Origin: Neptunomonas japonica DSM 18939
GTDB lineage: Bacteria > Pseudomonadota > Gammaproteobacteria > Pseudomonadales > Balneatricaceae
Direction: 5' to 3'
Assembly (NCBI RefSeq): GCF_000422765.1
Contig: NZ_KE383917.1
Location: 97,096 to 161,095 of the forward strand
Length of the DNA stretch: 64,000 nucleotides
Below, in pieces: positions 1-64,000 of the stretch. Position numbers and translations under genes: made by a program. Position 1 is the first letter of the stretch; each line of letters begins with the position of its first letter. The notes beneath the pieces are model-generated. The model did not search any database. It saw only the letters and a program-made list of their open reading frames with translations, and had not been told where the DNA came from.

Positions 1-76
1 TGGCGTCCCATAGGGGGTTCGAACCCCTGTTACCGCCGTGAAAGGGCGGTGTCCTAGACCACTAGACGAATGGGAC
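1..76 (-). tRNA. tRNA-Glu (anticodon TTC)
   Basis: Read on the minus strand, this folds as a complete 76-nt cloverleaf. The acceptor stem GTCCCAT pairs with ATGGGAC, the discriminator is G, and a genomically encoded CCA ends exactly at base 1. The anticodon stem CCGCC/GGCGG encloses loop CTTTCAC, giving anticodon TTC for glutamate. The T arm carries the canonical GGTTCGAACCCC. The next gene on the minus strand, if any, lies outside the window. Confidence 0.97.
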
Positions 77-114
77 GCTAAAACACTCAAAGCTTTACCT
101 CAAATGCGGGGCGT

Positions 115-143
115 ATATTATGCCTGGGATCAGATTACGTCAA
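115..143 (-). promoter_or_regulatory. sigma70 promoter of tRNA-Glu
   Basis: On the minus strand TTGACG (138-143) and TAATAT (115-120) are separated by exactly 17 bases, a near-consensus sigma70 promoter about 40 bases upstream of the tRNA. The stretch just after the -10 box (ACGCCCCGC) is GC-rich. GC-rich discriminators are known from stringently controlled stable-RNA promoters, so growth-rate control is a reasonable inference. Confidence 0.75.
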
Positions 144-207
144 GCATTATTTTTAAATGATTTTCCTATAAAATCAATTACTTCATTATTTGAGAAATAA
201 CGTACTT

Positions 208-891
208 ATGTCTTCTACTGGAACCGCTATTATCATCGTCATTGTGATTGGTGTTTTGATAGGCGTCGCTATTATTATTCAGAGCATTGAACATCAGCGT
301 CAACAAAAGCGTACACGCATGCAAGCCATTCGTAACACCATACGCAACACTGAACAACTCTATGGCGCGCTTCCTAGCTGCTTGGTATCAGAGCCACTAA
401 ATCACCTTATCAGCCAACATATTAACTCTCAATGGAAAAATTTATTGCTGCTGGATAATAATGCAGCTTTACAAAAAGCGGCTCAGGAAAGCCTTCAAAA
501 GTTATCAGGTTTTTCACCCGATAATACTTATCCAGCAGGTTCGTTAACGCTACTGAATGATAAAAACGAGGCTCAAAAGACAACGCAAGCCGCCCGAGAA
601 TTATCTCAATGGTTACAAACCTTGAAAAAAAGTAGCATTTCAGCACAAATCATTAACGACCTTTTGTCCCATCTTCAGTACAGCCATGCTCAAGCCAACA
701 TAGATTGCATGATATTTGATGCCATAGAATGTGAGCAAATGAAAGGGGCAAGAGTATCTATTCATCAGTATAAAAATTGTCTGAACTCATTGAATAATAT
801 GCACTACTTCCAGAAGCATGACAGACAAGTGTTCGAGCTAAGCAGTCATATTGAAACACTATTAAATCAAGCAGATGAAACTGATCAATAA
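208..891 (+). CDS. Hypothetical single-pass membrane protein
   Basis: I do not recognise a named family in this 227-residue protein. After MSSTG comes a very hydrophobic stretch (about residues 6-28, rich in Ile/Val/Gly) that reads as an N-terminal membrane anchor. It is followed by a polar, helix-rich domain of about 200 residues with several cysteines (for example in LPSCLV, DCMIF and AIECEQM). The anchor is followed by basic residues, suggesting that the soluble part is cytoplasmic. I chose the ATG at 208. An in-frame TTG at 190 would add six residues with no better ribosome binding site. It is a monocistronic-looking gene between tRNA-Glu (opposite strand) and the GST-like gene. Confidence 0.7.
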   Translation: MSSTGTAIIIVIVIGVLIGVAIIIQSIEHQRQQKRTRMQAIRNTIRNTEQLYGALPSCLVSEPLNHLISQHINSQWKNLLLLDNNAALQKAAQESLQKLSGFSPDNTYPAGSLTLLNDKNEAQKTTQAARELSQWLQTLKKSSISAQIINDLLSHLQYSHAQANIDCMIFDAIECEQMKGARVSIHQYKNCLNSLNNMHYFQKHDRQVFELSSHIETLLNQADETDQ

Positions 892-987
892 GAAACCAGC
901 AAAGGCTCTAAGCAAACAAGCCACTAGCACAAACAAAGGGTTTCCCCTTATCATGAGCTATCATTTTCTTAATTTGGGAAAACGTTT

Positions 988-1641
988 ATGAAGCCAGTAC
1001 TCTATGGAGCTCCACTATCACCTTTTGTGCGCAAAGTTAGATTATTACTTGATTTTAAAGGAGTTGATTACGATTCAAAGATGATCATTCCTTACGCCAC
1101 ACCCGAAGGATACGAAGCCCTCAACCCTCTAAAAAGAGTCCCCGCGCTTATTTTAGGAGATAATGTGCTGGCAGATTCTGCCGTTATCGCACATTTTTTG
1201 GATGCCCACTATCCAGAAAAGAAACTAATACCCAATGACCTTTTACTAAAAGCTCGTTGCGAGTGGCTTGAAAAGTACGCAGATTATGAACTCTCAGCTC
1301 ATACAACTTTTACCGTATTTAGCCAAAGAATTTTAAACCGTATTGCAGGCAAGAAACCTAACGAAGAGATTGTTCAAAAAGCCATTCACGAAAAGCTTCC
1401 ACCCCTCTTTGACTATTTGGAATCACAACTAAACGGTCTACATTTCATTGCAGATGAGCTCACGCTTGCCGACATTAGCGTAGCCAGCCAGCTTATCTCT
1501 TATGAACATGCCAACGAAACGGTACCTGATGACAAATGGCCAAAACTTGCGCAGCTCTACCAGCACTTTAAACAACAAACGATTGTTGAGCAGGTTGTAT
1601 CATCTGAAAAAGTCATGCTCAAGAAAATACTAGGCGCTTAG
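988..1641 (+). CDS. Glutathione S-transferase family protein
   Basis: This 217-residue protein has the two-domain GST layout. An N-terminal thioredoxin-fold domain (about residues 1-78) opens with LYGAPLSPFVRKVRLLLDFK, contains the cis-proline region KRVPAL, and has the glutathione gamma-glutamyl binding motif ADSAVIAHFLD. An all-helical C-terminal domain contains LTLADISVASQL, the usual N-capping box/hydrophobic staple. Ser11 in the SPFVRK loop could be the catalytic residue. The substrate cannot be told from sequence. GST relatives such as SspA-type proteins or isomerases are alternatives. The gene stands alone on the plus strand, and no RBS stronger than GGGAAAACG precedes the ATG. Confidence 0.85.
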   Translation: MKPVLYGAPLSPFVRKVRLLLDFKGVDYDSKMIIPYATPEGYEALNPLKRVPALILGDNVLADSAVIAHFLDAHYPEKKLIPNDLLLKARCEWLEKYADYELSAHTTFTVFSQRILNRIAGKKPNEEIVQKAIHEKLPPLFDYLESQLNGLHFIADELTLADISVASQLISYEHANETVPDDKWPKLAQLYQHFKQQTIVEQVVSSEKVMLKKILGA

Positions 1642-1659
1642 TAGAAGAATTCAAAAAGA

Positions 1660-1689
1660 TGAGTCACCCATTATTGTTTGGCTGACTCA
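1660..1689. terminator. Possible hairpin between convergent genes
   Basis: TGAGTCA (1660-1666) and TGACTCA (1683-1689) form a 7-bp inverted repeat with a 16-base loop, just after the GST-like stop and before the convergent DUF2845 gene. There is no strong T tract, so termination activity is only a suggestion from position. Confidence 0.3.
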
Positions 1690-1763
1690 CTAATATTTCG
1701 CCTACCCATTAATACAGCATCGACCAATCCAGACTAACCGTGCATAACTTAACGACACGCTTA

Positions 1764-2036
1764 CTAGCGATAGGTCCACTCAATATTGACTACCTGACCA
1801 CTTTTCATATCAATAAACCATTTACGGCCATCAAAGCGATAAACCATACGGGTTACTGAGCAGGTACGACCAGATCCACATCGAGTTTTAGCTTTGTATT
1901 TTGCAATAGGCTTACCGAGGTTTTCGTAGACTTTGGACAACTCATCTCCAGAGGATAATAGCTGCCCATTAGATAACCGCAAAGCAGATGCCTGACTACT
2001 AACAAGCAACGCGAGTAAAACAAGTAATTTACGCAT
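1764..2036 (-). CDS. DUF2845 family secreted protein
   Basis: A 90-residue protein starting MRKLLVLLALLVSSQASA has a typical Sec signal peptide with a probable cut after ASA, so the mature protein is a periplasmic polypeptide of about 72 residues. The mature part, with LSNGQLLSSGDELSKVYENL and a Cys pair (CGSGRTC), then RMVYRFDGRKWFIDMKSGQV, matches my recollection of DUF2845, a family of unknown function. The two cysteines could form a disulfide. I chose the ATG at 2036, with GGAG five bases upstream, over the in-frame GTG at 2042. It is convergent with the GST-like gene and downstream of the transporter gene on the same strand, about 100 bases away. Confidence 0.75.
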   Translation of the reverse strand: MRKLLVLLALLVSSQASALRLSNGQLLSSGDELSKVYENLGKPIAKYKAKTRCGSGRTCSVTRMVYRFDGRKWFIDMKSGQVVNIEWTYR

Positions 2037-2134
2037 AAACACTCCATCTTCCTTGATGTAAGGCGTTCGATATAGTTAGGCCGCTGATCCTAACTGGCTT
2101 TTTCTTCACTCCTTAAAAGAGTGAGATAACTATT

Positions 2135-3244
2135 TTAAGATAGCGCAGGCTGCTCTTTAACGCCAACAGGCGACACTTCGCCCTTTCTCGTTTTCCATTC
2201 ACGATCGACTGCCGCATCTGTCAATGCAGCACCGGCCCACATAGACGCTAAAGCGACCCATGCGGTGATTGAAAAAGCAGACCCTCCGGTCAACCCAGCA
2301 CCTACAGCACAACCGCCCGCTAACATCCCTCCCATTCCCATAAAAGAAGCCCCTACAATATAACGAATCATACTGCGGCCTTCTTGGAACCCCTGTAGTT
2401 TTAGCTCACGAGATAAAAAAGCTGCCAGAAAGGACCCTAAAAACACACCAGGAACTAGACCAACATCAAAATCCAATGCCACATTATCAGGTGTTAATAA
2501 ATACATAAGCGTATCGGCAGATGGACCAGTAAAAGTCATGCTTTCAACTTGGGTGGGATCAAACGTTTGATAAGATAAATGATAAGTGAACCACCAGCCT
2601 CCAACCACCATTGCACCTACGCCTACCGAGCCAATCCATGCCCAAGGGGTTAGTTTGTTCTTTATACCGTAAAAAATAGCGATGACCATACAAACTACAC
2701 CTAGATAGATACCTGTGTATGACCCCCACCCTAAAAAAGAAATCAGCTCCAAACCGCCATCATTATGCAGCACCCACGCTCCAGCAATGCTATCCCGCAC
2801 CGGAGCCAAGACTCCTTTCAACGAAGCTTGCGCTACTGCTGCAAACAATAAACCAGAGAATAGCGCCCTTAAGTTACCTGTAGCTGCAAGTACTAAAAGT
2901 CGAGACCCACATCCTCGCGCTAAAATCATACCCGCACCAAATAGCAAACCACCTACAATAGCACCAGATAGGCTTCCATAGCTGGCCAGCATTCTAGAAT
3001 CAGTGATATCCAGCTCACCCAAGGTAATAAGAATCTGAGTCCCTCCTACAGCAGCAGAGAATGTCAGTAACCAGATAGCCACTTTTTTACCGATAGCACC
3101 TCGAGCAAACTCAACCACCGCAGCACGTAAACAAAACTGGCTTCTTTGCGCAAACACGCCAAACATGCAACCCAATAACAAGCCGCCAAAGGCATTGCTA
3201 CCTGACTCGCCAAGCAAAGAAATAAGAAACTCAAAATCCATCAT
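2135..3244 (-). CDS. YeeE/YedE (TsuA-like) sulfur-compound transporter
   Basis: A polytopic membrane protein of 369 residues with the repeated YeeE/YedE (DUF395) signature. The first half has GCMFGVFAQRSQFCLRAA and later GMILARGCGSRLLVLAATGN. The second half has GGMLAGGCAVGAGLTGG. In thiosulfate transporter TsuA, cysteines in these motifs relay thiosulfate across the membrane, and three equivalent cysteines are visible here (in QFC, RGC and GGC). Import of thiosulfate or a related sulfur compound is therefore likely, although other members carry selenium or unknown sulfur species. The start is placed at the first of two adjacent ATG codons (3244). A terminator separates it from the upstream kinase gene, so it is probably its own unit. 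Confidence 0.85.
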   Translation of the reverse strand: MMDFEFLISLLGESGSNAFGGLLLGCMFGVFAQRSQFCLRAAVVEFARGAIGKKVAIWLLTFSAAVGGTQILITLGELDITDSRMLASYGSLSGAIVGGLLFGAGMILARGCGSRLLVLAATGNLRALFSGLLFAAVAQASLKGVLAPVRDSIAGAWVLHNDGGLELISFLGWGSYTGIYLGVVCMVIAIFYGIKNKLTPWAWIGSVGVGAMVVGGWWFTYHLSYQTFDPTQVESMTFTGPSADTLMYLLTPDNVALDFDVGLVPGVFLGSFLAAFLSRELKLQGFQEGRSMIRYIVGASFMGMGGMLAGGCAVGAGLTGGSAFSITAWVALASMWAGAALTDAAVDREWKTRKGEVSPVGVKEQPALS

Positions 3245-3310
3245 AACACCCAATAAATCTAAGCATTTGGAATTTATATATAACAATAACTTATATAAAA
3301 TTTCGCTTAT

Positions 3311-3341
3311 AAAAAAGACCTCTCATAACCCGAGAAGTCTT
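3311..3341 (-). terminator. Rho-independent terminator after the luxP-like/kinase operon
   Basis: On the minus strand AAGACTTCTC, a 7-base loop and GAGAGGTCTT form a stem with one G.U/mismatch position, running directly into TTTTTT. It sits about 85 bases past the kinase stop and before the YeeE gene, separating the two units. Confidence 0.75.
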
Positions 3342-3425
3342 ATATTAGGTAAGTATCATAAAGTTTTACCCGTTATTTAGCGTTGCCACAGATCAAAAAA
3401 CAACCAATACAGGTAATATTCAAAA

Positions 3426-5141
3426 CTAATCACCATTCCTATCTAAAGGCACAGCAACTCGCAAACTGACGCCATCATCGGATAAAATTGATAATTTAGC
3501 TCCGATATACTCGCACCGCTCTTTTATTCCTAGCAAACCAAACCCAGTATGTTCTTTCTTATAATGCTGGGATTCATCCAACCCCTGCCCATTGTCGATG
3601 ATGCTCAGCAGTATTTGGTTGTCATCGCTGTATAAAGAAATAGAAACTTCCGTTGCTAGTGCGTGCTTCATAATATTGGTCAACGCTTCCTGAATAATTC
3701 GATACAGATGAATATCAGTGCCTGGTGGCATTTTTATTTCATCAATATCAAGCGCTACTTTAACGCCGGTCTGCCGTAGGCTATTCAACGTGGGGATCTG
3801 CTGTATAGATTGGCTCAAACCTAATGTATCTAGCTCTACGGGCCTTAGTGACATAATCCGATCATAAACCGTAGAATACATATCTGAGACTAGCTGTTTA
3901 ATTTTGAAGCTGTGGCCTAACGATGGACTGTTAAGCGGAATCTGATGTTCAAGCAACACAGTCTCAACTCTAACTGCAGTCAGTAACTGTCCTAGCTCAT
4001 CATGTAGTTCCTGTGCGAGATGGCTTCTTTCTTGTTCTTGGCTCTGAATTAACTGATATAAGATAGTGCGCTTTTCCTGCAACGTTGTCTCAAGCTTTGC
4101 ATTGGTATCTTTGAGCTCAAAACGACGTTCAAATAACTCTTTCACAATGAGATCGATCTCTTCACCAATCCGATTAAACTCATGAATACCGCCAACATCC
4201 CAGCCTACATCTTTACCCTTATTTGCCAAATCACGAATATACAGAATTAACTTTTGAAGCTGCTTATCAAGTGCTAATGAGAGTAGAAAGGCTACAGCAG
4301 CACTCACCAACAAACCGATGAGCGCCCCGCTACCCAATAACTTGATAAACTGGATAGCAAGAGAGCGCGTATCTTGTTGTGAAGCGGTTAACTCTAATTC
4401 TAAACCAGCACCAAACTGCCCAAAATCTTCGGTATACTTCTCTAGTGTATTATCTTCTAACCATTTCTTTTCATTAACTGTCAAAGCCTTCCCTAAAGGC
4501 CTATATGAATTAATAGACTTACCAGCAAGCCTTAATTGGGCGCCATCAAGATCAACAACTGACCGGTTAACCAATTGACTTAATAGCAAGATGTTACTCG
4601 ATAATTTAATGCCACCAATCATCCGACCAATAACTTTTTGCTCGCTATTAGTCACCAAGTAATCTTTAGCAAGCAATACCTGCGGCCCGTTACGATAAAT
4701 ATTCCACTCCTGAGTCATTACCCGTGTATAGCTTTGATAAAGATCATGACAAATTTCGCTCCCGATATTGATTAAGCGACTTTTAATCAAATAGCACTGC
4801 TTACTGTCTAATGAACTCAATATGATGAACTGATAACGCTGCATAGAAGAAGGACGCTCTCCTTCCATTATGAGCTGGCGTAATTCAATCTCACCACCTT
4901 CCTCCATAGCCACCTGTAACTCAGGCATTGACTTTAGGTTATGTAGTTCTTGATCAATTAACCGCAAATAAGTATTGAGTTCGTGACGAATAGCGCCCGC
5001 ACTTTGCGATAAAGATGCCAGCGTCTCTTCTTTTAAGACTTTCTCAGTTGCATGATAAGCATTGAAAGCAAAGACAGAGAGAAAGCCTGATAAAGTAATT
5101 AAGAAAAGTAAAAAAGTAAGTGTGCGAAACCGTAAAATCAT
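3426..5141 (-). CDS. Membrane sensor histidine kinase, HisKA_3 (NarL/UhpB) type, LuxQ-like topology
   Basis: A 571-residue sensor kinase. TM1 (about 8-29) and TM2 (about 263-290) bracket a periplasmic sensor domain of about 230 residues. A HAMP-like and coiled-coil linker (about 291-365) follows. The dimerisation/phosphoacceptor helix carries SHLAQELHDELGQ with His380, the HisKA_3 pattern. The HATPase_c domain has an N box (EALTNIMKHA) and G boxes (DNGQGL, HTGFGLLGIKER). There is no receiver or HPt domain, unlike the hybrid kinase LuxQ, although the size and topology of the sensor half resemble LuxQ. Its ATG overlaps the stop of the LuxP-like gene (ATGA), so the two are translationally coupled and the periplasmic protein is very probably its ligand-sensing partner. 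HisKA_3 kinases normally pair with LuxR/NarL-type regulators. None is adjacent. Confidence 0.93.
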   Translation of the reverse strand: MILRFRTLTFLLFLITLSGFLSVFAFNAYHATEKVLKEETLASLSQSAGAIRHELNTYLRLIDQELHNLKSMPELQVAMEEGGEIELRQLIMEGERPSSMQRYQFIILSSLDSKQCYLIKSRLINIGSEICHDLYQSYTRVMTQEWNIYRNGPQVLLAKDYLVTNSEQKVIGRMIGGIKLSSNILLLSQLVNRSVVDLDGAQLRLAGKSINSYRPLGKALTVNEKKWLEDNTLEKYTEDFGQFGAGLELELTASQQDTRSLAIQFIKLLGSGALIGLLVSAAVAFLLSLALDKQLQKLILYIRDLANKGKDVGWDVGGIHEFNRIGEEIDLIVKELFERRFELKDTNAKLETTLQEKRTILYQLIQSQEQERSHLAQELHDELGQLLTAVRVETVLLEHQIPLNSPSLGHSFKIKQLVSDMYSTVYDRIMSLRPVELDTLGLSQSIQQIPTLNSLRQTGVKVALDIDEIKMPPGTDIHLYRIIQEALTNIMKHALATEVSISLYSDDNQILLSIIDNGQGLDESQHYKKEHTGFGLLGIKERCEYIGAKLSILSDDGVSLRVAVPLDRNGD

Positions 5142-6223
5142 TTACGCACGTCTCCAGAATAAATAAAGGCTTCCTTTATATATCGATTAATCAAACTTAC
5201 ATCCATACCTTGGGTCAGCACTCTAAAATCACCTGCATATACATTAGGTATTGGCTGATCTAACATATCTAACCTTATCGCTTCAGCCATGGCGATACCA
5301 TTCTGGTCGTTCACACGCATGAGCACTACATCCAACAAGCCTTCTTGAAAAGCATCTAACTCAGCTCGACCTCCTCCCCAGCCATTAATTGCCACATCGG
5401 ATCGCTGTAATTCTTTAAGAGCATCCACTGCACCCAACGCAGCATCCGTTGAGCATGCATAAATATATTTGAGCCCAGGGCTGTTCTTAAGCATAAGCAA
5501 TGTTGAGCGCTTAGCTTGTGCTCTACTTTGCGTGTAGTAGCTCGCTTTTAACTTATGATAGCTGCCTACATTGCGCTCAAACGTTAGCCCACGCTGATCA
5601 CTGAGGACACCTTTCCCCCAAAAAATAATACCGTACTCACTACCCTTTGAAAAACGCTGTTTAAAGTACTGTGCTAACTTATCTGCACCTTCAACATGAT
5701 CAAATCCGATATAAATTAACGGTTGAATGTCGTACCAATCAGCTATAGGTCGAGTCAAATTTTGGATAATAAGTTTAGGCTCTTTTCTTTGCAGTAAGGC
5801 TTCTACCATGCGCTGTTGGCGGAGTGAGTTAATGGTATAAACCAAGTAGTCTGGTTCATGTTCCAGCATTTCAAGAATGTGCGCTTCTTGAAGATCCAGC
5901 TGAGTATGAGGTTGGGAAAAGCGAATATCGAGCTTATATAAAATACCTAAGTCATCCAACCTGCCTCTAAGTGCAGTTAAGCTACGCTGCCAATAATCGG
6001 ATGCCTGCAGCCCTGGATAAACAACTGCAATTTTGACCTCTTCTTTCTGTTTTACAACGGGGAGTAAATACACTTGGTCGATGAGGTATTTAAACTCATT
6101 GCGAGCCCCTTCATGTACATCCGCTTTGGCACTGGCGGATAGACCCATAAAGCATATAAAAAGAAGATATATGAACCCTCTTTTATAACCAGCGCCCTTA
6201 CTAACCTCTGGCTTTAAATCCAT
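5138..6223 (-). CDS. luxP: LuxP-like periplasmic autoinducer-2 binding protein
   Basis: A 361-residue periplasmic binding protein with an N-terminal signal sequence (hydrophobic about 17-31, then SASAKA). It aligns along its whole length with Vibrio LuxP from memory: YPGLQASDYW, IIQNLTRPI, YIGFDHVEGA, YACSTDAALGAVDAL, INGWGGGRAELDA and LMRVNDQNGIAMAEAI. The residues that contact the furanosyl borate diester in V. harveyi LuxP (Gln77, Ser79, Trp82, Asn159, Arg215, Thr266, Trp289, Arg310) all appear conserved, as Gln73, Ser75, Trp78, Asn155, Arg211, Thr259, Trp282 and Arg303. This makes true AI-2 binding likely rather than generic sugar binding. It is first in an operon with a coupled sensor kinase. 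No luxS lies in the window. Confidence 0.92.
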   Translation of the reverse strand: MDLKPEVSKGAGYKRGFIYLLFICFMGLSASAKADVHEGARNEFKYLIDQVYLLPVVKQKEEVKIAVVYPGLQASDYWQRSLTALRGRLDDLGILYKLDIRFSQPHTQLDLQEAHILEMLEHEPDYLVYTINSLRQQRMVEALLQRKEPKLIIQNLTRPIADWYDIQPLIYIGFDHVEGADKLAQYFKQRFSKGSEYGIIFWGKGVLSDQRGLTFERNVGSYHKLKASYYTQSRAQAKRSTLLMLKNSPGLKYIYACSTDAALGAVDALKELQRSDVAINGWGGGRAELDAFQEGLLDVVLMRVNDQNGIAMAEAIRLDMLDQPIPNVYAGDFRVLTQGMDVSLINRYIKEAFIYSGDVRK

Positions 6224-6299
6224 ATTAAGCCCTACCCATCATTGTTTATATAATGAAGAATAGAGCAGATACAGAGAATTTTCAGTGCATTATGAAAAT

Positions 6300-6926
6300 T
6301 TAATATAACAAAGGAAACTGCTGCTTAAGCCTATCTAGGTCTTCGGGGCGATCAACATCCCACAAGCAAGCAGGTTCGCACCACTTTACACTTAGCTGCC
6401 TTAACTTATCTCGGGTTTGCTGCATGACTCTTTCAGTGCCCCACTCTACACTCGAAAATACATTACTGAGTGCCTCATGATTTTTTTTAAAGCCCACCAG
6501 CGTATAGCCACCATCATCAGCAGGTAAAAAAACGGCATCATTACTCTCAAGTACGCAGGCACACTCTTCTATCAGTGCGGCATCTATGGCTGGGCAATCG
6601 CTACCTATTAGCAATGTACCTTTATCATTGTTCAGCAAAACACTGGTGATCGCATTTTTCATCCGCTCACCCAGGTCTACGCCTTCCTGAAGTTTATGCA
6701 CCAAAGGATAACGAGCCAACAAGTCAGCAATAAAAGGGTGGGCGCTACCCTCAGGCGTGAAGAGGTAAATAGGAAAGCAGGCCGACTCCATTGCCCGTTG
6801 AACCGTGTGCTCCAATAAGCGCGAATGCAATTGTGCAGCACCTTCAGCCCCTAGCGCAGGTATTAAGCGTGTTTTGGCCACTCCAGCGACTGGCGCCTTA
6901 GCGAAAATAATTAAAGCTGTACTCAT
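6300..6926 (-). CDS. TIGR04282-type arsenosugar-associated nucleotidyl/glycosyltransferase
   Basis: A 208-residue DUF2064-like protein. The N-terminal IIFAKAPVAGVAKTRLIPAL is the nucleotide-binding signature of this GT-A-like family, and LLIGSDCPAID carries the metal-binding Asp region. DDGGYTLVGF, WGTERVM and WDVDRPEDLDRL complete the family pattern. Members encoded beside ArsS and the TIGR04283 glycosyltransferase are classed as arsenosugar biosynthesis glycosyltransferases; the actual reaction has not been established to my knowledge. The start overlaps the stop of the upstream glycosyltransferase by four bases, so the two are coupled. It is the last gene of the arsenic operon. Confidence 0.85.
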   Translation of the reverse strand: MSTALIIFAKAPVAGVAKTRLIPALGAEGAAQLHSRLLEHTVQRAMESACFPIYLFTPEGSAHPFIADLLARYPLVHKLQEGVDLGERMKNAITSVLLNNDKGTLLIGSDCPAIDAALIEECACVLESNDAVFLPADDGGYTLVGFKKNHEALSNVFSSVEWGTERVMQQTRDKLRQLSVKWCEPACLWDVDRPEDLDRLKQQFPLLY

Positions 6927-7630
6927 TTACTTTGTTTCTCTACTTGATAACCATAACGCTTCGCAAGCTTTTCAGGCGCTTCCCCACACCAATATGCCCA
7001 CCTTAGCGACCACATTAACCAAATCGTTTTATAAGCACCCTTCTCTTCCCATCGACGGCCAGACGTCTTTACCTTTTGCTTAAGACAGTGCGGTTTTTTT
7101 TCTTGAAGAAGCCTTCGGGAGATTTCGATATCTTCCATCAATGGCTGCTCAGGAAAGCCTCGCACTTTATCGAACAGCGAGCGGCTAATAAACATTCCCT
7201 GATCACCGGTAGCGATGCCGGTTGCTCTGGAACGAGCATTCATGAAAAGCGCAATAACAGGTAGCATCCAATGCGCTCCCTCAATGCTTACATCAAAGCG
7301 TCCCCAAAAATCACAACAATCGCGATTAACCAGCAATAGCTCCTTTAGATTAGCGGGCACTTCAGTATCCAAGTGCAAGAAAAAAAGCAGTCCAGCTGAT
7401 GCCGCTGCAGCGCCCGCATTCATCTGTCTGGCCCGCCCAGATGGTGACTCAACAAGTTTATCAACCCATGAGCGGGCCAGATCAACACTGTCATCCCTAC
7501 TCCCGCCATCAACAAGAATAAGTTCACACTGGGGCCTTAAATATTGCAGCGATTGCAACTTTGAAACAATAATTGCTGATTCATTCAAGATAGGAATGAT
7601 GATTGAAACAGCAGGGCTATTTAGAGGCAC
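6923..7630 (-). CDS. TIGR04283-type arsenosugar-associated family 2 glycosyltransferase
   Basis: A 235-residue GT2 enzyme. VSIIIPILNESAII is the GT2 nucleotide-sugar entry motif, LILVDGGSRDDSVDLA carries the DGGS motif, and FFLHLDTEVP gives the metal-binding DxD-like position. MEDIEISRRL matches the catalytic ED region. Together with the neighbouring TIGR04282 protein and ArsS, this identifies the arsenosugar-associated subfamily. It starts at a GTG with AGGTG upstream, two bases after the hydroxylase-type gene, and overlaps the next gene by four bases. A role in glycosylating an arsenical or lipid is inferred from the gene neighbourhood. Confidence 0.87.
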   Translation of the reverse strand: MPLNSPAVSIIIPILNESAIIVSKLQSLQYLRPQCELILVDGGSRDDSVDLARSWVDKLVESPSGRARQMNAGAAAASAGLLFFLHLDTEVPANLKELLLVNRDCCDFWGRFDVSIEGAHWMLPVIALFMNARSRATGIATGDQGMFISRSLFDKVRGFPEQPLMEDIEISRRLLQEKKPHCLKQKVKTSGRRWEEKGAYKTIWLMWSLRWAYWCGEAPEKLAKRYGYQVEKQSK

Positions 7631-7632
7631 TA

Positions 7633-8442
7633 TTAAGGCACCTGACGAGAAGAGATCAGCTTTTGCAAAGGCAACTTAAGCAATGCTAAAAAGCCTAACG
7701 CCGGTTGCTGTCGGTGCTCAGACAAGCCTAACCGCATCTGCTGGTGATTATCCTTAGGTTCAACCGTGTAGGTTGCAAAAAGGCGATCCCAAATAGACAG
7801 AAAAAAACCATAGTTGCTGTCTGTTTCTTCTTGGTAGACAGAATGGTGGATACGATGCATATCGGGAGTACAAACGACCCAACGAAGAGCGCTGTCTAGC
7901 CTCGACGGCAAGCGGATATTAGCATGCGTAAAAATGGCTGAAGCATTGAGTACAATTTCAAACGTAATAACGACCAAAGGATCAATGCCTAACACTACAA
8001 TTATTAGGGCCTTATAGATCAGAGACAATACGATTTCTACTGGATGAAACCGCAAAGCAGAAGTCACGTCTAGATCAAGGTCGGTGTGGTGCACTTGATG
8101 TAAACGCCACAGCACAGACCACTTATGTGTAACCCAGTGCTGGCCCCAAATAGCCATATCCAGCAGTAAAAATCCAACTACCGACGAGATAACTGCCGGT
8201 AATTGCAACCAATAAAACAGGCCGACTTGTTCCTGCTGGGCCCACACGGCAGTGGTCACCGCAATAGCCCCAACAGTCAGTCGTACAATAAGAGTATTCA
8301 TCAAAATAATGGCTAAATTTATACGCCAACGAGTTAGTCGGGACTCGCGCCAAGCGCGTTTTGGACGTATCCATTCAATACCGGCACACACCACAAAAGC
8401 ACCCAGAAAAAAAACTAGCCTAAATGTAGCTTCATCTTGCAC
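7633..8442 (-). CDS. Sterol desaturase/fatty acid hydroxylase family membrane enzyme
   Basis: A 269-residue polytopic protein with the diiron histidine clusters of the fatty acid hydroxylase superfamily: HWVTHK, then LHQVHHTD, and distally HRIHHSVYQEETDSNYG, matching HX3H, HX2HH and HX2HH. About four membrane helices precede and separate the boxes. It would use O2 to hydroxylate or desaturate a lipid or other hydrophobic substrate. The GTG start at 8442 has GGAG ten bases upstream and lies two bases after the oxidoreductase stop. Sitting inside the arsenic operon, it may modify an arsenolipid or membrane lipid, which is my inference. Confidence 0.88.
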   Translation of the reverse strand: MQDEATFRLVFFLGAFVVCAGIEWIRPKRAWRESRLTRWRINLAIILMNTLIVRLTVGAIAVTTAVWAQQEQVGLFYWLQLPAVISSVVGFLLLDMAIWGQHWVTHKWSVLWRLHQVHHTDLDLDVTSALRFHPVEIVLSLIYKALIIVVLGIDPLVVITFEIVLNASAIFTHANIRLPSRLDSALRWVVCTPDMHRIHHSVYQEETDSNYGFFLSIWDRLFATYTVEPKDNHQQMRLGLSEHRQQPALGFLALLKLPLQKLISSRQVP

Positions 8443-8444
8443 GT

Positions 8445-10589
8445 CTAGCTCCTACGCCATGTATGAAAACGCGCCAGCCATACCATGACTTTTGGTGACA
8501 CATGTGCGCGCTTCCACTCACCAGCAGCATATTTATTGGCCTCTGAAAAAGTGGGATAAGTATGGATAGTTCCTAGCAGCTTATTCATACCTAAACCGTA
8601 CTTCATCGCCAAGACAAACTCAGCTAATAACTCAGCACTGTGCTTGCCAACAATGGTTACACCTAAGATTTTATCTTTACCAGCAACCGTAATGACCTTA
8701 ACAAAGCCGTGATCATCACCATCAGCAATAGCACGGTCAAGATCATCAATGCCATAACGCGTTACCTCATAAGCTAGACCTTGCGCTTTCGCTTCGCTTT
8801 CACTCACGCCAACGCGTGCCACTTCAGGGTCAGTAAAGGTCACCCAAGGGATAACACGGTAGTCCACTTTAAAGCGCTTAAAACCACTGAACAGCGCATT
8901 AACTGCTGCGAACCATGCTTGATGTGCTGCAACGTGGGTAAACTGGAAAGGCCCAGTAACATCACCACACACATATACATTTGGAAAACGAGTTTGCATA
9001 AAACCATTACAGTCCAGTGTTCCGTTTTCACGTGTTTCTATGCCAAGAGCTTCAAGACCAAACCCACCAGTGTTCGCTTCTCGCCCTAGTGCTAACAGCA
9101 ATTTATCAAATGGTAGCTCGACAGTTTCTCCTGCCTGTTCCACAAGCAGGTAAGCCTGCCCTTCTCGCACAGCGACTTCTTTAGCCGTACTAGACAAATG
9201 AAGAGCAATACCTTCATCTGTAAACTGCTGTTCGACTAACACTTGAGCATCTTCGTCTTCTCTTGGCATCAAATGAGGTGCGCGTTGCACAATGCTCACG
9301 TCACTGCCTAACCGGGAAAATGCTTGGGATAATTCACACCCTATTGGCCCGCCACCTAATACAATAAAACGCTTTGGTAATTCTTCAAGTTCCCACAAGG
9401 TGTCAGACGTCAGATAATCGACTTGATCCAGCCCAGAAATGTTAGGAACGCGTGGACGCGCGCCCGTGGCAATGATGACTGATTTTGCAGATAAGGTTTG
9501 CTGCTCACCATTCTCTTTCGTGACGGATACTTCCCAAGGAGAAACAATGCTAGCGGTACCTTGGATGACATCCACACCGAGGTTCGTATAACGCTCAATG
9601 GAATCATGCGGTTCTATCTTTTCGATAACATTCTTAACACGCCCCATAACTGCTGCGAAATCAACTTGGGGTTCAACCGACTGAATTCCAAACTGATCAG
9701 CTTGGCGCATTTCATACGCTTGCCTAGCCGAGCGAATTATTGCTTTAGAAGGTACGCAGCCCGTATTCAAGCAGTCCCCACCCATCTGATGCTTTTCTAT
9801 GAGTGTCACTTTAGCTTTTACCGCCGCAGCAATATAAGCACTCACTAAGCCACCACTACCCGCGCCAATAACAATCAGATTTGTATCGAATTTTTTCGGT
9901 TTATTCCAGCCTTCATACACTTTACGAGCCTGAACAAGTTCTACAATTTTTCTAGCAATGAGAGGGAATATTCCCAGTAAAGCGAATGCACCAATAATCT
10001 CTATCGTCAAAATTCCTGACAATGAATCAATTTTAGCCAATTGTGTACCGGCATTAACGAACACTAAAGTACCCGCTAACATTCCTAACTGACTCACCCA
10101 CCAAAATGTTTTGGCAGGCATACGCGTAAGTCCCATCAACAAGTTGATCATAAAGAAAGGGAAGATAGGAATCAGACGTAACGTAAACAAATAGAAAGGG
10201 CCGTCTTTTTCAACACCCTCATCAATTGGTGCGATAGATGAAGCAAATTTACCACGTACCCAGTCACTAATCAGATAACGAGAAGCCAGCATTGCCAAGG
10301 TAGCCCCTAACGTTGAAGCGAAAGAGATCAAAATACCTCCCCATAACAGTCCAAAAAGCGCACCACCCGCCAGCGTCATAATAACTGCACCAGGGATCGA
10401 CAGGGCCGTTACCAGAACGTAAATAAGGAAAAAGGTAACACTAGCAACAACAGGGTTAAGATCTCGCCATGATGCCAACTCTGTCTGTTGAAATTTAAGA
10501 TTCTCCAGCGTCAACAATGAAAAACCGCCGGACTGCCAAGTAATCAGCAACGCAACAATAATGACTAATACGACTAACAAACGCTTCAT
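8445..10589 (-). CDS. TVP38/TMEM64 membrane domain fused to a mercuric-reductase-like FAD oxidoreductase
   Basis: A 714-residue fusion. Residues about 1-230 form a TVP38/TMEM64 (SNARE-associated, DedA-like) membrane domain with helices around 3-20, 48-64, 68-108, 135-153 and 165-215. Residues about 236-714 form a class I pyridine nucleotide-disulfide oxidoreductase. It has the FAD motif GAGSGG (242-247), the redox-active pair Cys273/Cys278 in GGDCLNTGCVPSK, the NAD(P)H-binding motif GGGPIG, the second FAD motif VYVCGDVTG, and a dimerisation domain with HTYPTFSE. It lacks the mercuric reductase N-terminal metal-binding domain and the C-terminal vicinal Cys pair. A membrane-tethered reductase for an arsenical or disulfide substrate fits the neighbourhood, but the substrate is unknown. 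Confidence 0.9.
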   Translation of the reverse strand: MKRLLVVLVIIVALLITWQSGGFSLLTLENLKFQQTELASWRDLNPVVASVTFFLIYVLVTALSIPGAVIMTLAGGALFGLLWGGILISFASTLGATLAMLASRYLISDWVRGKFASSIAPIDEGVEKDGPFYLFTLRLIPIFPFFMINLLMGLTRMPAKTFWWVSQLGMLAGTLVFVNAGTQLAKIDSLSGILTIEIIGAFALLGIFPLIARKIVELVQARKVYEGWNKPKKFDTNLIVIGAGSGGLVSAYIAAAVKAKVTLIEKHQMGGDCLNTGCVPSKAIIRSARQAYEMRQADQFGIQSVEPQVDFAAVMGRVKNVIEKIEPHDSIERYTNLGVDVIQGTASIVSPWEVSVTKENGEQQTLSAKSVIIATGARPRVPNISGLDQVDYLTSDTLWELEELPKRFIVLGGGPIGCELSQAFSRLGSDVSIVQRAPHLMPREDEDAQVLVEQQFTDEGIALHLSSTAKEVAVREGQAYLLVEQAGETVELPFDKLLLALGREANTGGFGLEALGIETRENGTLDCNGFMQTRFPNVYVCGDVTGPFQFTHVAAHQAWFAAVNALFSGFKRFKVDYRVIPWVTFTDPEVARVGVSESEAKAQGLAYEVTRYGIDDLDRAIADGDDHGFVKVITVAGKDKILGVTIVGKHSAELLAEFVLAMKYGLGMNKLLGTIHTYPTFSEANKYAAGEWKRAHVSPKVMVWLARFHTWRRS

Positions 10590-10690
10590 CGGTTACTCCC
10601 GATAATAGTGATTCAGGCTAGAGCCTACCTAACAACTTCGTTTTAGTAAGCCCACGCTATTAACTAGATACTTAATGAAAATATGCGGAA

Positions 10691-11650
10691 TTAACTCAGC
10701 GCTCCACCACAGCTAGACCCTTGACCCGCTGTACAGCCGTAACAGTGGTCACCAATCCGTATTGCGCTTTCTTGCAGGCCTTCTTTGAGTAAAGCCTCTA
10801 AATGAATAGGCTCACGACTACTACCTAAAGGCATTTTTAGCTGTTGATTAAAATCACAGTCATGCACAAAGCCTTGCCAATCGACCGAAATCAATGAGCG
10901 GCACATAAGACTATCCAACGTTGCTTCATTAAAAGAAGCACGTAATAGATCCATATAAGGAAGAAAGGTCTTTTTAGAAATGAGCATACTGCCAAAACGT
11001 TGAATAGGCATATTCGCTAGCGTAAATAAATTAGAAAACTGCACACCATAGCGGGCATCTAATTCGGATTTATAAGAAATTTCTAAAGCCACCTGCTCCG
11101 GCGGTAAAACTGGACCTTGCGGGTTATAAACAAGATTAAGTACTTTGCCTGAACCTTCTTGTGCATATCCAAGCTTGTTGAGTTTTGTTAACCCTTCTAT
11201 GCTCGCCAAGAAAACACCATCACCGCGTTGAGCATCAACATTATCTTCTAAATAACAAGGCAATGATGCTACGACTTCAACATCATGTTCAGCTAAAAAC
11301 TCCGCGAAATCTTCATAACCAGGCTCACACAGAATGGTCAGGTTACAACGGTCTATGACCTTTACACCTAACTTACGTGCCTCAATAACTAAGCGCTTAA
11401 AATGCTGATTCATCTCCGGCGCACCACCCGTTAAATCGAGTGTGGTGATATCGTACTTTTCAATAAAGTCCAACATCAACTGCATCGTTTCCCAATCCAT
11501 CTCTTCAGTGCGTTTTGGGCTAGCCGCCACATGGCAATGGAGACAAGATTGATTGCAGCGATAGCCCAAATTTGCCTGTAACGTATCTAATTTAGTACGT
11601 GTAATAGAGGGGAAATCTGTCTGAATCAGGTGTGGCAGCATTTCATGCAT
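10691..11650 (-). CDS. arsS: Arsenosugar biosynthesis radical SAM protein ArsS
   Basis: A 319-residue radical SAM enzyme. LGYRCNQSCLHCHVAASP contains the CX3CX2C cluster motif (Cys32, Cys36, Cys39), and LDLTGGAPEMN supplies the GGE-like SAM-binding strand. A cysteine-rich C terminus (MCRSL, HDCDF, HCYGCTAGQGSSCGG) is typical of the ArsS subfamily. Homologous ArsS is reported to join the 5-prime-deoxyadenosyl group to a methylated arsenical, giving the arsenosugar skeleton. That reaction usually depends on ArsM, which is not encoded in this window. The gene lies 141 bases after arsJ and 101 bases before the FAD oxidoreductase. Confidence 0.92.
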   Translation of the reverse strand: MHEMLPHLIQTDFPSITRTKLDTLQANLGYRCNQSCLHCHVAASPKRTEEMDWETMQLMLDFIEKYDITTLDLTGGAPEMNQHFKRLVIEARKLGVKVIDRCNLTILCEPGYEDFAEFLAEHDVEVVASLPCYLEDNVDAQRGDGVFLASIEGLTKLNKLGYAQEGSGKVLNLVYNPQGPVLPPEQVALEISYKSELDARYGVQFSNLFTLANMPIQRFGSMLISKKTFLPYMDLLRASFNEATLDSLMCRSLISVDWQGFVHDCDFNQQLKMPLGSSREPIHLEALLKEGLQESAIRIGDHCYGCTAGQGSSCGGALS

Positions 11651-11791
11651 ATGAGGTTCTCTTTCACTTTTTGATTTATTAAGGTTAGTCGAATGAAATA
11701 CCTAAACCTTACATTTCTTTTAAATATTATTTTATCTATTAAAAAACAACGAAGACTATCGTGACATCTCAAGCTGAAACGAAAATGAAAT

Positions 11792-13018
11792 TTAAATCTT
11801 TTGAGGCAATTTAAATGAGATAAGCCACGCCAAAAGCAGGAATAGCGACGATATCCACAAACACGCCTCCAATCCATAGAGCTGATACACACCCCCTGAA
11901 AGCAAAGTGCCCACCAACCGCCCCATTGCATTTGCCATGTAGTAAAAACCGACATCGAGCGATACGCCGTTTTCTTTGGCGTAACTTACAATGAGATAAC
12001 TGTGCAATGACGAGTTCACGGCAAAGAAAGCCCCAAACAGCATTAATCCACCAATCAAACAGGGCTGTAACCATTCAGAAGCAAACGGCATCTGCGTAGT
12101 CGAGTTGAGAGTAACAGCCATAAATGCAGGGATCATTAAGAGTGGAAGCAACCAGGCAACAGCCGCCCTTCCATCCGGTACTGCTCCAGATCGCTTGCCT
12201 GTTACATAAGGAGCCAGCGACTGAATAACACCATAGCCAACCACCCAGCACGCCATAAAACTACCGACCGACCAATGATCCCAACCAAGGGTCTCAGCAA
12301 AAAACACAGGAATCGCCACGACAAACCAAACATCTCTGGCGGCAAAAAGAAATAATCGTGCAGCAGATAAAACGTTTACAGCTCGGCTTTTTGAGAATAT
12401 TTCTTTAAATTTCGGCTTAGTTTTGGTTTTACCTAATGATTTTTTCAGGCAGAAAATCGATATCATCCAGACAACAAATAAACCAACAGCCATCATCAAA
12501 ACAGACGAAGTAAAACCAAACAATGTCAGTAATACACCACCCAGAAAAAAGCCCACACCTTTTAAGGTATTTTTAGAACCAGTTAACAGCGCTACCCATT
12601 GATACAGCTTACCCTGAGCATCTTCTGGTACAAGTAATTTAATAGCACTCTTGGCGCTCATTTTATTAAGATCTTTCGCGATACCCGATAATGCCTGCGC
12701 GGCCATGACCCACGGAACCGTTAACCACGCAGCGGGAGCAGCTAACATAATAAGCGCCCCTACTTGCAGTATCAGCCCGATATTCATTGTCTTATTCAAA
12801 CCAAGGCGAGCGCCCAACCAGCCGCCTACTAGGTTAGTTACCACACCAAAAACTTCGTAAAAGAGGAACAAAAACGCGATATCTAACGGGGAATAACCCA
12901 AGGCATGAAAGTGGAGCACTACCAACATGCGTAGCGCTCCATCAGTCAATGTAAAAGCCCAGTAGTTAGCGGTAATTAGCAAGTACTGGCGAATCTCAGA
13001 AGAGATTGATGCAAACAT
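11792..13018 (-). CDS. arsJ: Organoarsenical efflux MFS transporter ArsJ
   Basis: A 408-residue major facilitator protein with about 12 membrane helices. Signatures include the N-terminal NYWAFTLTDGALRMLVVLHF, the early loop GGWLGARLGLNKTMN, and GIAKDLNKMSAKSAIK, as I recall for ArsJ. ArsJ exports 1-arseno-3-phosphoglycerate, the unstable product made when GAPDH uses arsenate, so the pair detoxifies As(V). The adjacent GAPDH gene seven bases upstream supports this strongly. I chose the ATG at 13018, just after the GAPDH stop; the longer frame would need a TTG inside the GAPDH gene. Confidence 0.93.
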   Translation of the reverse strand: MFASISSEIRQYLLITANYWAFTLTDGALRMLVVLHFHALGYSPLDIAFLFLFYEVFGVVTNLVGGWLGARLGLNKTMNIGLILQVGALIMLAAPAAWLTVPWVMAAQALSGIAKDLNKMSAKSAIKLLVPEDAQGKLYQWVALLTGSKNTLKGVGFFLGGVLLTLFGFTSSVLMMAVGLFVVWMISIFCLKKSLGKTKTKPKFKEIFSKSRAVNVLSAARLFLFAARDVWFVVAIPVFFAETLGWDHWSVGSFMACWVVGYGVIQSLAPYVTGKRSGAVPDGRAAVAWLLPLLMIPAFMAVTLNSTTQMPFASEWLQPCLIGGLMLFGAFFAVNSSLHSYLIVSYAKENGVSLDVGFYYMANAMGRLVGTLLSGGVYQLYGLEACLWISSLFLLLAWLISFKLPQKI

Positions 13019-13025
13019 GGAATAA

Positions 13026-14036
13026 TTACTGCTGATCAATCAACCCCACCTTTTTAACCAGTTCAGCCGTCCGGTTCGCGTAACCCCACTCATTGTCATA
13101 CCAGATATATACTTTTACCTGTGTGCCATTCACAACCATAGTGGATAAGGCATCAATAATGCCTGAGCGAGGGTCTGTCTTGTAATCAATAGAGACGAGT
13201 GGACGCTCTTCGTAGCCAAGAATCCCTTTTAACTCCCCTTCTGCCGCGTCTTTAAACAACTCGTTTACTTCTGCTTCTGTGGTTGTTTTTTCAACTTCAA
13301 AAACACAATCAGTTAGAGAAGCATTGGCCAGTGGTACACGAACAGCATGGCCATTTAAGCGACCTTTTAGCTCAGGAAAAATATGAGTGATTGCCGTCGC
13401 CGAGCCCGTAGTTGTTGGAATCAAGCTCATTCCGCAGGCACGTGCCCTACGTAAATCTTTATGGGGCGCATCCAAAATAGTTTGTGTATTTGTCACATCA
13501 TGAATGGTGGTCATCGAACCATGGCGAATTTTTAGATTTTCATGAATCACCTTCACCACTGGAGCCAAGCAGTTGGTAGTACAAGAAGCCGCCGTTACAA
13601 TACTATGAAGCTCAGGATCATAAAGATCATCATTCACACCTAGCACCACATTAAGTACACCCTCTTCTTTAACAGGAGCACTCACCACCACGCGCGTTAT
13701 TCCTTGATCTAAATAACCCTGCAACAGTGCTTTGGTCTTCATTTTCCCCGATGCTTCAATAACAATATCGCAGCCCGACCAATCAGTATCCGAGATCGCT
13801 CGGTTATGGCTCACGGTTAAAGACTTATCACCCACCAAGATACGATAACCTTCGGCCTGTGCATCATGCTGCCAGCGCCCATGTACAGAATCAAAATTCA
13901 ATAAGTGGGCAAGTGTTGGAGCATCACCACCCGGATCATTAACATGCACAAACTCAATTTCAGGCCAGTCCCATGCTGCACGCATTGCCAGACGCCCGAT
14001 ACGCCCAAAACCATTAATACCCACTTTAATCGTCAT
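13026..14036 (-). CDS. ArsJ-associated glyceraldehyde-3-phosphate dehydrogenase
   Basis: A 336-residue GAPDH. It has the NAD-binding start [20 protein letters not shown], the catalytic Cys in [13 protein letters not shown], the phosphate-site TTTGSATA and the C-terminal signature [11 protein letters not shown]. It is full length for the family. Here it probably acts with arsenate in place of phosphate to make 1-arseno-3-phosphoglycerate for export by the adjacent ArsJ, as shown for the homologous pair in Pseudomonas. A purely glycolytic role is unlikely given its place in the arsenic operon. AGGA lies eight bases before its ATG. Confidence 0.93.
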
Positions 14037-14080
14037 TTTGTAATCCTTAGTACTTTTTTAAACACTGGCTTAACATTGAG

Positions 14081-14320
14081 TTATGCGCTCGCTAACCAGG
14101 CCTCAACATCTGCCCTATGCGGAATAGATCCGGAATGTACCAGTTGTTCATCAATAACAACAGCCGGAGTACTCATCACACCATAACCCATAATAGCAGC
14201 AGGATCTGTCTCTTTAATGACAGTCACATCGACACCGGCTTCTGCCGCCAAACGTGTCAGAATTTCTGCTGTTTTTTCACACTTAGTGCAACCAGAACCT
14301 AATACTTTAATAATTTTCAT
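14081..14320 (-). CDS. Small thioredoxin-family protein (redox-active disulfide protein 2 type)
   Basis: A 79-residue thioredoxin-fold protein. MKIIKVLGSGCTKCEKT puts the CxxC pair at Cys11 and Cys14, and GVMSTPAVVIDEQLV holds the cis-proline. It matches the TM0996/MTH895 type of mini-thioredoxin, which often travels with DUF318/ArsP permeases. Its role may be to reduce an arsenical or to deliver it to the permease; this is inferred. I chose the ATG at 14320, with a GAGGG-type site upstream, over a frame extension of seven residues. Confidence 0.85.
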   Translation of the reverse strand: MKIIKVLGSGCTKCEKTAEILTRLAAEAGVDVTVIKETDPAAIMGYGVMSTPAVVIDEQLVHSGSIPHRADVEAWLASA

Positions 14321-14370
14321 ATCACGACCCTCTTCAATCATGCTCTCCAGTCACGTTTAAAGGTATGACT

Positions 14371-15363
14371 TCAAGCGGCGAGTAAAAACAACCCTACGCC
14401 ATTAAAAATCCAACCTACCAATGTAAAAGCAAAGAGCAGCAAACAAAATAAAATAGCTAACAGTTTCCACTGCATCACCTGTTTTAGCAAAATAAACTCA
14501 GGAAAGCTTGCCGCTACAGTACTCATACAAAATGCTAACGTAGTCCCAATAGGCAAGCCTTTAGTAATGAGGCTCTCCATCACGGGAATAACACCGGTTG
14601 CATTTGAGTACAAAGGAATACCTAAACCAACTGCAGCCGGAACAGACCACCACTGCCCTTGACCTAAGTTCTGAGCAAACCAACCTTCGGGGACAAACCC
14701 GTGCAGTGCAGCACCCAGCCCAACACCCACGATAACCCACTTCCAGACTCTGCTAAAAATATCGACCAATTCATCTTTTGCAAACTGATGCCGCTGAGCC
14801 AAGCTTAAGCGCCGACGCTCTCTCTTAACCGCCGCCTGTTTTGCTTCAATGTAAGCTTTTGCAGCAAAAGGTTGCAGCATTTTTTCTGCCTTAATGAGAT
14901 CCAGAAAAATACCACCGATAACGCCAACAGAGATGCCGACCGCTATATATATCAACGTAAACTTCCACCCCAACAAGCTACCAAGTAACACAATCGCGAC
15001 TTCATTAATTAATGGAGATGTCAGTAAAAATGACATAGTAATTCCAACAGGGATCCCCGCCGATGTGAACCCCAGAAAAAGAGGGATACTAGAACAAGAA
15101 CAAAAGGGAGTTACCGCACCAAAGAATGACCCCATGAGGTAACCAACAAAACGGCTCTTTCCTACTAGCCAGCTACGCACCGATTCAACATTCATTGAAG
15201 CTCGCAGTAACGCGATCAGGTAAATCATTACCACCAACAGCGCAAAAATCTTAGTGGTATCTTCAATAAAAAAATGCAGTGCGTCGCCCAATTTAGTCGA
15301 AGCGCTCAAGCCCCATAGGTCGTACACCAACCAATCTGCCAATAATGTGAAACTATCTAACAT
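14371..15363 (-). CDS. ArsP-like (DUF318) permease
   Basis: A 330-residue membrane protein with about eight to ten helices in two related halves. The signature FGAVTPFCSCSSIPLFLGFTS in the first half, LLTSPLINEVA after it, and GIPLYSNATGVIPVMESL in the second half are the core motifs of the DUF318/ArsP family. Characterised ArsP exports trivalent methylated or aromatic arsenicals, with cysteines of the CSCS motif implicated. It begins the operon and has AGGTG before its ATG. Upstream is a 394-bp control region with a dyad (15483-15508). A divalent-metal or other role cannot be excluded for DUF318 proteins in general. Confidence 0.87.
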   Translation of the reverse strand: MLDSFTLLADWLVYDLWGLSASTKLGDALHFFIEDTTKIFALLVVMIYLIALLRASMNVESVRSWLVGKSRFVGYLMGSFFGAVTPFCSCSSIPLFLGFTSAGIPVGITMSFLLTSPLINEVAIVLLGSLLGWKFTLIYIAVGISVGVIGGIFLDLIKAEKMLQPFAAKAYIEAKQAAVKRERRRLSLAQRHQFAKDELVDIFSRVWKWVIVGVGLGAALHGFVPEGWFAQNLGQGQWWSVPAAVGLGIPLYSNATGVIPVMESLITKGLPIGTTLAFCMSTVAASFPEFILLKQVMQWKLLAILFCLLLFAFTLVGWIFNGVGLFLLAA

Positions 15364-15757
15364 AGTACACCTGCCTACTTACTTGAAACTGCTATAGCTC
15401 AACATCTAATATCACAATGGCTATACCAGCAGAGTAGCGTGATCATTAATACTTCAGCATTGATTTAGGCGAATATATTGTCCAATAATCAGCCAAAATT
15501 GATTATTGATATGACGATACAAGAAATACAAAAATAACTATTACATATCAACATTTTAAAAAAATAAAACATTAAAAATAACGAGTAAATAAATGAACAA
15601 TAAATTTTATTTTCTCAAAAATACCGACTAAGCAAAAATTATTCTTTGTGTTTAGGCTAGGCTCGAATAAAATAAAGCTCGCCTTCAATCCATGCGGGAT
15701 TGAACTATCATTCAGTGCGTTATTTACGCGGTCTGCAACGGTTGGAGACTTACGACG
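15364..15757. other. 394-bp AT-rich intergenic region between the arsenic operon and speD
   Basis: Divergent control region. It is strongly AT-rich at about 15500-15640. Apart from the dyad at 15483-15508 I see no convincing ORF: the longest ATG frame there, at about 15592, gives only 12 codons. No arsR-like gene is present, so any arsenic-responsive repressor is encoded elsewhere. The last 40 bases form the speD leader, with GGAG at 15744-15747. Confidence 0.6.
15483..15508. promoter_or_regulatory. Inverted repeat, candidate operator of the arsenic operon
   Basis: CAATAATCA and TGATTATTG form a perfect 9-bp inverted repeat with an 8-base spacer, about 120 bases upstream of the permease start. 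AT-rich dyads of this kind are typical ArsR/SmtB-family operators. The assignment is inferred from position only. Confidence 0.4.
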
Positions 15758-16573
15758 TTGTCATCGAACGGTAAAATTACATTACAAGGGTTTAACAACC
15801 TAACGAAGAGCTTGAGCTTCTGTATCTACGATGTTTGCTATGCCCAAACGGCCGAGCAGAAAGCTGAGTATATTGAATATATTGATGAGCAGTACAATGC
15901 CGACCGACTCACTGAGATCTTAAGTGAAGTTTGCGACATCATTGGTGCGAATATCCTTAACGTAGCTCGTCAAGACTATGAGCCCCAAGGTGCCAGCGTT
16001 ACTATCTTGGTTGCTGAAGAGGCCTTAAAAGACTCTGATGATGTTGATAAGACAGAACAACCAGGCCCATTACCTGACTCAGTTGTTGCTCACTTAGATA
16101 AGAGCCACATCTGTGTTCATACTTATCCAGAAAGCCACCCTGATGATGGTATTTGTACCTTTAGGGCCGATATAGAAGTGTCTACCTGTGGCATTATCTC
16201 TCCACTAAAAGCACTTAACTATCTAATACACAAATTAGAATCCGATATCGTTACAATCGATTATCGAGTACGTGGGTTTACCCGTGACGTCAAAGGTGTA
16301 AAACACTATATCGATCATGATATTAACTCTATCCAGAACTTCATGAGTCAAGATATCCGTGAGCAGTATCAAATGCTGGACGTAAACGTGTATCAGGAAA
16401 ATATTTTCCACACGAAAATGATGCTGAATGATTACGATCTAGATCAATACCTATTCGGTACTACGGTTAATGATCTAAAAGACAATGAAGCAGAAGAGGT
16501 AGCCGAGCGTCTTTTCAAAGAGATGAACGAGATTTTTTATGGTCGAAATATGCCGGACATGAAAAGCAGTTAA
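15758..16573 (+). CDS. speD: Adenosylmethionine decarboxylase proenzyme, E. coli type
   Basis: A 271-residue homologue of E. coli SpeD aligned nearly end to end: [93 protein letters not shown] and YGRNMPDM. The enzyme decarboxylates S-adenosylmethionine to supply aminopropyl groups for spermidine. Self-cleavage between Lys115 and Ser116 (in DKSHI) should generate the pyruvoyl cofactor. The start is a TTG with GGAG ten bases upstream; no ATG fits, because the conserved N terminus begins only about nine residues in. No speE lies beside it here. Confidence 0.95.
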
Positions 16574-16601
16574 TATCAGCTTAACTCGATATCGCCCCTA
16601 T

Positions 16602-16638
16602 AAAATAAGGCCAGCTCACATCGACTGACCTTATTTTT
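16602..16638. terminator. Bidirectional terminator between speD and the Rieske oxygenase gene
   Basis: AAATAAGGCCAG (16603-16614) pairs with CTGACCTTATTT (16625-16636) with one mismatch, flanked by A and T runs on both sides. It lies between two convergent genes and can serve both. Confidence 0.8.
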
Positions 16639-16655
16639 ATAATACCCTTACCTCG

Positions 16656-17822
16656 CTAATCCTCCTGCTCTCTATAAAAGCGTGCTGCTTGCACTGTCTC
16701 TACAAACTCATCAGTAGCTGTCTGAAACAAACGATTAGCAAGGTACTGATGAAAATCCACCAATATTTTTTCTAGGCGAACCAATTTGCCACCCTTGCTC
16801 ATACGAGAATGCATGCCACGTTGTACCCGCTCGCAAATCTCTCGATCTTCACTAAGAAAAGCTTCCGTAAACTGAAATTCTGATGATTTAAAATCTTTTA
16901 CTGGCTGCTCTGATAACCCTCCAGGAGTTATCGCGCAATGTTCAGGCCCCTCTGGTAAAACCTGTATCCAATTCAAACCCTCATAAGTAACAACAGCAAT
17001 AAGCGAAGGAGGAAGAAAAAGTAACAAATAGTGATTATAAGCTTCTGGATAACTACCACTTAACCACTTGCTCAAAGCACCTCGGTCATCCTTTATTGCA
17101 CCACCCGTTAATGACCATTCAGCATTGCCGGAAACATAGTAGGCTTGTTTACTAGGTGTAGAGGTTTCCAATGTTTCTTTATGAACTTTAAACAAGTGGT
17201 AGCTTTCAATACCGTTTTCTACTGCTAACTTCCAATTGCTATTCCAATGCTCAGCAGACATCTGATGAGCATGTGAGAAACGCTCCAATTCAAACAGCGA
17301 TAAGTAGCCATCCAGACCCTCGATTTTTTCACTGAAAGGACGAGGCGAGTCTGATAGATTCACAAAAACCAATCCATTCCATGACGCTATCGCAAAGCTT
17401 GGGAGGCAGTGCTCTTGCTTGTCGATAATAATATCGCCTGTCAATGGTGCCCCTTTGAAAGTCCCAGTATCGTCAAATGTCCAAGCATGATAAGGGCAGG
17501 CAATATTTTTGGCGATCTGACCAAACCCCAAGTCTAATAACGGCGTTCCACGGTGGCGGCAAATATTCGACAACGCCCGTAGCTCAGTATCTTGCCCTCT
17601 AATGATAGCGATAGGCTCGCCGGCAATATCCAAGGCGAAATAGTCTCCGGCGTTCACAAGCGTAGTTTCTGCACAGGCAAAAACCCAGTCGTTTAGAAAC
17701 ACACCCCTCATCTCGGCATCAAATACTGAGGGATCATGATAAACAGCTAGAGGCAAACAAGTGGCCTGCTCTAAGGTACTACTGGCGGATTCTTTGTAAG
17801 TACTCATCAGCGTCTGCTTCAT
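16656..17822 (-). CDS. Rieske aromatic-ring-hydroxylating-type oxygenase alpha subunit
   Basis: A 388-residue oxygenase. The N-terminal Rieske domain has Cys88-X-His90 (NICRHRGTPL) and Cys109-X2-His112 (IACPYHAWTF), binding a 2Fe-2S cluster. The C-terminal SRPBCC domain has the mononuclear iron motif ENGIESYHLFKVH, with His209 and His214 as ligands and a later Asp (SEDREICERV region) as a candidate third ligand. No beta subunit or reductase is adjacent, so it is probably a homo-oligomeric alpha-only enzyme fed by an unlinked reductase. Relatives act on quaternary amines, aromatics or sterol-like compounds, and I cannot name the substrate. It is divergent from the TetR gene across a palindrome-rich region. 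GAGAGGGG precedes the ATG. Confidence 0.88.
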   Translation of the reverse strand: MKQTLMSTYKESASSTLEQATCLPLAVYHDPSVFDAEMRGVFLNDWVFACAETTLVNAGDYFALDIAGEPIAIIRGQDTELRALSNICRHRGTPLLDLGFGQIAKNIACPYHAWTFDDTGTFKGAPLTGDIIIDKQEHCLPSFAIASWNGLVFVNLSDSPRPFSEKIEGLDGYLSLFELERFSHAHQMSAEHWNSNWKLAVENGIESYHLFKVHKETLETSTPSKQAYYVSGNAEWSLTGGAIKDDRGALSKWLSGSYPEAYNHYLLLFLPPSLIAVVTYEGLNWIQVLPEGPEHCAITPGGLSEQPVKDFKSSEFQFTEAFLSEDREICERVQRGMHSRMSKGGKLVRLEKILVDFHQYLANRLFQTATDEFVETVQAARFYREQED

Positions 17823-17876
17823 ATTTCCCCTCTCAATTACCTTGTGTACAAATTGAATAAAAAGCCCTAATCACAC

Positions 17877-17916
17877 ATATTCTATTTATTGTCATGATTG
17901 ACAATAAATAGAATAT
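17877..17916. promoter_or_regulatory. Large perfect palindrome, probable TetR operator
   Basis: Two perfect 18-bp arms (17877-17894 and 17899-17916) flank the 4-base centre TGAT. The left arm ends in TTATTGTCA and the right arm begins TGACAATAA. It lies in the Rieske/TetR divergent intergenic region, the usual place for a TetR autoregulatory operator. Confidence 0.65.
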
Positions 17917-17926
17917 TAAACTAAAC

Positions 17927-17940
17927 TGTCAATATTGACA
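17927..17940. promoter_or_regulatory. Second TetR-type palindrome
   Basis: TGTCAATATTGACA is a perfect 14-bp palindrome 19 bases before the TetR start. It shares the TGTCA half-site with the larger palindrome next to it, suggesting two operator copies for the same repressor. Confidence 0.55.
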
Positions 17941-17958
17941 ATATATGAGATTCAACAG

Positions 17959-18546
17959 ATGGGACGCCCCAGTAAAAAAGAAGAACGCACCGAAGAAATA
18001 CTGAACGCCTTTTACCGCTGCGTTGCACGCTATGGCATGGAAGGCAGTACTTTGGAGCGAATAGCAGAAGAGTCAGGCTTAAAGCGTAGCTTGGTTCGGC
18101 ACTTTGTTGGCAACCGTGAAGCACTAGAAACCCTACTGGTTGACCGGGTACTCGAGCAATCATTCCAGCAATGGAGTACTTTCATCGACGCTATACCCAC
18201 TAAAAACGGATCAGAATATCTACTGGAAGGCCTGTTTAGTGACCAATATAGCGACGCAGAATATATTCTTGTTATCGAGTCTCTGATCTTCTGCGCCGGT
18301 CGAGATGAAGCATTGCGCCTTCGGATGCAAGAGTGGATGCAACGCTTCACTGATGATCTAACCTTAGTGCTTCGACAAGAGTATTCCCGAGCAGATAACG
18401 ACTCTCTGGAAGCGGCTTCCTTCGGTCTTATTTCCCTTTACTTCAACCTTGACTCCCTTGCGCCCCTTGGCATGAATCAACGCTATCGCCAACCCGCTCG
18501 TATCGCTGCGCGATACCTGATTGACTCATTAAGTGCTGAGAAGTAA
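17959..18546 (+). CDS. TetR/AcrR family transcriptional regulator
   Basis: A 195-residue regulator. An N-terminal TetR helix-turn-helix (about residues 12-58) contains TEEILNAFYRCVARYGMEGS, TLERIAEESGLKRSLVRHFV and GNREAL. A ligand-binding helical domain occupies the remainder. I chose the ATG at 17959, starting MGRPSKKEERTEEI, rather than an upstream TTG inside the operator. It is first in a plus-strand operon with the small membrane protein, the GyrI-like gene and the sterol-desaturase-family gene, and divergent from the Rieske oxygenase. It probably represses both directions by binding the two palindromes. The inducer is unknown. Confidence 0.92.
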   Translation: MGRPSKKEERTEEILNAFYRCVARYGMEGSTLERIAEESGLKRSLVRHFVGNREALETLLVDRVLEQSFQQWSTFIDAIPTKNGSEYLLEGLFSDQYSDAEYILVIESLIFCAGRDEALRLRMQEWMQRFTDDLTLVLRQEYSRADNDSLEAASFGLISLYFNLDSLAPLGMNQRYRQPARIAARYLIDSLSAEK

Positions 18547-18573
18547 CTATTTAATATACTGAGAGGTTTACCT

Positions 18574-18741
18574 ATGTCGATGACTTATGTTTTGGGCGTG
18601 ATCCTATTGCTATGGGTTACTTATGACCTGTTCAGAGGAGGTGTGTGGCTACACCGGGAGTTTTTTCGTGCACAAGAACCTTTAGCTTATTGGAGTACTT
18701 TACTGCTGTGGCTATTGGTTGCCCTGTCCTGCTTCTTCTAG
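18574..18741 (+). CDS. Small two-helix membrane protein
   Basis: A 55-residue protein, MSMTYVLGVILLLWVTYDLF followed by a short basic/aromatic loop (GGVWLHREFFRAQEP) and a second hydrophobic stretch (WSTLLLWLLVALSCFF). It has a good ribosome site (GAGAGG, 7 bases before ATG), and its stop (TAG) overlaps the AGGAGG of the next gene, as expected for a real operon member. It carries no recognised domain. It lies 27 bases after tetR. Confidence 0.7.
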   Translation: MSMTYVLGVILLLWVTYDLFRGGVWLHREFFRAQEPLAYWSTLLLWLLVALSCFF

Positions 18742-18754
18742 GAGGTCTAAAACG

Positions 18755-19378
18755 ATGGCATTGCCTTCACGCAACCTATTGATACGTGTCACCTATGGTA
18801 TAGCGATAATTTCTATGTTTGTCTTCTTGGCTTGGCAGTCTTGGTTACCGACAACAGAGCTGGTCGCAGAGGCTTATCAAAACAAAACAAATAACACCCT
18901 TTCTACTGCCTCTACAGCAGCATACGTGCAGCCAAGAAAGCCAGCGAAAACGGAGCAGTTAAACCCATTTAATACTGAAAAAGTAACCCGCTACCAGATT
19001 TCAGGCATAAGCAAGCATATCAACCTGAAAAGCGATATAGAGCAACAGATCAGTCAACATTGGAACACGTTAACCAACTCAACACTTGCTCAACAAATCA
19101 ATTCTTTGCAGCCGATATACGCTGTGTACCGAGATTACGATAGCCGCAATAACACGATCATTTTAACGCTGGGAGTAACCAAGCAAATAAGCGGTTTGTA
19201 GCCTATTAGTATTAATGCTGGACGATACCAAAAGTTTATCGATACAACCGTACTTGAAGCGTGGCAAAAAATAGCGAATAACAATCGACGCTATTCTTAC
19301 CAGAATGACTTTGAACGTTGGCAACTGGATGAAGATTACCAACCCGTATCTGTTATTGCATACCTTGGAACAAAGTAA
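18755..19378 (+). pseudogene. Membrane-anchored GyrI-like effector-binding protein interrupted by an in-frame TAG
   Basis: The ATG at 18755 follows a perfect AGGAGG. The first 148 residues have a membrane anchor (about 8-28) and then the first half of a GyrI-like/AraC effector-binding domain (YQISGISKHI, LQPIYAVYRDYDS, NNTIILTLGV). A TAG at 19199-19201 ends the frame in the middle of the domain. Without any frame change, 58 further codons run to TAA at 19376-19378 and encode the missing half: INAGRYQKFIDTTVLEAWQK, NDFERWQLDEDYQ and VSVIAYLGTK. The whole is exactly one complete domain. A nonsense mutation, an assembly error or amber readthrough are all possible. Confidence 0.75.
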
Positions 19379-19390
19379 GGACATTGAACA

Positions 19391-20254
19391 ATGAGTGAAG
19401 CTAATTGGTTAGAATATTTAGAATTTATGTCCTTTAACATTTATGACTGGGTGCTCGTCTTTGCTGGCCTATTTCTATGCTTAGAAATATTAAACGACGC
19501 TGTAACTCGTCGCTTTAGCCACTCTCGTATGATGGAGACTCTTTCCAGCGCATTTACCCAAGTGCCTTACTACTTTTCCGAAATATTAATATTTGGTAGT
19601 GCAGTCTATCTCTACTTTACTATCTATGAATTCATTCCTTGGAAGATCCCTGTTAACGGCTACAGTGCATTATTAGTATTATTGCTTGCCGACCTAACCT
19701 ATTACATTGAACATTACGCAATTCACCGTATTCGTCTATTCTGGCTAGCCCACTCAGTGCATCATAGCTCTGGTGTTTACAACACGGCTACCGCTTTTCG
19801 TTTTAGCCTATTTGACCCTGTCGTGTCAGTGATATTCCATCTACCTTTGCTGCTGATGGGCTTTAACCCTATTCTCATCTTTGCCGCAGAGGTCTTAGTT
19901 CAGACTTACCAATTTTGGATTCACAATGAGATGATAGGCAAACTTGGCCCATTGGAGTGGTTTCTAAATACGCCATCTCATCACCGAGTTCATCATGGCT
20001 CAGACAGTAAATACATCGATAAAAACTTTGCTGGAATTCTAATTATTTGGGATCGCCTATTCGGGACATTCCAGAAAGAAGAAGAGCTTCCAACTTACGA
20101 ACTGACCACGCAGATGACGAGTAAGAACCCAATCACCGTTCAGTTTTATGAATTTCCTCGTCTGTATAAAGACCTAAGAGAAATAAAAAACACAGCAACC
20201 TTTATAAACTACTTAATTAAACCACCGGGATGGCAACCAAAAGACACACATTAG
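19391..20254 (+). CDS. Sterol desaturase/fatty acid hydroxylase family membrane enzyme
   Basis: A 287-residue polytopic enzyme with the three histidine boxes of the family: HYAIHR, then HSVHHSS, and PSHHRVHHGSDSKYIDKN near the C terminus, after four or so membrane helices. It would use a diiron centre and O2 to hydroxylate or desaturate a hydrophobic substrate. It is the last gene of the TetR-led operon, 12 bases after the GyrI-like gene. It is clearly distinct from the family member in the arsenic operon, sharing only the motifs. Its linkage to a Rieske oxygenase suggests oxidation of a common lipid, steroid or terpenoid compound, which is inference. Confidence 0.88.
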   Translation: MSEANWLEYLEFMSFNIYDWVLVFAGLFLCLEILNDAVTRRFSHSRMMETLSSAFTQVPYYFSEILIFGSAVYLYFTIYEFIPWKIPVNGYSALLVLLLADLTYYIEHYAIHRIRLFWLAHSVHHSSGVYNTATAFRFSLFDPVVSVIFHLPLLLMGFNPILIFAAEVLVQTYQFWIHNEMIGKLGPLEWFLNTPSHHRVHHGSDSKYIDKNFAGILIIWDRLFGTFQKEEELPTYELTTQMTSKNPITVQFYEFPRLYKDLREIKNTATFINYLIKPPGWQPKDTH

Positions 20255-20440
20255 TTTTTAGAAACATCTGATCTGAATGAGGTCGTACTTATGCGGCCTT
20301 TAGATTTACGAAGAAACAGGAGTCTTAAGCTCCTTAGAGCAACACACAAAACCCATAAATCTTCATGAAAAACACTAAAAACAAGCTTATTCCAAATAAT
20401 TATATTATTATAATAAAAATCACATTTCGGGATTTTGATC

Positions 20441-21301
20441 ATGTCTCCAGTTGTCACACCTTTCTTTGATGAAGATACATTTACCTTCAGCTATGTCGTT
20501 CATGCTACTGATTCTACGCGCTGCGCAATTATCGACTCAGTTCTCAATTTTGATTACTCAAGTGGGCACACATTTACTCGATCAGCAGACGCCATTCTTA
20601 AGTTCATAGTAGAAAACTCACTGACAGTTGATTGGATACTAGAGACACATGTACACGCAGACCACCTATCTGCCAGCGCATACCTACAGAAAAAAACAGG
20701 CGGGCGTACCGGCATTGGCGCGCATACACCTCTCGTGCAACGTACTTTTGGTGACATATTCAACGCCGGTAAAGAGTTCGCAAGAGATGCTAGTCAGTTT
20801 GACCAGGTTTTTAATGACCAAGACTTAATCACGATAGGCTCACTAGAAGGCAAAGTGATCCATACACCGGGCCACACACCGGCTTGCATTACCTATTTGT
20901 TTGGCAATGCTGCTTTTGTTGGTGATACCTTATTTATGCCGGACTATGGCACTGCACGCTGTGATTTTCCAGGCGGAGATGCGGCACATTTATATCAATC
21001 AATTCAGAAAATATATGCCCTACCTGATACCACTCGCTTGTTCATGTGTCACGACTACAAAGCCCCAGGGCGAAATAGCTACGCCAACCAAAGCAGTGTG
21101 AGCGACCAACGTCTTAATAACATTCATATAAATGCAGGCACCAGCGAAGCCGATTTTACCGCTATGCGCACTGCACGAGATAAAGGCTTAGGAACACCTC
21201 AGCTAATGATACCGTCCGTTCAAGTCAACATGCGCGCAGGCCACATGCCAGCAGAAGAGAATGGCCACACTTATCTGAAAGTACCTATTAACCTTTTGTA
21301 A
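20441..21301 (+). CDS. MBL-fold persulfide dioxygenase-like hydrolase (Blh type)
   Basis: A 286-residue metallo-beta-lactamase-fold protein. The metal motif is ETHVHADHLSAS (HxHxDH); further metal ligands are His in HTPGHTPACITY, Asp in VGDTLFMPDYG and His in MCHDYKAPGR. GTARCDFPGGDA is the signature of the glyoxalase II/ETHE1-like persulfide dioxygenase group, which oxidises glutathione persulfide to sulfite. It resembles Blh proteins of sulfide-detoxifying bacteria. A SulP transporter follows 42 bases downstream and may move the sulfite or sulfate. I chose the ATG at 20441 over the TTG at 20435. Confidence 0.87.
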   Translation: MSPVVTPFFDEDTFTFSYVVHATDSTRCAIIDSVLNFDYSSGHTFTRSADAILKFIVENSLTVDWILETHVHADHLSASAYLQKKTGGRTGIGAHTPLVQRTFGDIFNAGKEFARDASQFDQVFNDQDLITIGSLEGKVIHTPGHTPACITYLFGNAAFVGDTLFMPDYGTARCDFPGGDAAHLYQSIQKIYALPDTTRLFMCHDYKAPGRNSYANQSSVSDQRLNNIHINAGTSEADFTAMRTARDKGLGTPQLMIPSVQVNMRAGHMPAEENGHTYLKVPINLL

Positions 21302-21343
21302 TAGTCATCCATATAGTTGGCGCAACAGCTAAGGATCAAGAGT

Positions 21344-23074
21344 ATGTTTAAACGTTATTTGCCGATTTTAGAGTGGATGAAAATTTACGATCGCCAAATG
21401 TTCAGTAGTGATGCCATTGCTGCTGTCATTGTAACGATTATGCTGATTCCACAATCCCTTGCTTACGCTTTGCTGGCAGGACTGCCTGCAGAAGTAGGCT
21501 TATATGCCAGTATTTTACCATTGATTGCTTATACCATTTTTGGCACCAGCCGCACCCTAGCCGTCGGTCCCGTTGCTGTCGTTTCTCTAATGACAGCCGC
21601 CGCTATTGGTAATATTGCTGTTCAAGGAACAGAGCAGTATTTAACAGCAGCGATAGCCTTGGCTTTTATTTCTGGGGCTATGTTAATTCTAATGGGTATT
21701 TTTAAACTAGGCTTGTTCGCAAATTTTTTGAGCCACCCGGTTATTTCAGGGTTTATTACCGCGTCAGGGCTTATCATTGCTGCCAGCCAGTTAAAACACA
21801 TTCTAGGTGTTGAGGCGAGCGGGCATAATTTACTCGATATAGTATTAGCACTGAGCAGCCATATAACCCAGACCAATCTAGCCACATTATTGATTGGTGT
21901 CGGCGCCATCACATTCCTATTTTGGGCAAGAAAGCATCTTAAGAACTTACTACTCAGTTGTGGATTAAACGCCCGACTTTCAGACCTTATCGCTAAAGCC
22001 GGGCCCGTCTTTGTTGTAATCATTACAACGCTCGTTACCTGGGGAGGAAACTTACAAAGCCAAGGCGTGAAAGTCATTGGAGATATCCCCCAGGGCTTAC
22101 CCTCACTGGCACTTCCCTCATTTGACCCTGATCTTTGGCAGCAGCTCTTTGTATCGGCTTTACTGATTAGTGTTGTTGGCTTTGTAGAATCTGTTTCAGT
22201 AGCACAGACGCTCGCCGCAAAACGTCGCCAACGAATTTCTCCTGACCAAGAACTTATAGGCCTAGGGACCTCTAATCTCGCCTCATCATTTTCTGGCGGC
22301 TTTCCTGTTACCGGAGGGTTTTCTCGCTCTGTTGTAAATTTTGATGCGGGCGCAGAAACACCCGCTGCCGGTGCATTTACCGCCATTGGTATTGCCATTG
22401 CAACACTACTACTCACGCCTTTAATCTTTTTTTTACCTAAGGCTACACTCGCAGCCACCATTATCGTTGCCGTATTATCACTGGTAGATATTGCTGCGTT
22501 AAAGCGCACGTGGACCTACTCACGTAGTGACTTCTCAGCCATGCTGGTCACAATACTAGTCACACTGGTACAAGGTGTTGAGCTAGGTATTATTGCCGGC
22601 GTAGGCCTCTCCATATTTTTGCATTTGCACCGTACCAGCAAACCTCATAGCGCTTTAGTCGGTAAAGTCCCAGGGACTGAGCATTTCAGGAATATTGACC
22701 GCCACGAAGTAAATACGGACGAACACATTCTGACTCTACGCATAGATGAAAGCCTGTATTTTGCTAATGCTCGCTACTTAGAAGACCGGGTCTATGAGCT
22801 AATTTCACAGAGCCCTGCTATTAAACATCTCATACTCATGTGCCCTGCTGTAAACCTCATTGATGCATCTGCATTAGAAAGCTTAGAAGCGATTAATGCA
22901 CGCCTTAAAGATAGTGGCGTTACTTTTCACCTTTCAGAAGTAAAGGGGCCGGTCATGGATAAACTAAAGCGCAGCCACTTTTTAGATGACCTTACCGGCC
23001 AAGTATTTCTCAGCCAGTTTGCAGCATGGCAAGCATTACGTGTACCAACACAAAGCACCACTTTAGACCTATAA
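21344..23074 (+). CDS. SulP family inorganic anion transporter with STAS domain
   Basis: A 576-residue SulP/SLC26 transporter. About 12-14 membrane helices fill residues 20-420, with the signatures MLIPQSLAYALLAGLPAEVGLY, GTSRTLAVGPVAVVSLM, SVAQTLAAKRRQRISPDQEL and SGGFPVTGGFSRSVVNFDAG. A C-terminal STAS domain (about 435-560) contains LTLRIDESLYFANARYLED and NLIDASALESLEAI. Sulfate is the likely substrate, with bicarbonate as an alternative. I chose the ATG at 21344, with AAGGA upstream, over a TTG start nine codons earlier. The persulfide dioxygenase-like gene upstream suggests a joint role in sulfur oxidation. Confidence 0.9.
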   Translation: MFKRYLPILEWMKIYDRQMFSSDAIAAVIVTIMLIPQSLAYALLAGLPAEVGLYASILPLIAYTIFGTSRTLAVGPVAVVSLMTAAAIGNIAVQGTEQYLTAAIALAFISGAMLILMGIFKLGLFANFLSHPVISGFITASGLIIAASQLKHILGVEASGHNLLDIVLALSSHITQTNLATLLIGVGAITFLFWARKHLKNLLLSCGLNARLSDLIAKAGPVFVVIITTLVTWGGNLQSQGVKVIGDIPQGLPSLALPSFDPDLWQQLFVSALLISVVGFVESVSVAQTLAAKRRQRISPDQELIGLGTSNLASSFSGGFPVTGGFSRSVVNFDAGAETPAAGAFTAIGIAIATLLLTPLIFFLPKATLAATIIVAVLSLVDIAALKRTWTYSRSDFSAMLVTILVTLVQGVELGIIAGVGLSIFLHLHRTSKPHSALVGKVPGTEHFRNIDRHEVNTDEHILTLRIDESLYFANARYLEDRVYELISQSPAIKHLILMCPAVNLIDASALESLEAINARLKDSGVTFHLSEVKGPVMDKLKRSHFLDDLTGQVFLSQFAAWQALRVPTQSTTLDL

Positions 23075-23157
23075 AAACACACCTACAGAAGGATTGTTCA
23101 CAAACAGATAACCCGTCAAATTAATCTGTATTATTCTGACTCATCGAGCACAACCGA

Positions 23158-25419
23158 ATGAGGTTTTTCAGCCCAATACAGCACAACAAAAATTCAGCAC
23201 CTCAGCCAAGCACACCTGCTAACTTCTTAGCTATGCTGCTAGTCGCGTTACTGACAACCCTATTAGTTACACTATTATTCGCACTGTACCCTGCTAACAC
23301 GTATGCAGCCTCACAAGAGCAGAAAAGTAGCTTAGCGAAAAACCCAGAAAAATCACCGCTTGCTCATTCACTCCCCATTCGCACTATCTTTCCTAAAGCA
23401 ACACGTGTTGGCGAAAAGCAAACAGGCCTTCCTGTATACCCAGTTTATCAACTCGACCAGCTACTCGGTTACGTTTGGCTATCCCATGAAATCAACAACC
23501 TGCCTGGGTTCTCTGGCCAACCGATTAAATTATTAATAGGCCTACAAGCTAATGGGGTATTCAGCAGAGTAAAAGTAATGGAACACCATGAACCGGTGTT
23601 CTTACACGGTCTAGGAAATGAAGCTCTAGATCAATTTACAGATCAGTACGCAGGACACTCAATAAAAAAACAAGTCATTATATCCAGCGCTAAAAAAAGC
23701 AAAGCAACCTCTGATTCCGCTGGGGCAGCCTTCTTTGATGGTGTAACAAAAGCCACTATATCGGTCATGATTGTCAACGATGTCGTTCTAGCGACAGCAC
23801 TACAGGTAGCGCGTGACAAGCTTGCAGGCTTCTCTCTTCCATCCCAGTCAGCTCTACGTAAAAAAAGCACAGACCCAGTAGAAAGCATGGACTGGTCAAC
23901 ACTTATTGCTAACGGGCTAGTTCATCGATGGAATATTGCCAGTGATGATGTATTTAACTCATTAGGAAGACAATACTCAGATTATGGCCACCTCTTTGAT
24001 TCAGGTGATGACTCTGCTAGTAGTTCGAATAGCAGCCCCGATACTTTCACTGAGCTCTATTACGCCTATTTAAATGCACCTGACATTGGCAGCAACTTAT
24101 TGGGTAAAGTGACGTATGGGAAGCTCATGAAGGAGCTATCACCGGGAGGCCACCTTGTCTGGATAGGCTCTAATGGCTTATATAGGCACCTTGCTGACGA
24201 TTTTATGCCGGGAAGCGTTCCTTCTCGATTGTCAATTCATCAAGGCGGCCTCAATATCGAAATTAAAGACACCAACGCACCTGATGAAGAGAAAACACTA
24301 GTCAGTACGAATGCACCTCACATTACTCAAAGTGCAATTTTTAAAATTAGAGATATAGCCAATTTTGACTTAGGCGGTGAGATCGTTTTAGGGATGAATA
24401 TTAACCTCCCTCGCAACCACCTCATCACTGATTCTTTATCGCTCACCCACACTGCTCAGCTTCCCAATTCCCAATGGATAGCGGTGGAAGTTGAACAGCA
24501 GATTCAAACACCTTTGTGGATAAGAATCTGGCAAGATCGAATACCACAAATTGTTATTTTATTAACATCATTGATCATCATATTCGTAGCCTCCATCAAA
24601 CAAGATAAAATCAGCCGTAATGCGGTAAGGTTTCATCAGTTTCGCTGGGCTTACCTTTGGTTTACGCTTTTGTTTACTGGCTACTACGCTCAGGGGCAGC
24701 TTTCTGTCGTCAATATATTCACACTACTTCATGCTATTGGTGATGGCTTTGATATAACCATCTTCTTACTCGATCCCATCATTTTTATTCTTTGGGTCGT
24801 CACTTTCATTAGCCTATTTATTATTGGTCGTGGTTTATTTTGTGGCTGGCTATGCCCTTTTGGTGCACTTCAGGAGATGGCATCGTGGTGTGGGAAAAAG
24901 CTCGGTATTAAACAAATTCGAGTATCAGAAAATAAGCACAGAAAATTAATCTACCTTAAATACCCAATACTGATTGGATTAGTCGCCGTTTCTTTCTATG
25001 AGCTAAGTCTGGCTGAAAGGCTCGCTGAAGTGGAACCCTTCAAAACAAGTATTACTTTAGTGTTTGTCCGGCACTGGCCATTTGTACTCTATGCGCTTGC
25101 ACTACTGGTTGGTGGAATGTTTATCCACAAGTTCTATTGTCGCTATCTTTGCGCGCTTGGCGCAGGGCTGGCAATACTAGGCGCTTTACGACGCTTTGAA
25201 TGGCTAAAGCGCATTCCCTTCTGCGGGACACCCTGCCAAACATGCCATAACCGCTGTGAGATCAAAGCTATCAAACGAGACGGCGAGATTGACTACAACG
25301 AGTGTGTACAGTGCCTAGAATGTATTGTGATCTTAAACAGCGATGAGCAATGCGCAGATACATTATTAAAACGTAAAAAACAAAAGAGAATAAGTTGCGT
25401 CAATATCGGCACATCTTAA
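23158..25419 (+). CDS. NosR/NirI-family FMN- and 4Fe-4S-containing membrane protein
   Basis: A 753-residue protein with the NosR architecture. It has an N-terminal membrane segment/signal (about 23-50). A periplasmic FMN-binding domain follows, with DGVTKATISVMIVND around residue 195, whose Thr would carry covalent FMN. Several membrane helices follow (about 465-485, 500-520, 545-565, 600-620, 640-660), along with the conserved CGWLCPFGALQE and CRYLCALGAG motifs. A C-terminal cytoplasmic ferredoxin part has CGTPCQTCHNRC and CVQCLEC. NosR passes electrons to nitrous oxide reductase, but no nosZ, nosD or nosF is near. This member may serve another periplasmic acceptor, such as a partner of the upstream sulfur genes. 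Confidence 0.88.
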   Translation: MRFFSPIQHNKNSAPQPSTPANFLAMLLVALLTTLLVTLLFALYPANTYAASQEQKSSLAKNPEKSPLAHSLPIRTIFPKATRVGEKQTGLPVYPVYQLDQLLGYVWLSHEINNLPGFSGQPIKLLIGLQANGVFSRVKVMEHHEPVFLHGLGNEALDQFTDQYAGHSIKKQVIISSAKKSKATSDSAGAAFFDGVTKATISVMIVNDVVLATALQVARDKLAGFSLPSQSALRKKSTDPVESMDWSTLIANGLVHRWNIASDDVFNSLGRQYSDYGHLFDSGDDSASSSNSSPDTFTELYYAYLNAPDIGSNLLGKVTYGKLMKELSPGGHLVWIGSNGLYRHLADDFMPGSVPSRLSIHQGGLNIEIKDTNAPDEEKTLVSTNAPHITQSAIFKIRDIANFDLGGEIVLGMNINLPRNHLITDSLSLTHTAQLPNSQWIAVEVEQQIQTPLWIRIWQDRIPQIVILLTSLIIIFVASIKQDKISRNAVRFHQFRWAYLWFTLLFTGYYAQGQLSVVNIFTLLHAIGDGFDITIFLLDPIIFILWVVTFISLFIIGRGLFCGWLCPFGALQEMASWCGKKLGIKQIRVSENKHRKLIYLKYPILIGLVAVSFYELSLAERLAEVEPFKTSITLVFVRHWPFVLYALALLVGGMFIHKFYCRYLCALGAGLAILGALRRFEWLKRIPFCGTPCQTCHNRCEIKAIKRDGEIDYNECVQCLECIVILNSDEQCADTLLKRKKQKRISCVNIGTS

Positions 25420-25512
25420 CAAGATCACGTATTGGTAAAATCAGATGCTTGAAATGATTAAGCTAGGAATTACAGAGGCAATACTGTGGAGATAAAAAAA
25501 CCGTTAGTATAA

Positions 25513-25589
<77 letters not shown>

Positions 25590-25695
25590 AAAACTATACT
25601 AACTCTTTTCAGCAGGATGAGACCTGCAACCCCTTCTAGCTGTGCTTTGAAGAGGATCGATATATTACCCTAAGGTGATGATTCTGTGAAGTTTT

Positions 25696-26058
25696 TTAAC
25701 GACTCGATTTCAGGGTTTTTAAAATATCTTCGAGGCCACTAATCGTTTGCCTTAACAGCTGTTTGTAGCGAAGATTTTCATCATTCCCTTGCTGGCTTCC
25801 AAACCATTGTTTGGCACCACTGATAGTATATCCCTGCTCATGCAGTAAGCTTTTAATCTGGCGAATCAACAACACATCTTGTTGCTGATAATAACGCCGG
25901 TTATTACGCTTCACTGGATTTATCTGCTCAAACTCCTGCTCCCAATATCTCAGCACATGCGCTTTTACATCACATAGTACTGATACTTCACCAATAGTGA
26001 AGTATCGTTTAGTGGGTATTGCAGGCAGATCAGGCTGGTTCGGACCTGGTGTCTGCAT
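25696..26058 (-). CDS. MerR family transcriptional regulator
   Basis: A 120-residue protein whose core, [20 protein letters not shown] then WEQEF and [20 protein letters not shown], is a MerR winged helix-turn-helix, followed by a short coiled-coil dimerisation helix. No effector domain or metal-binding cysteines are visible. It overlaps the 3-prime end of ihfA by 29 bases. The ihfA-merR pair is a conserved arrangement at the end of the pheST operon in many gammaproteobacteria. The target is unknown. Confidence 0.9.
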
Positions 26059-26341
26059 AGGCGTCTACACGGTCCTTAAGTTTTTGTCCTGGACGAAATG
26101 TAACAACCCGACGTGCCGAAATAGGCACTTCATCACCCGTTTTAGGGTTACGACCGGGACGCTGGCGTTTATCGCGCAGGTCAAAATTACCAAAGCCTGA
26201 TAACTTAACCTGCTCGTTCGTTGCGAGGCTTTCACGTATTTCATCAAAAAAGGATTCAACCATATCCTTGGCTTCGCGCTTGTTAAGACCTAACTCATCA
26301 CACAAACGTTCTGCCATGTCTGCCTTCGTTAAAGAACTCAT
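26030..26341 (-). CDS. ihfA: Integration host factor alpha subunit
   Basis: A 103-residue HU/IHF-family protein, near identical in pattern to E. coli Ihf[41 protein letters not shown], and the DNA-bending beta arm [23 protein letters not shown] bends DNA at specific sites as a heterodimer with IhfB, in transcription, replication and recombination. It sits 18 bases after pheT, so it is co-transcribed, as in E. coli. Confidence 0.98.
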
Positions 26342-26359
26342 GAACTCTACCTTTGCTAT

Positions 26360-28750
26360 TTAATCTCTTAGTGTCGCTCCGGCACCGCTCTCCAGTGCTG
26401 CAAGCACAGATTGTACAGCTGTACTAATTTCTTCTTCATTAAGAGTGCGCGATGGATGCTGCCAGGTCAAGCCCAAAGCAATACTTTTTCGTCCTGCTTC
26501 AATACCTTGGCCCTGGTATACGTCAAACAAGGTGATCTGTTTTAGGTACTCACCCGCATTATCTTCCGCTATTTTACGTATGCTTTCATACGCGACAGCT
26601 TCATCAACAATCAGTGCTAAATCACGTCTTGACTCAGGGAACTTAGACAATTCAGAGAAACGTGCAATATGCCCCTGCAGCAGGCTTTCCAAGCTAATTT
26701 CAAATAGATAAACCGGTCCACTTACATCTAATTTCTTAGCCAATGACGGGTGCAACGCCCCAACAATACCGACAACCTCACCACCGCGCTCAATACGAGC
26801 AGTCTGACCTGGGTGCAATGCAACATGCTTATCCGCAACGAAGGTAAAGTGCTCACCTGCACCGCCAAGGTTAAGCACTGCTTCGATGTCACGTTTAATA
26901 TCGTAGAAATCTACAGACTGCGATTTACCTGTCCAAGACTCAGGATCACGCGTGCCCGACAACAGACCTGCCAATACATTTTCCTGTACAAGCTCATCAT
27001 TGATTGGTAAAAACCTTTGACCCGTTTCGAACAAGCGTACACGAGACTGCTGACGGTTCTGGTTATATTGCAAAGCTTTAACCAAACCAGGCCAGATCGT
27101 AGTTCGCATGACGGCCATCTCAGCAGAGATAGGGTTCGCTAATGCCAAGGCTTCGTATTGATTATCAAAGAGTTTTTGCAAACCGGTTTCAATGAAACTA
27201 TACGTAATTGCTTCCTGATAACCAAACGAGATCAAGGTACGGCGCACATCATGAATCGCTACTTTGGATTCATCATTAGATGTAAAAGGTAGGGCTGCCG
27301 TTGGCAGTTTTACCGGTAAATTATTGTACCCATAAACTCTGGCTAGCTCTTCTATCAAATCGACTTCGATACTAATATCAAAACGATAAGATGGAATAGC
27401 TACTTGCCAGCTAGCATCTTCAGTAGTTTCAATCTGCATACCTAAACGCGTAAGAATCTCTTCAATTTCAGCTGCAGGCATTTCGAATGCCAACATAGCG
27501 TTTACTTTGTTATGGCGTAATTTAACTGAACGCGCCTTAGGCAAATGCTCTTCGCTAATCGCTTCAGAAATAGGCCCTGCGTCGCCGCCTACGATATCAA
27601 GCAATAGCTGCGTCGTACGCTCAATCGCGTCATGCTGAAGCTGCCAATCAACGCCACGCTCATAACGATGCGAGGCATCCGTATGTAATCCATAAGCACG
27701 CGCCTTACCGGCAATAGCGATTTGGTCAAAGAAAGCACATTCTAAGAAAATATCCTTAGATTCTGATGTAACACCCGTACTTTCACCGCCAAAGATTCCA
27801 GCCATTGCAACAGGGCCGTTGTTATCCGCGATAACCAAGGTATCCGCGTTTAATTCAACTTCGTTACCATCAAGCAATGTCAGCTTTTCACCTGCTTCAG
27901 GCATACGGACTTGAATGCTGCCCTGAAGCTTATTAAGGTCAAAAGCATGAAGTGGCTGGCCTAGTTCAAGCAAAACATAGTTAGTAACATCAACCACAGG
28001 GTCGATAGAACGAATACCCGAACGGCGTAGTTTTTCAACCATCCATAACGGTGACGCTGCTGCCATGTTCACATTACGAATCACACGCCCAAGATAACGA
28101 GGACAAGCAGCAGGCGCTTCCAAAGTTACAGAAAAGGTATCATCGATCGTCGGCGCTACAGGCTGTATGTCAACAAAGGTAACCGGTGCTTTATTCAACA
28201 CTCCTACTTCACGCGCTAGCCCTTTAATGCTTAGGCAATCACCGCGGTTAGGTGTCAAATCGACATCAATAATTTTATCGTCTAGATTCAAATATTCACG
28301 TAGACAAACACCAGTAGGCGCATCAGCAGCCAACTCCATGATGCCAGCATGGTCTTCAGACATTCCTAGTTCATCTTCGGCACACAACATACCAAAAGAT
28401 TCAACTTGGCGAAGTTTCGCTTTTTTGATTTTAAACTCACCACCCTCAGGTGTTGGCAATAATGCACCCACTTGAGCATAAGCAGTTTTAAGACCGGCAC
28501 GCGCATTCGGTGCACCACATACAACCTGATGGACTTCTGTGCCATCACTCACTGTACAGACTTGAAGCTTATCGGCATTAGGGTGTGGCTCAGCGGTCAA
28601 TATTTCAGCCACTATGACATTAGAGAAATCATGAGCAACTGATGCCACTTCATCGACTTCAAGCCCCGCCATGGTAATTTGATCTACCAGCGCTTGCGTT
28701 TGAATGGCTGGATTTACCAGCTCACGTAACCATTTTTCACTGAATTTCAT
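26360..28750 (-). CDS. pheT: Phenylalanine-tRNA ligase beta subunit
   Basis: A 796-residue PheT of normal bacterial length. It has the N-terminal tRNA-binding OB-fold (EMAP-like) region with PHPNADKLQVCTV, the B3/B4 editing domain (about 210-385), the B5 domain, the catalytic-like core and a C-terminal ferredoxin-fold anticodon-binding domain with KFPESRRDLALIVDE. It forms an alpha2-beta2 enzyme with PheS and edits mischarged Tyr-tRNA. It lies 57 bases after pheS. Confidence 0.98.
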   Translation of the reverse strand: MKFSEKWLRELVNPAIQTQALVDQITMAGLEVDEVASVAHDFSNVIVAEILTAEPHPNADKLQVCTVSDGTEVHQVVCGAPNARAGLKTAYAQVGALLPTPEGGEFKIKKAKLRQVESFGMLCAEDELGMSEDHAGIMELAADAPTGVCLREYLNLDDKIIDVDLTPNRGDCLSIKGLAREVGVLNKAPVTFVDIQPVAPTIDDTFSVTLEAPAACPRYLGRVIRNVNMAAASPLWMVEKLRRSGIRSIDPVVDVTNYVLLELGQPLHAFDLNKLQGSIQVRMPEAGEKLTLLDGNEVELNADTLVIADNNGPVAMAGIFGGESTGVTSESKDIFLECAFFDQIAIAGKARAYGLHTDASHRYERGVDWQLQHDAIERTTQLLLDIVGGDAGPISEAISEEHLPKARSVKLRHNKVNAMLAFEMPAAEIEEILTRLGMQIETTEDASWQVAIPSYRFDISIEVDLIEELARVYGYNNLPVKLPTAALPFTSNDESKVAIHDVRRTLISFGYQEAITYSFIETGLQKLFDNQYEALALANPISAEMAVMRTTIWPGLVKALQYNQNRQQSRVRLFETGQRFLPINDELVQENVLAGLLSGTRDPESWTGKSQSVDFYDIKRDIEAVLNLGGAGEHFTFVADKHVALHPGQTARIERGGEVVGIVGALHPSLAKKLDVSGPVYLFEISLESLLQGHIARFSELSKFPESRRDLALIVDEAVAYESIRKIAEDNAGEYLKQITLFDVYQGQGIEAGRKSIALGLTWQHPSRTLNEEEISTAVQSVLAALESGAGATLRD

Positions 28751-28807
28751 GCTACTATCCCGAAAGTCTTTAGTTCACTGCTCAATAATTAAATTAACCC
28801 GCTTGAA

Positions 28808-29845
<1,038 letters not shown>

Positions 29846-29902
29846 TTATTCTGCTGAATTATCCTGAAGCGAATCAGCGACCAAAACTCAGCACAATAAC
29901 CG

Positions 29903-29939
29903 AAAAAATAGGGGAAGAGTTTGCACCCGTCCCCTATTT
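29903..29939 (-). terminator. Rho-independent terminator/attenuator between rplT and pheS
   Basis: On the minus strand AAATAGGGGA (29939-29930), a 14-base loop and TCCCCTATTT (29915-29906) form a perfect 10-bp stem that runs into further T residues. It lies about 115 bases upstream of pheS. E. coli controls pheST by attenuation at this position with a Phe-rich leader peptide, but I find no such leader here, so a simple terminator or another form of control is equally possible. Confidence 0.75.
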
Positions 29940-29992
29940 AAAATATTGCGGCTATTTCAATGAATAGCTACCCCTCGAAAGAGGCGGGTGCC

Positions 29993-30349
29993 TTATGCTA
30001 GAGCTGCTTTCGCTTGCTCAACAACAGCAGTAAATGCAGCCTGTTCGTGAACAGCAAGATCAGCAAGTACTTTACGGTCGATCTCAACGCTAGCTTTTTT
30101 CATTCCAGCGATCAAACGGCTATAAGACAAACCATTCAAGCGTGCCGCAGCATTGATACGTGCAATCCACAGAGCGCGGAACTGACGTTTTCTTTGACGA
30201 CGGTCACGGTATGCATATTGACCAGCTTTAATAACAGCCTGTTTAGCTACGCGGAATACACGGCTACGTGCTCCGTAATAACCTTTAGCCTGCTTTAATA
30301 TTTTCTTGTGACGGCGACGAGCCTGAACACCACGTTTTACACGAGCCAT
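29993..30349 (-). CDS. rplT: 50S ribosomal protein L20
   Basis: A 118-residue L20 of standard length with the very basic N-terminal extension ([20 protein letters not shown]) and the globular core ending in [18 protein letters not shown]. It is an early 23S rRNA assembly protein. In E. coli it also represses translation of rpmI-rplT by binding the infC-rpmI mRNA region. It follows rpmI by 42 bases. Confidence 0.99.
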
Positions 30350-30391
30350 TCTTTACCTTCCTATATTCAATTCTGTTAGTGAAAAAACGAC

Positions 30392-30586
30392 TTAGATGTA
30401 CGGCAACATACGACGGACCAAAGCGCGGTCTGCAGCATGAACCTGTAGCATCGGGCGAAGCTGACGCTTACGCTTAGTGCTTTTCTTGGTCAGAATGTGA
30501 CTTTTGAAGGCCTGCTTGTGCTTGAAGCCATTTGCAGTCTTTTTGAAACGCTTTGCCGCACCGCGGCAAGATTTAATCTTAGGCAT
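30392..30586 (-). CDS. rpmI: 50S ribosomal protein L35
   Basis: A 64-residue L35 of standard length: [20 protein letters not shown], then [16 protein letters not shown] and RRMLPYI. It belongs to the infC-rpmI-rplT operon. A good GGAG site precedes its ATG. Confidence 0.99.
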
Positions 30587-30634
30587 TACAAATCTCCACG
30601 CATTCGTTAGTTTTTTTCATTTGAGAAACGACAA

Positions 30635-30667
30635 AACCCGTTCCTACCTAAAAGGCAGATACGGGTT
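30635..30667 (-). promoter_or_regulatory. infC-rpmI intergenic hairpin, candidate L20 control element
   Basis: On the minus strand AACCCGT (30667-30661) pairs with ACGGGTT (30641-30635), and the inner CTGCC/GGTAG extends the stem; TTTTG follows. In E. coli the corresponding intergenic region carries an L20-binding translational operator and a partial terminator. I infer that this hairpin has a similar role. Confidence 0.5.
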
Positions 30668-30682
30668 AAGCTGCTTTACAAA

Positions 30683-31225
30683 TTACTTCTTTTTCTTCGG
30701 GGCGATCACCATGATCATTTGACGGCCTTCCATCTTAGGACGCTGTTCAACAACCCCTTGCTCTTCCAGATCTTTTTCGATCCGTAATAGCAAGTTCATG
30801 CCCAGTTCCTGATGAGCCATCTCACGGCCGCGGAAACGTAAAGTTACCTTAGCCTTATCCCCTGCTTCTAGGAAACGTACCAGGTTGCGTAGTTTTACCT
30901 GATAATCTCCATCTTCCGTCGCAGGACGGAATTTCATTTCCTTAACCTGAGTCTGATGCTGTTTCTTTTTAGCTTCAGCCTGCTGTTTCTTAACTTCGTA
31001 TTGGTGTTTACCAAAATCCATCAATTTACAAACAATTGGATCCGAGTCAGAAATCTGTACCAGGTCAAGTTCAGCCTCTTGCGCCATGTCAAGAGCCTGA
31101 TTAATTGATACGACACCTACTTGCTCACCATCAGCACCGATTAGGCGTAGTTCATGAGCTTTAATATGTTCGTTAATGGGTGTGCGATTATCACGACGCG
31201 CACCTCTTTTATTATCGCGCTTAAT
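30683..31225 (-). CDS. infC: Translation initiation factor IF-3 (AUU start)
   Basis: A 180-residue IF-3. The frame extends upstream of the first ATG to an ATT at 31225, preceded by TAGGAGATATAAC. This restores the conserved N-terminal sequence starting [20 protein letters not shown] and the exact E. coli length. The AUU start is the classical autoregulatory device: IF-3 discriminates against it and so represses its own synthesis. The N-domain (to about residue 80) and C-domain ([26 protein letters not shown]) are intact. It lies 18 bases after thrS. Confidence 0.97.
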
Positions 31226-31243
31226 TGTTATATCTCCTAAAAA

Positions 31244-33157
31244 TTATTCGTAACCCTTCTGATCCACATCTTTTGTCAGAAAGTTGGTGAATGCTTCGAT
31301 ACTCATTGAGCCCAGATCTTCACCTGTGCGCGTTCTTACTGCAACACAGCCAGTCTCGACCTCTTTGTCACCAACTACCAAAAGGAAAGGAACCTTCTGA
31401 AGAGTTCGCTCACGAATTTTAAAGCCGATCTTCTCGTTTCTCAAGTCCGAAATGGCTCTAAATCCATTATTTTGCAGTGTTTTTACTACATCCTGACAAT
31501 AATCAGCCTGTTTGTCCGTGATATTCATCACAACAGCCTGCACTGGAGAAAGCCAAGCCGGTAATGCACCTGCATAGTTTTCAATCAGAATACCAATAAA
31601 TCGCTCAAAAGAACCTAGAATTGCACGATGTAACATTACCGGTGTTTCACGTTCGTTAGCTTCATTAACAAACTGAGCTTCCAAACGCCCCGGCATTGAG
31701 AAATCGACCTGAATTGTACCACACTGCCAGACACGTCCGAGGCAATCTTTCAAAGAAAACTCAATTTTAGGGCCATAAAAGGCGCCTTCGCCTGGTAGTT
31801 CTTGCCAGTCAAGCTCAGCAGCATCCAGCGCATCAGCGAGTGCTTTCTCAGCTTTATCCCATACTTCATCAGAACCCACGCGCTGTTCAGGACGAGTAGA
31901 AAGCTTGTAGATAATCTCAGTGAAACCAAAATCAGCATAAACCTCATGCAAAAATACGATAAAGTTGGCCACTTCAGACTGGATTGCATTTTCAGCACAG
32001 AATATATGCGCATCATCCTGCACGAATCCACGTACACGCATAATGCCATGCAAAGCACCTGATGGCTCATTACGGTGACACGAACCAAACTCAGCCAAAC
32101 GCAACGGAAGGTCACGGTAAGAACGCAACCCTTGGTTAAATACTTGGATATGACATGGGCAGTTCATTGGCTTAATAGCAAAATCTTTGCTTTCAGAGTG
32201 TGTTGTAAACATCTGATCAGAAAACTTATCCCAATGACCTGACTTTTCCCACAAGGTACGTTCAACGACTTGCGGTGTTTTAATTTCTTGATAGCCGTGC
32301 TTAATCTGCTTATCACGCATGTACTGTTCGATCTGCTGATATAGCGTCCAACCATGCGGATGCCAGAACACCATACCCGGTGCTTCTTCCTGCAAATGGA
32401 ACAAGTTAAGCTGCTTACCTAATTTACGGTGATCACGCTTCTCTGCTTCTTCTAAACGATGCAAATAAGCTTTAAGTTCTTTTTTATCGCCCCACGCCGT
32501 GCCGTAGATACGCTGCAACATCGCATTGCTTGAATCACCACGCCAGTATGCACCTGCAACCTTCATCAACTTAAAGGCTTTAATGTGACCTGTTGAAGGG
32601 ACATGAGGGCCACGGCATAGATCGATAAAGTCGCCTTGCGAGTAAAAAGAAAGATCTTGGTCAGCTGGAATAGCACTCAACAGCTCCACCTTATAAGTCT
32701 CACCCATTTTCTCAAACATGGCGATACTTTCATCACGATTCATCACAGAACGGCTAATTGGCAGATTTTGCTTGGTTAGCTCGCTCATTTTCTTTTCGAT
32801 CTTTTCTAGATCTTCAGAGGTAAATGGACGCTCATATGCAAAGTCGTAATAAAAACCGTTTTCAATAACCGGGCCAATTGTCACCTGTGCGCCAGGAAAC
32901 AAGGCCTGCACTGCCATCGCCATCAAATGTGCGCAAGAATGGCGGATAACTTCTACACCTTCTTCATCGCGTGCGGTAATAATAGCTAAGTCTGAATCAT
33001 CATTAATGACAAATGAGCTATCAACAGGTTGACCATTTACCTTACCAGCCAAAGCCGCTTTCGCGAGCCCAGCACCGATATCGGCAGCAACGTCAAATAC
33101 AGAAACAGGGTTAGCAAACTCGCGTTTGCTTCCATCAGGGAGAGTAATAACAGGCAT
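31244..33157 (-). CDS. thrS: Threonine-tRNA ligase
   Basis: A 637-residue ThrRS with the full bacterial set. An N-terminal TGS domain (about 1-62) precedes the N2 editing domain with [16 protein letters not shown] and the catalytic class II core, whose zinc ligand lies in MNCPCHIQ. Motif 2 is in [20 protein letters not shown], motif 3 in [18 protein letters not shown], and the anticodon-binding domain is C-terminal. AAGGA precedes the ATG. It heads the thrS-infC-rpmI-rplT operon. Confidence 0.98.
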
Positions 33158-33179
33158 CTTTTTTCCTTGTTTATCAGTG

Positions 33180-33200
33180 GTGACCCCTACGACAGGTCAC
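33180..33200 (-). promoter_or_regulatory. Hairpin in the thrS leader, possible translational operator
   Basis: On the minus strand GTGACC and GGTCAC form a 6-bp stem around the 9-base loop TGTCGTAGG, 22 bases before the thrS ATG. In E. coli, ThrRS represses its own mRNA through leader hairpins that imitate the tRNA-Thr anticodon arm with CGU in the loop. This loop also contains CGT. The likeness is suggestive only. Confidence 0.35.
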
Positions 33201-33308
33201 TTCTATATCAATGTGTTAAACGTATCGTACAAACTAGGTACGCAACGCTGGACGCGCATTTTATCAAATTTAACTAATATTGCTATGCACAAACGCTTAA
33301 AAACTCTA

Positions 33309-34037
33309 CTAATCAGTACTTTCGAGCAAATTTCTCGTGTAAAGGACATGCTCAGAAGCCATTTTTTTAGCTTGCTCGGCGTCTCTTTTATGCAGTGCCT
33401 GATAAATAAGCTCATGCTGCATGCGAATCCCATCTGGGTAACGGCCAAATTTGATTAAGGTTCGATTGAGCACCCCATAAATGGCATTAAAATAGCGGTT
33501 ATAAAATAGCTGACTAAAGGATGTAATCAATACATGGTGGCTAGACTCCGCAATCATCGTATGAAAACGCAAATCCGCTTTAGCTTTATCTAATGTAGTG
33601 AGCCCTTTACTACGAACCTGCATCCTTTCAAATTCTCGGGCAATATCCTCTAACTGCTGATCAGTGGCACGTAACGCTGCAAAGTATGCAGCCTCTCCTT
33701 CTAGAAAAGCGCGCGCTTCCATTACCTGAAGCTGAAAAGCGAGATTATCCCCCACCCCTTCTACTGGCATATCAATATATTGCGCCATTACATTTTGACA
33801 AATGCTTCTACCGCCGTGTGCTGTTGAAATTAAGCCGTCTAATTCCAACTGCTGAACGACCTCTCTGACGCTGGAGCGAGCCAAGGAAAACTCATCAACC
33901 AACTGGCGCTGAGATGGCAACACCTGACCCGGGATAATACTGCCCGAGACAATTTCTTGTCGCAGAAAGCGGTCGAGTTGCTGCTTTTTAGTGAGCACAG
34001 TTATTAGCGACTCCTTGCTAGCTAGTTCTTCGCCCAT
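33309..34037 (-). CDS. FadR-type GntR regulator of lactate utilisation
   Basis: A 242-residue GntR-family regulator. The N-terminal winged helix contains FLRQEIVSGSIIPGQVLPSQ, RQLVDEFSLARSSVREVVQQ and LELDGLIST. An FCD-type all-helical effector domain follows, with EARAFLEGEAAYFAALRA and metal-site histidines in RFHTMIAESSHH and MQHELIYQALHKR. I chose the ATG at 34037, with AGAGG upstream. It is divergent from lutABC, 149 bases away, matching the LldR/LutR arrangement in which lactate relieves repression. Confidence 0.88.
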   Translation of the reverse strand: MGEELASKESLITVLTKKQQLDRFLRQEIVSGSIIPGQVLPSQRQLVDEFSLARSSVREVVQQLELDGLISTAHGGRSICQNVMAQYIDMPVEGVGDNLAFQLQVMEARAFLEGEAAYFAALRATDQQLEDIAREFERMQVRSKGLTTLDKAKADLRFHTMIAESSHHVLITSFSQLFYNRYFNAIYGVLNRTLIKFGRYPDGIRMQHELIYQALHKRDAEQAKKMASEHVLYTRNLLESTD

Positions 34038-34186
34038 CTTTACCTCTTTAATATACCAAGCACATCCTTGGTCAGACCAGTTCTTAACGTAGCATATATT
34101 TTGTACAGTACTTTGCCTATCTTTGTAGGCATACAAGCACCGTATTAAATATAAAAATTAACGAACAAGAACCTCAGGTAAACACC

Positions 34187-34975
34187 ATGCACGCACCCGA
34201 AAAGCCAATTAAGGTTGGCCTGTTTGTCACTTGTCTGGTCGACATGTTTCGCCCTAGCATCGGTTTTGCAACCATTAAACTTCTCGAAAACGCTGGCTGC
34301 AAAGTCTCTGTTCCAGAAGCACAAACCTGCTGCGGACAACCCGCTTTTAACTCGGGTGATAAGAAATCAACACAAGACATTGCCCGTCAGACAATCCAAG
34401 CCTTTGATGGTTACGAATATGTTGTCGGTCCATCAGGATCGTGCATTGGTATGCTGCATCACTACACTGAACTCTTTGATGAGAGCGACCCTTGGAAAGC
34501 CCGAGCTGAAGATCTAAAAAAGCGAGCATTTGAGATCACCTCGTTTCTTACAGATGTGCTGGACTTCAACACGATTCTTAGCAAATACGATGCAAAAGCC
34601 ACCTATCACGATTCTTGCGCAGGTTTACGTGAACTTGGCGTTAAACAGCAACCGCGTAAACTACTCGCCAAGGTTGCTAACTTAACGCTTAACGAGATGG
34701 AAGAGTCCGAGACGTGCTGTGGTTTTGGCGGTACTTTTTGCGTCAAATACCCTGATATTTCCAACCGCATGGTAGAAAACAAAACATCAAACATTGTTGA
34801 TTCTGGTGCTACTACCTTATTAGGTGGTGATTTAGGCTGTTTACTCAACATGGCAGGTAAGCTCAAACGCCAAGGCCACAAAATTGAAACACGTCACATC
34901 GTAGAAGTACTTGCAGGCATGACTGATGAGCCCGCTATTGGCGATGCCGATTACGAACTTGGCCAACCGGCATAG
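34187..34975 (+). CDS. lutA: L-lactate oxidation complex protein LutA (LldE)
   Basis: A 262-residue protein with two cysteine-rich CCG domains. CLVDMFRPS and EAQTCCGQPAFNSGD form the first; YHDSCAGLRELG and SETCCGFGGTFCVKYP form the second. These bind an iron-sulfur cluster of the heterodisulfide-reductase type. With LutB and LutC it oxidises L-lactate to pyruvate in the cytoplasm. It is the first gene of lutABC, 11 bases before lutB. Confidence 0.95.
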   Translation: MHAPEKPIKVGLFVTCLVDMFRPSIGFATIKLLENAGCKVSVPEAQTCCGQPAFNSGDKKSTQDIARQTIQAFDGYEYVVGPSGSCIGMLHHYTELFDESDPWKARAEDLKKRAFEITSFLTDVLDFNTILSKYDAKATYHDSCAGLRELGVKQQPRKLLAKVANLTLNEMEESETCCGFGGTFCVKYPDISNRMVENKTSNIVDSGATTLLGGDLGCLLNMAGKLKRQGHKIETRHIVEVLAGMTDEPAIGDADYELGQPA

Positions 34976-34986
34976 GAGATACAGTC

Positions 34987-36393
34987 ATGCAAATCACTAG
35001 CCCTGCATTTAAAGAAAACGCGCGCATTGCCTTACACGATGCCGGCTTACAAAAAGCATTAGGCAACCTTAAAGAAGGTTTTCCTGTTAAACGCTCGACT
35101 GCCGTTGCCCGCATGCCTGAGTTTGAACAACTCCGTGATGAAGGTACCGCTCTAAAAAACCACATACTTGAAAACCTAGACATATATTTAGAACAGTTTG
35201 AAGCGAACGTCATCAAAAATGGTGGGCATGTGCATTGGTGTCGTACACCTGAAGATGCCTGCAAAAAGATTTTAGATATCTGTGAAGAAGTAGACGCAAA
35301 AACAGTCACCAAAGGCAAGTCGATGGTCTCTGAAGAGATCAACCTTAACGACTACTTAGAAAAGAACGGCGTAGAGCCTATCGAGACAGATTTAGGTGAA
35401 TATATTTTACAGCTACGTGGCGATCACCCTAGTCACATTATCGCCCCAGCCATTCATCTGAATTTGGAAGATGTATCTGAAATCTTTCATGAAAAGCACA
35501 AGCGCCCTAAATCGAGCGACCCTAAAGTATTGATGCAAGAAGCGCGCGAAATGCTTCGCGAGAAATTTGCCGGCGCTGATGTCGGCATTACCGGTGCTAA
35601 CTTTTTAGTCGCCGAAACCGGCTCCACCATTATTGTCACCAATGAAGGTAACGGCGACTTAACGCAAACATTACCTAAAACACACATTGTTGTGACCTCT
35701 ATTGAAAAAGTAGTTCCAACACTTGAAGACATGACACTCTTCCTGCGCTTGCTAGCTCGCTCAGCAACCGGGCAAGAATTTACCGTGTACAACACCTTAT
35801 CGACAGGACCACGTAGAGCAGGAGATCAGGACGGACCCGAAAACTTCCACGTGGTCCTAGTCGATAACGGCCGTAGTGAAATGGTAGGTAGTGAGTTCCA
35901 AGAGATGCTGCGCTGTATTCGCTGCTCAGCTTGTATGAACCACTGCCCGGTTTACGGTGCTATTGGTGGGCACAGCTACGGATGGGTTTACCCTGGTCCA
36001 ATGGGTTCAGTGCTAACCCCGAAAATGATTGGTATTGAAGAGGCAGGGTTACTGCCTAACGCCTCAACATTTTGCGGAAAATGCGAATCGGTCTGCCCGG
36101 TACGTATCCCTTTGCCTAAGCTGATGCGCCATTGGCGTGAAGATGAGTTCTCCAAGCATTTGAGCCCTAAAGCAGTACGCTGGGGTATTGGCGGCTGGGC
36201 GTTCTTTGCTAAACGTCCAACGCTGTACCGCCTACTCTCTATTAGCTCCAATCTATTTTTACGTGTTATGGCTGGTAAAAAAGGCCATATCAAGAAAATT
36301 CCTCTGGCAGGCGGCTGGACCGATGGCCGAGATATGCCAGCACCCAGAGGCAAAACCTTTATGTCTCAATATAAATCACGTAAACAGCGCTAA
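34987..36393 (+). CDS. lutB: L-lactate oxidation iron-sulfur protein LutB (LldF)
   Basis: A 468-residue protein. An LUD domain (about 60-290) contains TKGKSMVSEEINLN and GADVGITGANFLVAETGSTI. The ferredoxin-like cysteine motifs are CIRCSACMNHCPVYGAIGG and CGKCESVCPVRIPLPKL, for two 4Fe-4S clusters. A short C-terminal LutB domain follows. A strong GGAG precedes the ATG. It acts in the LutABC complex. Confidence 0.96.
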   Translation: MQITSPAFKENARIALHDAGLQKALGNLKEGFPVKRSTAVARMPEFEQLRDEGTALKNHILENLDIYLEQFEANVIKNGGHVHWCRTPEDACKKILDICEEVDAKTVTKGKSMVSEEINLNDYLEKNGVEPIETDLGEYILQLRGDHPSHIIAPAIHLNLEDVSEIFHEKHKRPKSSDPKVLMQEAREMLREKFAGADVGITGANFLVAETGSTIIVTNEGNGDLTQTLPKTHIVVTSIEKVVPTLEDMTLFLRLLARSATGQEFTVYNTLSTGPRRAGDQDGPENFHVVLVDNGRSEMVGSEFQEMLRCIRCSACMNHCPVYGAIGGHSYGWVYPGPMGSVLTPKMIGIEEAGLLPNASTFCGKCESVCPVRIPLPKLMRHWREDEFSKHLSPKAVRWGIGGWAFFAKRPTLYRLLSISSNLFLRVMAGKKGHIKKIPLAGGWTDGRDMPAPRGKTFMSQYKSRKQR

Positions 36394-36406
36394 CGGAGGA
36401 TATGTT

Positions 36407-37072
36407 ATGAGTAGAACAGAAATTCTTGGCAACATTCGCCGTGGCCTAAAACGTGGTGAAGCCACACAAGACCAAAAACAAGCCGTTACCAACCGGATCA
36501 ACAAACATGCGCGTAACATAGTGCCACAACGCGCGCAGCTACCACACGAACAACAGATAGCCCTCTTTGTTGAAATGGCGACAGAAGCCGCCGCCCAGAT
36601 ATATCAATTAGAGAGCATTAACGACGTTCCTAAAACCTGTGCTAATTGGTTACAAGACCAGCAGATCGACACGCTAGTAACCGCCAGCGATGAAGAAATC
36701 ACTTCACTTGACTGGAGCAGTGCTACCAATCTTACTTGCGTACAGCGCGTTGCAGAAATAGGCGATGCTGCCAGCTTAACCACCAGCTTTGCTGGCATTG
36801 CTGAAACAGGCACACTTATGCTGCATTCAGGAGCAACCAGCCCAACCACACTGAACTTTTTACCTGACAACCATTTTGTCATTTTGAAAAGATCTGACAT
36901 TGTTGGACCCTACGAAGATGCTTGGCAAAAACTACGTGATAAAACCAAAGGCGACCTACCACGTACCGTTAATATGATTACTGGCCCTTCACGTAGTGCC
37001 GATATTGAACAAACACTACAAATGGGTGCTCACGGACCTAAAGACCTAGTCATCTTGTTGATTAATGACTGA
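36407..37072 (+). CDS. lutC: Lactate utilisation protein LutC (LldG)
   Basis: A 221-residue LUD-domain protein (YkgG family): MSRTEILGNIRRGLKRGEAT, then SFAGIAETGTLMLHSG, NFLPDNHFVILKRSDIVGPY, TGPSRSADIEQTLQMGAHGP and KDLVILLIND. The true start is the ATG at 36407, after CGGAGGA, 13 bases beyond the lutB stop; a longer frame running back into lutB is spurious. It is the third subunit of the lactate oxidation complex. A terminator follows at 37111-37140. Confidence 0.95.
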   Translation: MSRTEILGNIRRGLKRGEATQDQKQAVTNRINKHARNIVPQRAQLPHEQQIALFVEMATEAAAQIYQLESINDVPKTCANWLQDQQIDTLVTASDEEITSLDWSSATNLTCVQRVAEIGDAASLTTSFAGIAETGTLMLHSGATSPTTLNFLPDNHFVILKRSDIVGPYEDAWQKLRDKTKGDLPRTVNMITGPSRSADIEQTLQMGAHGPKDLVILLIND

Positions 37073-37110
37073 GCTTTAACCCTTAACGGTGAGTCTTGAA
37101 TTTGCCACAA

Positions 37111-37140
37111 AAAAAGGGTGCCAACAGGCACCCTTTTTAT
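37111..37140 (+). terminator. Rho-independent terminator of lutABC
   Basis: AAAAAGGGTGCC and GGCACCCTTTTT form a perfect 12-bp inverted repeat with loop AACA, followed by ATT. It can act for both lutC (plus) and the convergent entericidin gene (minus). Confidence 0.9.
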
Positions 37141-37152
37141 TAACAATACTGG

Positions 37153-37284
37153 CTAGCTTTTAGAAGCTTTCTCGATTGCAGCTCCGCCTTTTTTGAGATC
37201 CTTACCAATCCCTTCAACCGTGCTACAACCCGACACAGCAGCCGTTAAAACGATAGCCACTAGAGCGATATATATCTTATTCAT
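37153..37284 (-). CDS. Entericidin A/B family small lipoprotein
   Basis: A 43-residue protein: MNKIYIALVAIVLTAAVSGC followed by STVEGIGKDLKKGGAAIEKA. The lipobox is VSGC, with Cys20 as the lipidated residue, and the mature peptide of about 24 residues has the GIGKDLKKGG motif of entericidins. Entericidins are outer-membrane-associated lipoproteins implicated in stress-triggered lysis. The ATG has AGGACAG upstream. Confidence 0.88.
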   Translation of the reverse strand: MNKIYIALVAIVLTAAVSGCSTVEGIGKDLKKGGAAIEKASKS

Positions 37285-37373
37285 TCACTGTCCTAATATT
37301 TAACACTGTATTCCAAGCGATATTTCAAACAACTTTCTAAACAATCATGCGTAACTCAACAAACCTTAACCTG

Positions 37374-37610
37374 CTACCTGTCTTCACGCAACAACGCATC
37401 AAGCTCATCAACCATATCTGACCAATCCGCATCATTTTCCCGGCTCTCTTTTATAAACTGGGCCTGTCCTTGTGTCCAGAAAACAGCCTCTTCAAGGGAG
37501 ATACCTTCATCCACAGAGTGGCTACTAATAAATAATTCAATATCATTTTCTTCTGCAGCCAAACCCAGCTGAAGAAACAGATTAGTAAGATTGTGCTTTA
37601 CCGTATCCAT
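37374..37610 (-). CDS. DUF2789 family protein
   Basis: A 78-residue acidic protein, MDTVKHNLTNLFLQLGLAAE, then SLEEAVFWTQGQAQFIKESR and DWSDMVDELDALLRE. The pattern matches DUF2789, a small conserved family in Pseudomonas and relatives with no known function. It has no signal or membrane segment, so it is cytoplasmic. Its ATG has GGAG upstream. It lies 89 bases from the entericidin gene on the same strand. Confidence 0.82.
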   Translation of the reverse strand: MDTVKHNLTNLFLQLGLAAEENDIELFISSHSVDEGISLEEAVFWTQGQAQFIKESRENDADWSDMVDELDALLREDR

Positions 37611-37826
37611 GCTTCACTCCTTATCCAGCTCTTCATAAAACCTTTACAAATGTTTTTCAAACATCGTGCAATACCAAGGATGCAAAATTAGACCGTAGCA
37701 AGGCGCATAAATTCATTTAAAGCGAGCGTCACATACCAAGTAACAAGAAAGACTCTGATATCATTAACCACTATATTTAAGCGCTTACTTCTATAACCTT
37801 AGTGATCAACCAGATGGAATCTTGCA

Positions 37827-38441
37827 TTGGCTGACTCTTTTTACCTAAAACCCATAGCAACCACCGAAACGCTATATGAAATTAAAAAGAGCCGATTTTA
37901 TGTATCTATCACACCGCTATCGACTGTGGCAGCAGCGCGCGCTTGTATACAGCTAGCAAAAGCAACCACCCCATCTGCTAACCACCACTGCAGCGCATTT
38001 ATTACCAGCACACCCCACGCAGAAGATGGCTTTGGTTACAGTGATGACGGAGAGCCTTCCGGCACGGCAGGCAAGCCGATGTTTAATGTCCTGCAAGGCA
38101 ATAACGTGGGCGAAGCCTGTGTAATCGTTACACGCTTTTTTGGTGGCATAAAGCTGGGCACCGGCGGCTTGGTACGCGCCTACTCCACCAGCGTAAAAGA
38201 AGCGATAGCACAGGCAAAATTTGAAGAAGTACACCCCAGAGCAACTGTTGAGCTTACCTACCCCTATACGCTCTCATCAACAGTGGATGCCATATTACAT
38301 AGCTTTGATACACTAGTAATCGACAGCCAATATGCAGAATCCGTAACGCTTAAAATTAGCATCACGGCAACGGCGGTTCACGAGCTCACACAGCAAGTGC
38401 AAGAGCGTGGTAGAGGGTTGTTGCAGATAGAGGCTGTTTAA
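37827..38441 (+). CDS. yigZ: YigZ/IMPACT family protein (TTG start)
   Basis: A 204-residue IMPACT/YigZ family protein: EIKKSRFYVSITPLSTVAAA, ANHHCSAFI, DGFGYSDDGEPSGTAGKPMF and VIVTRFFGGIKLGTGGLVRA are conserved. The first domain (about 1-135) is the UPF0029 ribosomal-S5-like fold and the C-terminal part is the shorter DUF1949 domain. Its function in bacteria is unsettled, with regulation of translation proposed. The only in-frame start upstream of the conserved region is TTG at 37827, since an in-frame TGA lies at 37803. Confidence 0.9.
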   Translation: MADSFYLKPIATTETLYEIKKSRFYVSITPLSTVAAARACIQLAKATTPSANHHCSAFITSTPHAEDGFGYSDDGEPSGTAGKPMFNVLQGNNVGEACVIVTRFFGGIKLGTGGLVRAYSTSVKEAIAQAKFEEVHPRATVELTYPYTLSSTVDAILHSFDTLVIDSQYAESVTLKISITATAVHELTQQVQERGRGLLQIEAV

Positions 38442-38629
38442 ATATATTTCATGCCCTACTAAAAGCTTTTATTCAAAGTTTTTCAGAAAGCCTTCACAAC
38501 ACTCTTTTTATTAGGCCTGCTGAACAATAGAAATTATCGATTAACCTATGATAATCAAGATCGTAAAAATTGAGCCGACTTAACAGATAAATGATACATT
38601 ATTTACGACTACAATAAACGGAAATCACT

Positions 38630-38851
38630 ATGACCGATAAAATAAATGAAGATGCTTTGCTAGCACTCAAGATTGCTTTTACCTATATGCCTAAAGCAAT
38701 TGAAGTGACTAAGTATGAATACGGTGATCGCTATGAAGCGGTGCTGGAACATATTGAAAAAGTGAGAGAGACTTTGCTGATCAACGATGTTGATCCTGAA
38801 GAGGTGTATGGCGAGATAGATCCTGACAATACACCTAATTCTTCTTATTAA
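38630..38851 (+). CDS. Conserved small protein of unknown function
   Basis: A 73-residue acidic soluble protein (MTDKINEDALLALKIAFTYM, then EHIEKVRETLLINDVDPEEV). I do not recognise a family. It has no signal, cysteine or membrane segment. AACGGAAA before the ATG gives an adequate ribosome site. The helical pattern and a terminator immediately downstream support a real gene. Confidence 0.7.
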   Translation: MTDKINEDALLALKIAFTYMPKAIEVTKYEYGDRYEAVLEHIEKVRETLLINDVDPEEVYGEIDPDNTPNSSY

Positions 38852-38853
38852 AA

Positions 38854-38885
38854 AAGCGGCACACGATTTATACCGTATGCCGCTT
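38854..38885. terminator. Hairpin terminator between the 73-residue gene and the YHS gene
   Basis: AAGCGGCA (38854-38861) and TGCCGCTT (38878-38885) form a perfect 8-bp stem, with further partial pairing inside the loop. A runs precede it and CAGTTTT follows. It lies between convergent genes. Confidence 0.65.
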
Positions 38886-38918
38886 CAGTTTTAGCTGATC
38901 TATAAAGGTATTGAAAGC

Positions 38919-39395
38919 TTATAGTTCGTTAGCTGCTACATTTTTGATTTTTGGCCAGTTTTTGTTAGCGGCTGCCAAATTAGCATTGGTGTTTTCAGAC
39001 CACACTTCTTGTACTACTTCACTTTTCTGTACGTACAATTTACCGTCAATCAATTCAAACGCTTTACCATCAATCGCGAACTTTTTACCTAGTGATGTAC
39101 CATATGCGCAGTAACCGCCAAACTGTGGAGCATATTTCTCTGGGTTAGCGTTAAACGTATCGCGGTTTGCTACTGATGAGAAATGGTAGATAGCGCCGTT
39201 GTGGATTGAACTGATGTTTGAGCTACCTTCGACAGGTGCATTTTCAGTAAAATAGGCAACAGCATCGTGCCCTGCTAGCGTTACGTTGTTTTCGTCCGTT
39301 TGAACTTCGACACCCGCAAAACTGATGCTACTGATAGAGAAAGCAGCTAGCAATGCTAGGGTTTTGAGTGGAGCTAGGATAGATGAGAGTTTCAT
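38919..39395 (-). CDS. Secreted YHS domain protein
   Basis: A 158-residue protein with a Sec signal peptide (about 1-25, ending SISFA). Its YHS domain contains LAGHDAVAYFTENAPVEGSS, YHFSSVANRDTFNANPEKYA and PQFGGYCAYGTSLGKKF. YHS domains bind metal ions. In related proteins the Cys of GGYCAYG is selenocysteine, but here the codon is TGC, so this is the cysteine form. I chose the ATG at 39395, with AGGA upstream. It is divergent from an AraC-type regulator that may control it. Confidence 0.87.
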   Translation of the reverse strand: MKLSSILAPLKTLALLAAFSISSISFAGVEVQTDENNVTLAGHDAVAYFTENAPVEGSSNISSIHNGAIYHFSSVANRDTFNANPEKYAPQFGGYCAYGTSLGKKFAIDGKAFELIDGKLYVQKSEVVQEVWSENTNANLAAANKNWPKIKNVAANEL

Positions 39396-39530
39396 TGTTG
39401 TAGTCCTATTTTGCATTGTGAGTTAGAGTTAGTTTTTGCTAAACAAGCACACAGTCTTGATGAACTGAATTTTAAAGAATCCTGCATCAATCAATAGGTT
39501 CGATTTACCAAGAGTTATGTCCGATCGTCT

Positions 39531-40400
39531 ATGAATGCTATAAACCAATTACTTGATACCTTAAAAATTGAAGCTAATGTGCATCACAATGGCCAGTACT
39601 GCGGCGACTGGGCGGTAGATACCTCGGGATCACAGAAAATGACATTTCATGTGGTTTCTAAAGGAAAGTGCTTTTTTAAGTTTGATGGCGAGGCTATTGA
39701 GCTAAACGAAGGCGATGCCGTATTTATGCCCTCTGATGCGCAGCACTGTGTCACTAACCTACTCAGCAGCAACCTTACGGTAAACACAAGCCAAGCCTTG
39801 CCCATGACACAAGCCGTAGAGGATGAATCGACGGGTTTGGTCTGCGGAAACTTTGCACACCAGCACCCCGTATTTGAAAAGCTAGTGACGCAAATGCCCA
39901 AGTTAATTGTGGTACGACACAATGACAAGGATGCTATGGGCCGCATTGTTGAATTAATTTTGGAGGAGTCACGCGGATCAAACCAGCATACTAATGTGCT
40001 TCTAAACCGCCTAGCTGACTGCCTGTTTTATTTATTGGTGAGAAGCCATCTTGATGTTAGCAACGGTGTATTTGCAGCCTTTGCTCATCCCCAGCTTAAT
40101 ATCGCTATGGAATTAATACACCAGCAAGACTGCAGCCAACGTTTAAGTTTGGATGATCTTGCCAGTGCAGCCTCTATGTCGCGTTCGGCCTTTTCTAATC
40201 TGTTTAAAGAGGTTGTTGAACAATCACCGATGGACTACTTAACACAGTGGCGCATGACTCAAGCCTATCGCTGGCTCGCTGATGATGGAATCACCACCTT
40301 AGATGCCGCTTTACGCTGCGGTTATGAAAGCGAGTCATCTTTTTCCAAGGCATTTAAGCGTGTAATGGGCATTGGCCCAGGACAAGCACGCCGGGATTGA
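39531..40400 (+). CDS. AraC family regulator with N-terminal cupin domain
   Basis: A 289-residue regulator. The N-terminal cupin-6-type ligand domain (about 1-175) contains KGKCFFKFDGEAIELNEGDA and FMPSDAQHCV. The C-terminal AraC domain (about 185-285) carries two helix-turn-helices, in LSLDDLASAASMSRSAFSNL and LDAALRCGYESESSFSKAFK. This is the type often called cupin AraC regulators of oxidoreductase or detoxification genes. It is divergent from the YHS gene, with 135 bases between them. The ligand is unknown. Confidence 0.9.
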   Translation: MNAINQLLDTLKIEANVHHNGQYCGDWAVDTSGSQKMTFHVVSKGKCFFKFDGEAIELNEGDAVFMPSDAQHCVTNLLSSNLTVNTSQALPMTQAVEDESTGLVCGNFAHQHPVFEKLVTQMPKLIVVRHNDKDAMGRIVELILEESRGSNQHTNVLLNRLADCLFYLLVRSHLDVSNGVFAAFAHPQLNIAMELIHQQDCSQRLSLDDLASAASMSRSAFSNLFKEVVEQSPMDYLTQWRMTQAYRWLADDGITTLDAALRCGYESESSFSKAFKRVMGIGPGQARRD

Positions 40401-40420
40401 CGCGCTGTAGCTTACAGCAC

Positions 40421-41788
40421 TCAGTAGGCATAATTATCAATCACCTCACGTACTTTCGTTAATGCCACCTGCAGCACATCCAGATCAACGGAACCAAGAG
40501 CTAAGCGTATCGCATGTGGCACATGCTCTGAAGTAGCAAATGGCTCTGCTGTAGAAACAGAGATATTTGATCGCAGTAGCTCCATCACTATTTGATCTGC
40601 CCTCACCTCTTCAGGCAGTGGCAGCCAGATAAAATAGGAAGCAGGATGACTGACGTAATCCATCCCTTGCAGAATTTCTCTGGCCATTGCCTGCCTGAGC
40701 ATTGCATCTTGGCGCTTTTCTGATTCTAAACGCATGACCGTACCGTCGGTTATCCAACCACAAGCCAGTGCTGTCATCAGCCCTGGAGTATTCCAGGTGG
40801 TTGCTCGAATAGTGCGTTCTATTTTAGGCACCCATTTTAATGGTGCTGTCACAAAACCTACGCGCAAACCGGTAGCAATACTTTTCGAAATTCCAGAAAC
40901 ATAAACAGTGATATCTGGAGCTAATGTAGCTAAAGGCGCGGGCGGATTCTCAGCCAGAAAAGCATAAGCAGCATCTTCGATGATAAGCAAGTCGTGCTGG
41001 CGGGCAATAGAGATCAATCTCTTACGCTGTGCCAAGCTCATCACCCACCCAAGAGGATTGTGTAGTGTCGGCATGGCATAGACAGCCCGAACTCGCCGGC
41101 TCTGGCAGAGCTGTTCTAATGCGTCCAGATCAGGGCCGTAACCTAAGCCTTGCTCTGGATCAGATACAGGAATAGACAAAAGCTCTAGCCGGTGCACATC
41201 TGCCAGCACTTTAAAACCAGGGTAAATAAGAGCATCTGTAGCAACCACATCGCCAGGATTTAATAATGTCATGACCGTTGCCGCCAGCCCATGTTGCGCG
41301 CCGCTCACAATTAACACCTGCTCAGCATCAACCGAAAGCCCTCTACACTCCAAGTGACGCGCTACAGTTGCACGTTCATGCTTACGTCCGGCATGCGGCT
41401 GATAGTGCAATAATGCTTCCAAATCACCGGATGATGCCAGCTGTCGCAAGGCGCCACGCAATAGCTCTGCCTGGCTAGGTAACGATGCTGAGTTGAAATT
41501 AAGGTCGATCATACCTTCTGTTGAGGATGGCTGATCTATACCGTTACTCAGCGCTAATGCGGTTTCTCTTACAAACGTCCCGCGACCCGTTTCGCCACTC
41601 ACCAAGCCCATACTTTCTAACTCAGCATACACCCGCGAGGCTGTCACTAAGGCGATGCTCTCTTTGGCGGCAAGCTGGCGGTGAGTCGGCAAGCGTGAGC
41701 CAGGGGGAAGATCACCGGTTCGGATATCAACAGCAAAAGCATCCACCAAGCGTTTATATTTTGCGTTAGCCATTAAAAATGTATCCAT
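40421..41788 (-). CDS. MocR-type PLP-dependent transcriptional regulator
   Basis: A 455-residue fusion of a GntR winged helix (about 1-75; GDLPPGSRLPTHRQLAAKES, then TASRVYAELESMGLV) with a fold type I aminotransferase domain (about 95-450). The aminotransferase domain has SGAQHGLAATVMTLLNPGDV, the substrate/PLP region MPTLHNPLGWVMS, DLLIIEDAAYAFLAE and the PLP Schiff-base lysine in YVSGISKSIATGLRVGF. It is divergent from the DJ-1/PfpI gene and probably controls it. A palindrome overlaps its start codon. A second in-frame ATG (41773) is an alternative start. Confidence 0.92.
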   Translation of the reverse strand: MDTFLMANAKYKRLVDAFAVDIRTGDLPPGSRLPTHRQLAAKESIALVTASRVYAELESMGLVSGETGRGTFVRETALALSNGIDQPSSTEGMIDLNFNSASLPSQAELLRGALRQLASSGDLEALLHYQPHAGRKHERATVARHLECRGLSVDAEQVLIVSGAQHGLAATVMTLLNPGDVVATDALIYPGFKVLADVHRLELLSIPVSDPEQGLGYGPDLDALEQLCQSRRVRAVYAMPTLHNPLGWVMSLAQRKRLISIARQHDLLIIEDAAYAFLAENPPAPLATLAPDITVYVSGISKSIATGLRVGFVTAPLKWVPKIERTIRATTWNTPGLMTALACGWITDGTVMRLESEKRQDAMLRQAMAREILQGMDYVSHPASYFIWLPLPEEVRADQIVMELLRSNISVSTAEPFATSEHVPHAIRLALGSVDLDVLQVALTKVREVIDNYAY

Positions 41789-41809
41789 GACAATAATTTT
41801 ATTGTCATG
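41786..41809. promoter_or_regulatory. Inverted repeat overlapping the mocR-like start codon
   Basis: CATGACAATA (41786-41795) and TATTGTCATG (41800-41809) are perfect 10-bp arms around ATTT. It covers the start codon of the regulator and lies in the divergent region with the PfpI gene. It is a plausible autoregulatory operator. Confidence 0.5.
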
Positions 41810-41885
41810 ATTCTAGGCGATACAATACCTCATCGCTACTTGTTCAAAATAATAAATAACTATTGTTAAACGAGGTAACCACACT

Positions 41886-42482
41886 ATGCATATCGCAATT
41901 CTAACGTTTGATGGCTATAACGAACTCGACTCACTGATTGCTCTTGGCATCTTAAATCGCATTAAAAAACCAGACTGGCGTGTATCTATTGCCAGCCCAA
42001 CGCCGCATGTTGAATCGATGAATGGCGTAATCATTGAGCGCCACGTATCGCTGAGTGAGGCAAGCTCTGCTGATGCCGTTATTATTGGCAGCGGTATGAA
42101 AACACGTGATGTTGCTGCTGATGAATCACTCATGGCACAACTACAACTAGATCCATCAAGACAGCTGTTAGCAGCACAATGCTCTGGCACCCTGCTCCTC
42201 GCCAAGCTAGGTCTGTTAAATGAGATACCGGCATGTACCGACCTAACCACTAAACCCTGGGTACAAGAAGCCGGCATTGAGGTGTTGAATCAGGCATTTT
42301 TTGCAAAAGGAAATATCGCAACTGCAGGCGGATGCCTTGCATCACAATACCTTGCGGTGTGGATGATTGCTCGCTTAGAAGGGCTAGAAGCCGCAAAAGA
42401 TGCGATTCACTATGTAGCACCTGTAGGTGAGAAAGAAGAATACGTAGAGCGTGCTATAAAAAACATTGCGCCTTTCATATAA
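41886..42482 (+). CDS. DJ-1/PfpI family protein
   Basis: A 198-residue class I glutamine amidotransferase-like protein. The nucleophile elbow is AAQCSGTLLLAKLG (Cys at about residue 99). The N-terminal ILTFDGYNELDSLIALGIL has the acidic residue pattern of the family, and ATAGGCLASQYLAVWMIARL follows. Members are deglycases, chaperones, isonitrile hydratases or AraC-like sensors, and the specific activity is not evident. It is divergent from the MocR-type regulator. Confidence 0.87.
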   Translation: MHIAILTFDGYNELDSLIALGILNRIKKPDWRVSIASPTPHVESMNGVIIERHVSLSEASSADAVIIGSGMKTRDVAADESLMAQLQLDPSRQLLAAQCSGTLLLAKLGLLNEIPACTDLTTKPWVQEAGIEVLNQAFFAKGNIATAGGCLASQYLAVWMIARLEGLEAAKDAIHYVAPVGEKEEYVERAIKNIAPFI

Positions 42483-42512
42483 AAAAACGGCTATCACCAA
42501 AGGTGATAGCCG
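42481..42512 (-). terminator. Rho-independent terminator of the gcvP operon
   Basis: CGGCTATCACC (42488-42498) and GGTGATAGCCG (42502-42512) form an 11-bp perfect stem with a 3-base loop. On the minus strand it is followed by seven T (the A run at 42481-42487), so it ends the sdaA-glyA-gcvH-gcvP unit. It may also serve the convergent PfpI gene. Confidence 0.88.
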
Positions 42513-42595
42513 CTAAAGGTCTTTTGCTTTAAAAGTATTTTACATCGCTCCCGATGGTTACTTGAAATGGAACAAAACAAGTAATCGGTTTGCGC

Positions 42596-45478
42596 TTAGT
42601 CCTGGTATGTTTCAATACCTGGGCAAGAGCAGATAAAGTTACGATCGCCGTATACGTTATCCACACGGTTTACAGCAGGCCAGAACTTGTTCTGGCGTGT
42701 TGATGCCGTAGGGAATACAGCCTCTTCGCGAGAGTATGCACGGCCCCACTCAGCAGCTGTGATATCAGCCATTGTATGTGGTGCGTTGTGCAGCGGATTA
42801 TCTTCTAATGTCCACTCACCGCTTTGTACTTTTTCAACTTCCTGACGAATCATGACCATGGCTTCAATGAAGCGGTCCAGCTCAGCCTTAGATTCGGATT
42901 CAGTTGGTTCAATCATCAAGGTGCCTGCCACTGGGAAAGACATCGTTGGCGCATGGAAACCATAGTCCATCAGACGCTTAGCGATATCTTCTTCTGTGAT
43001 ACCCGATGCTTCTTTGATTGGGCGAATATCAACGATACATTCATGTGCAACTTTGTTATTACGGCCACGGAAAAGAATCGGATAATGCTCAGCCAGCTTC
43101 TCGGTCATATAGTTTGCACCCAGAATGGCATTCTCTGTGGACGCTTTAAGACCTGATTTACCCAGCATACGGTTATACATATAGCTGATTGGCAAGATTG
43201 CACCTGAACCATACGGAGTAGCAGAAACAGCACCCACGTTAGACTCAGAACCCTGTACTGCTGTTACCTTATGGTTTGGCAGGAAAGGTGCCAAATGGCT
43301 TTTAACGCCAATAGGACCCATACCAGGACCACCACCGCCATGTGGGATAGCAAAGGTTTTATGTAAGTTTAGATGTGATACATCAGAGCCGATAACGCCA
43401 GGCTTAGAAATACCTACCTGCGCGTTCATGTTGGCGCCGTCCATGTATACCTGACCACCAAACTTATGGATGAGTGAGCAGATCTCAACGATATCTTCTT
43501 CATAGATACCGTGAGTTGATGGGTATGTAATCATCAGAGTAGATAGGTTTTCTGCATGCAGTTCAGCTTTTTCAGCTAGATCAGCAACATCAACGTTACC
43601 TTTTTCATCACACTTAGTGACGACGATTTTCATATCCATCATGGCAGCAGAGGCTGGGTTAGTACCGTGAGCTGATGATGGGATTAGGCAAACATTACGA
43701 TGCCCTTCACCAATAGACTCCTGATACTTACGAATAGCTAGCAAGCCAGCGTATTCGCCTGATGCACCCGAGTTAGGCTGTAAAGAAACTTTATCGTAGC
43801 CCGTAATTTCTACTAGCTGCTCTTCAAGCTCCTGCAACATTGCATGATAGCCCTGTACTTGATCATCAGGTGCGAACGGATGGATGTTCGCAAATTCAGG
43901 CCATGTGATAGGAAGCATCTCAGCAGTTGCGTTTAGTTTCATGGTACAAGAACCCAGTGGGATCATACCGTGAACCAATGAGTAATCTTTGTTTTCTAGC
44001 TTTTTCAGGTAACGCAGCATATCTGTTTCAGAGTGATAGCTGTTAAATACCGGATGCGTCAAGATGGCATCTTCACGACGCTGTGCATCAATAATACCTG
44101 TATCATCAGCGGCAACACCTGCATCAATAGCAGCAACCTCTAGGCCGTGGCCATCACCTAGGAAGATATCAAACAACTCAGCTACATCAGCAGCTGTCGT
44201 TGTTTCGTCCAAGCTAACGCCTAACTTATCAGTACCGATACGGCGCAAGTTACAGCCTTTATCGAGTGCTAACTGATAAATAGCATCCTGCTTACCAGCA
44301 ACGTTCAGCGTTAATGTATCAAAGTAGCTGTCGTTACCCTGAACACCTTTACTTTTTAAGCCAGTGGCTAAAATAGCCGTCAAACGATGGATGCGCTCTG
44401 CAATAGTTTTCAAGCCATCTGGGCCATGATAAACCGTGTAGAAGCTTGCCATGTTGGCTAGCAGTGCTTGTGCTGTACAGATGTTTGACGTCGCTTTGTC
44501 ACGGCGTATGTGCTGCTCGCGTGTTTGCATCGCCATACGTAGTGCTTGGTTACCGCGTGAATCAACGGATACACCAATAATACGACCAGGTACAGAGCGC
44601 TTTAGCTTATCGCTAGAGGCAAAGAAGGCAGCGTGCGGACCACCAAAGCCCATTGGTACGCCAAAGCGCTGAGTAGAGCCCAACACAACGTCTGCACCTA
44701 ACTCGCCAGGTGACTTAAGCAGAACCAATGCCATAGGATCAGCGGCAACCGCTACCATCGCTTTTTGCTCTTTCGCTTTAGCGATCAGTGACTGGATATC
44801 TGTAATGTCACCAAACGTACCTGGGTATTGTAGCTGAGCACCAAATACATCATGCTCAGACAGTTCAGAATGCGGTGCAACCACCACATCAAAACCAAAG
44901 TATTCAGCACGAGTTTTGATAACGTCAATCGTTTGCGGGTGAACATCGTCAGCCACAAAGTAGGTATTTGTTTTCTTACGGTTAGAGCGTTTGCACAGTG
45001 CCATTGCTTCAGCGGCAGCAGTAGCTTCGTCAAGCATGGAGGCATTTGCCAAGTCCATACCCGTCAAATCCATTACTACTTGCTGGAAGTTAAGCAATGA
45101 TTCCAAACGGCCCTGAGCGATCTCTGGCTGATAAGGCGTGTAAGCCGTGTACCAACCTGGATTTTCCAACACATTACGCAGAATAACATTCGGTACTAGC
45201 GTATTGTGATAGCCCATACCAATGTAAGATTTATTAACCTTATTCTGCACCGCTAATGACTTCAGGTAAGCCAGTGCTTCTACTTCTGTTTCAGAATCAG
45301 CCATATCTAGCGCATCATCTAGACGAATTGAATCAGGCACGGTTTGCGTGATCAATTCTTCCAGAGAAGAGACACCAAGACTTTCAAGCATCGCTTGCTG
45401 GTCTTCACCTTGAAGGCCAATATGACGGCGTGTAAAATCATTTTTCTGTTCGAGTTCACTCAGAGTACGTTTTTCCAC
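42596..45478 (-). CDS. gcvP: Glycine dehydrogenase (P protein, decarboxylating)
   Basis: A 960-residue single-chain P protein with both halves present (N-terminal about 1-440, C-terminal about 470-960). The PLP lysine lies in [43 protein letters not shown] and GANMNAQVG are further family marks. It decarboxylates glycine and passes the aminomethyl group to the lipoyl arm of GcvH. It starts seven bases after gcvH and ends the operon before a strong terminator. Confidence 0.98.
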
Positions 45479-45485
45479 GTGCGTC

Positions 45486-45878
45486 TTACCCCTCTTCGCC
45501 TACATTAGCTTCATACGCTACAGCATCTAGCATATCGTCTAGTTCAGATGTGTCAGAAAGCTTAACTTTAGCTATCCAGCCATCTTCAAATGCAGATTCG
45601 TTGATTGTTTCAGGTGAGTCTTCCAGTAATTCATTGACGGCTACTACTTCACCAGTGACAGGAGAATAAATATCAGATGCAGCTTTTACGGATTCAACCA
45701 AAGAGAACTCTTCGCCTTTTTCAACAGCGCGGCCAACTTCAGGAACTTCAACAAAAACGACATCACCTAATAATTCTTGAGCATGGTCTGTAATACCGAT
45801 AGTCACGGTACCGTCACCATTATCCAGAATCCATTCGTGTGAAGCTGTATATTTTAAGTTTGCTGGAACACTACTCAT
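45486..45878 (-). CDS. gcvH: Glycine cleavage system H protein
   Basis: A 130-residue lipoyl carrier protein: [40 protein letters not shown], and the lipoylation site in [15 protein letters not shown] (Lys65). The C terminus has [11 protein letters not shown] chose the ATG at 45878, with AGGAAA upstream; the longer frame has no family support. It is 96 bases from glyA and 7 bases from gcvP. Confidence 0.98.
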
Positions 45879-45974
45879 GATGATATTTCCTATCTTAATA
45901 ATCAGTATCAAATGGGCTGCCTATCCAGCCCATCTGTCTATTAAATAATTTATGCTTACTTAGTGATGCTGCTA

Positions 45975-47276
45975 TTAACGGTAAAGCGGGAAACGCTGGC
46001 ACAACTCAGTTACCTGGGCACATACCGCCGCTTCTACTTCTGCATTACCTTCTGGGTTGGCAACAAGGCCATCCAGCACGTCATTGATCAGGTTACCAAT
46101 CAGACGAAATTCTTCTATACCAAAACCACGTGTTGTACCTGCGGGTGTTCCTATACGAATACCCGACGTTACCATCGGTTTTTCAGAATCAAACGGAATA
46201 CCATTTTTGTTACACGTAATGCCGGCACGCTCTAGTGCATCCTCAACCTGATTACCTTTCAAGCCTTTAGGGCGAAGGTCAACCAACATCAAGTGAGTAT
46301 CTGTTCCGTCAGTTACAACAGCGCAACCGCGCTCAATCATCACTTGCGCCAACACTTTAGCGTTAGCGACGACACGATCAATATAAGCAGAAAACTCAGG
46401 CTGTAGCGCTTCACCAAAAGCAACCGCTTTAGCCGCGATAACGTGCATCAGTGGTCCGCCCTGTAATCCTGGGAAAACAGCAGAATTAATTTTCTTACCT
46501 AAATCAAGGTCGTTCGATAGCACCATACCACCACGCGGCCCACGCAAAGTTTTATGCGTAGTTGTTGTTACCACATGCGCATGTGGCAACGGGCTAGGAT
46601 GAGCGCCACTCGCTACTAAACCAGCAATGTGAGCCATGTCTACCATCAGGTATGCACCGACTTTATCAGCTATTTCACGAAAACGTGCGAAGTCGATTTC
46701 ACGTGGAATAGCAGAGCCACCAGCAACGATAAGTTTTGGCTGACACTCAACTGCTAATTTTTCAACCGCATCATAATCGATTCGCAGAGTATTTTCAGCA
46801 ACACCGTACTGAACAGCGTTAAACCATTTGCCAGATTGAGCCGGACGTGCACCATGCGTCAAGTGTCCACCAGCATCTAAAGACATGCCTAAAATAGTAT
46901 CGCCTGGCTGTAATAGCGCCATAAAGACCGCGCCATTAGCCTGTGCACCTGAATGAGGCTGCACATTAATGTATTCACAGTTAAATAATTGTTTTGCGCG
47001 ATCAATCGCCAAAGCTTCTACTTTATCTACAAACTCACAACCACCGTAGTAACGACGCCCCGGGTAACCTTCAGCGTATTTGTTAGTCAGTACGGTACCT
47101 TGTGCCTGCATAACCGCTTTGGATACGATATTTTCTGAAGCAATCAATTCAATCTGGTTATCTTGACGGTGAAACTCTTCATCGATTGCCGCCGTAATAG
47201 CGCTATCGCTCTGTGCAAGATCGCGAGTAAAAAAGTCAGCATGTGCAGCATCGCTGTACAAATCAGTAAGGCTCAT
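45975..47276 (-). CDS. glyA: Serine hydroxymethyltransferase
   Basis: A 433-residue SHMT. The N-terminal [20 protein letters not shown] and [16 protein letters not shown] are conserved. The PLP lysine lies in [17 protein letters not shown], and [17 protein letters not shown] follows. It joins glycine and methylene-tetrahydrofolate to give serine. In this operon it converts the C1 unit released by glycine cleavage plus a second glycine into serine for SdaA. I chose the ATG at 47276 with AAGAGA upstream. It may be a second glyA copy dedicated to catabolism, as in Pseudomonas. Confidence 0.97.
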
Positions 47277-47305
47277 ATTTTTATTCTCTTGTTTGAAGTT
47301 TTTAA

Positions 47306-48691
47306 TTAACACGCTACGACATTGACAGCTAAACCGCCTGTCGATGTTTCTTTGTATTTATCCTGCATGTCGACCCCGGTTTGGCGCATCGTTTCGATAA
47401 CGCTATCCAAAGAGACATGCTGTTCACCTGTACCCCGAAGTGCTAAACGCGATGCGTTTACTGCTTTAAGCGCCCCCATGGTGTTGCGCTCAATACAAGG
47501 TACTTGTACTAAACCGCCAATTGGGTCACACGTTAATCCGAGGTTATGCTCCATGCCAATTTCAGCAGCATTTTCTACTTGATGATTGTCACCACCCATG
47601 ACTGCACATAAAGCACCAGCGGCCATAGAGCAAGCAACGCCAATTTCACCCTGACAACCGACTTCTGCTGCAGAGATAGAAGCATTTTTCTTATAAAGCA
47701 TGCCGATAGCAGCAGCCGTGGCTAAGAACTTCTTAATTCCTTCATCATTACTACCCGGCACAAAACGCACGTAGTAAGCCAAAACAGCTGGGATCACACC
47801 CGCCGCACCATTAGTTGGTGCTGTAACTACTCGGCCACCGGCAGCATTTTCTTCATTAACAGCCATTGCATAAAGGTTGATCCAATCAATGACGGTTAGC
47901 TGATCTTTTAAGCTATTTTCCGGATTCTCAATCAGCTCTTGACGCATACCGTGAGCCCGGCGCTTAATGCCTAAGCCTCCGGGTAACTCACCGGTTTGCT
48001 CGCAACCACGTTTAATGCAGTCATTCATTACTTGCCACAGGCGCATCAATCCATCATGGATCTCCTGTTCGGTGCGCCATGCCGCTTCGTTCTGAATAAC
48101 AACGTCAGCAATCGTTATACCGGCTTCTTCAGCATAGGTAACAAGTTGTGAGCTGTTCTCAAATGGGTATTTCAAATTCACCGCAACAGCGGCATTACCC
48201 TTGCCGTTGTCGTCTGTTTCAGCATCACTGAGAACAAAGCCACCACCTACTGAATAGAAAATACCTTCATGTAGAATAATGCCGGCATCATCAAACGCCT
48301 GAAAGCGCATACCATTAGGATGCTTAGGCAGTGAAAGCCCAAAATGAAAAGGGATATGTTGTTCTTTATCAAAAGGAATGACTTTATGGCCTGCTAGCTT
48401 GAGCTCACCAGAAGTACGAATCTCTTCTATATAGTCAGAGACTTTATTTGGGTCAACCAAATCTGGCTTCTCACCCATCAAGCCGATCATTACCGCGGTA
48501 TCTGTCGCGTGCCCCTTGCCTGTCATAGCTAACGAGCCATACAAGCCGACTTTAATAGAACTTACCTGATCTAGCTGTGCGCGCTCTTGCAGTTCTGCAA
48601 GAAACCTATTAGCCGCAACCACCGGACCTACCGTATGAGAAGAAGATGGCCCGATACCAATTTTAAACAGATCAAAAATACTCAACGCCAT
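47306..48691 (-). CDS. sdaA: L-serine ammonia-lyase (iron-sulfur, single chain)
   Basis: A 461-residue enzyme with the N-terminal beta domain ([20 protein letters not shown]) and C-terminal alpha domain. The cysteines for the 4Fe-4S cluster are in [19 protein letters not shown] and [17 protein letters not shown]. It deaminates serine to pyruvate and ammonia. It is the first gene of the sdaA-glyA-gcvH-gcvP operon, facing the symporter gene across the 366-bp control region. Confidence 0.96.
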
Positions 48692-49057
48692 CGTGCTGTC
48701 TCCACTTTTATTTTTATCGTTATACCAACAACAAGGGGTTCTGAACCACTGATTTCAATTTAGATTAGCAACTTTGTTTCCTGAAATCAAAATAAATTTC
48801 CTATTGGAAACTTATGTTTTTTTTCTTATGTAGCATCTATATGATTTATCTAAGTTTTTCGTGATTATCTCCGCAAATAGGTAAATCAAGGTCGTAATCA
48901 AACACTCGTGTTTGCTATTTGAGTGTTGCATGCACGATCCCGATAAGATAAATTCGTTTCTTATTGGAAACTTATTTCACTAAACAGAGATATGTTTCCA
49001 AATAAAGAACTGGACTCACCAGTCGACTATAAAAATAAATTGTGAGGTGACAAATCG
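48692..49057. promoter_or_regulatory. Divergent control region with repeated GTTTC-N6-GAAAC dyads
   Basis: This 366-bp AT-rich region drives the serine/glycine operon (minus) and the symporter (plus). It has a dyad at 48956-48971 (GTTTC TTATTG GAAAC), a near-identical one at 48796-48811 (ATTTC CTATTG GAAAC), both followed by TTAT, a half-related copy in inverse orientation at about 48994-49009 (GTTTCCAAATAAAGAA), and a looser one at 48776-48788 (GTTTCCTGAAATC). A separate perfect palindrome, CAAACACTCGTGTTTG, lies at 48899-48914. I see no glycine riboswitch fold or ORF. Confidence 0.6.
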
Positions 49058-50425
49058 ATGGAAATGCTAACTTCCTTTATAGGTGATATTAATAGCATCG
49101 TATGGGGACCAATGATGTTGGTTCTTATTCTAGGTGTCGGATTATTTCTGATGCTTGGGTTGCGTTTAATGCCTATCCTAAAACTCGGAACGGGCTTCAA
49201 GCTGCTTTTCGAGGGCCGTAATACTAAGAAAGGCGAAGAGAAAGAAGGTGAAATATCACCATTCCAAGCTCTTATGACCGCTCTTTCTGCAACCGTAGGT
49301 ACAGGTAACATCGCAGGTGTGGCAACAGCCGTATTCCTTGGTGGACCTGGTGCTCTATTCTGGATGTGGTGCACCGCACTTGTAGGTATGGCTACTAAAT
49401 ACTCCGAAGCCGTTCTCGCTGTTAAATACCGTGAAGTAGATGAAGAAGGCCGTCACGTTGGTGGTCCGATGTACTACATCAAAAACGGCTTAGGGGCTAA
49501 ATGGGCTTGGTTAGGTACGATGTTTGCTATCTTTGGTGCTGTTGCGGCCTTTGGTATTGGCAACACGGTACAGTCCAACTCTGTTGCCGACGTCTTACAT
49601 GCTAACTTCGGTGTTAATATTTGGGTAACAGGTATCATCATGATGGTGCTGGTAGGCGCAGTACTGGTGGGTGGTATCAAGCGTATTGGTAGTGTTGCGG
49701 GTGCTTTAGTACCTTTAATGGCTATCGCTTATCTAGGTGCTGGCTTGGTTGTTTTGGCTATTAACGCTGACGCAATCCCGGCTGCTCTTGACCTGGTATT
49801 TACTCATGCGTTTACAGGTACTGCCGCTGAAGGTGGTTTTGCAGGTGCTGCTGTTTGGATGGCTATCCGTTTTGGTGTGGCTCGCGGTATCTTCTCTAAC
49901 GAAGCAGGTTTGGGTTCTGCCCCTATCGCTCACGCAGCAGCGCAAACAAAAGACCCAGTTCGTCAGGGTTTGGTAGCAATGCTGGGTACGTTTATTGATA
50001 CACTTATCATCTGCTCTATCACTGGTTTGGTCATTATCACATCAGGTGAGTGGACTTCCGGTGTATCAGGGGCAGCATTAACCTCCGCAGCATTCGCTCA
50101 GGCTCTACCAGGTTTAGGTAACTACTTAGTTGCTATTGCTCTGGCTATTTTTGCTTTCACTACCATTATCGGTTGGTCTTTCTACGGCGAACGCTGTATT
50201 GAGTTCCTATTTGGTGTTAAAGCAATTACTCCATACCGTGTTCTTTGGATCCTTGCTGTACCAATTGGTGCAGGTGTAAGCCTAGATTTTATCTGGCTAC
50301 TAGCAGATACATTGAATGCCATGATGGCTATCCCGAACTTAATTGCGCTAGCACTGCTTAGCCCAGTTGTGTTCAAGCTGACTCGTGAGTTTTTTAATCG
50401 CGGCAAAGCAGCTAACTCGCTATAA
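49058..50425 (+). CDS. Sodium:alanine/glycine symporter (AGCS family)
   Basis: A 455-residue transporter with about 11 membrane helices and the AGCS signatures ALSATVGTGNIAGVATAVFL, GGPGALFWMWCTALVGMATK and FGVARGIFSNEAGLGSAPIA. It uses the sodium gradient to import alanine or glycine. Glycine is the likelier substrate given the flanking glycine catabolism genes. GAGGTGAC precedes the ATG. Divergent from sdaA, it is followed by gcvT on the same strand after a hairpin. Confidence 0.93.
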   Translation: MEMLTSFIGDINSIVWGPMMLVLILGVGLFLMLGLRLMPILKLGTGFKLLFEGRNTKKGEEKEGEISPFQALMTALSATVGTGNIAGVATAVFLGGPGALFWMWCTALVGMATKYSEAVLAVKYREVDEEGRHVGGPMYYIKNGLGAKWAWLGTMFAIFGAVAAFGIGNTVQSNSVADVLHANFGVNIWVTGIIMMVLVGAVLVGGIKRIGSVAGALVPLMAIAYLGAGLVVLAINADAIPAALDLVFTHAFTGTAAEGGFAGAAVWMAIRFGVARGIFSNEAGLGSAPIAHAAAQTKDPVRQGLVAMLGTFIDTLIICSITGLVIITSGEWTSGVSGAALTSAAFAQALPGLGNYLVAIALAIFAFTTIIGWSFYGERCIEFLFGVKAITPYRVLWILAVPIGAGVSLDFIWLLADTLNAMMAIPNLIALALLSPVVFKLTREFFNRGKAANSL

Positions 50426-50434
50426 ATGATACAT

Positions 50435-50456
50435 AGAGGGAGCACACACTCCCTCT
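50435..50456 (+). terminator. Hairpin after the symporter gene
   Basis: AGAGGGAG and CTCCCTCT form a perfect 8-bp stem with a 6-base loop, 10 bases after the symporter stop. Only ACTTT follows, so termination may be partial. A second hairpin, CTGCCA/TGGCAG (50463-50479), comes straight after it. Confidence 0.6.
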
Positions 50457-50588
50457 ACTTTCCTGCCAAACAATGGCAGACGCTTAAGGGGCAGCTAACT
50501 ACTCTTAAAGCAACAATTCAAATGACGACTTAGCAATACCCTTATATAAACCCAATATTGTTTACTAAAAGATTTGTGGAGAAATAAA

Positions 50589-51719
50589 ATGGCTGAGATT
50601 CAATCAGGTGATCTAAATAAAACGGCTCTGTTTGACCTACATGTTGAGCTCGGCGCAAAAATGGTGCCATTTGCGGGCTACGAAATGCCTGTTCAATACC
50701 CGCTAGGTGTCAAAAAAGAACATCTCCACACACGCACTCAAGCAGGTTTATTTGATGTTTCACACATGGGCCAGGTAAAGCTGACCGGCACTAATGCTGC
50801 GGCCGCCCTAGAAACACTCGTTCCTGTTGATATTATTGATTTACCTGTAGGTAAACAGCGTTATGCTCTGTTCACCAATACCGATGGCGGCATCATGGAT
50901 GACCTCATGGTTGCCAACTACGGCGACTGGATCTATGTCGTTGTTAACGCGGCTTGTAAAGAGCAAGATATTGCTCATATGCGCGCCAACCTAGGCGATG
51001 GCATCGAACTAGAGGTATTAGATGATCGCGAACTTATTGCTATTCAAGGCCCCACAGCGGCGGCGGCACTGGCACGTATTCAGCCAGAAGTTGCTAGTAT
51101 GGTATTTATGGATTCTCGTGAAATAAGCATCGATGGCGTTGACTGTATTATTTCACGCTCAGGCTATACCGGTGAAGATGGATACGAAATCTCCATCCCC
51201 TCTGCTGATACTGATCGTTTAGTACGCTTATTTTTAGATCAACCGGAAATTGAAGCGATTGGCTTAGGCGCTCGTGACTCATTACGTTTAGAGTCTGGTC
51301 TTTGCTTGTACGGCCACGATTTAGACAACTCTACAACGCCATTAGAAGGTAGCTTGATTTGGGCTATCTCACCTTGTCGCCGCGCTACTGGTGAGCGTGC
51401 CGGCGGCTTCCCTGGTGCAGATAAAATCTTGGATCAAATCACCAATAAAAACTGGACGCGCAAACGTGTTGGTTTATTAGGTGAAGGACGTGCCCCCATT
51501 CGTGAAGGTGCCGAACTATTTGACGCTGAAGGTAACAAGATCGGTATTGTAACTAGTGGTACTTACGGCCCTACGATCGAAGCTCCCGTTGCTATGGGCT
51601 ATGTAGAAACAGCATTTAGCAAACTAGATACTCAGGTCTTTGCTGAAGTACGTGGTAAAAAATTACCAATGAGTGTTTCACGTATGCCGTTTATAGAACA
51701 GCGCTACTTCCGCGGATAA
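50589..51719 (+). CDS. gcvT: Glycine cleavage system T protein (aminomethyltransferase)
   Basis: A 376-residue T protein: LFDLHVELGAKMVPFAGYEM, GLFDVSHMGQVKLTG, the folate-site TGEDGYEI and LGARDSLRLESGLCLYGHDL, and the C-terminal barrel with PTIEAPVAMGYVE. It moves the methylene carbon from the aminomethyl-lipoyl arm to tetrahydrofolate and releases ammonia. I chose the ATG at 50589 (GTGGAG upstream). It is on the opposite strand from gcvH and gcvP, separated from them by the shared control region and the symporter. Confidence 0.97.
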   Translation: MAEIQSGDLNKTALFDLHVELGAKMVPFAGYEMPVQYPLGVKKEHLHTRTQAGLFDVSHMGQVKLTGTNAAAALETLVPVDIIDLPVGKQRYALFTNTDGGIMDDLMVANYGDWIYVVVNAACKEQDIAHMRANLGDGIELEVLDDRELIAIQGPTAAAALARIQPEVASMVFMDSREISIDGVDCIISRSGYTGEDGYEISIPSADTDRLVRLFLDQPEIEAIGLGARDSLRLESGLCLYGHDLDNSTTPLEGSLIWAISPCRRATGERAGGFPGADKILDQITNKNWTRKRVGLLGEGRAPIREGAELFDAEGNKIGIVTSGTYGPTIEAPVAMGYVETAFSKLDTQVFAEVRGKKLPMSVSRMPFIEQRYFRG

Positions 51720-51774
51720 GCTTTAATAACGTAACTCTTTATAACCGTTAACCTTTTAACAGTTATAAAAACAG

Positions 51775-51803
51775 GTCGCGGTAAGTTCTACCGCGACTCT
51801 TTT
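51775..51803 (+). terminator. Rho-independent terminator after gcvT
   Basis: GTCGCGGTA and TACCGCGAC are perfect 9-bp arms with loop AGTTC, followed by TCTTTT. It separates gcvT from the sarcosine-oxidase-gamma-like gene. A weaker hairpin (TATAAC/GTTATA, 51740-51767) precedes it. Confidence 0.85.
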
Positions 51804-51855
51804 CAACACACCTTGTATAAATCAAATCCAAATCAGCATCTTCCTGGAGAGCAAC

Positions 51856-52434
51856 ATGCATGAAAGCACGAGCCCTACGCCAACGAATCCTTTAGTGCAT
51901 ATCACCATAGGAACACACGTTAATCAGGAGAACCGCTTACAAAGTATTGTTGTACATGAACGCTCATTTATTGGCGAACTACAATTAGATTCTGACCCTG
52001 ATAATACAGCGCTACTAATTGCTGTCGGCGATATGCTAGGTGTTAAACAACCCCTAAGCGCATGCCGTATCAGCTGCCTTGGGCAACTCGTTATTTTATG
52101 GCTAGATCACAACCGCTGGTTAGTTTTACGCTCCCCAGGCGAGCAAGCTCCTCTTGAACAGTTATTAGTTCAAATATGGGGACAAGATATAACACTCGGT
52201 GAGCATGATAATAAGCTCACCGCCCGCCTTAACGAGGCCGCGCTTATCTATTTACTCAACTCCAGTAATACACAAGAGTTTCGCACCGACAGCACGGACT
52301 ACCGCCAAGTAAGCTTGGAGCATCTTCAGCAAGGCGATATCCAAATCCAATCAGTAGAAACAGCTGATAATTATGAAATATTGGTACGAAAAAGCTGTGC
52401 TGATACATTATTAAAGTGGTTGAACGTCAGCTAA
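51856..52434 (+). CDS. Sarcosine oxidase gamma subunit-like protein
   Basis: A 192-residue protein whose middle part (FIGELQLDSDPDNTALLIAV, then GDMLGVKQPLSACRISCLGQ and LVILWLDHNRWLVL) fits the SoxG pattern, including the Trp-Leu ... Asp ... Trp-Leu-Val core. SoxG is the smallest folate-fold subunit of heterotetrameric sarcosine oxidase and is related to the T-protein fold. The other subunits (SoxB, SoxD, SoxA) are not in this window, so it could act alone, work with a distant locus, or have diverged. It follows the gcvT terminator, has TGGAGAG before the ATG, and overlaps polB by eight bases tail to tail. Confidence 0.65.
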   Translation: MHESTSPTPTNPLVHITIGTHVNQENRLQSIVVHERSFIGELQLDSDPDNTALLIAVGDMLGVKQPLSACRISCLGQLVILWLDHNRWLVLRSPGEQAPLEQLLVQIWGQDITLGEHDNKLTARLNEAALIYLLNSSNTQEFRTDSTDYRQVSLEHLQQGDIQIQSVETADNYEILVRKSCADTLLKWLNVS

Positions 52435-54775
52435 ACAAGTCTTGCTGCGTATCAATTAAGGCACCAAGTGAATCTTCTTTAAAACACAAAATAGCATCGA
52501 CTACAGGCACTAACTGTTTCTCAACATAGTGCTCATAATCAATCGGCGAGCGCACCTGTTCAACCGGTTCAGGCCCACTGACGGTCATCACATAACTAAC
52601 ATGATGCCCCGGCTGATATGGGCTTTTAAGGCCACGTTGCTGCCAATACTTTTCTGCTTTTAGAGCCGCCTGAACATGTGGCGGTTTCATTCGCACATAA
52701 GCATCTAAGGGCTGGCGCAAACGGCGCCTATACACCAGCTGATCATCTAAACGCCCTTCTCGCAGATCGACAACGAGCTGCTTCAAAAAGATCTGATAAG
52801 GCTGATCACGAAATATCGCTTCATATAAACGCTGCTGAATATCACGTGCCAAAGGTGTCCAATCAGAGCGCACATTCTCTAACCCTTTAAACACCAATAG
52901 CGACTCACCACCGGGTAACTGTTGCAAACCCGCATAACGCTTCTTACTGCCCTTTTCCGAATGCCTCATTCGCGGCATAAGAAAACGACTAAAATGGGTT
53001 TCGTACTCTAGCTCAAGATAGTTTTCTGTATGAAAACGCTGTTGAACTTGTTCGGACCACCAGTTATTTAAATACTCAGCCAGCGCTTTGCCTTTCACAT
53101 CGGCATCTGAGCAGCCCTCACCCAGTAAAACAAATACTGAATCAGTATCTCCATAAATCACTCGGTAACCAAAAACACGCTCAATTTCATCACGTGTTTG
53201 CTGCAATATCTGATGGCCACGCAATGTGATAGAGCCCGCCAAACGCTGATCAAAAAACCGACAAACGTTAGATCCCAATACACCATAAAAAGAATTCATA
53301 ATGATTTTTATCGCTTGAGATAAGGACTTGTTATTATTCTTTTTAGCCTGATCACGAGCAGCCCATAACTCTTCGATAATAGTCGGTAAAATTGCGGTAC
53401 TTTTACTGAAGATCGCACCGTTAAACCCTGGAATAAGATCATCATCAGCCTGGGACTTAAAGCCCTCAGCCAAGCCTGCCGGATCAATTTTAAAGGTACG
53501 TATGATGCTCGGGTATAGACTTTTAAAATCCAAGACTAGAACATGCTGATATAGACCGGGTTGTGAATCCATCACATAACCACCTGGAACATCCATACCA
53601 CGCGCTCCCGAGGCATACTCAGGTGCCACATAGCCTCGCCTGTGCAATCGTGGGAGGTACTGAAAGTCAAAAGCCGCCGCAGAACCACCCACCTTATCTA
53701 AAGACAGTCCCGTTAAACGGGTCCGCTCTATCAGGTATTCCATGAGTCTTGTTTCGTCAAAAATATCCTGAACTAACTTACAATCTTCTAAGTTGTAACG
53801 CGCTAGCGCAGGCTTATCTTCACGATAAAGGCGCTGAATTTCAGCCCCTCTATCATTGGCCTGATGAATCAATTTACCACGCTTAAATAATTTCTGTGAT
53901 ACATACTCAAGGGAGTAACTTTCAAAGTGGTACGTAGCACCTTTAAGCGTATCGATGCCATCAATCACCAAACGCCCTTCCAGCCTGACATACCATTTAC
54001 CCAGCTCAGACTGAACTACTCGCAACGATTGCTCATCACGCCCTAAACGCAAAGGCACTTTAAGCTTACCAGCACGCTCTGACAGCACACGAAAATCAAA
54101 ACCCACCACATCCCAGCCGATAAAAATATCAGGGTCATATCGAATAACTTGACGGACAAATGCCTGTAGCAGCGTTCTTTCATCCGGGTAAAATCGTAGT
54201 GTGTCAGTATCTTCACCCTTTCCTCGCATCAACACTAAAGACAGATCAGCGCCATACAGGCCAATTGAATGAATACAGTCTGCTTGCATAGTGGTTTCCA
54301 GATCGACTGACAAAACTTTTAATTGAACGGGGAAGTCATAAGGCTTTAAACGGGGTACTGAAGATGAAAGAGATAAAGAAGCTGAGTTGCGGATAACTTC
54401 TACACCACCAAAGATAAAACGCTCCATGAGGAAACGGTCCACCGGGCGAATATCTTCTTCCATCATAGGAATAGACGCCAGCGTTAAGCGCTCAATCACT
54501 TCACGTTGTACTTTTAAAGAGAAGCAATAAAGACCGTGAACACCGCGTTGCTCAAGGTCATTTAATTTAACTTTATCAAGCCGCCAACCAACTAATGTAC
54601 TAAGGCAGTCGTTAATTACCTCAATGGATTCATCATGTACAAAGAATACTGACTCTTGTGCGGGAATAGTAACAAGAGAAGCCCCTTGCGCAGTTTTAAC
54701 CCAGTACCTGAGCTCAATACCACTGGGCTGGTCTTGTTGATGACGCGTTAAAACGAAACCAGTAAAAGTGCTCAT
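52427..54775 (-). CDS. polB: DNA polymerase II (family B)
   Basis: A 782-residue family B polymerase of the usual length. The 3-prime to 5-prime exonuclease motifs are in LSVDLETTMQ (Exo I), IFIGWDVVGFDFRVL (Exo II) and YNLEDCKLV (Exo III). The polymerase motifs are DFKSLYPSIIRTFKIDP (A), the KIIMNSFYGVLG helix (B) and YGDTDSVFVLL (C), with the catalytic aspartates present. It is a damage-inducible repair and translesion polymerase. I looked for a LexA box just upstream of its start but see no clear one. The mevalonate operon ends eight bases before its start on the same strand. Confidence 0.97.
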   Translation of the reverse strand: MSTFTGFVLTRHQQDQPSGIELRYWVKTAQGASLVTIPAQESVFFVHDESIEVINDCLSTLVGWRLDKVKLNDLEQRGVHGLYCFSLKVQREVIERLTLASIPMMEEDIRPVDRFLMERFIFGGVEVIRNSASLSLSSSVPRLKPYDFPVQLKVLSVDLETTMQADCIHSIGLYGADLSLVLMRGKGEDTDTLRFYPDERTLLQAFVRQVIRYDPDIFIGWDVVGFDFRVLSERAGKLKVPLRLGRDEQSLRVVQSELGKWYVRLEGRLVIDGIDTLKGATYHFESYSLEYVSQKLFKRGKLIHQANDRGAEIQRLYREDKPALARYNLEDCKLVQDIFDETRLMEYLIERTRLTGLSLDKVGGSAAAFDFQYLPRLHRRGYVAPEYASGARGMDVPGGYVMDSQPGLYQHVLVLDFKSLYPSIIRTFKIDPAGLAEGFKSQADDDLIPGFNGAIFSKSTAILPTIIEELWAARDQAKKNNNKSLSQAIKIIMNSFYGVLGSNVCRFFDQRLAGSITLRGHQILQQTRDEIERVFGYRVIYGDTDSVFVLLGEGCSDADVKGKALAEYLNNWWSEQVQQRFHTENYLELEYETHFSRFLMPRMRHSEKGSKKRYAGLQQLPGGESLLVFKGLENVRSDWTPLARDIQQRLYEAIFRDQPYQIFLKQLVVDLREGRLDDQLVYRRRLRQPLDAYVRMKPPHVQAALKAEKYWQQRGLKSPYQPGHHVSYVMTVSGPEPVEQVRSPIDYEHYVEKQLVPVVDAILCFKEDSLGALIDTQQDLFS

Positions 54776-54783
54776 CTATAGAG

Positions 54784-55830
54784 CTACGATGGCTCTTTAA
54801 CCGTTGTTGAAGCACCTGACTCACTCGCTTCGAAAGGAGCAACAACTTCAAGCCCAGGGAATTCAGTTTCAAGAAGTGCTTGGTTTTTCTCTTGGAAAAG
54901 TAGTTTTAAATTTGGCCCAGCATCCATAGTGAAGTACACCTCAACACCTGCCTCACGTAAGGCCCATATTTTCTGCATCGCGGCAACTGAGTCGGGCTGC
55001 CAATAAAGCAATGGAGGCCATGAAGCAATCATAGTGGCATGCATCGACATGGCGTTATGCTCTGCAACAGCACCTAGCTCAGAGAAGCTCCCATCACTGA
55101 GTGCCTGATGTATTTTTTCTAGATCTTGAGCGGCCTGCGCAGGCCAGCTCTGGTACAAACTAGCGGTTTCTACTGTTCGCTTCATTCCAGAACGAGAATC
55201 CACGGCCTTCACAGCAGTGCTGACCTTAACTAAACCCACTCTCAAATCTGGCCAGTTCACATCTAAAGGAAACGCATGGCTATCCATACCATCTTCTTGC
55301 AGCCCCATACGCCACTCAACAAAACCACTATAAATAGAGCGAGAGGCACTACCACTGCCCATACGTGCAAATGCTGAAAGCACAGTATCAGGGAACTGTA
55401 ATTGAAAATACTGATTAATGGCTAGAGTCAAAGCAGCAAACCCAGAAGCAGACGAGGCTAAACCTGCCGCTGTTGGGATATTATTTCGCGTATCGATAAT
55501 CACCGGATAAGACTGATCTCTTCGAAATAAACCAACAAAGGAGACTACTTTACGGGCAAAAGGAGACTCGACAGGTAACAACTGCCCATTAAGCATAACC
55601 TGATCTTCACCTGTTTGAGACGGGTGTATTTGAGTACGCGTTCCCAAATGCGCCAATGAAATCGATAAGCTCGAATTGACCGGCAAGTTTAGCTCGCTCT
55701 GTCTTTTACCCCAATACTTACATAAGGCAATATTACTAGGCGCAAACGCTTCTGCTTGGCCAGCGGCTATTAATTTTTTAGGCAAATAGCGAGCGACGAT
55801 ATCAGCTTTTGTAAAGTTCTCATTCAACAT
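54784..55830 (-). CDS. mvaD: Diphosphomevalonate decarboxylase
   Basis: A 348-residue GHMP-superfamily enzyme. SNIALCKYWGKRQSELNLPV is the substrate-binding start, SSLSISLAHLGTRT follows, and the ATP loop is NIPTAAGLASSASGFAALTL. RMGSGSASRSIYSGFVEW contains the conserved Arg, and FTMDAGPNLKLLF the late motif. It converts mevalonate 5-diphosphate to isopentenyl diphosphate. A mevalonate-3,5-bisphosphate decarboxylase role is possible but less likely. I chose the ATG at 55830, with TAGGAG upstream, overlapping the upstream kinase by 11 bases. It is the last gene of the mevalonate operon. Confidence 0.92.
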   Translation of the reverse strand: MLNENFTKADIVARYLPKKLIAAGQAEAFAPSNIALCKYWGKRQSELNLPVNSSLSISLAHLGTRTQIHPSQTGEDQVMLNGQLLPVESPFARKVVSFVGLFRRDQSYPVIIDTRNNIPTAAGLASSASGFAALTLAINQYFQLQFPDTVLSAFARMGSGSASRSIYSGFVEWRMGLQEDGMDSHAFPLDVNWPDLRVGLVKVSTAVKAVDSRSGMKRTVETASLYQSWPAQAAQDLEKIHQALSDGSFSELGAVAEHNAMSMHATMIASWPPLLYWQPDSVAAMQKIWALREAGVEVYFTMDAGPNLKLLFQEKNQALLETEFPGLEVVAPFEASESGASTTVKEPS

Positions 55831-56755
55831 AACACTCAACTCCTACGCCACTGACAGCAACGGGTATCATTTCGTATGGTAAGGTTAAAGAATCGTCTGT
55901 GCCCAATGCAATCACACAATCCCCCAAACCCGAACCCGAAATTTTTGCACCAAGGACAGCCTCAGATTTTCGTAACGAGTAGATAATGTCGGACAGCACC
56001 GAATCGTTCACTCCTAGTGCGTCCATTAGTCCTTGATACATATCCATTAACAAACCGAGTTCTTCCCAGTTTTGTTTCTGAATCGCATCTTCTGCTTTAA
56101 TGGTAGTTTCATTCATGAGCTGATAAATAGCGGTATAAAGCTCCGGTAAAGCTTCTGTCTTTTGTGCCACAATTGCTAACACGTCAGGTGTTTTCGTTTT
56201 ATAGCCAGCATAAAATAATGAAATAGGCGGCAAACCATTAAGCGCCGAGATATGTCGTGGCTCAACCGTGTAACCGATAAGGCCACCATACACACTTGCC
56301 GCTAAGTCTGTACCAGAACCTCGCCCTTGCACGCCATGAACAACCGCTAAAGCTCGATCAAACAACTGTCGTTTTGTTAGGTTCTCTTGGCAATATTCAG
56401 AAACCGCTTTCACTACCGCTGTGGTAACCGCCGCAGAAGAACCCAAACCCACCGTATGTGAAAATTCAGACTGAATATCCAACTCAAAACCATATTGCAG
56501 CTCTTCAACTACCTGCCCAATAGCAAACAACACAAAGCTTAGCCTTGAATCGGTTTCCAAATCATCAAGAGTAGAACAGTAATCAGCCAGACTAGAGCGG
56601 ATCAACACCGATCTATCTGATCGAGGAATGAGTGTGACCTGTATACGCTTATCAACTGCACACGCGATTGCTCTATGGCCAAACAACACCGCATGCTCAC
56701 CCATCAGCATAATACTGCCGGGCGCTGTAACTTTAATCACCGATGTAGCGTGCAC
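55820..56755 (-). CDS. GHMP kinase of the mevalonate pathway (phosphomevalonate or mevalonate kinase)
   Basis: A 311-residue GHMP kinase: VTAPGSIMLMGEHAVLFGHR at the N terminus, the ATP loop HTVGLGSSAAVTTAVV, the catalytic Asp region GRGSGTDLAASVYGGLIGY and the C-terminal GAKISGSGLGDCVIALG. The GSGTDLAAS and SGxGxGDC patterns are closer to phosphomevalonate kinase, while the N-terminal GEHAVLFG is mevalonate-kinase-like. I lean to one of the two phosphorylation steps without assigning which. It starts at GTG 56755, with a perfect AGGAGG nine bases upstream, and overlaps its neighbours on both sides. Confidence 0.82.
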   Translation of the reverse strand: MHATSVIKVTAPGSIMLMGEHAVLFGHRAIACAVDKRIQVTLIPRSDRSVLIRSSLADYCSTLDDLETDSRLSFVLFAIGQVVEELQYGFELDIQSEFSHTVGLGSSAAVTTAVVKAVSEYCQENLTKRQLFDRALAVVHGVQGRGSGTDLAASVYGGLIGYTVEPRHISALNGLPPISLFYAGYKTKTPDVLAIVAQKTEALPELYTAIYQLMNETTIKAEDAIQKQNWEELGLLMDMYQGLMDALGVNDSVLSDIIYSLRKSEAVLGAKISGSGLGDCVIALGTDDSLTLPYEMIPVAVSGVGVECYVE

Positions 56756-57776
56756 CTAACTTATCCTCCTCAACTTTCCCCCAAAGATATTGAGGAAAGT
56801 CATCCATCAACGTATTTACCACCTGTTCAGGAAGAAAAGCCAGCACTAAACCACCAGTTCCCCCTTTATGCGCTCCCGCTCCACTTATTTTCGCCGCACC
56901 ACCACTCGCCTCTATGCGCTCAACCAATGCTTTTGCTGAATCGGGAACAACACCTATTTGACATAACAAACGATGATTTTCTTTAACACAATCGATTACC
57001 GTAGCTTGATCAGCCAGATGACTGATCAAGCTAGTCGTCACATGTGAAAAATCATTCCACAGCTGATTATCATCCTCAAATCGGCTTCTTACATGCTGAA
57101 CACATTCACCGGTACTTACCTGAGGTTTACCTGTAAATATCCAGTACCAACCATCACCTAAACTAACATCAAGCTGACTTACATTACCGTGATGAATATG
57201 ATTCATGCCACCATAGGTAACCGCAGCGGCATCAATAGCACTACCACGCCCATGCTGTAACCTTTCACAAAACCTTACCATTTCAAAACGCTGATCTATA
57301 CCTAATGGCTTTTCAAGCAAATGCTCAAAAAGTACCAGGGTTGCCGCTATTGCTGAAGCAGAAGACCCCATACCAGAACCCAATGGCAACTCGGTTGTAC
57401 TAGATAAACGCCCCGGCAACGGTAAATAGCTTTGAGTGGAAGCACGCCCAGGAACCGGTAAATGATGTACCAACGAAGACAAGGTATACATCAACAGATC
57501 ATCAGGCTTTGTTAGAATATTCTGGATAGGTAGTAAGCCCTGCGCAAAGGACTCAAAACGAGAGTCGAGCTTTTCTTTTAACGAGCCAAGCGCATGCAAA
57601 GGGTAGTGAACACCTGAAGATATACCAGCAAAAAGAGTATTTATGGTGTTACTTTCTGTTAATGGTTTAAAGCTAACCGTGGTATGTTTTTGAATGGCTA
57701 CGGCAACCGCCTGTGCTCCGTAGACAACAGAGTGTTCGCCACTCAGTATAATTTTCCCTGGAGCACAAGCACGCAT
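56733..57776 (-). CDS. GHMP kinase of the mevalonate pathway (probable mevalonate kinase)
   Basis: A 347-residue GHMP kinase: ACAPGKIILSGEHSVVYGAQ, the ATP loop ELPLGSGMGSSASAIAATLV, the catalytic region LQHGRGSAIDAAAVTYGGMN and the C-terminal AAKISGAGAHKGGTGG. PGKIILSGEHSVVYG is the classic mevalonate kinase signature. An insertion of about 40 residues (about 75-125) before the ATP loop makes it longer than usual. The other kinase in the operon then takes the phosphomevalonate step, or the reverse. The ATG at 57776 overlaps the mvaS stop (TGATG). Confidence 0.83.
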   Translation of the reverse strand: MRACAPGKIILSGEHSVVYGAQAVAVAIQKHTTVSFKPLTESNTINTLFAGISSGVHYPLHALGSLKEKLDSRFESFAQGLLPIQNILTKPDDLLMYTLSSLVHHLPVPGRASTQSYLPLPGRLSSTTELPLGSGMGSSASAIAATLVLFEHLLEKPLGIDQRFEMVRFCERLQHGRGSAIDAAAVTYGGMNHIHHGNVSQLDVSLGDGWYWIFTGKPQVSTGECVQHVRSRFEDDNQLWNDFSHVTTSLISHLADQATVIDCVKENHRLLCQIGVVPDSAKALVERIEASGGAAKISGAGAHKGGTGGLVLAFLPEQVVNTLMDDFPQYLWGKVEEDKLGARYIGD

Positions 57777-58945
57777 CAAATAGCTACATATTCACGCTTA
57801 TGATGAGAAATAGCGGCAAGACGAAAACGCCCTTGTGTATCCGCCGATATAGTATGAACTTCACCATCTCTAGGATCCGGTGCTTTATAAAGGTTTAGAT
57901 ATTCGTCATAACTCACTTCTTGACGTTTATCTAGCATTGCTCGATGCAGGTCTGTAAACAAAAACTGCTGGTAACCTTCAACAACTTTTCCTGAGAAAAA
58001 CTCAGAGACGCACCCCGAACCATAACTGAAAAAACCAACCCGTTTATCGGCTAAATCTTGCTGGCAATTCTCCAACAACGATGACAAACCAATATACATG
58101 GAGGCGGTATAGCTATTACCAATGATCCGATTATAAGACAAGGTATCAGTTATTTGCTGCTCTAAGCCACTGGCATCCAGTTCACTTTTGTTTGCTTTGG
58201 CCAAATGTTGATGCGCTTTTTGCGCCATGCGGCTAAAAGGAAGGTGATAACAAAAATGCGTAAAATCATTGAACGTTAAAGAGCTGTTCTCTCGAAAGTC
58301 TTCCCATGCTTTTTTCAATGCTTTAAGATAAATTTTTGTCGAGTACTTACCATCTACTAATGCAGTTTTACGGTAGTTTGGTCGCCAGAAATCCATGACA
58401 TCTTCAGCATAATTACCCACTTCAGGGTCTATTGCCAACACTCGCGGCTGAGACGTCACCATCATAGCAACAGCACCACATCCCTGCGTTGCTTCACCTG
58501 GCGTATTAAGATCATAGCGCGCAATATCTGATGCGATAACCAAAACTTTCTTTTCTGGTTGTCTAGCAACAAGTGCACATGCCATTTGGATAGCTGCTGT
58601 CGCGCTGTAGCACGCTTGCTTCAGCTCAACTACTCGGCAGTTATTATTCAAGCCCAAAAGGCGATGAACATAAATACCCGCCGCTTTAGACTGATCTATG
58701 CCTGTTTCAGTTGCAAATAACAAGGTAGAAACCTGCTCCGCCTCACCATTCTGTACAAGCGGGTAAGCGGCGTTTGCAGCCATGGTCACGATATCTTCAT
58801 CGTGAGCAGCCATACTCATTTTCTCTTGGCCAATGCCTTGATAATACTTATCAGGGTCGGTCTCTTGGACCTTAGCCAGCGTTCTCAAATCAAGAAAATA
58901 ATTTGACGTATAAAAACTAATTTGATCGATACCAACAGATGACAT
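57776..58945 (-). CDS. mvaS: Hydroxymethylglutaryl-CoA synthase
   Basis: A 389-residue thiolase-superfamily enzyme. The catalytic Cys is in VVELKQACYSATAAIQMACA, the Glu in the YYQGIGQEKMSMAAHDEDIV region, and the His in FTHFCYHLPFSRMAQKAHQH. NSYTASMYIGLSSLLE and FFSYGSGCVSEFF are further family marks. It condenses acetyl-CoA and acetoacetyl-CoA to HMG-CoA, the first committed step. The length matches bacterial HMGS. It lies 15 bases after fni. Confidence 0.95.
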   Translation of the reverse strand: MSSVGIDQISFYTSNYFLDLRTLAKVQETDPDKYYQGIGQEKMSMAAHDEDIVTMAANAAYPLVQNGEAEQVSTLLFATETGIDQSKAAGIYVHRLLGLNNNCRVVELKQACYSATAAIQMACALVARQPEKKVLVIASDIARYDLNTPGEATQGCGAVAMMVTSQPRVLAIDPEVGNYAEDVMDFWRPNYRKTALVDGKYSTKIYLKALKKAWEDFRENSSLTFNDFTHFCYHLPFSRMAQKAHQHLAKANKSELDASGLEQQITDTLSYNRIIGNSYTASMYIGLSSLLENCQQDLADKRVGFFSYGSGCVSEFFSGKVVEGYQQFLFTDLHRAMLDKRQEVSYDEYLNLYKAPDPRDGEVHTISADTQGRFRLAAISHHKREYVAI

Positions 58946-58960
58946 ATTTGAATATGTTCC

Positions 58961-59992
58961 TCAACGCTCTTCAAGAATAAGAGACTCGTTCCTGAATAAC
59001 GACGCCACATCAGGCATTCCCAGTAAAAACATCGCTGTTACAAATTCGCGGCGTAAACGCTCGATCACATTTATAACAGCTTCTGCCGACTCCATGGCGG
59101 GATGTAATAACGGAGCCGCCACTCCACAAATTGAGGCGCCGAGTATAACAGATTTCACCATATCAATCCCATCCCTTACACCACCACTCGATACAAAAGT
59201 AGCTTGCGCTTGATATGGAGCCATTAACTTAAGCGCTAATGGTGTTGGAATCCCCCAATCTTGAAAGGCAAGCCCAAGATCATCCTGCTTATTTAGTCGA
59301 CGCTGATGCTCAATACGGCTCCACGAAGTACCACCACTACCAGCGATATCAAAATACTCAACACCCGCTTGCAAGCCAAGTTGCACATCAGCAGGAGACA
59401 ACCCAGCGCCGACCTCTTTAAGCATGATTGGTACTGATACATCCGCACGCACTTTAGCTATTTTTGCCGCTAGGTTTTTAAAATTAGTATCGCCTTCAGG
59501 CTGCACAGCTTCTTGCAAAGGGTTCAAATGCAGATATAACGCATCTGCACCTAAAACATCAATGGCCTGCTGACATTCTTTCACAGCAAAGCCGTAATTA
59601 AGCTGCACTGCGCCAACATTGCTAATCAATACCGTTGTCGGGGCATGCTGGCGTAATTCAAAGCTACTACCTGCTAACTCATCAACGAACATAACTCGCT
59701 GAGAGCCTACAGCGAGCGCAACACCACAATGCTCAGCAGCAATGGCCAAATTAGTATTAATTTTTCTAACAAGGTCATGATTACCTCCGGTCATGGAGGA
59801 TATCAGCAATGGGAAACTCAACGTTTTCCCGAACATCTGTACAGATGAGTCAACATCAGCGAGGTCAATTTCAGGCAAAGCCCGATGCAACAAATGAATC
59901 CGATCAAAATAGTGCGCATTTCGCTCTATCGCTGGGTCACGATCGAACGCACGAATGTGCTCAATCTTTCTGTCATTCGTTGAATCAGTCAT
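58961..59992 (-). CDS. fni: Isopentenyl-diphosphate delta-isomerase, type 2 (FMN)
   Basis: A 343-residue FMN-dependent isomerase: DRKIEHIRAFDRDPAIERNA, FPLLISSMTGGNHDLVRKIN, ALYLHLNPLQEAVQPEGDTN, PIMLKEVGAGLSPAD, IAGSGGTSWSRIEHQRR and FVSSGGVRDGIDMVKSVILG, the type 2 pattern including the flavin phosphate site. It interconverts IPP and DMAPP. I chose the ATG at 59992, whose TGATG overlaps the mvaA stop, with GGAG five bases upstream, rather than the GTG just before it. Confidence 0.95.
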   Translation of the reverse strand: MTDSTNDRKIEHIRAFDRDPAIERNAHYFDRIHLLHRALPEIDLADVDSSVQMFGKTLSFPLLISSMTGGNHDLVRKINTNLAIAAEHCGVALAVGSQRVMFVDELAGSSFELRQHAPTTVLISNVGAVQLNYGFAVKECQQAIDVLGADALYLHLNPLQEAVQPEGDTNFKNLAAKIAKVRADVSVPIMLKEVGAGLSPADVQLGLQAGVEYFDIAGSGGTSWSRIEHQRRLNKQDDLGLAFQDWGIPTPLALKLMAPYQAQATFVSSGGVRDGIDMVKSVILGASICGVAAPLLHPAMESAEAVINVIERLRREFVTAMFLLGMPDVASLFRNESLILEER

Positions 59993-61026
59993 CACCGCTC
60001 CAACTTCAGGTGTGCTTCCATCAATTCACCAGGATTGGTTTGAGCTGCTAGTAATGAGAGCTCGCCACACAACACAGTAGCAGCACAAATAGCCGCTAAG
60101 CGACGGGCATTTTCACCGGCTTCGCGAGAGTCTTTACAACCAAGTTTGGTGAGGTTTTCTTCAACAAACTCCAAACCTTTACCATTACCGACACTACCCA
60201 CAATTATATTAGGCAATGTGCAGGAAAAATACAGATCACCCTCACGCACTTCGGCATGAACAATACCTTGAGAACCTTCAATAATATTCGCTGCATCCTG
60301 CCCTGTTGCCAGATAAAAACCCAATAACATATTTGCAAAATGGGCATTTGCACTGCGCAAACCACCTGCGATCATTGTACCGATCAGGTTCTTTTTAATA
60401 TTCAGATCAACAATTTTTTCTGGCGTAGTTAATAAACGACGCTCGCATAACTCCCGCGAGATAATGATTTCGCTTACAACATACTTACCACGCCCAAGGA
60501 TACCGTTAACCGCTGTGGCTTTTTTATCTGAGCAGTAATTCCCAGAAATCGAAGAATAACGTAATTGAGGATACTCACTCAGTAACCAAGGAATAATCTT
60601 ATCAGCTGCATTGGTCACCATGTTATGGCCCGATGCGTCTCCGGTATTAAATTCGAGGCGTAGATAAATTAAATTACCGACTATCTGGCTATGCATGTCT
60701 ATTAGTTTTGCAAAGCGACTCGATGTGGATACCACCCCATTTAGATCATCACGTCTGGATTTAATCGACTCTATCGCCAAGTGTGCGGCTAACGCATCAT
60801 CTGCTTCCAGCAATACTGAACGGGTCATACGCTCATCAATCACTGTCGTTTTAATGCCTTCTGTCAACACAGATACTCGCGCACCACGACCAACAGAGTG
60901 CCACAGCGGAGTTTCATAAGTTGCTAGAGGTATAGATAGCTTCTCATTTAAGACATGCCCTGATATTTTCAGAGGCCCAACCCAGCGCATTGGTACAGGC
61001 GCCTGTAAAATTTTATGTGATTTCAT
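59992..61026 (-). CDS. mvaA: Hydroxymethylglutaryl-CoA reductase
   Basis: A 344-residue HMG-CoA reductase of the short catalytic-domain type. It has the substrate loop IPLATYETPLWHSVGRGARV, FNTGDASGHNMVTNAADK, the catalytic lysine in GNYCSDKKATAVNGILGRGK, the Asp region ATGQDAANIIEGSQGIV and a C-terminal His in NPGELMEAHLKLER. The DKK motif and GDAxGxNM-like loop fit the class I (eukaryote/archaeal-like) form better than class II; no membrane anchor is present. It reduces HMG-CoA to mevalonate and is first in the mevalonate operon. Confidence 0.93.
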   Translation of the reverse strand: MKSHKILQAPVPMRWVGPLKISGHVLNEKLSIPLATYETPLWHSVGRGARVSVLTEGIKTTVIDERMTRSVLLEADDALAAHLAIESIKSRRDDLNGVVSTSSRFAKLIDMHSQIVGNLIYLRLEFNTGDASGHNMVTNAADKIIPWLLSEYPQLRYSSISGNYCSDKKATAVNGILGRGKYVVSEIIISRELCERRLLTTPEKIVDLNIKKNLIGTMIAGGLRSANAHFANMLLGFYLATGQDAANIIEGSQGIVHAEVREGDLYFSCTLPNIIVGSVGNGKGLEFVEENLTKLGCKDSREAGENARRLAAICAATVLCGELSLLAAQTNPGELMEAHLKLER

Positions 61027-61040
61027 AATGACCTATATAA

Positions 61041-61070
61041 ACGAAAAAGGGTTGCTTCGCAGCAACCCTT
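61041..61070 (-). terminator. Rho-independent terminator of the TolC-family gene, just upstream of mvaA
   Basis: AAGGGTTGCT (61047-61056) and AGCAACCCTT (61061-61070) form a perfect 10-bp stem with a 4-base loop. On the minus strand it is followed by TTTTTCG. It lies 80 bases after the TolC-family stop and only about 20 bases before the mvaA start codon. Confidence 0.85.
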
Positions 61071-61149
61071 CCAAAGACTTCAAGCACGCGCGATTTTATC
61101 GACGATACCTTTATATTGCAAACGCACTTAATGATGAGGCATGTGATCC

Positions 61150-62529
61150 CTATCTATATAGCAGCTTTTTTTCAGCATCACGCGGGGGGATAACCCGCGT
61201 ATCATCGCCTTCCAGCGAAGTTGACGCTAAAGGCTCCAGGTCAACTTTAAGCAGCTCTAACATTTCACCCATTCCATTGAGTAAACGGTATTGCGCAATC
61301 AAGTAATCATACTTCGCCGCTATCATCGAGTTCTTAGAGGAGAACACTTCATTTTCTGTATCAAGAAGATCAAGCAATGAGCGCTGGCCAATATTAAACT
61401 GCTTCAAATATGAATCACGCGTTTGAGTGCTTGAATCAACATGCTGCCTAAAGAAGACTAACTGGCGACCCAGAATTTCGTAAGCGTTCCAAGAAAGCCC
61501 GACGCTCTCAACCGTTTGGCGCTCAGCATTGTTCTTAATATCTTTTGCTTCATTGATCTGATGACGTGTTTGGCGAATTCTCGCTTTATCACTGCCACCA
61601 TTATAAAGGTTATAACGTACTCGAAACATCGCCGTTAAGTCTTCATTATCGCCTTCAACACCATCAATGTTACTGTTCCAGTTACGATCAACTTCAAAGT
61701 TCAACTTTGGATACAGCAAACTACGCGCAGAATCATATTGAGCTTCTGCGGCCTGCACGTCAGCATGCGCTAGCTTTAAAGTAGGATGATTAACGATAGC
61801 CCTTTTAATGGTAGCTTCTTCATTTTCAGGTAAAGACTCAAGACTAAACTCAGGCACTTCAAGCTCTTCAGGTGCTTTTTGCCCCACTACACGCAGATAA
61901 GATGCCTGAGCATCACGCATATTATTCTCAGCAGAGAGCACATTTACTTCCGCCAGAGCAAGACGGCCTTTTGCTTGTTGCAAAGAAGCCCTAGTCCCTA
62001 ACCCTGATTCTGAACGCTTACGAATTTGTTCATATACTTTGACATGGTTATACAATGTCACGTTTGCCTGATTGCGTAATTCATTACGCTTGATCACTTC
62101 GATATAAGCCCGAGTGGCTTCCAAAGCTTTTTCTTCAGCCACCTCTCTCAATCTATGATTACCTGCCTCAAGACGAAAAGCATGACGATCAACTTCACTA
62201 CCAGTCAAAAAGCCATCAAATAGCATTTGCCGAAGGCTAACGCTCGCTTCTCGTCTTTTTAACTCCACATCACCACCGATGGCGTTTACCGTCGCCGTAT
62301 TTTTTGTCCACTCGTACCCCACACCAGCAGCAATATCAATTTTGGGATAAAAGCCTCCTCTTGCCTGACGCACCTCTTCAAAAACAGCGTTACGTGCATC
62401 CATGCTACGCTTCACTTCAGGGTTAGACAAAACAGCACTGGTTACAACTTCTTCTAACTGACTCGCATAGGCATTTTGCACTGAACCAACGACAACAGCG
62501 AAAGCAAGCAAGGTCCTTTTTAGTATCAC
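61150..62529 (-). CDS. TolC family outer membrane protein (type I secretion)
   Basis: A 459-residue outer membrane efflux protein with a Sec signal peptide (about 1-22, ending NAYA). It has two related helical repeats typical of the TolC/LapE/AggA type: LEEVVTSAVLSNPEVKRSMD, GGFYPKIDIAAGVGYEWTKN, LFDGFLTGSEVDRH, then HPTLKLAHADVQAAEAQYDS, VRYNLYNGGSDKARIRQTRH and the C-terminal QFNIGQRSLLDLLDTENEVF. It would form the outer membrane channel of the type I exporter whose adaptor is encoded upstream. It lies 21 bases after the LuxR-type gene. Confidence 0.93.
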   Translation of the reverse strand: MILKRTLLAFAVVVGSVQNAYASQLEEVVTSAVLSNPEVKRSMDARNAVFEEVRQARGGFYPKIDIAAGVGYEWTKNTATVNAIGGDVELKRREASVSLRQMLFDGFLTGSEVDRHAFRLEAGNHRLREVAEEKALEATRAYIEVIKRNELRNQANVTLYNHVKVYEQIRKRSESGLGTRASLQQAKGRLALAEVNVLSAENNMRDAQASYLRVVGQKAPEELEVPEFSLESLPENEEATIKRAIVNHPTLKLAHADVQAAEAQYDSARSLLYPKLNFEVDRNWNSNIDGVEGDNEDLTAMFRVRYNLYNGGSDKARIRQTRHQINEAKDIKNNAERQTVESVGLSWNAYEILGRQLVFFRQHVDSSTQTRDSYLKQFNIGQRSLLDLLDTENEVFSSKNSMIAAKYDYLIAQYRLLNGMGEMLELLKVDLEPLASTSLEGDDTRVIPPRDAEKKLLYR

Positions 62530-62550
62530 ACTACTCTCCAGAATAATTAT

Positions 62551-63174
62551 TTATGCTACTTGATGCGTTAACTTTAAAACGAGTAACAAGCGATCTTTTG
62601 TTCCAGTTTTCTTTAAAAGTGCAGCCACATGCGCTTTCACAGTTCGTTCTGTAATGCCTAATATACGAGCTATCTCTTTATTTGAAGCACCAGTAATCAA
62701 ACTATTGAGTACTTCTTCTTCTCGGTCTGTGAAACCATAACTTACAGAGCCGCTTACATTAGAGGCAGGCTTTGGCTTAGAAGCGTTACCTAAGTATTGT
62801 TTAAGCAACACTTGTGTTATTGAGGGGCCAGCCCAAATATCATTATTCTCTACAACATTAAGCAGCTCATTAAATAACGATTGTGCCACATAAGTGTTAA
62901 TGTAGCCGCGAAAACCTTTTTCTAAATACTGAAGCCCTTCAGCATCACTCGGATAGTCACTCATTGCGACCCATTTAATATGCGGGTTTAGCACACATAA
63001 CTTATCAGCAGTATCACCACTTAAAGCACCAATGTGCACAAGACCACAACCGGGCTGACTAACCCTATGCAATAGTAGTTGATCTAACTCAAGCACTTCA
63101 ACACTGTTCTTCCCTGCATATGCAGTCCAGCGAGCCACGACTTCCTTATTGGCGGAAACAATATACAGTTTCAT
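62551..63174 (-). CDS. LuxR-type regulator with a degenerate receiver domain
   Basis: A 207-residue protein. The C-terminal LuxR/FixJ helix-turn-helix (about 145-205) is clear: FTDREEEVLNSLITGASNKE and IARILGITERTVKAHVAALL. The N-terminal 120 residues have the size and secondary-structure rhythm of a receiver domain, but the expected phosphoacceptor position after beta 3 reads LVHIGALSG with no Asp, and the switch Lys is missing (GYINTYV). It is therefore probably controlled without phosphorylation. It sits between the type I secretion adaptor and TolC genes and may regulate them or an exported adhesin. Confidence 0.88.
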   Translation of the reverse strand: MKLYIVSANKEVVARWTAYAGKNSVEVLELDQLLLHRVSQPGCGLVHIGALSGDTADKLCVLNPHIKWVAMSDYPSDAEGLQYLEKGFRGYINTYVAQSLFNELLNVVENNDIWAGPSITQVLLKQYLGNASKPKPASNVSGSVSYGFTDREEEVLNSLITGASNKEIARILGITERTVKAHVAALLKKTGTKDRLLLVLKLTHQVA

Positions 63175-63297
63175 CTTAATATTCCGTTAACTACAACTAT
63201 CACAAAAGCATAGTTGAAAAACTGATATTCGCCATCTTTAAATATACCTTTGAATATAAGACCAATAGATAAAATCACTGATAATAGTCTAGTAAAA

Positions 63298-64000
63298 TTA
63301 ACGCTCGGTTAATGCACGGCTTTTACCTTTTAGAATAGGTTTGAGTAGATAATCCATTACCGTCTTCTTGCCTGTCATAATATCCACGCTCACCGTCATA
63401 CCACTAATAAGCGGTAATAAGGCTTCATTCTTACCAATATAAGGCTTATCTGTTTTTAGGCGCACAATATAGTGCGGTTCACCATCTTCATCTAATATAG
63501 TACTCGGGGACACAAAACTTACTTCTGCATCAACCCCACCATATATACTAAAATCATAGGCCGATACTTTAATGACTGCTCTTTGCCCCGCATTAACTTT
63601 GGCAATATCAGAAGGTTTTAATTTAGCTTCAACTAAAAGAGTATCTTCCCATGGGATAATATTAATGAGTTCATCCCCCGGCTGGATAACTCCTTCAACT
63701 GTATTTATTAGCAACTGCTTAACCGTTCCTTTAACAGGCGCACGCACTTCAGTACGTGTAATTTTATCCTGCATGCCTCCCAGAGACTCTTTTAAGCGTG
63801 CCGCTTCAGATAAAACCTCATTCAACTCAGCCCTAGCTACACTAATAAACTGCAACTCCGCTTCATCCAACTTTTTCTTGGTTTCATTTAACGATGATGT
63901 AATACGCGGAATACTAAGACGAATACCATCCAGCTCACCGCGCAAGTCATTAACTTGACGCCTTAAACGCAAAAATTCGACTTCAGAAATAACACCTTCT
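63298..64000 (-). CDS. HlyD/LapC-type membrane fusion protein of type I secretion (partial)
   Basis: The C-terminal 233 or so codons of an HlyD-family adaptor; the frame is open through base 64000, so the N-terminal membrane anchor lies outside. The visible part has a long coiled coil (ELDGIRLSIPRITSSLNETK and onward), the lipoyl half-motif TRTEVRAPVKGTVKQLLINT with VIQPGDELINIIPWEDTLLV, and a beta-barrel domain ending in ISGMTVSVDIMTGKKTVMDY. This C-terminal signature is that of HlyD-type rather than RND adaptors. It bridges an inner membrane ABC exporter, presumably upstream, to the TolC-family channel. Confidence 0.92.
   Translation of the reverse strand, partial: EGVISEVEFLRLRRQVNDLRGELDGIRLSIPRITSSLNETKKKLDEAELQFISVARAELNEVLSEAARLKESLGGMQDKITRTEVRAPVKGTVKQLLINTVEGVIQPGDELINIIPWEDTLLVEAKLKPSDIAKVNAGQRAVIKVSAYDFSIYGGVDAEVSFVSPSTILDEDGEPHYIVRLKTDKPYIGKNEALLPLISGMTVSVDIMTGKKTVMDYLLKPILKGKSRALTER

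Follow-up and report, generated by a model that had tools for sequence, protein, structure and literature searches.

The arrangement of two genes in this window (64,000 nucleotides of Neptunomonas japonica DSM 18939) raises the question of where an AI-2 signal would go when a LuxP-like protein is paired with a kinase whose output differs from that of LuxPQ, the textbook AI-2 receptor. Both open reading frames are present exactly as given in the sequence-only reading that drew attention to them (361 aa and 571 aa), and the features of the locus are as follows.

5138..6223, (-) strand: luxP orthologue, encoding a putative AI-2-binding-type periplasmic protein of 361 aa (homology search, alignment and model)
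3426..5141, (-) strand: LuxQ-sensor/HisKA_3 histidine kinase of 571 aa, without receiver or HPt
5138..5141, (-) strand: 4-bp overlap ATGA of the luxP stop and the kinase start
4107..5141, (-) strand: sensor half of the kinase, residues 1-345 (hhalign, AlphaFold and Foldseek)
3429..4115, (-) strand: transmitter half of the kinase, residues 343-571, HisKA_3 plus HATPase_c, UhpB-like
4002..4004, (-) strand: codon of His380, the predicted phospho-acceptor, in the motif HDELGQ
3315..3341, (-) strand: terminator-like hairpin 3' of the kinase gene

Translational coupling of luxP and the kinase gene through the ATGA overlap is likely, and the order is kept among relatives: in each of the 26 HisKA_3 loci fetched, the start of the kinase frame falls no more than 251 bp ahead of the luxP end and no more than 13 bp past it. 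Three terminator-like hairpins are present in the interval 3200–7700, against 3.4 expected from shuffles. No luxS, luxU or response-regulator gene was seen among the ORFs of window positions 1–14000 (by eye, with six neighbours analyzed by NCBIfam), in agreement with what had first been noted; luxS is located elsewhere in the genome (C8:52786).

The upstream gene product carries a Sec-type signal peptide (approximately residues 1–34, by eye), and its top match in a phmmer search of PDB sequences is V. harveyi LuxP (E 6e-84). Four distinct LuxP sequences share this value and the next PDB match is at 4.4e-7. Identity to V. harveyi LuxP is ~40% over the alignment and the fold is common to both, the difference from the Vibrio system being in the output half of the partner. 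In the structural comparison proposed at the outset, the AI-2-bound LuxP structure 1jx6 is the first Foldseek match of the model (TM 0.86/0.91, rmsd 2.0). The claim that all eight AI-2 contacts are retained was made without itemizing them; we checked nine pocket positions in the alignment with V. harveyi LuxP and all nine are identical. Two of these (Asp267=D260 and Trp289=W282, V. harveyi residue first) we also take to be pocket residues. The other seven (Ser79=S75, Arg310=R303, Arg215=R211, Thr266=T259, Asn159=N155, Trp82=W78 and Gln77=Q73) are given as hydrogen-bonding AI-2 in 1JX6 in the relevant part of one account (PMC9687752). From its sequence the protein is thus a LuxP orthologue, and it would be expected to bind AI-2, for which LuxP has a reported value of 0.16 uM (PMC7584622).

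An alternative is that this orthologue has drifted to another ligand, which could be a sugar or a compound resembling AI-2 (pentulose-borates are an example), and that the kinase is a sensor of sugars or boron esters. The fold is common to ribose-binding proteins in the Foldseek comparison, AI-2 analogues occupy solved LuxP chains (4yp9 and 4yr7), and sequence identity with V. harveyi LuxP is modest overall. We nonetheless consider such a shift unlikely, with the nine checked pocket residues unchanged, among them Arg215 and Arg310, which are tied to binding of the borated ligand in a section of a review (PMC3794749), with AI-2-bound LuxP as the nearest structure, and with luxS in the genome. 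L088 (29%), the one LuxP-like protein without a partner, has lost three of the nine residues, and on these two grounds it was rejected as an AI-2 receptor. Across the family the pocket is preserved in 26 of the 27 LuxPs with a HisKA_3 partner, counting that of the window; seven of the eight genus LuxPs are identical at all nine positions and the eighth (L035) has one change. The LuxP alignment included 35 of 58 LuxPs, and the pocket counts are restricted to the family set because a further 80 named loci were retrieved by patterns that themselves contain pocket residues.

The kinase has two halves of different affinity. Its sensor half consists of a membrane helix, a LuxQ-type periplasmic domain, a second membrane helix and a HAMP-like linker (roles assigned by eye on the model). 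Profile–profile comparison with LuxQ sensors by hhalign gives 99.85% (E 1.5e-30, 329 columns) against 2% for the negative control, and the AlphaFold model (pLDDT 79.9) is matched by Foldseek to LuxQ periplasmic domains (2hje, TMt 0.78). NCBIfam LuxQ_Vibrio aligns to residues 14–345 (E 4e-8), although at 31.5 bits it is far under the curated cut-off of 1200, and the window sensor alone does not reach Pfam LuxQ-periplasm, which 7 of 24 HisKA_3 sensors do. The sensor alignments used 24 of 27 HisKA_3, 12 of 58 named hybrid and 12 of 23 GGDEF-EAL sensors. By profile and model, then, the sensor half is homologous to that of LuxQ, and the LuxQ-like topology first described reflects genuine homology.

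In the transmitter half Pfam places HisKA_3 at residues 371–436 and HATPase_c at 476–567, both above the gathering score, and finds no Response_reg, Hpt or HisKA domain in the 571 aa; the same search detected HisKA, HATPase and REC in V. harveyi LuxQ. The description of the overlapping partner as a non-hybrid HisKA_3 kinase is therefore correct. NCBIfam UhpB matches residues 343–565 (E 4e-45, under its curated cut-off) and MctS is matched also. The HDELGQ motif fits HDxxxQ with Asp and Gln intact, and catalytic motifs are intact in the window kinase and its genus relatives, although the N-box pattern applied here is absent from 4 of 26 HisKA_3 relatives. The kinase shares its transmitter domain and HDxxxQ motif with UhpB-, NarX- and MctS-type enzymes and differs from them in its LuxP/LuxQ-type periplasmic input and in having no adjoining regulator gene. 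With V. harveyi LuxQ it shares the homologous sensor half, the overlap with luxP and the gene order, and it differs in having a HisKA_3 transmitter and no HisKA or receiver. The earlier statement that the kinase is not LuxQ thus holds for the output half and fails for the sensor half.

A canonical LuxQ identity is rejected on this domain content. The wider possibility, that a different hybrid kinase or HPt protein in the cell passes the signal on to LuxO, draws on the LuxQ-like sensor, on the HPt-domain proteins of the genome and on luxO genes mentioned for Oceanospirillales in part of a 2008 survey (PMC2561040). However, the ten HPt matches in the genome at E<=0.001 all lie in frames of at least 687 aa, and no stand-alone LuxU-like HPt was found at that threshold, whereas the same search of V. 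harveyi recovered the 114-aa LuxU adjoining LuxO, both named above cut-off by NCBIfam. Together with the low LuxQ_Vibrio score this makes such a relay very improbable. Since no LuxU-like stand-alone HPt was found, the standard LuxPQ relay probably cannot run in this genome; the original proposal that the LuxU/LuxO relay is skipped is borne out for the LuxU step only.

We favor, at a probability of about 0.73, the reading that LuxP and the kinase form a LuxPQ-like receptor for AI-2 in which the output has been exchanged, and which would signal directly to a NarL/FixJ-family regulator encoded elsewhere. From homology, LuxP would take up AI-2 in the periplasm and dock on the LuxQ-type domain that the kinase exposes there, and a ligand-driven change of the complex would switch the transmitter from kinase to phosphatase activity or back, consistent with the intact HDELGQ. 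Phosphate would then pass directly to the regulator; we infer a single step because the kinase has no receiver or HPt and no LuxU was found. As luxS is in the genome, both self-made AI-2 and AI-2 released by others could be sensed.

There are three HisKA_3 kinases in the genome, and the other two each adjoin a NarL-type regulator, leaving the luxP partner as the orphan. Eight of the 11 LuxR-type regulators bear a receiver, and two of these eight have no adjoining kinase gene. The best candidate target is one of the two, a GacA/UvrY-like regulator (G000:C7:19618-20280), although a hybrid kinase with HPt lies 2.4 kb away and may be its true partner. The other candidates are the second orphan (C3:238584), in which the receiver is weaker, and an MctR-like regulator (C9:29489).

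The survey proposed for an orphan NarL-type regulator that co-occurs with the pair gave no consistent partner: in the family genomes no LuxR-type regulator is regularly linked to it or co-inherited with it. The C7-type regulator (E<=1e-35) is present in 25 of 27 HisKA_3-luxP genomes and 79 of 89 others (p 0.73), and is unsupported as a co-inherited partner. The MctR-like regulator (E<=1e-50) is present in 20 of 27 and 44 of 89 (p 0.03, uncorrected for kinship). The closed ORFs (80 aa or longer) of 57 fetched regions were also compared with the 11 LuxR-type regulators; among the hits listed (those under 320 aa) there are eight LuxR-type regulator ORFs near luxP loci (L042, L044, L045, L047, L054, L056, L057 and L063), and none of the eight adjoins a luxP-paired HisKA_3 kinase in those regions. 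The closest transmitter relatives gave no cognate regulator either: 18 of 21 loci have no LuxR-type regulator beside the kinase, two do (L229 and L230), and in L224 the kinase frame was not recovered.

The nearest regulators are MctR-like genes ~4–5 kb downstream of the luxP-kinase pair, on the same strand and beside another kinase, in 7 of 8 Marinobacterium-type (g5) genomes, and they are 63.6–67.9% identical to their counterpart in the window's genome. They suggest a further alternative, in which the kinase acts through a regulator that also serves a different kinase, most probably that of the MctS/MctR-like pair (carboxylate uptake), and AI-2 tunes nutrient uptake and not a dedicated quorum regulon. 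Among these genomes Pfam names DctP, DctQ and DctM in L208 and DctM in L262, and the window transmitter matches MctS. Against this, MctR-like regulators are missing at E<=1e-50 from 7 of the 27 HisKA_3-luxP genomes, and that of the window's genome is ~70 kb from the pair, beside its own kinase; sharing of this kind has a small but appreciable chance of being correct.

LuxP is present in 48 of 116 family genomes with a variety of outputs, although it was called Vibrio-only in a portion of a 2020 paper (PMC7584622). This patchy presence and the missing linked regulator could indicate a decaying, functionless remnant, but LuxP is in all eight genus genomes examined, every one with a HisKA_3 partner, and conservation of the catalytic motifs and pocket among them makes decay extremely improbable. 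In the genome survey proposed for the pair, the partner is HisKA_3 at 27 of 58 luxP-like loci in the family, GGDEF-EAL (c-di-GMP) at 23, HisKA plus REC at two, HisKA alone at two, and unassigned or absent at four; L063 and L054 are examples of the GGDEF-EAL kind. Beyond the initial reading, then, the pair occurs widely across the family, and relatives join the sensor to GGDEF-EAL or HisKA outputs. Searches across the order and class found the kinase in 9 of 390 (three candidates scored per genome) and LuxP in 2 of 369 (window's genome included), thin samples that bound the distribution poorly.

Because partner types differ across the 58 loci, the LuxP/LuxQ-sensor pair can be seen as a module with several outputs. 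It seems reasonably probable that it is a portable AI-2 input with at least four kinds of output in one marine family: one-step HisKA_3, membrane PAS-GGDEF-EAL, plain HisKA and a LuxQ-type hybrid HisKA-REC relay. The PAS-GGDEF-EAL partners would set c-di-GMP directly on AI-2, and the several genomes with two differently wired luxP copies could route one signal to transcription and to c-di-GMP at the same time.

No earlier description of HisKA_3 or GGDEF-EAL outputs on LuxP was found in the literature searched. The pertinent part of the 2008 survey reports LuxP homologues in Neptuniibacter caesariensis MED92 and Marinomonas MED121, sharing an operon with a regulator that contains PAS, and mentions a different associated sensor kinase (PMC2561040). 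These resemble the window in having a LuxP homologue beside a non-LuxQ regulator; that part names no HisKA_3 or GGDEF-EAL output and reports luxS as absent from Oceanospirillales at the time, whereas the window's genome has it. The dCache or GAPES1 receptors PctA, KinD, AsrK and YeaJ, as described in parts of three papers (PMC7584622, PMC12268683, PMC11796354), likewise place AI-2 input on kinase or c-di-GMP outputs, but bind AI-2 in the membrane protein itself, unlike the LuxP-type binding protein plus LuxQ-type domain here.

The LuxP/LuxQ sensor appears to be an exchangeable input part, and its relatives form a natural set of chimeras with one input on two kinase classes and c-di-GMP enzymes. 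With this set one can address how the ligand state of LuxP is transmitted across a LuxQ domain, whether c-di-GMP is set by AI-2 with no phosphorelay involved, and what AI-2 does for marine bacteria outside Vibrio that carry luxS. On the LuxP tree at least three changes of partner wiring are required, and the sensor tree is compatible with one origin of the HisKA_3 wiring.

The luxP orthologue and the kinase gene beside it form a real, intact and conserved variant of the LuxPQ receptor in which the output has been swapped. Both genes are on the minus strand and share 4 bp, and three terminator-like hairpins were found in the scanned stretch, against 3.4 expected, with one of them directly 3′ of the kinase gene:

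5138-6223, minus strand, luxP orthologue, 361 aa (ORF reading)
3426-5141, minus strand, HisKA_3 kinase, 571 aa (ORF reading)
3315-3341, terminator-like hairpin for the minus-strand genes (hairpin scan)

Arsenosugar-type genes start 76 bp upstream of luxP on the same strand. These organoarsenical/arsenosugar genes (window 6300-7630 and 10691-14036, minus strand) carry NCBIfam-type names for TIGR04282 and TIGR04283 glycosyltransferases, ArsS, ArsJ and an ArsJ-associated GAPDH.

Among PDB sequences, the V. harveyi LuxP chains match the 361-aa protein at E 6e-84, with the next match at 4.4e-7. Seven residues are reported as AI-2 hydrogen-bonding partners in 1JX6 (PMC9687752). The nearest structure to an AlphaFold model of the window LuxP (pLDDT 89.2) is this AI-2-bound LuxP (TM 0.86/0.91, rmsd 2.0). 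The pocket is intact, with all nine residues checked (the seven, plus Asp267 and Trp289, which we take to be two further AI-2 pocket residues) identical to V. harveyi LuxP. It is fully identical in 54 of 58 luxP-like family loci (57 fetched and the window), the exceptions being L035, L055 and L066 with one change each and L088 with three. The window's 4.39 Mb genome has a single luxP at E≤0.001.

Homology extends to both halves of the kinase, and the input half is a homologue of LuxQ. NCBIfam LuxQ_Vibrio covers residues 14–345 at 4e-8 with a score far under its cut-off, and in a profile–profile comparison the aligned HisKA_3-type sensors of the family (24 of 27 used) match, at 99.85% (E 1.5e-30), a profile of 12 LuxQ sensors of the hybrid type, 11 from Vibrionaceae and one from a gammaproteobacterial MAG; twelve other HisKA_3 kinases of the family, used as a negative control, reach 2%. 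Taken singly, seven of the 24 sensors are recognised by Pfam LuxQ-periplasm, and the window sensor alone does not reach its threshold. In a structure search with a model of the window sensor (pLDDT 79.9, pTM 0.63), crystal structures of the LuxQ periplasmic domain take ranks 2–4, 6, 7 and 9 (TMt 0.71–0.78), behind an integrative model of a chemoreceptor pair at rank 1. Pfam assigns HisKA_3 and HATPase_c domains to the output half, which has UhpB as nearest relative (NCBIfam) and intact catalytic motifs (HDELGQ, EALTNIMKH, DNGQG); Pfam finds neither a receiver nor an HPt relay domain in the kinase.

LuxP is present in 48 of the 116 family genomes at E≤1e-20, in 11 of 16 genera and in all eight genomes of the window's genus. 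The regions around all 57 further LuxP matches were read, and the frame downstream of luxP was typed by BLASTP against domain examples (n=58, window counted). Partners are HisKA_3 in 27 loci, GGDEF-EAL in 23 (L054, L056, L059, L060, L063–L065, L067–L072, L074–L077 and L080–L085, all among the 57 fetched), HisKA with a receiver (REC) in two and HisKA without REC in two; three were left without an assigned type (one locus ends at a contig edge) and one locus has no partner. Pfam types of eight partners besides the window agree, five of these having served as domain examples and L042, L068 and L081 being the only independent checks. At L057:8241-10506, the genes after luxP encode a plain HisKA kinase and a receiver-only protein of 150 aa. 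Several genomes have two differently typed pairs, e.g. HisKA_3 plus GGDEF-EAL in G104, G106 and G107, and HisKA_3 plus hybrid in G018 and G103. The sensors of the GGDEF-EAL partners match LuxQ sensors at 99.6% (profile from 12 of 23), both GGDEF and EAL motifs occur in 19 of 23 by the patterns used, and all four run through Pfam have a LuxQ-periplasm-PAS-GGDEF-EAL architecture; the long partner is a putative AI-2-controlled c-di-GMP enzyme. Among the best 80 of 313 named loci, which overlap the family set, the partner is HisKA+REC in 58 (mostly Vibrio), HisKA_3 in 16 (Neptunomonas, Marinobacterium, Pontibacterium, one Neptuniibacter MAG and Oceanospirillaceae MAGs), HisKA in two (one a short frame) and unassigned in four.

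The main HisKA_3 group, 22 rows including the window, is one supported set in the LuxP tree (70 rows) and one supported side of a branch in the sensor tree (65 rows). Two smaller HisKA_3 sets are placed elsewhere in the LuxP tree, giving at least three label changes, and the three sets match between trees; the sensor tree, whose deep branches are poorly supported, may fit a single HisKA_3 origin. In the sensor tree a supported branch sets all 23 GGDEF-EAL rows apart as a single group; in the LuxP tree they are not one group and take five label changes, three of them forced.

A 2008 survey places LuxP homologues beside PAS-containing regulators in Oceanospirillales, with luxS then unknown in the order (PMC2561040). 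A 2020 paper has LuxP only in Vibrio (PMC7584622). In a 2025 survey LuxP proteins are listed as having a sensor domain alone, and three taken at random from 267, from Proteobacteria and Deferribacterota, are reported to bind AI-2 (PMC12268683). In the literature covered, mostly outside subscription journals, no account of a LuxP with a HisKA_3 kinase or a GGDEF-EAL protein as its partner came up.

The window's genome encodes luxS, unlinked to the pair (184.9 bits, cut-off 27). No stand-alone HPt protein and no LuxU was found in it, all 10 Hpt matches lying in frames of at least 687 aa; in V. harveyi the identical search recovers the 114-aa LuxU adjoining LuxO, and NCBIfam names both above cut-off. 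We propose that the window LuxP would bind AI-2 and complex with the kinase sensor half, that the kinase/phosphatase balance of the HisKA_3 kinase would shift, and that phosphate would pass directly to a NarL-family regulator.

Two of the three HisKA_3 kinases in the genome, those besides the window kinase, adjoin a NarL-type regulator. Eleven LuxR-type regulators score above cut-off, eight with a Pfam receiver, and two of these eight lack an adjoining kinase gene, C7:19618-20280 (receiver 80.1 bits) and C3:238584 (40.7 bits). The former is the preferred candidate target because its receiver is stronger; its best NCBIfam match is GacA/UvrY, under cut-off. An HPt-bearing hybrid kinase is encoded 2.4 kb downstream of this regulator, which may pair with that protein rather than with the luxP-linked kinase.

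No LuxR-type regulator adjoins the luxP-linked kinase in the 26 fetched HisKA_3 loci. Downstream of the pair in seven of eight Marinobacterium-type genomes (L042/L208, L043/L262, L044/L209, L045/L267, L046/L263, L051/L265, L052/L266) is an MctR-like regulator on the same strand, beside another kinase, with TRAP genes between it and the pair where checked by Pfam (L208, and L262 with DctM). MctR-like regulators (E≤1e-50) occur in 20 of 27 HisKA_3-luxP genomes vs 44 of 89 others, and the corresponding counts for the C7-type (E≤1e-35) are 25 of 27 vs 79 of 89; neither is a clear partner of the luxP-linked kinase. Outside luxP loci, the closest relatives by transmitter include another orphan HisKA_3 kinase (L210, L212–L220, L226–L228), in many cases with superoxide-dismutase-like and ABC-transporter-like genes nearby, as judged by eye.

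Elsewhere in the window, a LuxR-type HTH protein (62551-63174, minus strand), in which Pfam recognises no receiver, is encoded beside a gene that appears TolC-like by eye. Mevalonate-pathway genes at 55820-59995 (minus strand), to our knowledge unusual in a gammaproteobacterium, encode mevalonate kinase, HMG-CoA synthase and type 2 IPP isomerase, together with a second GHMP-type kinase below cut-off.
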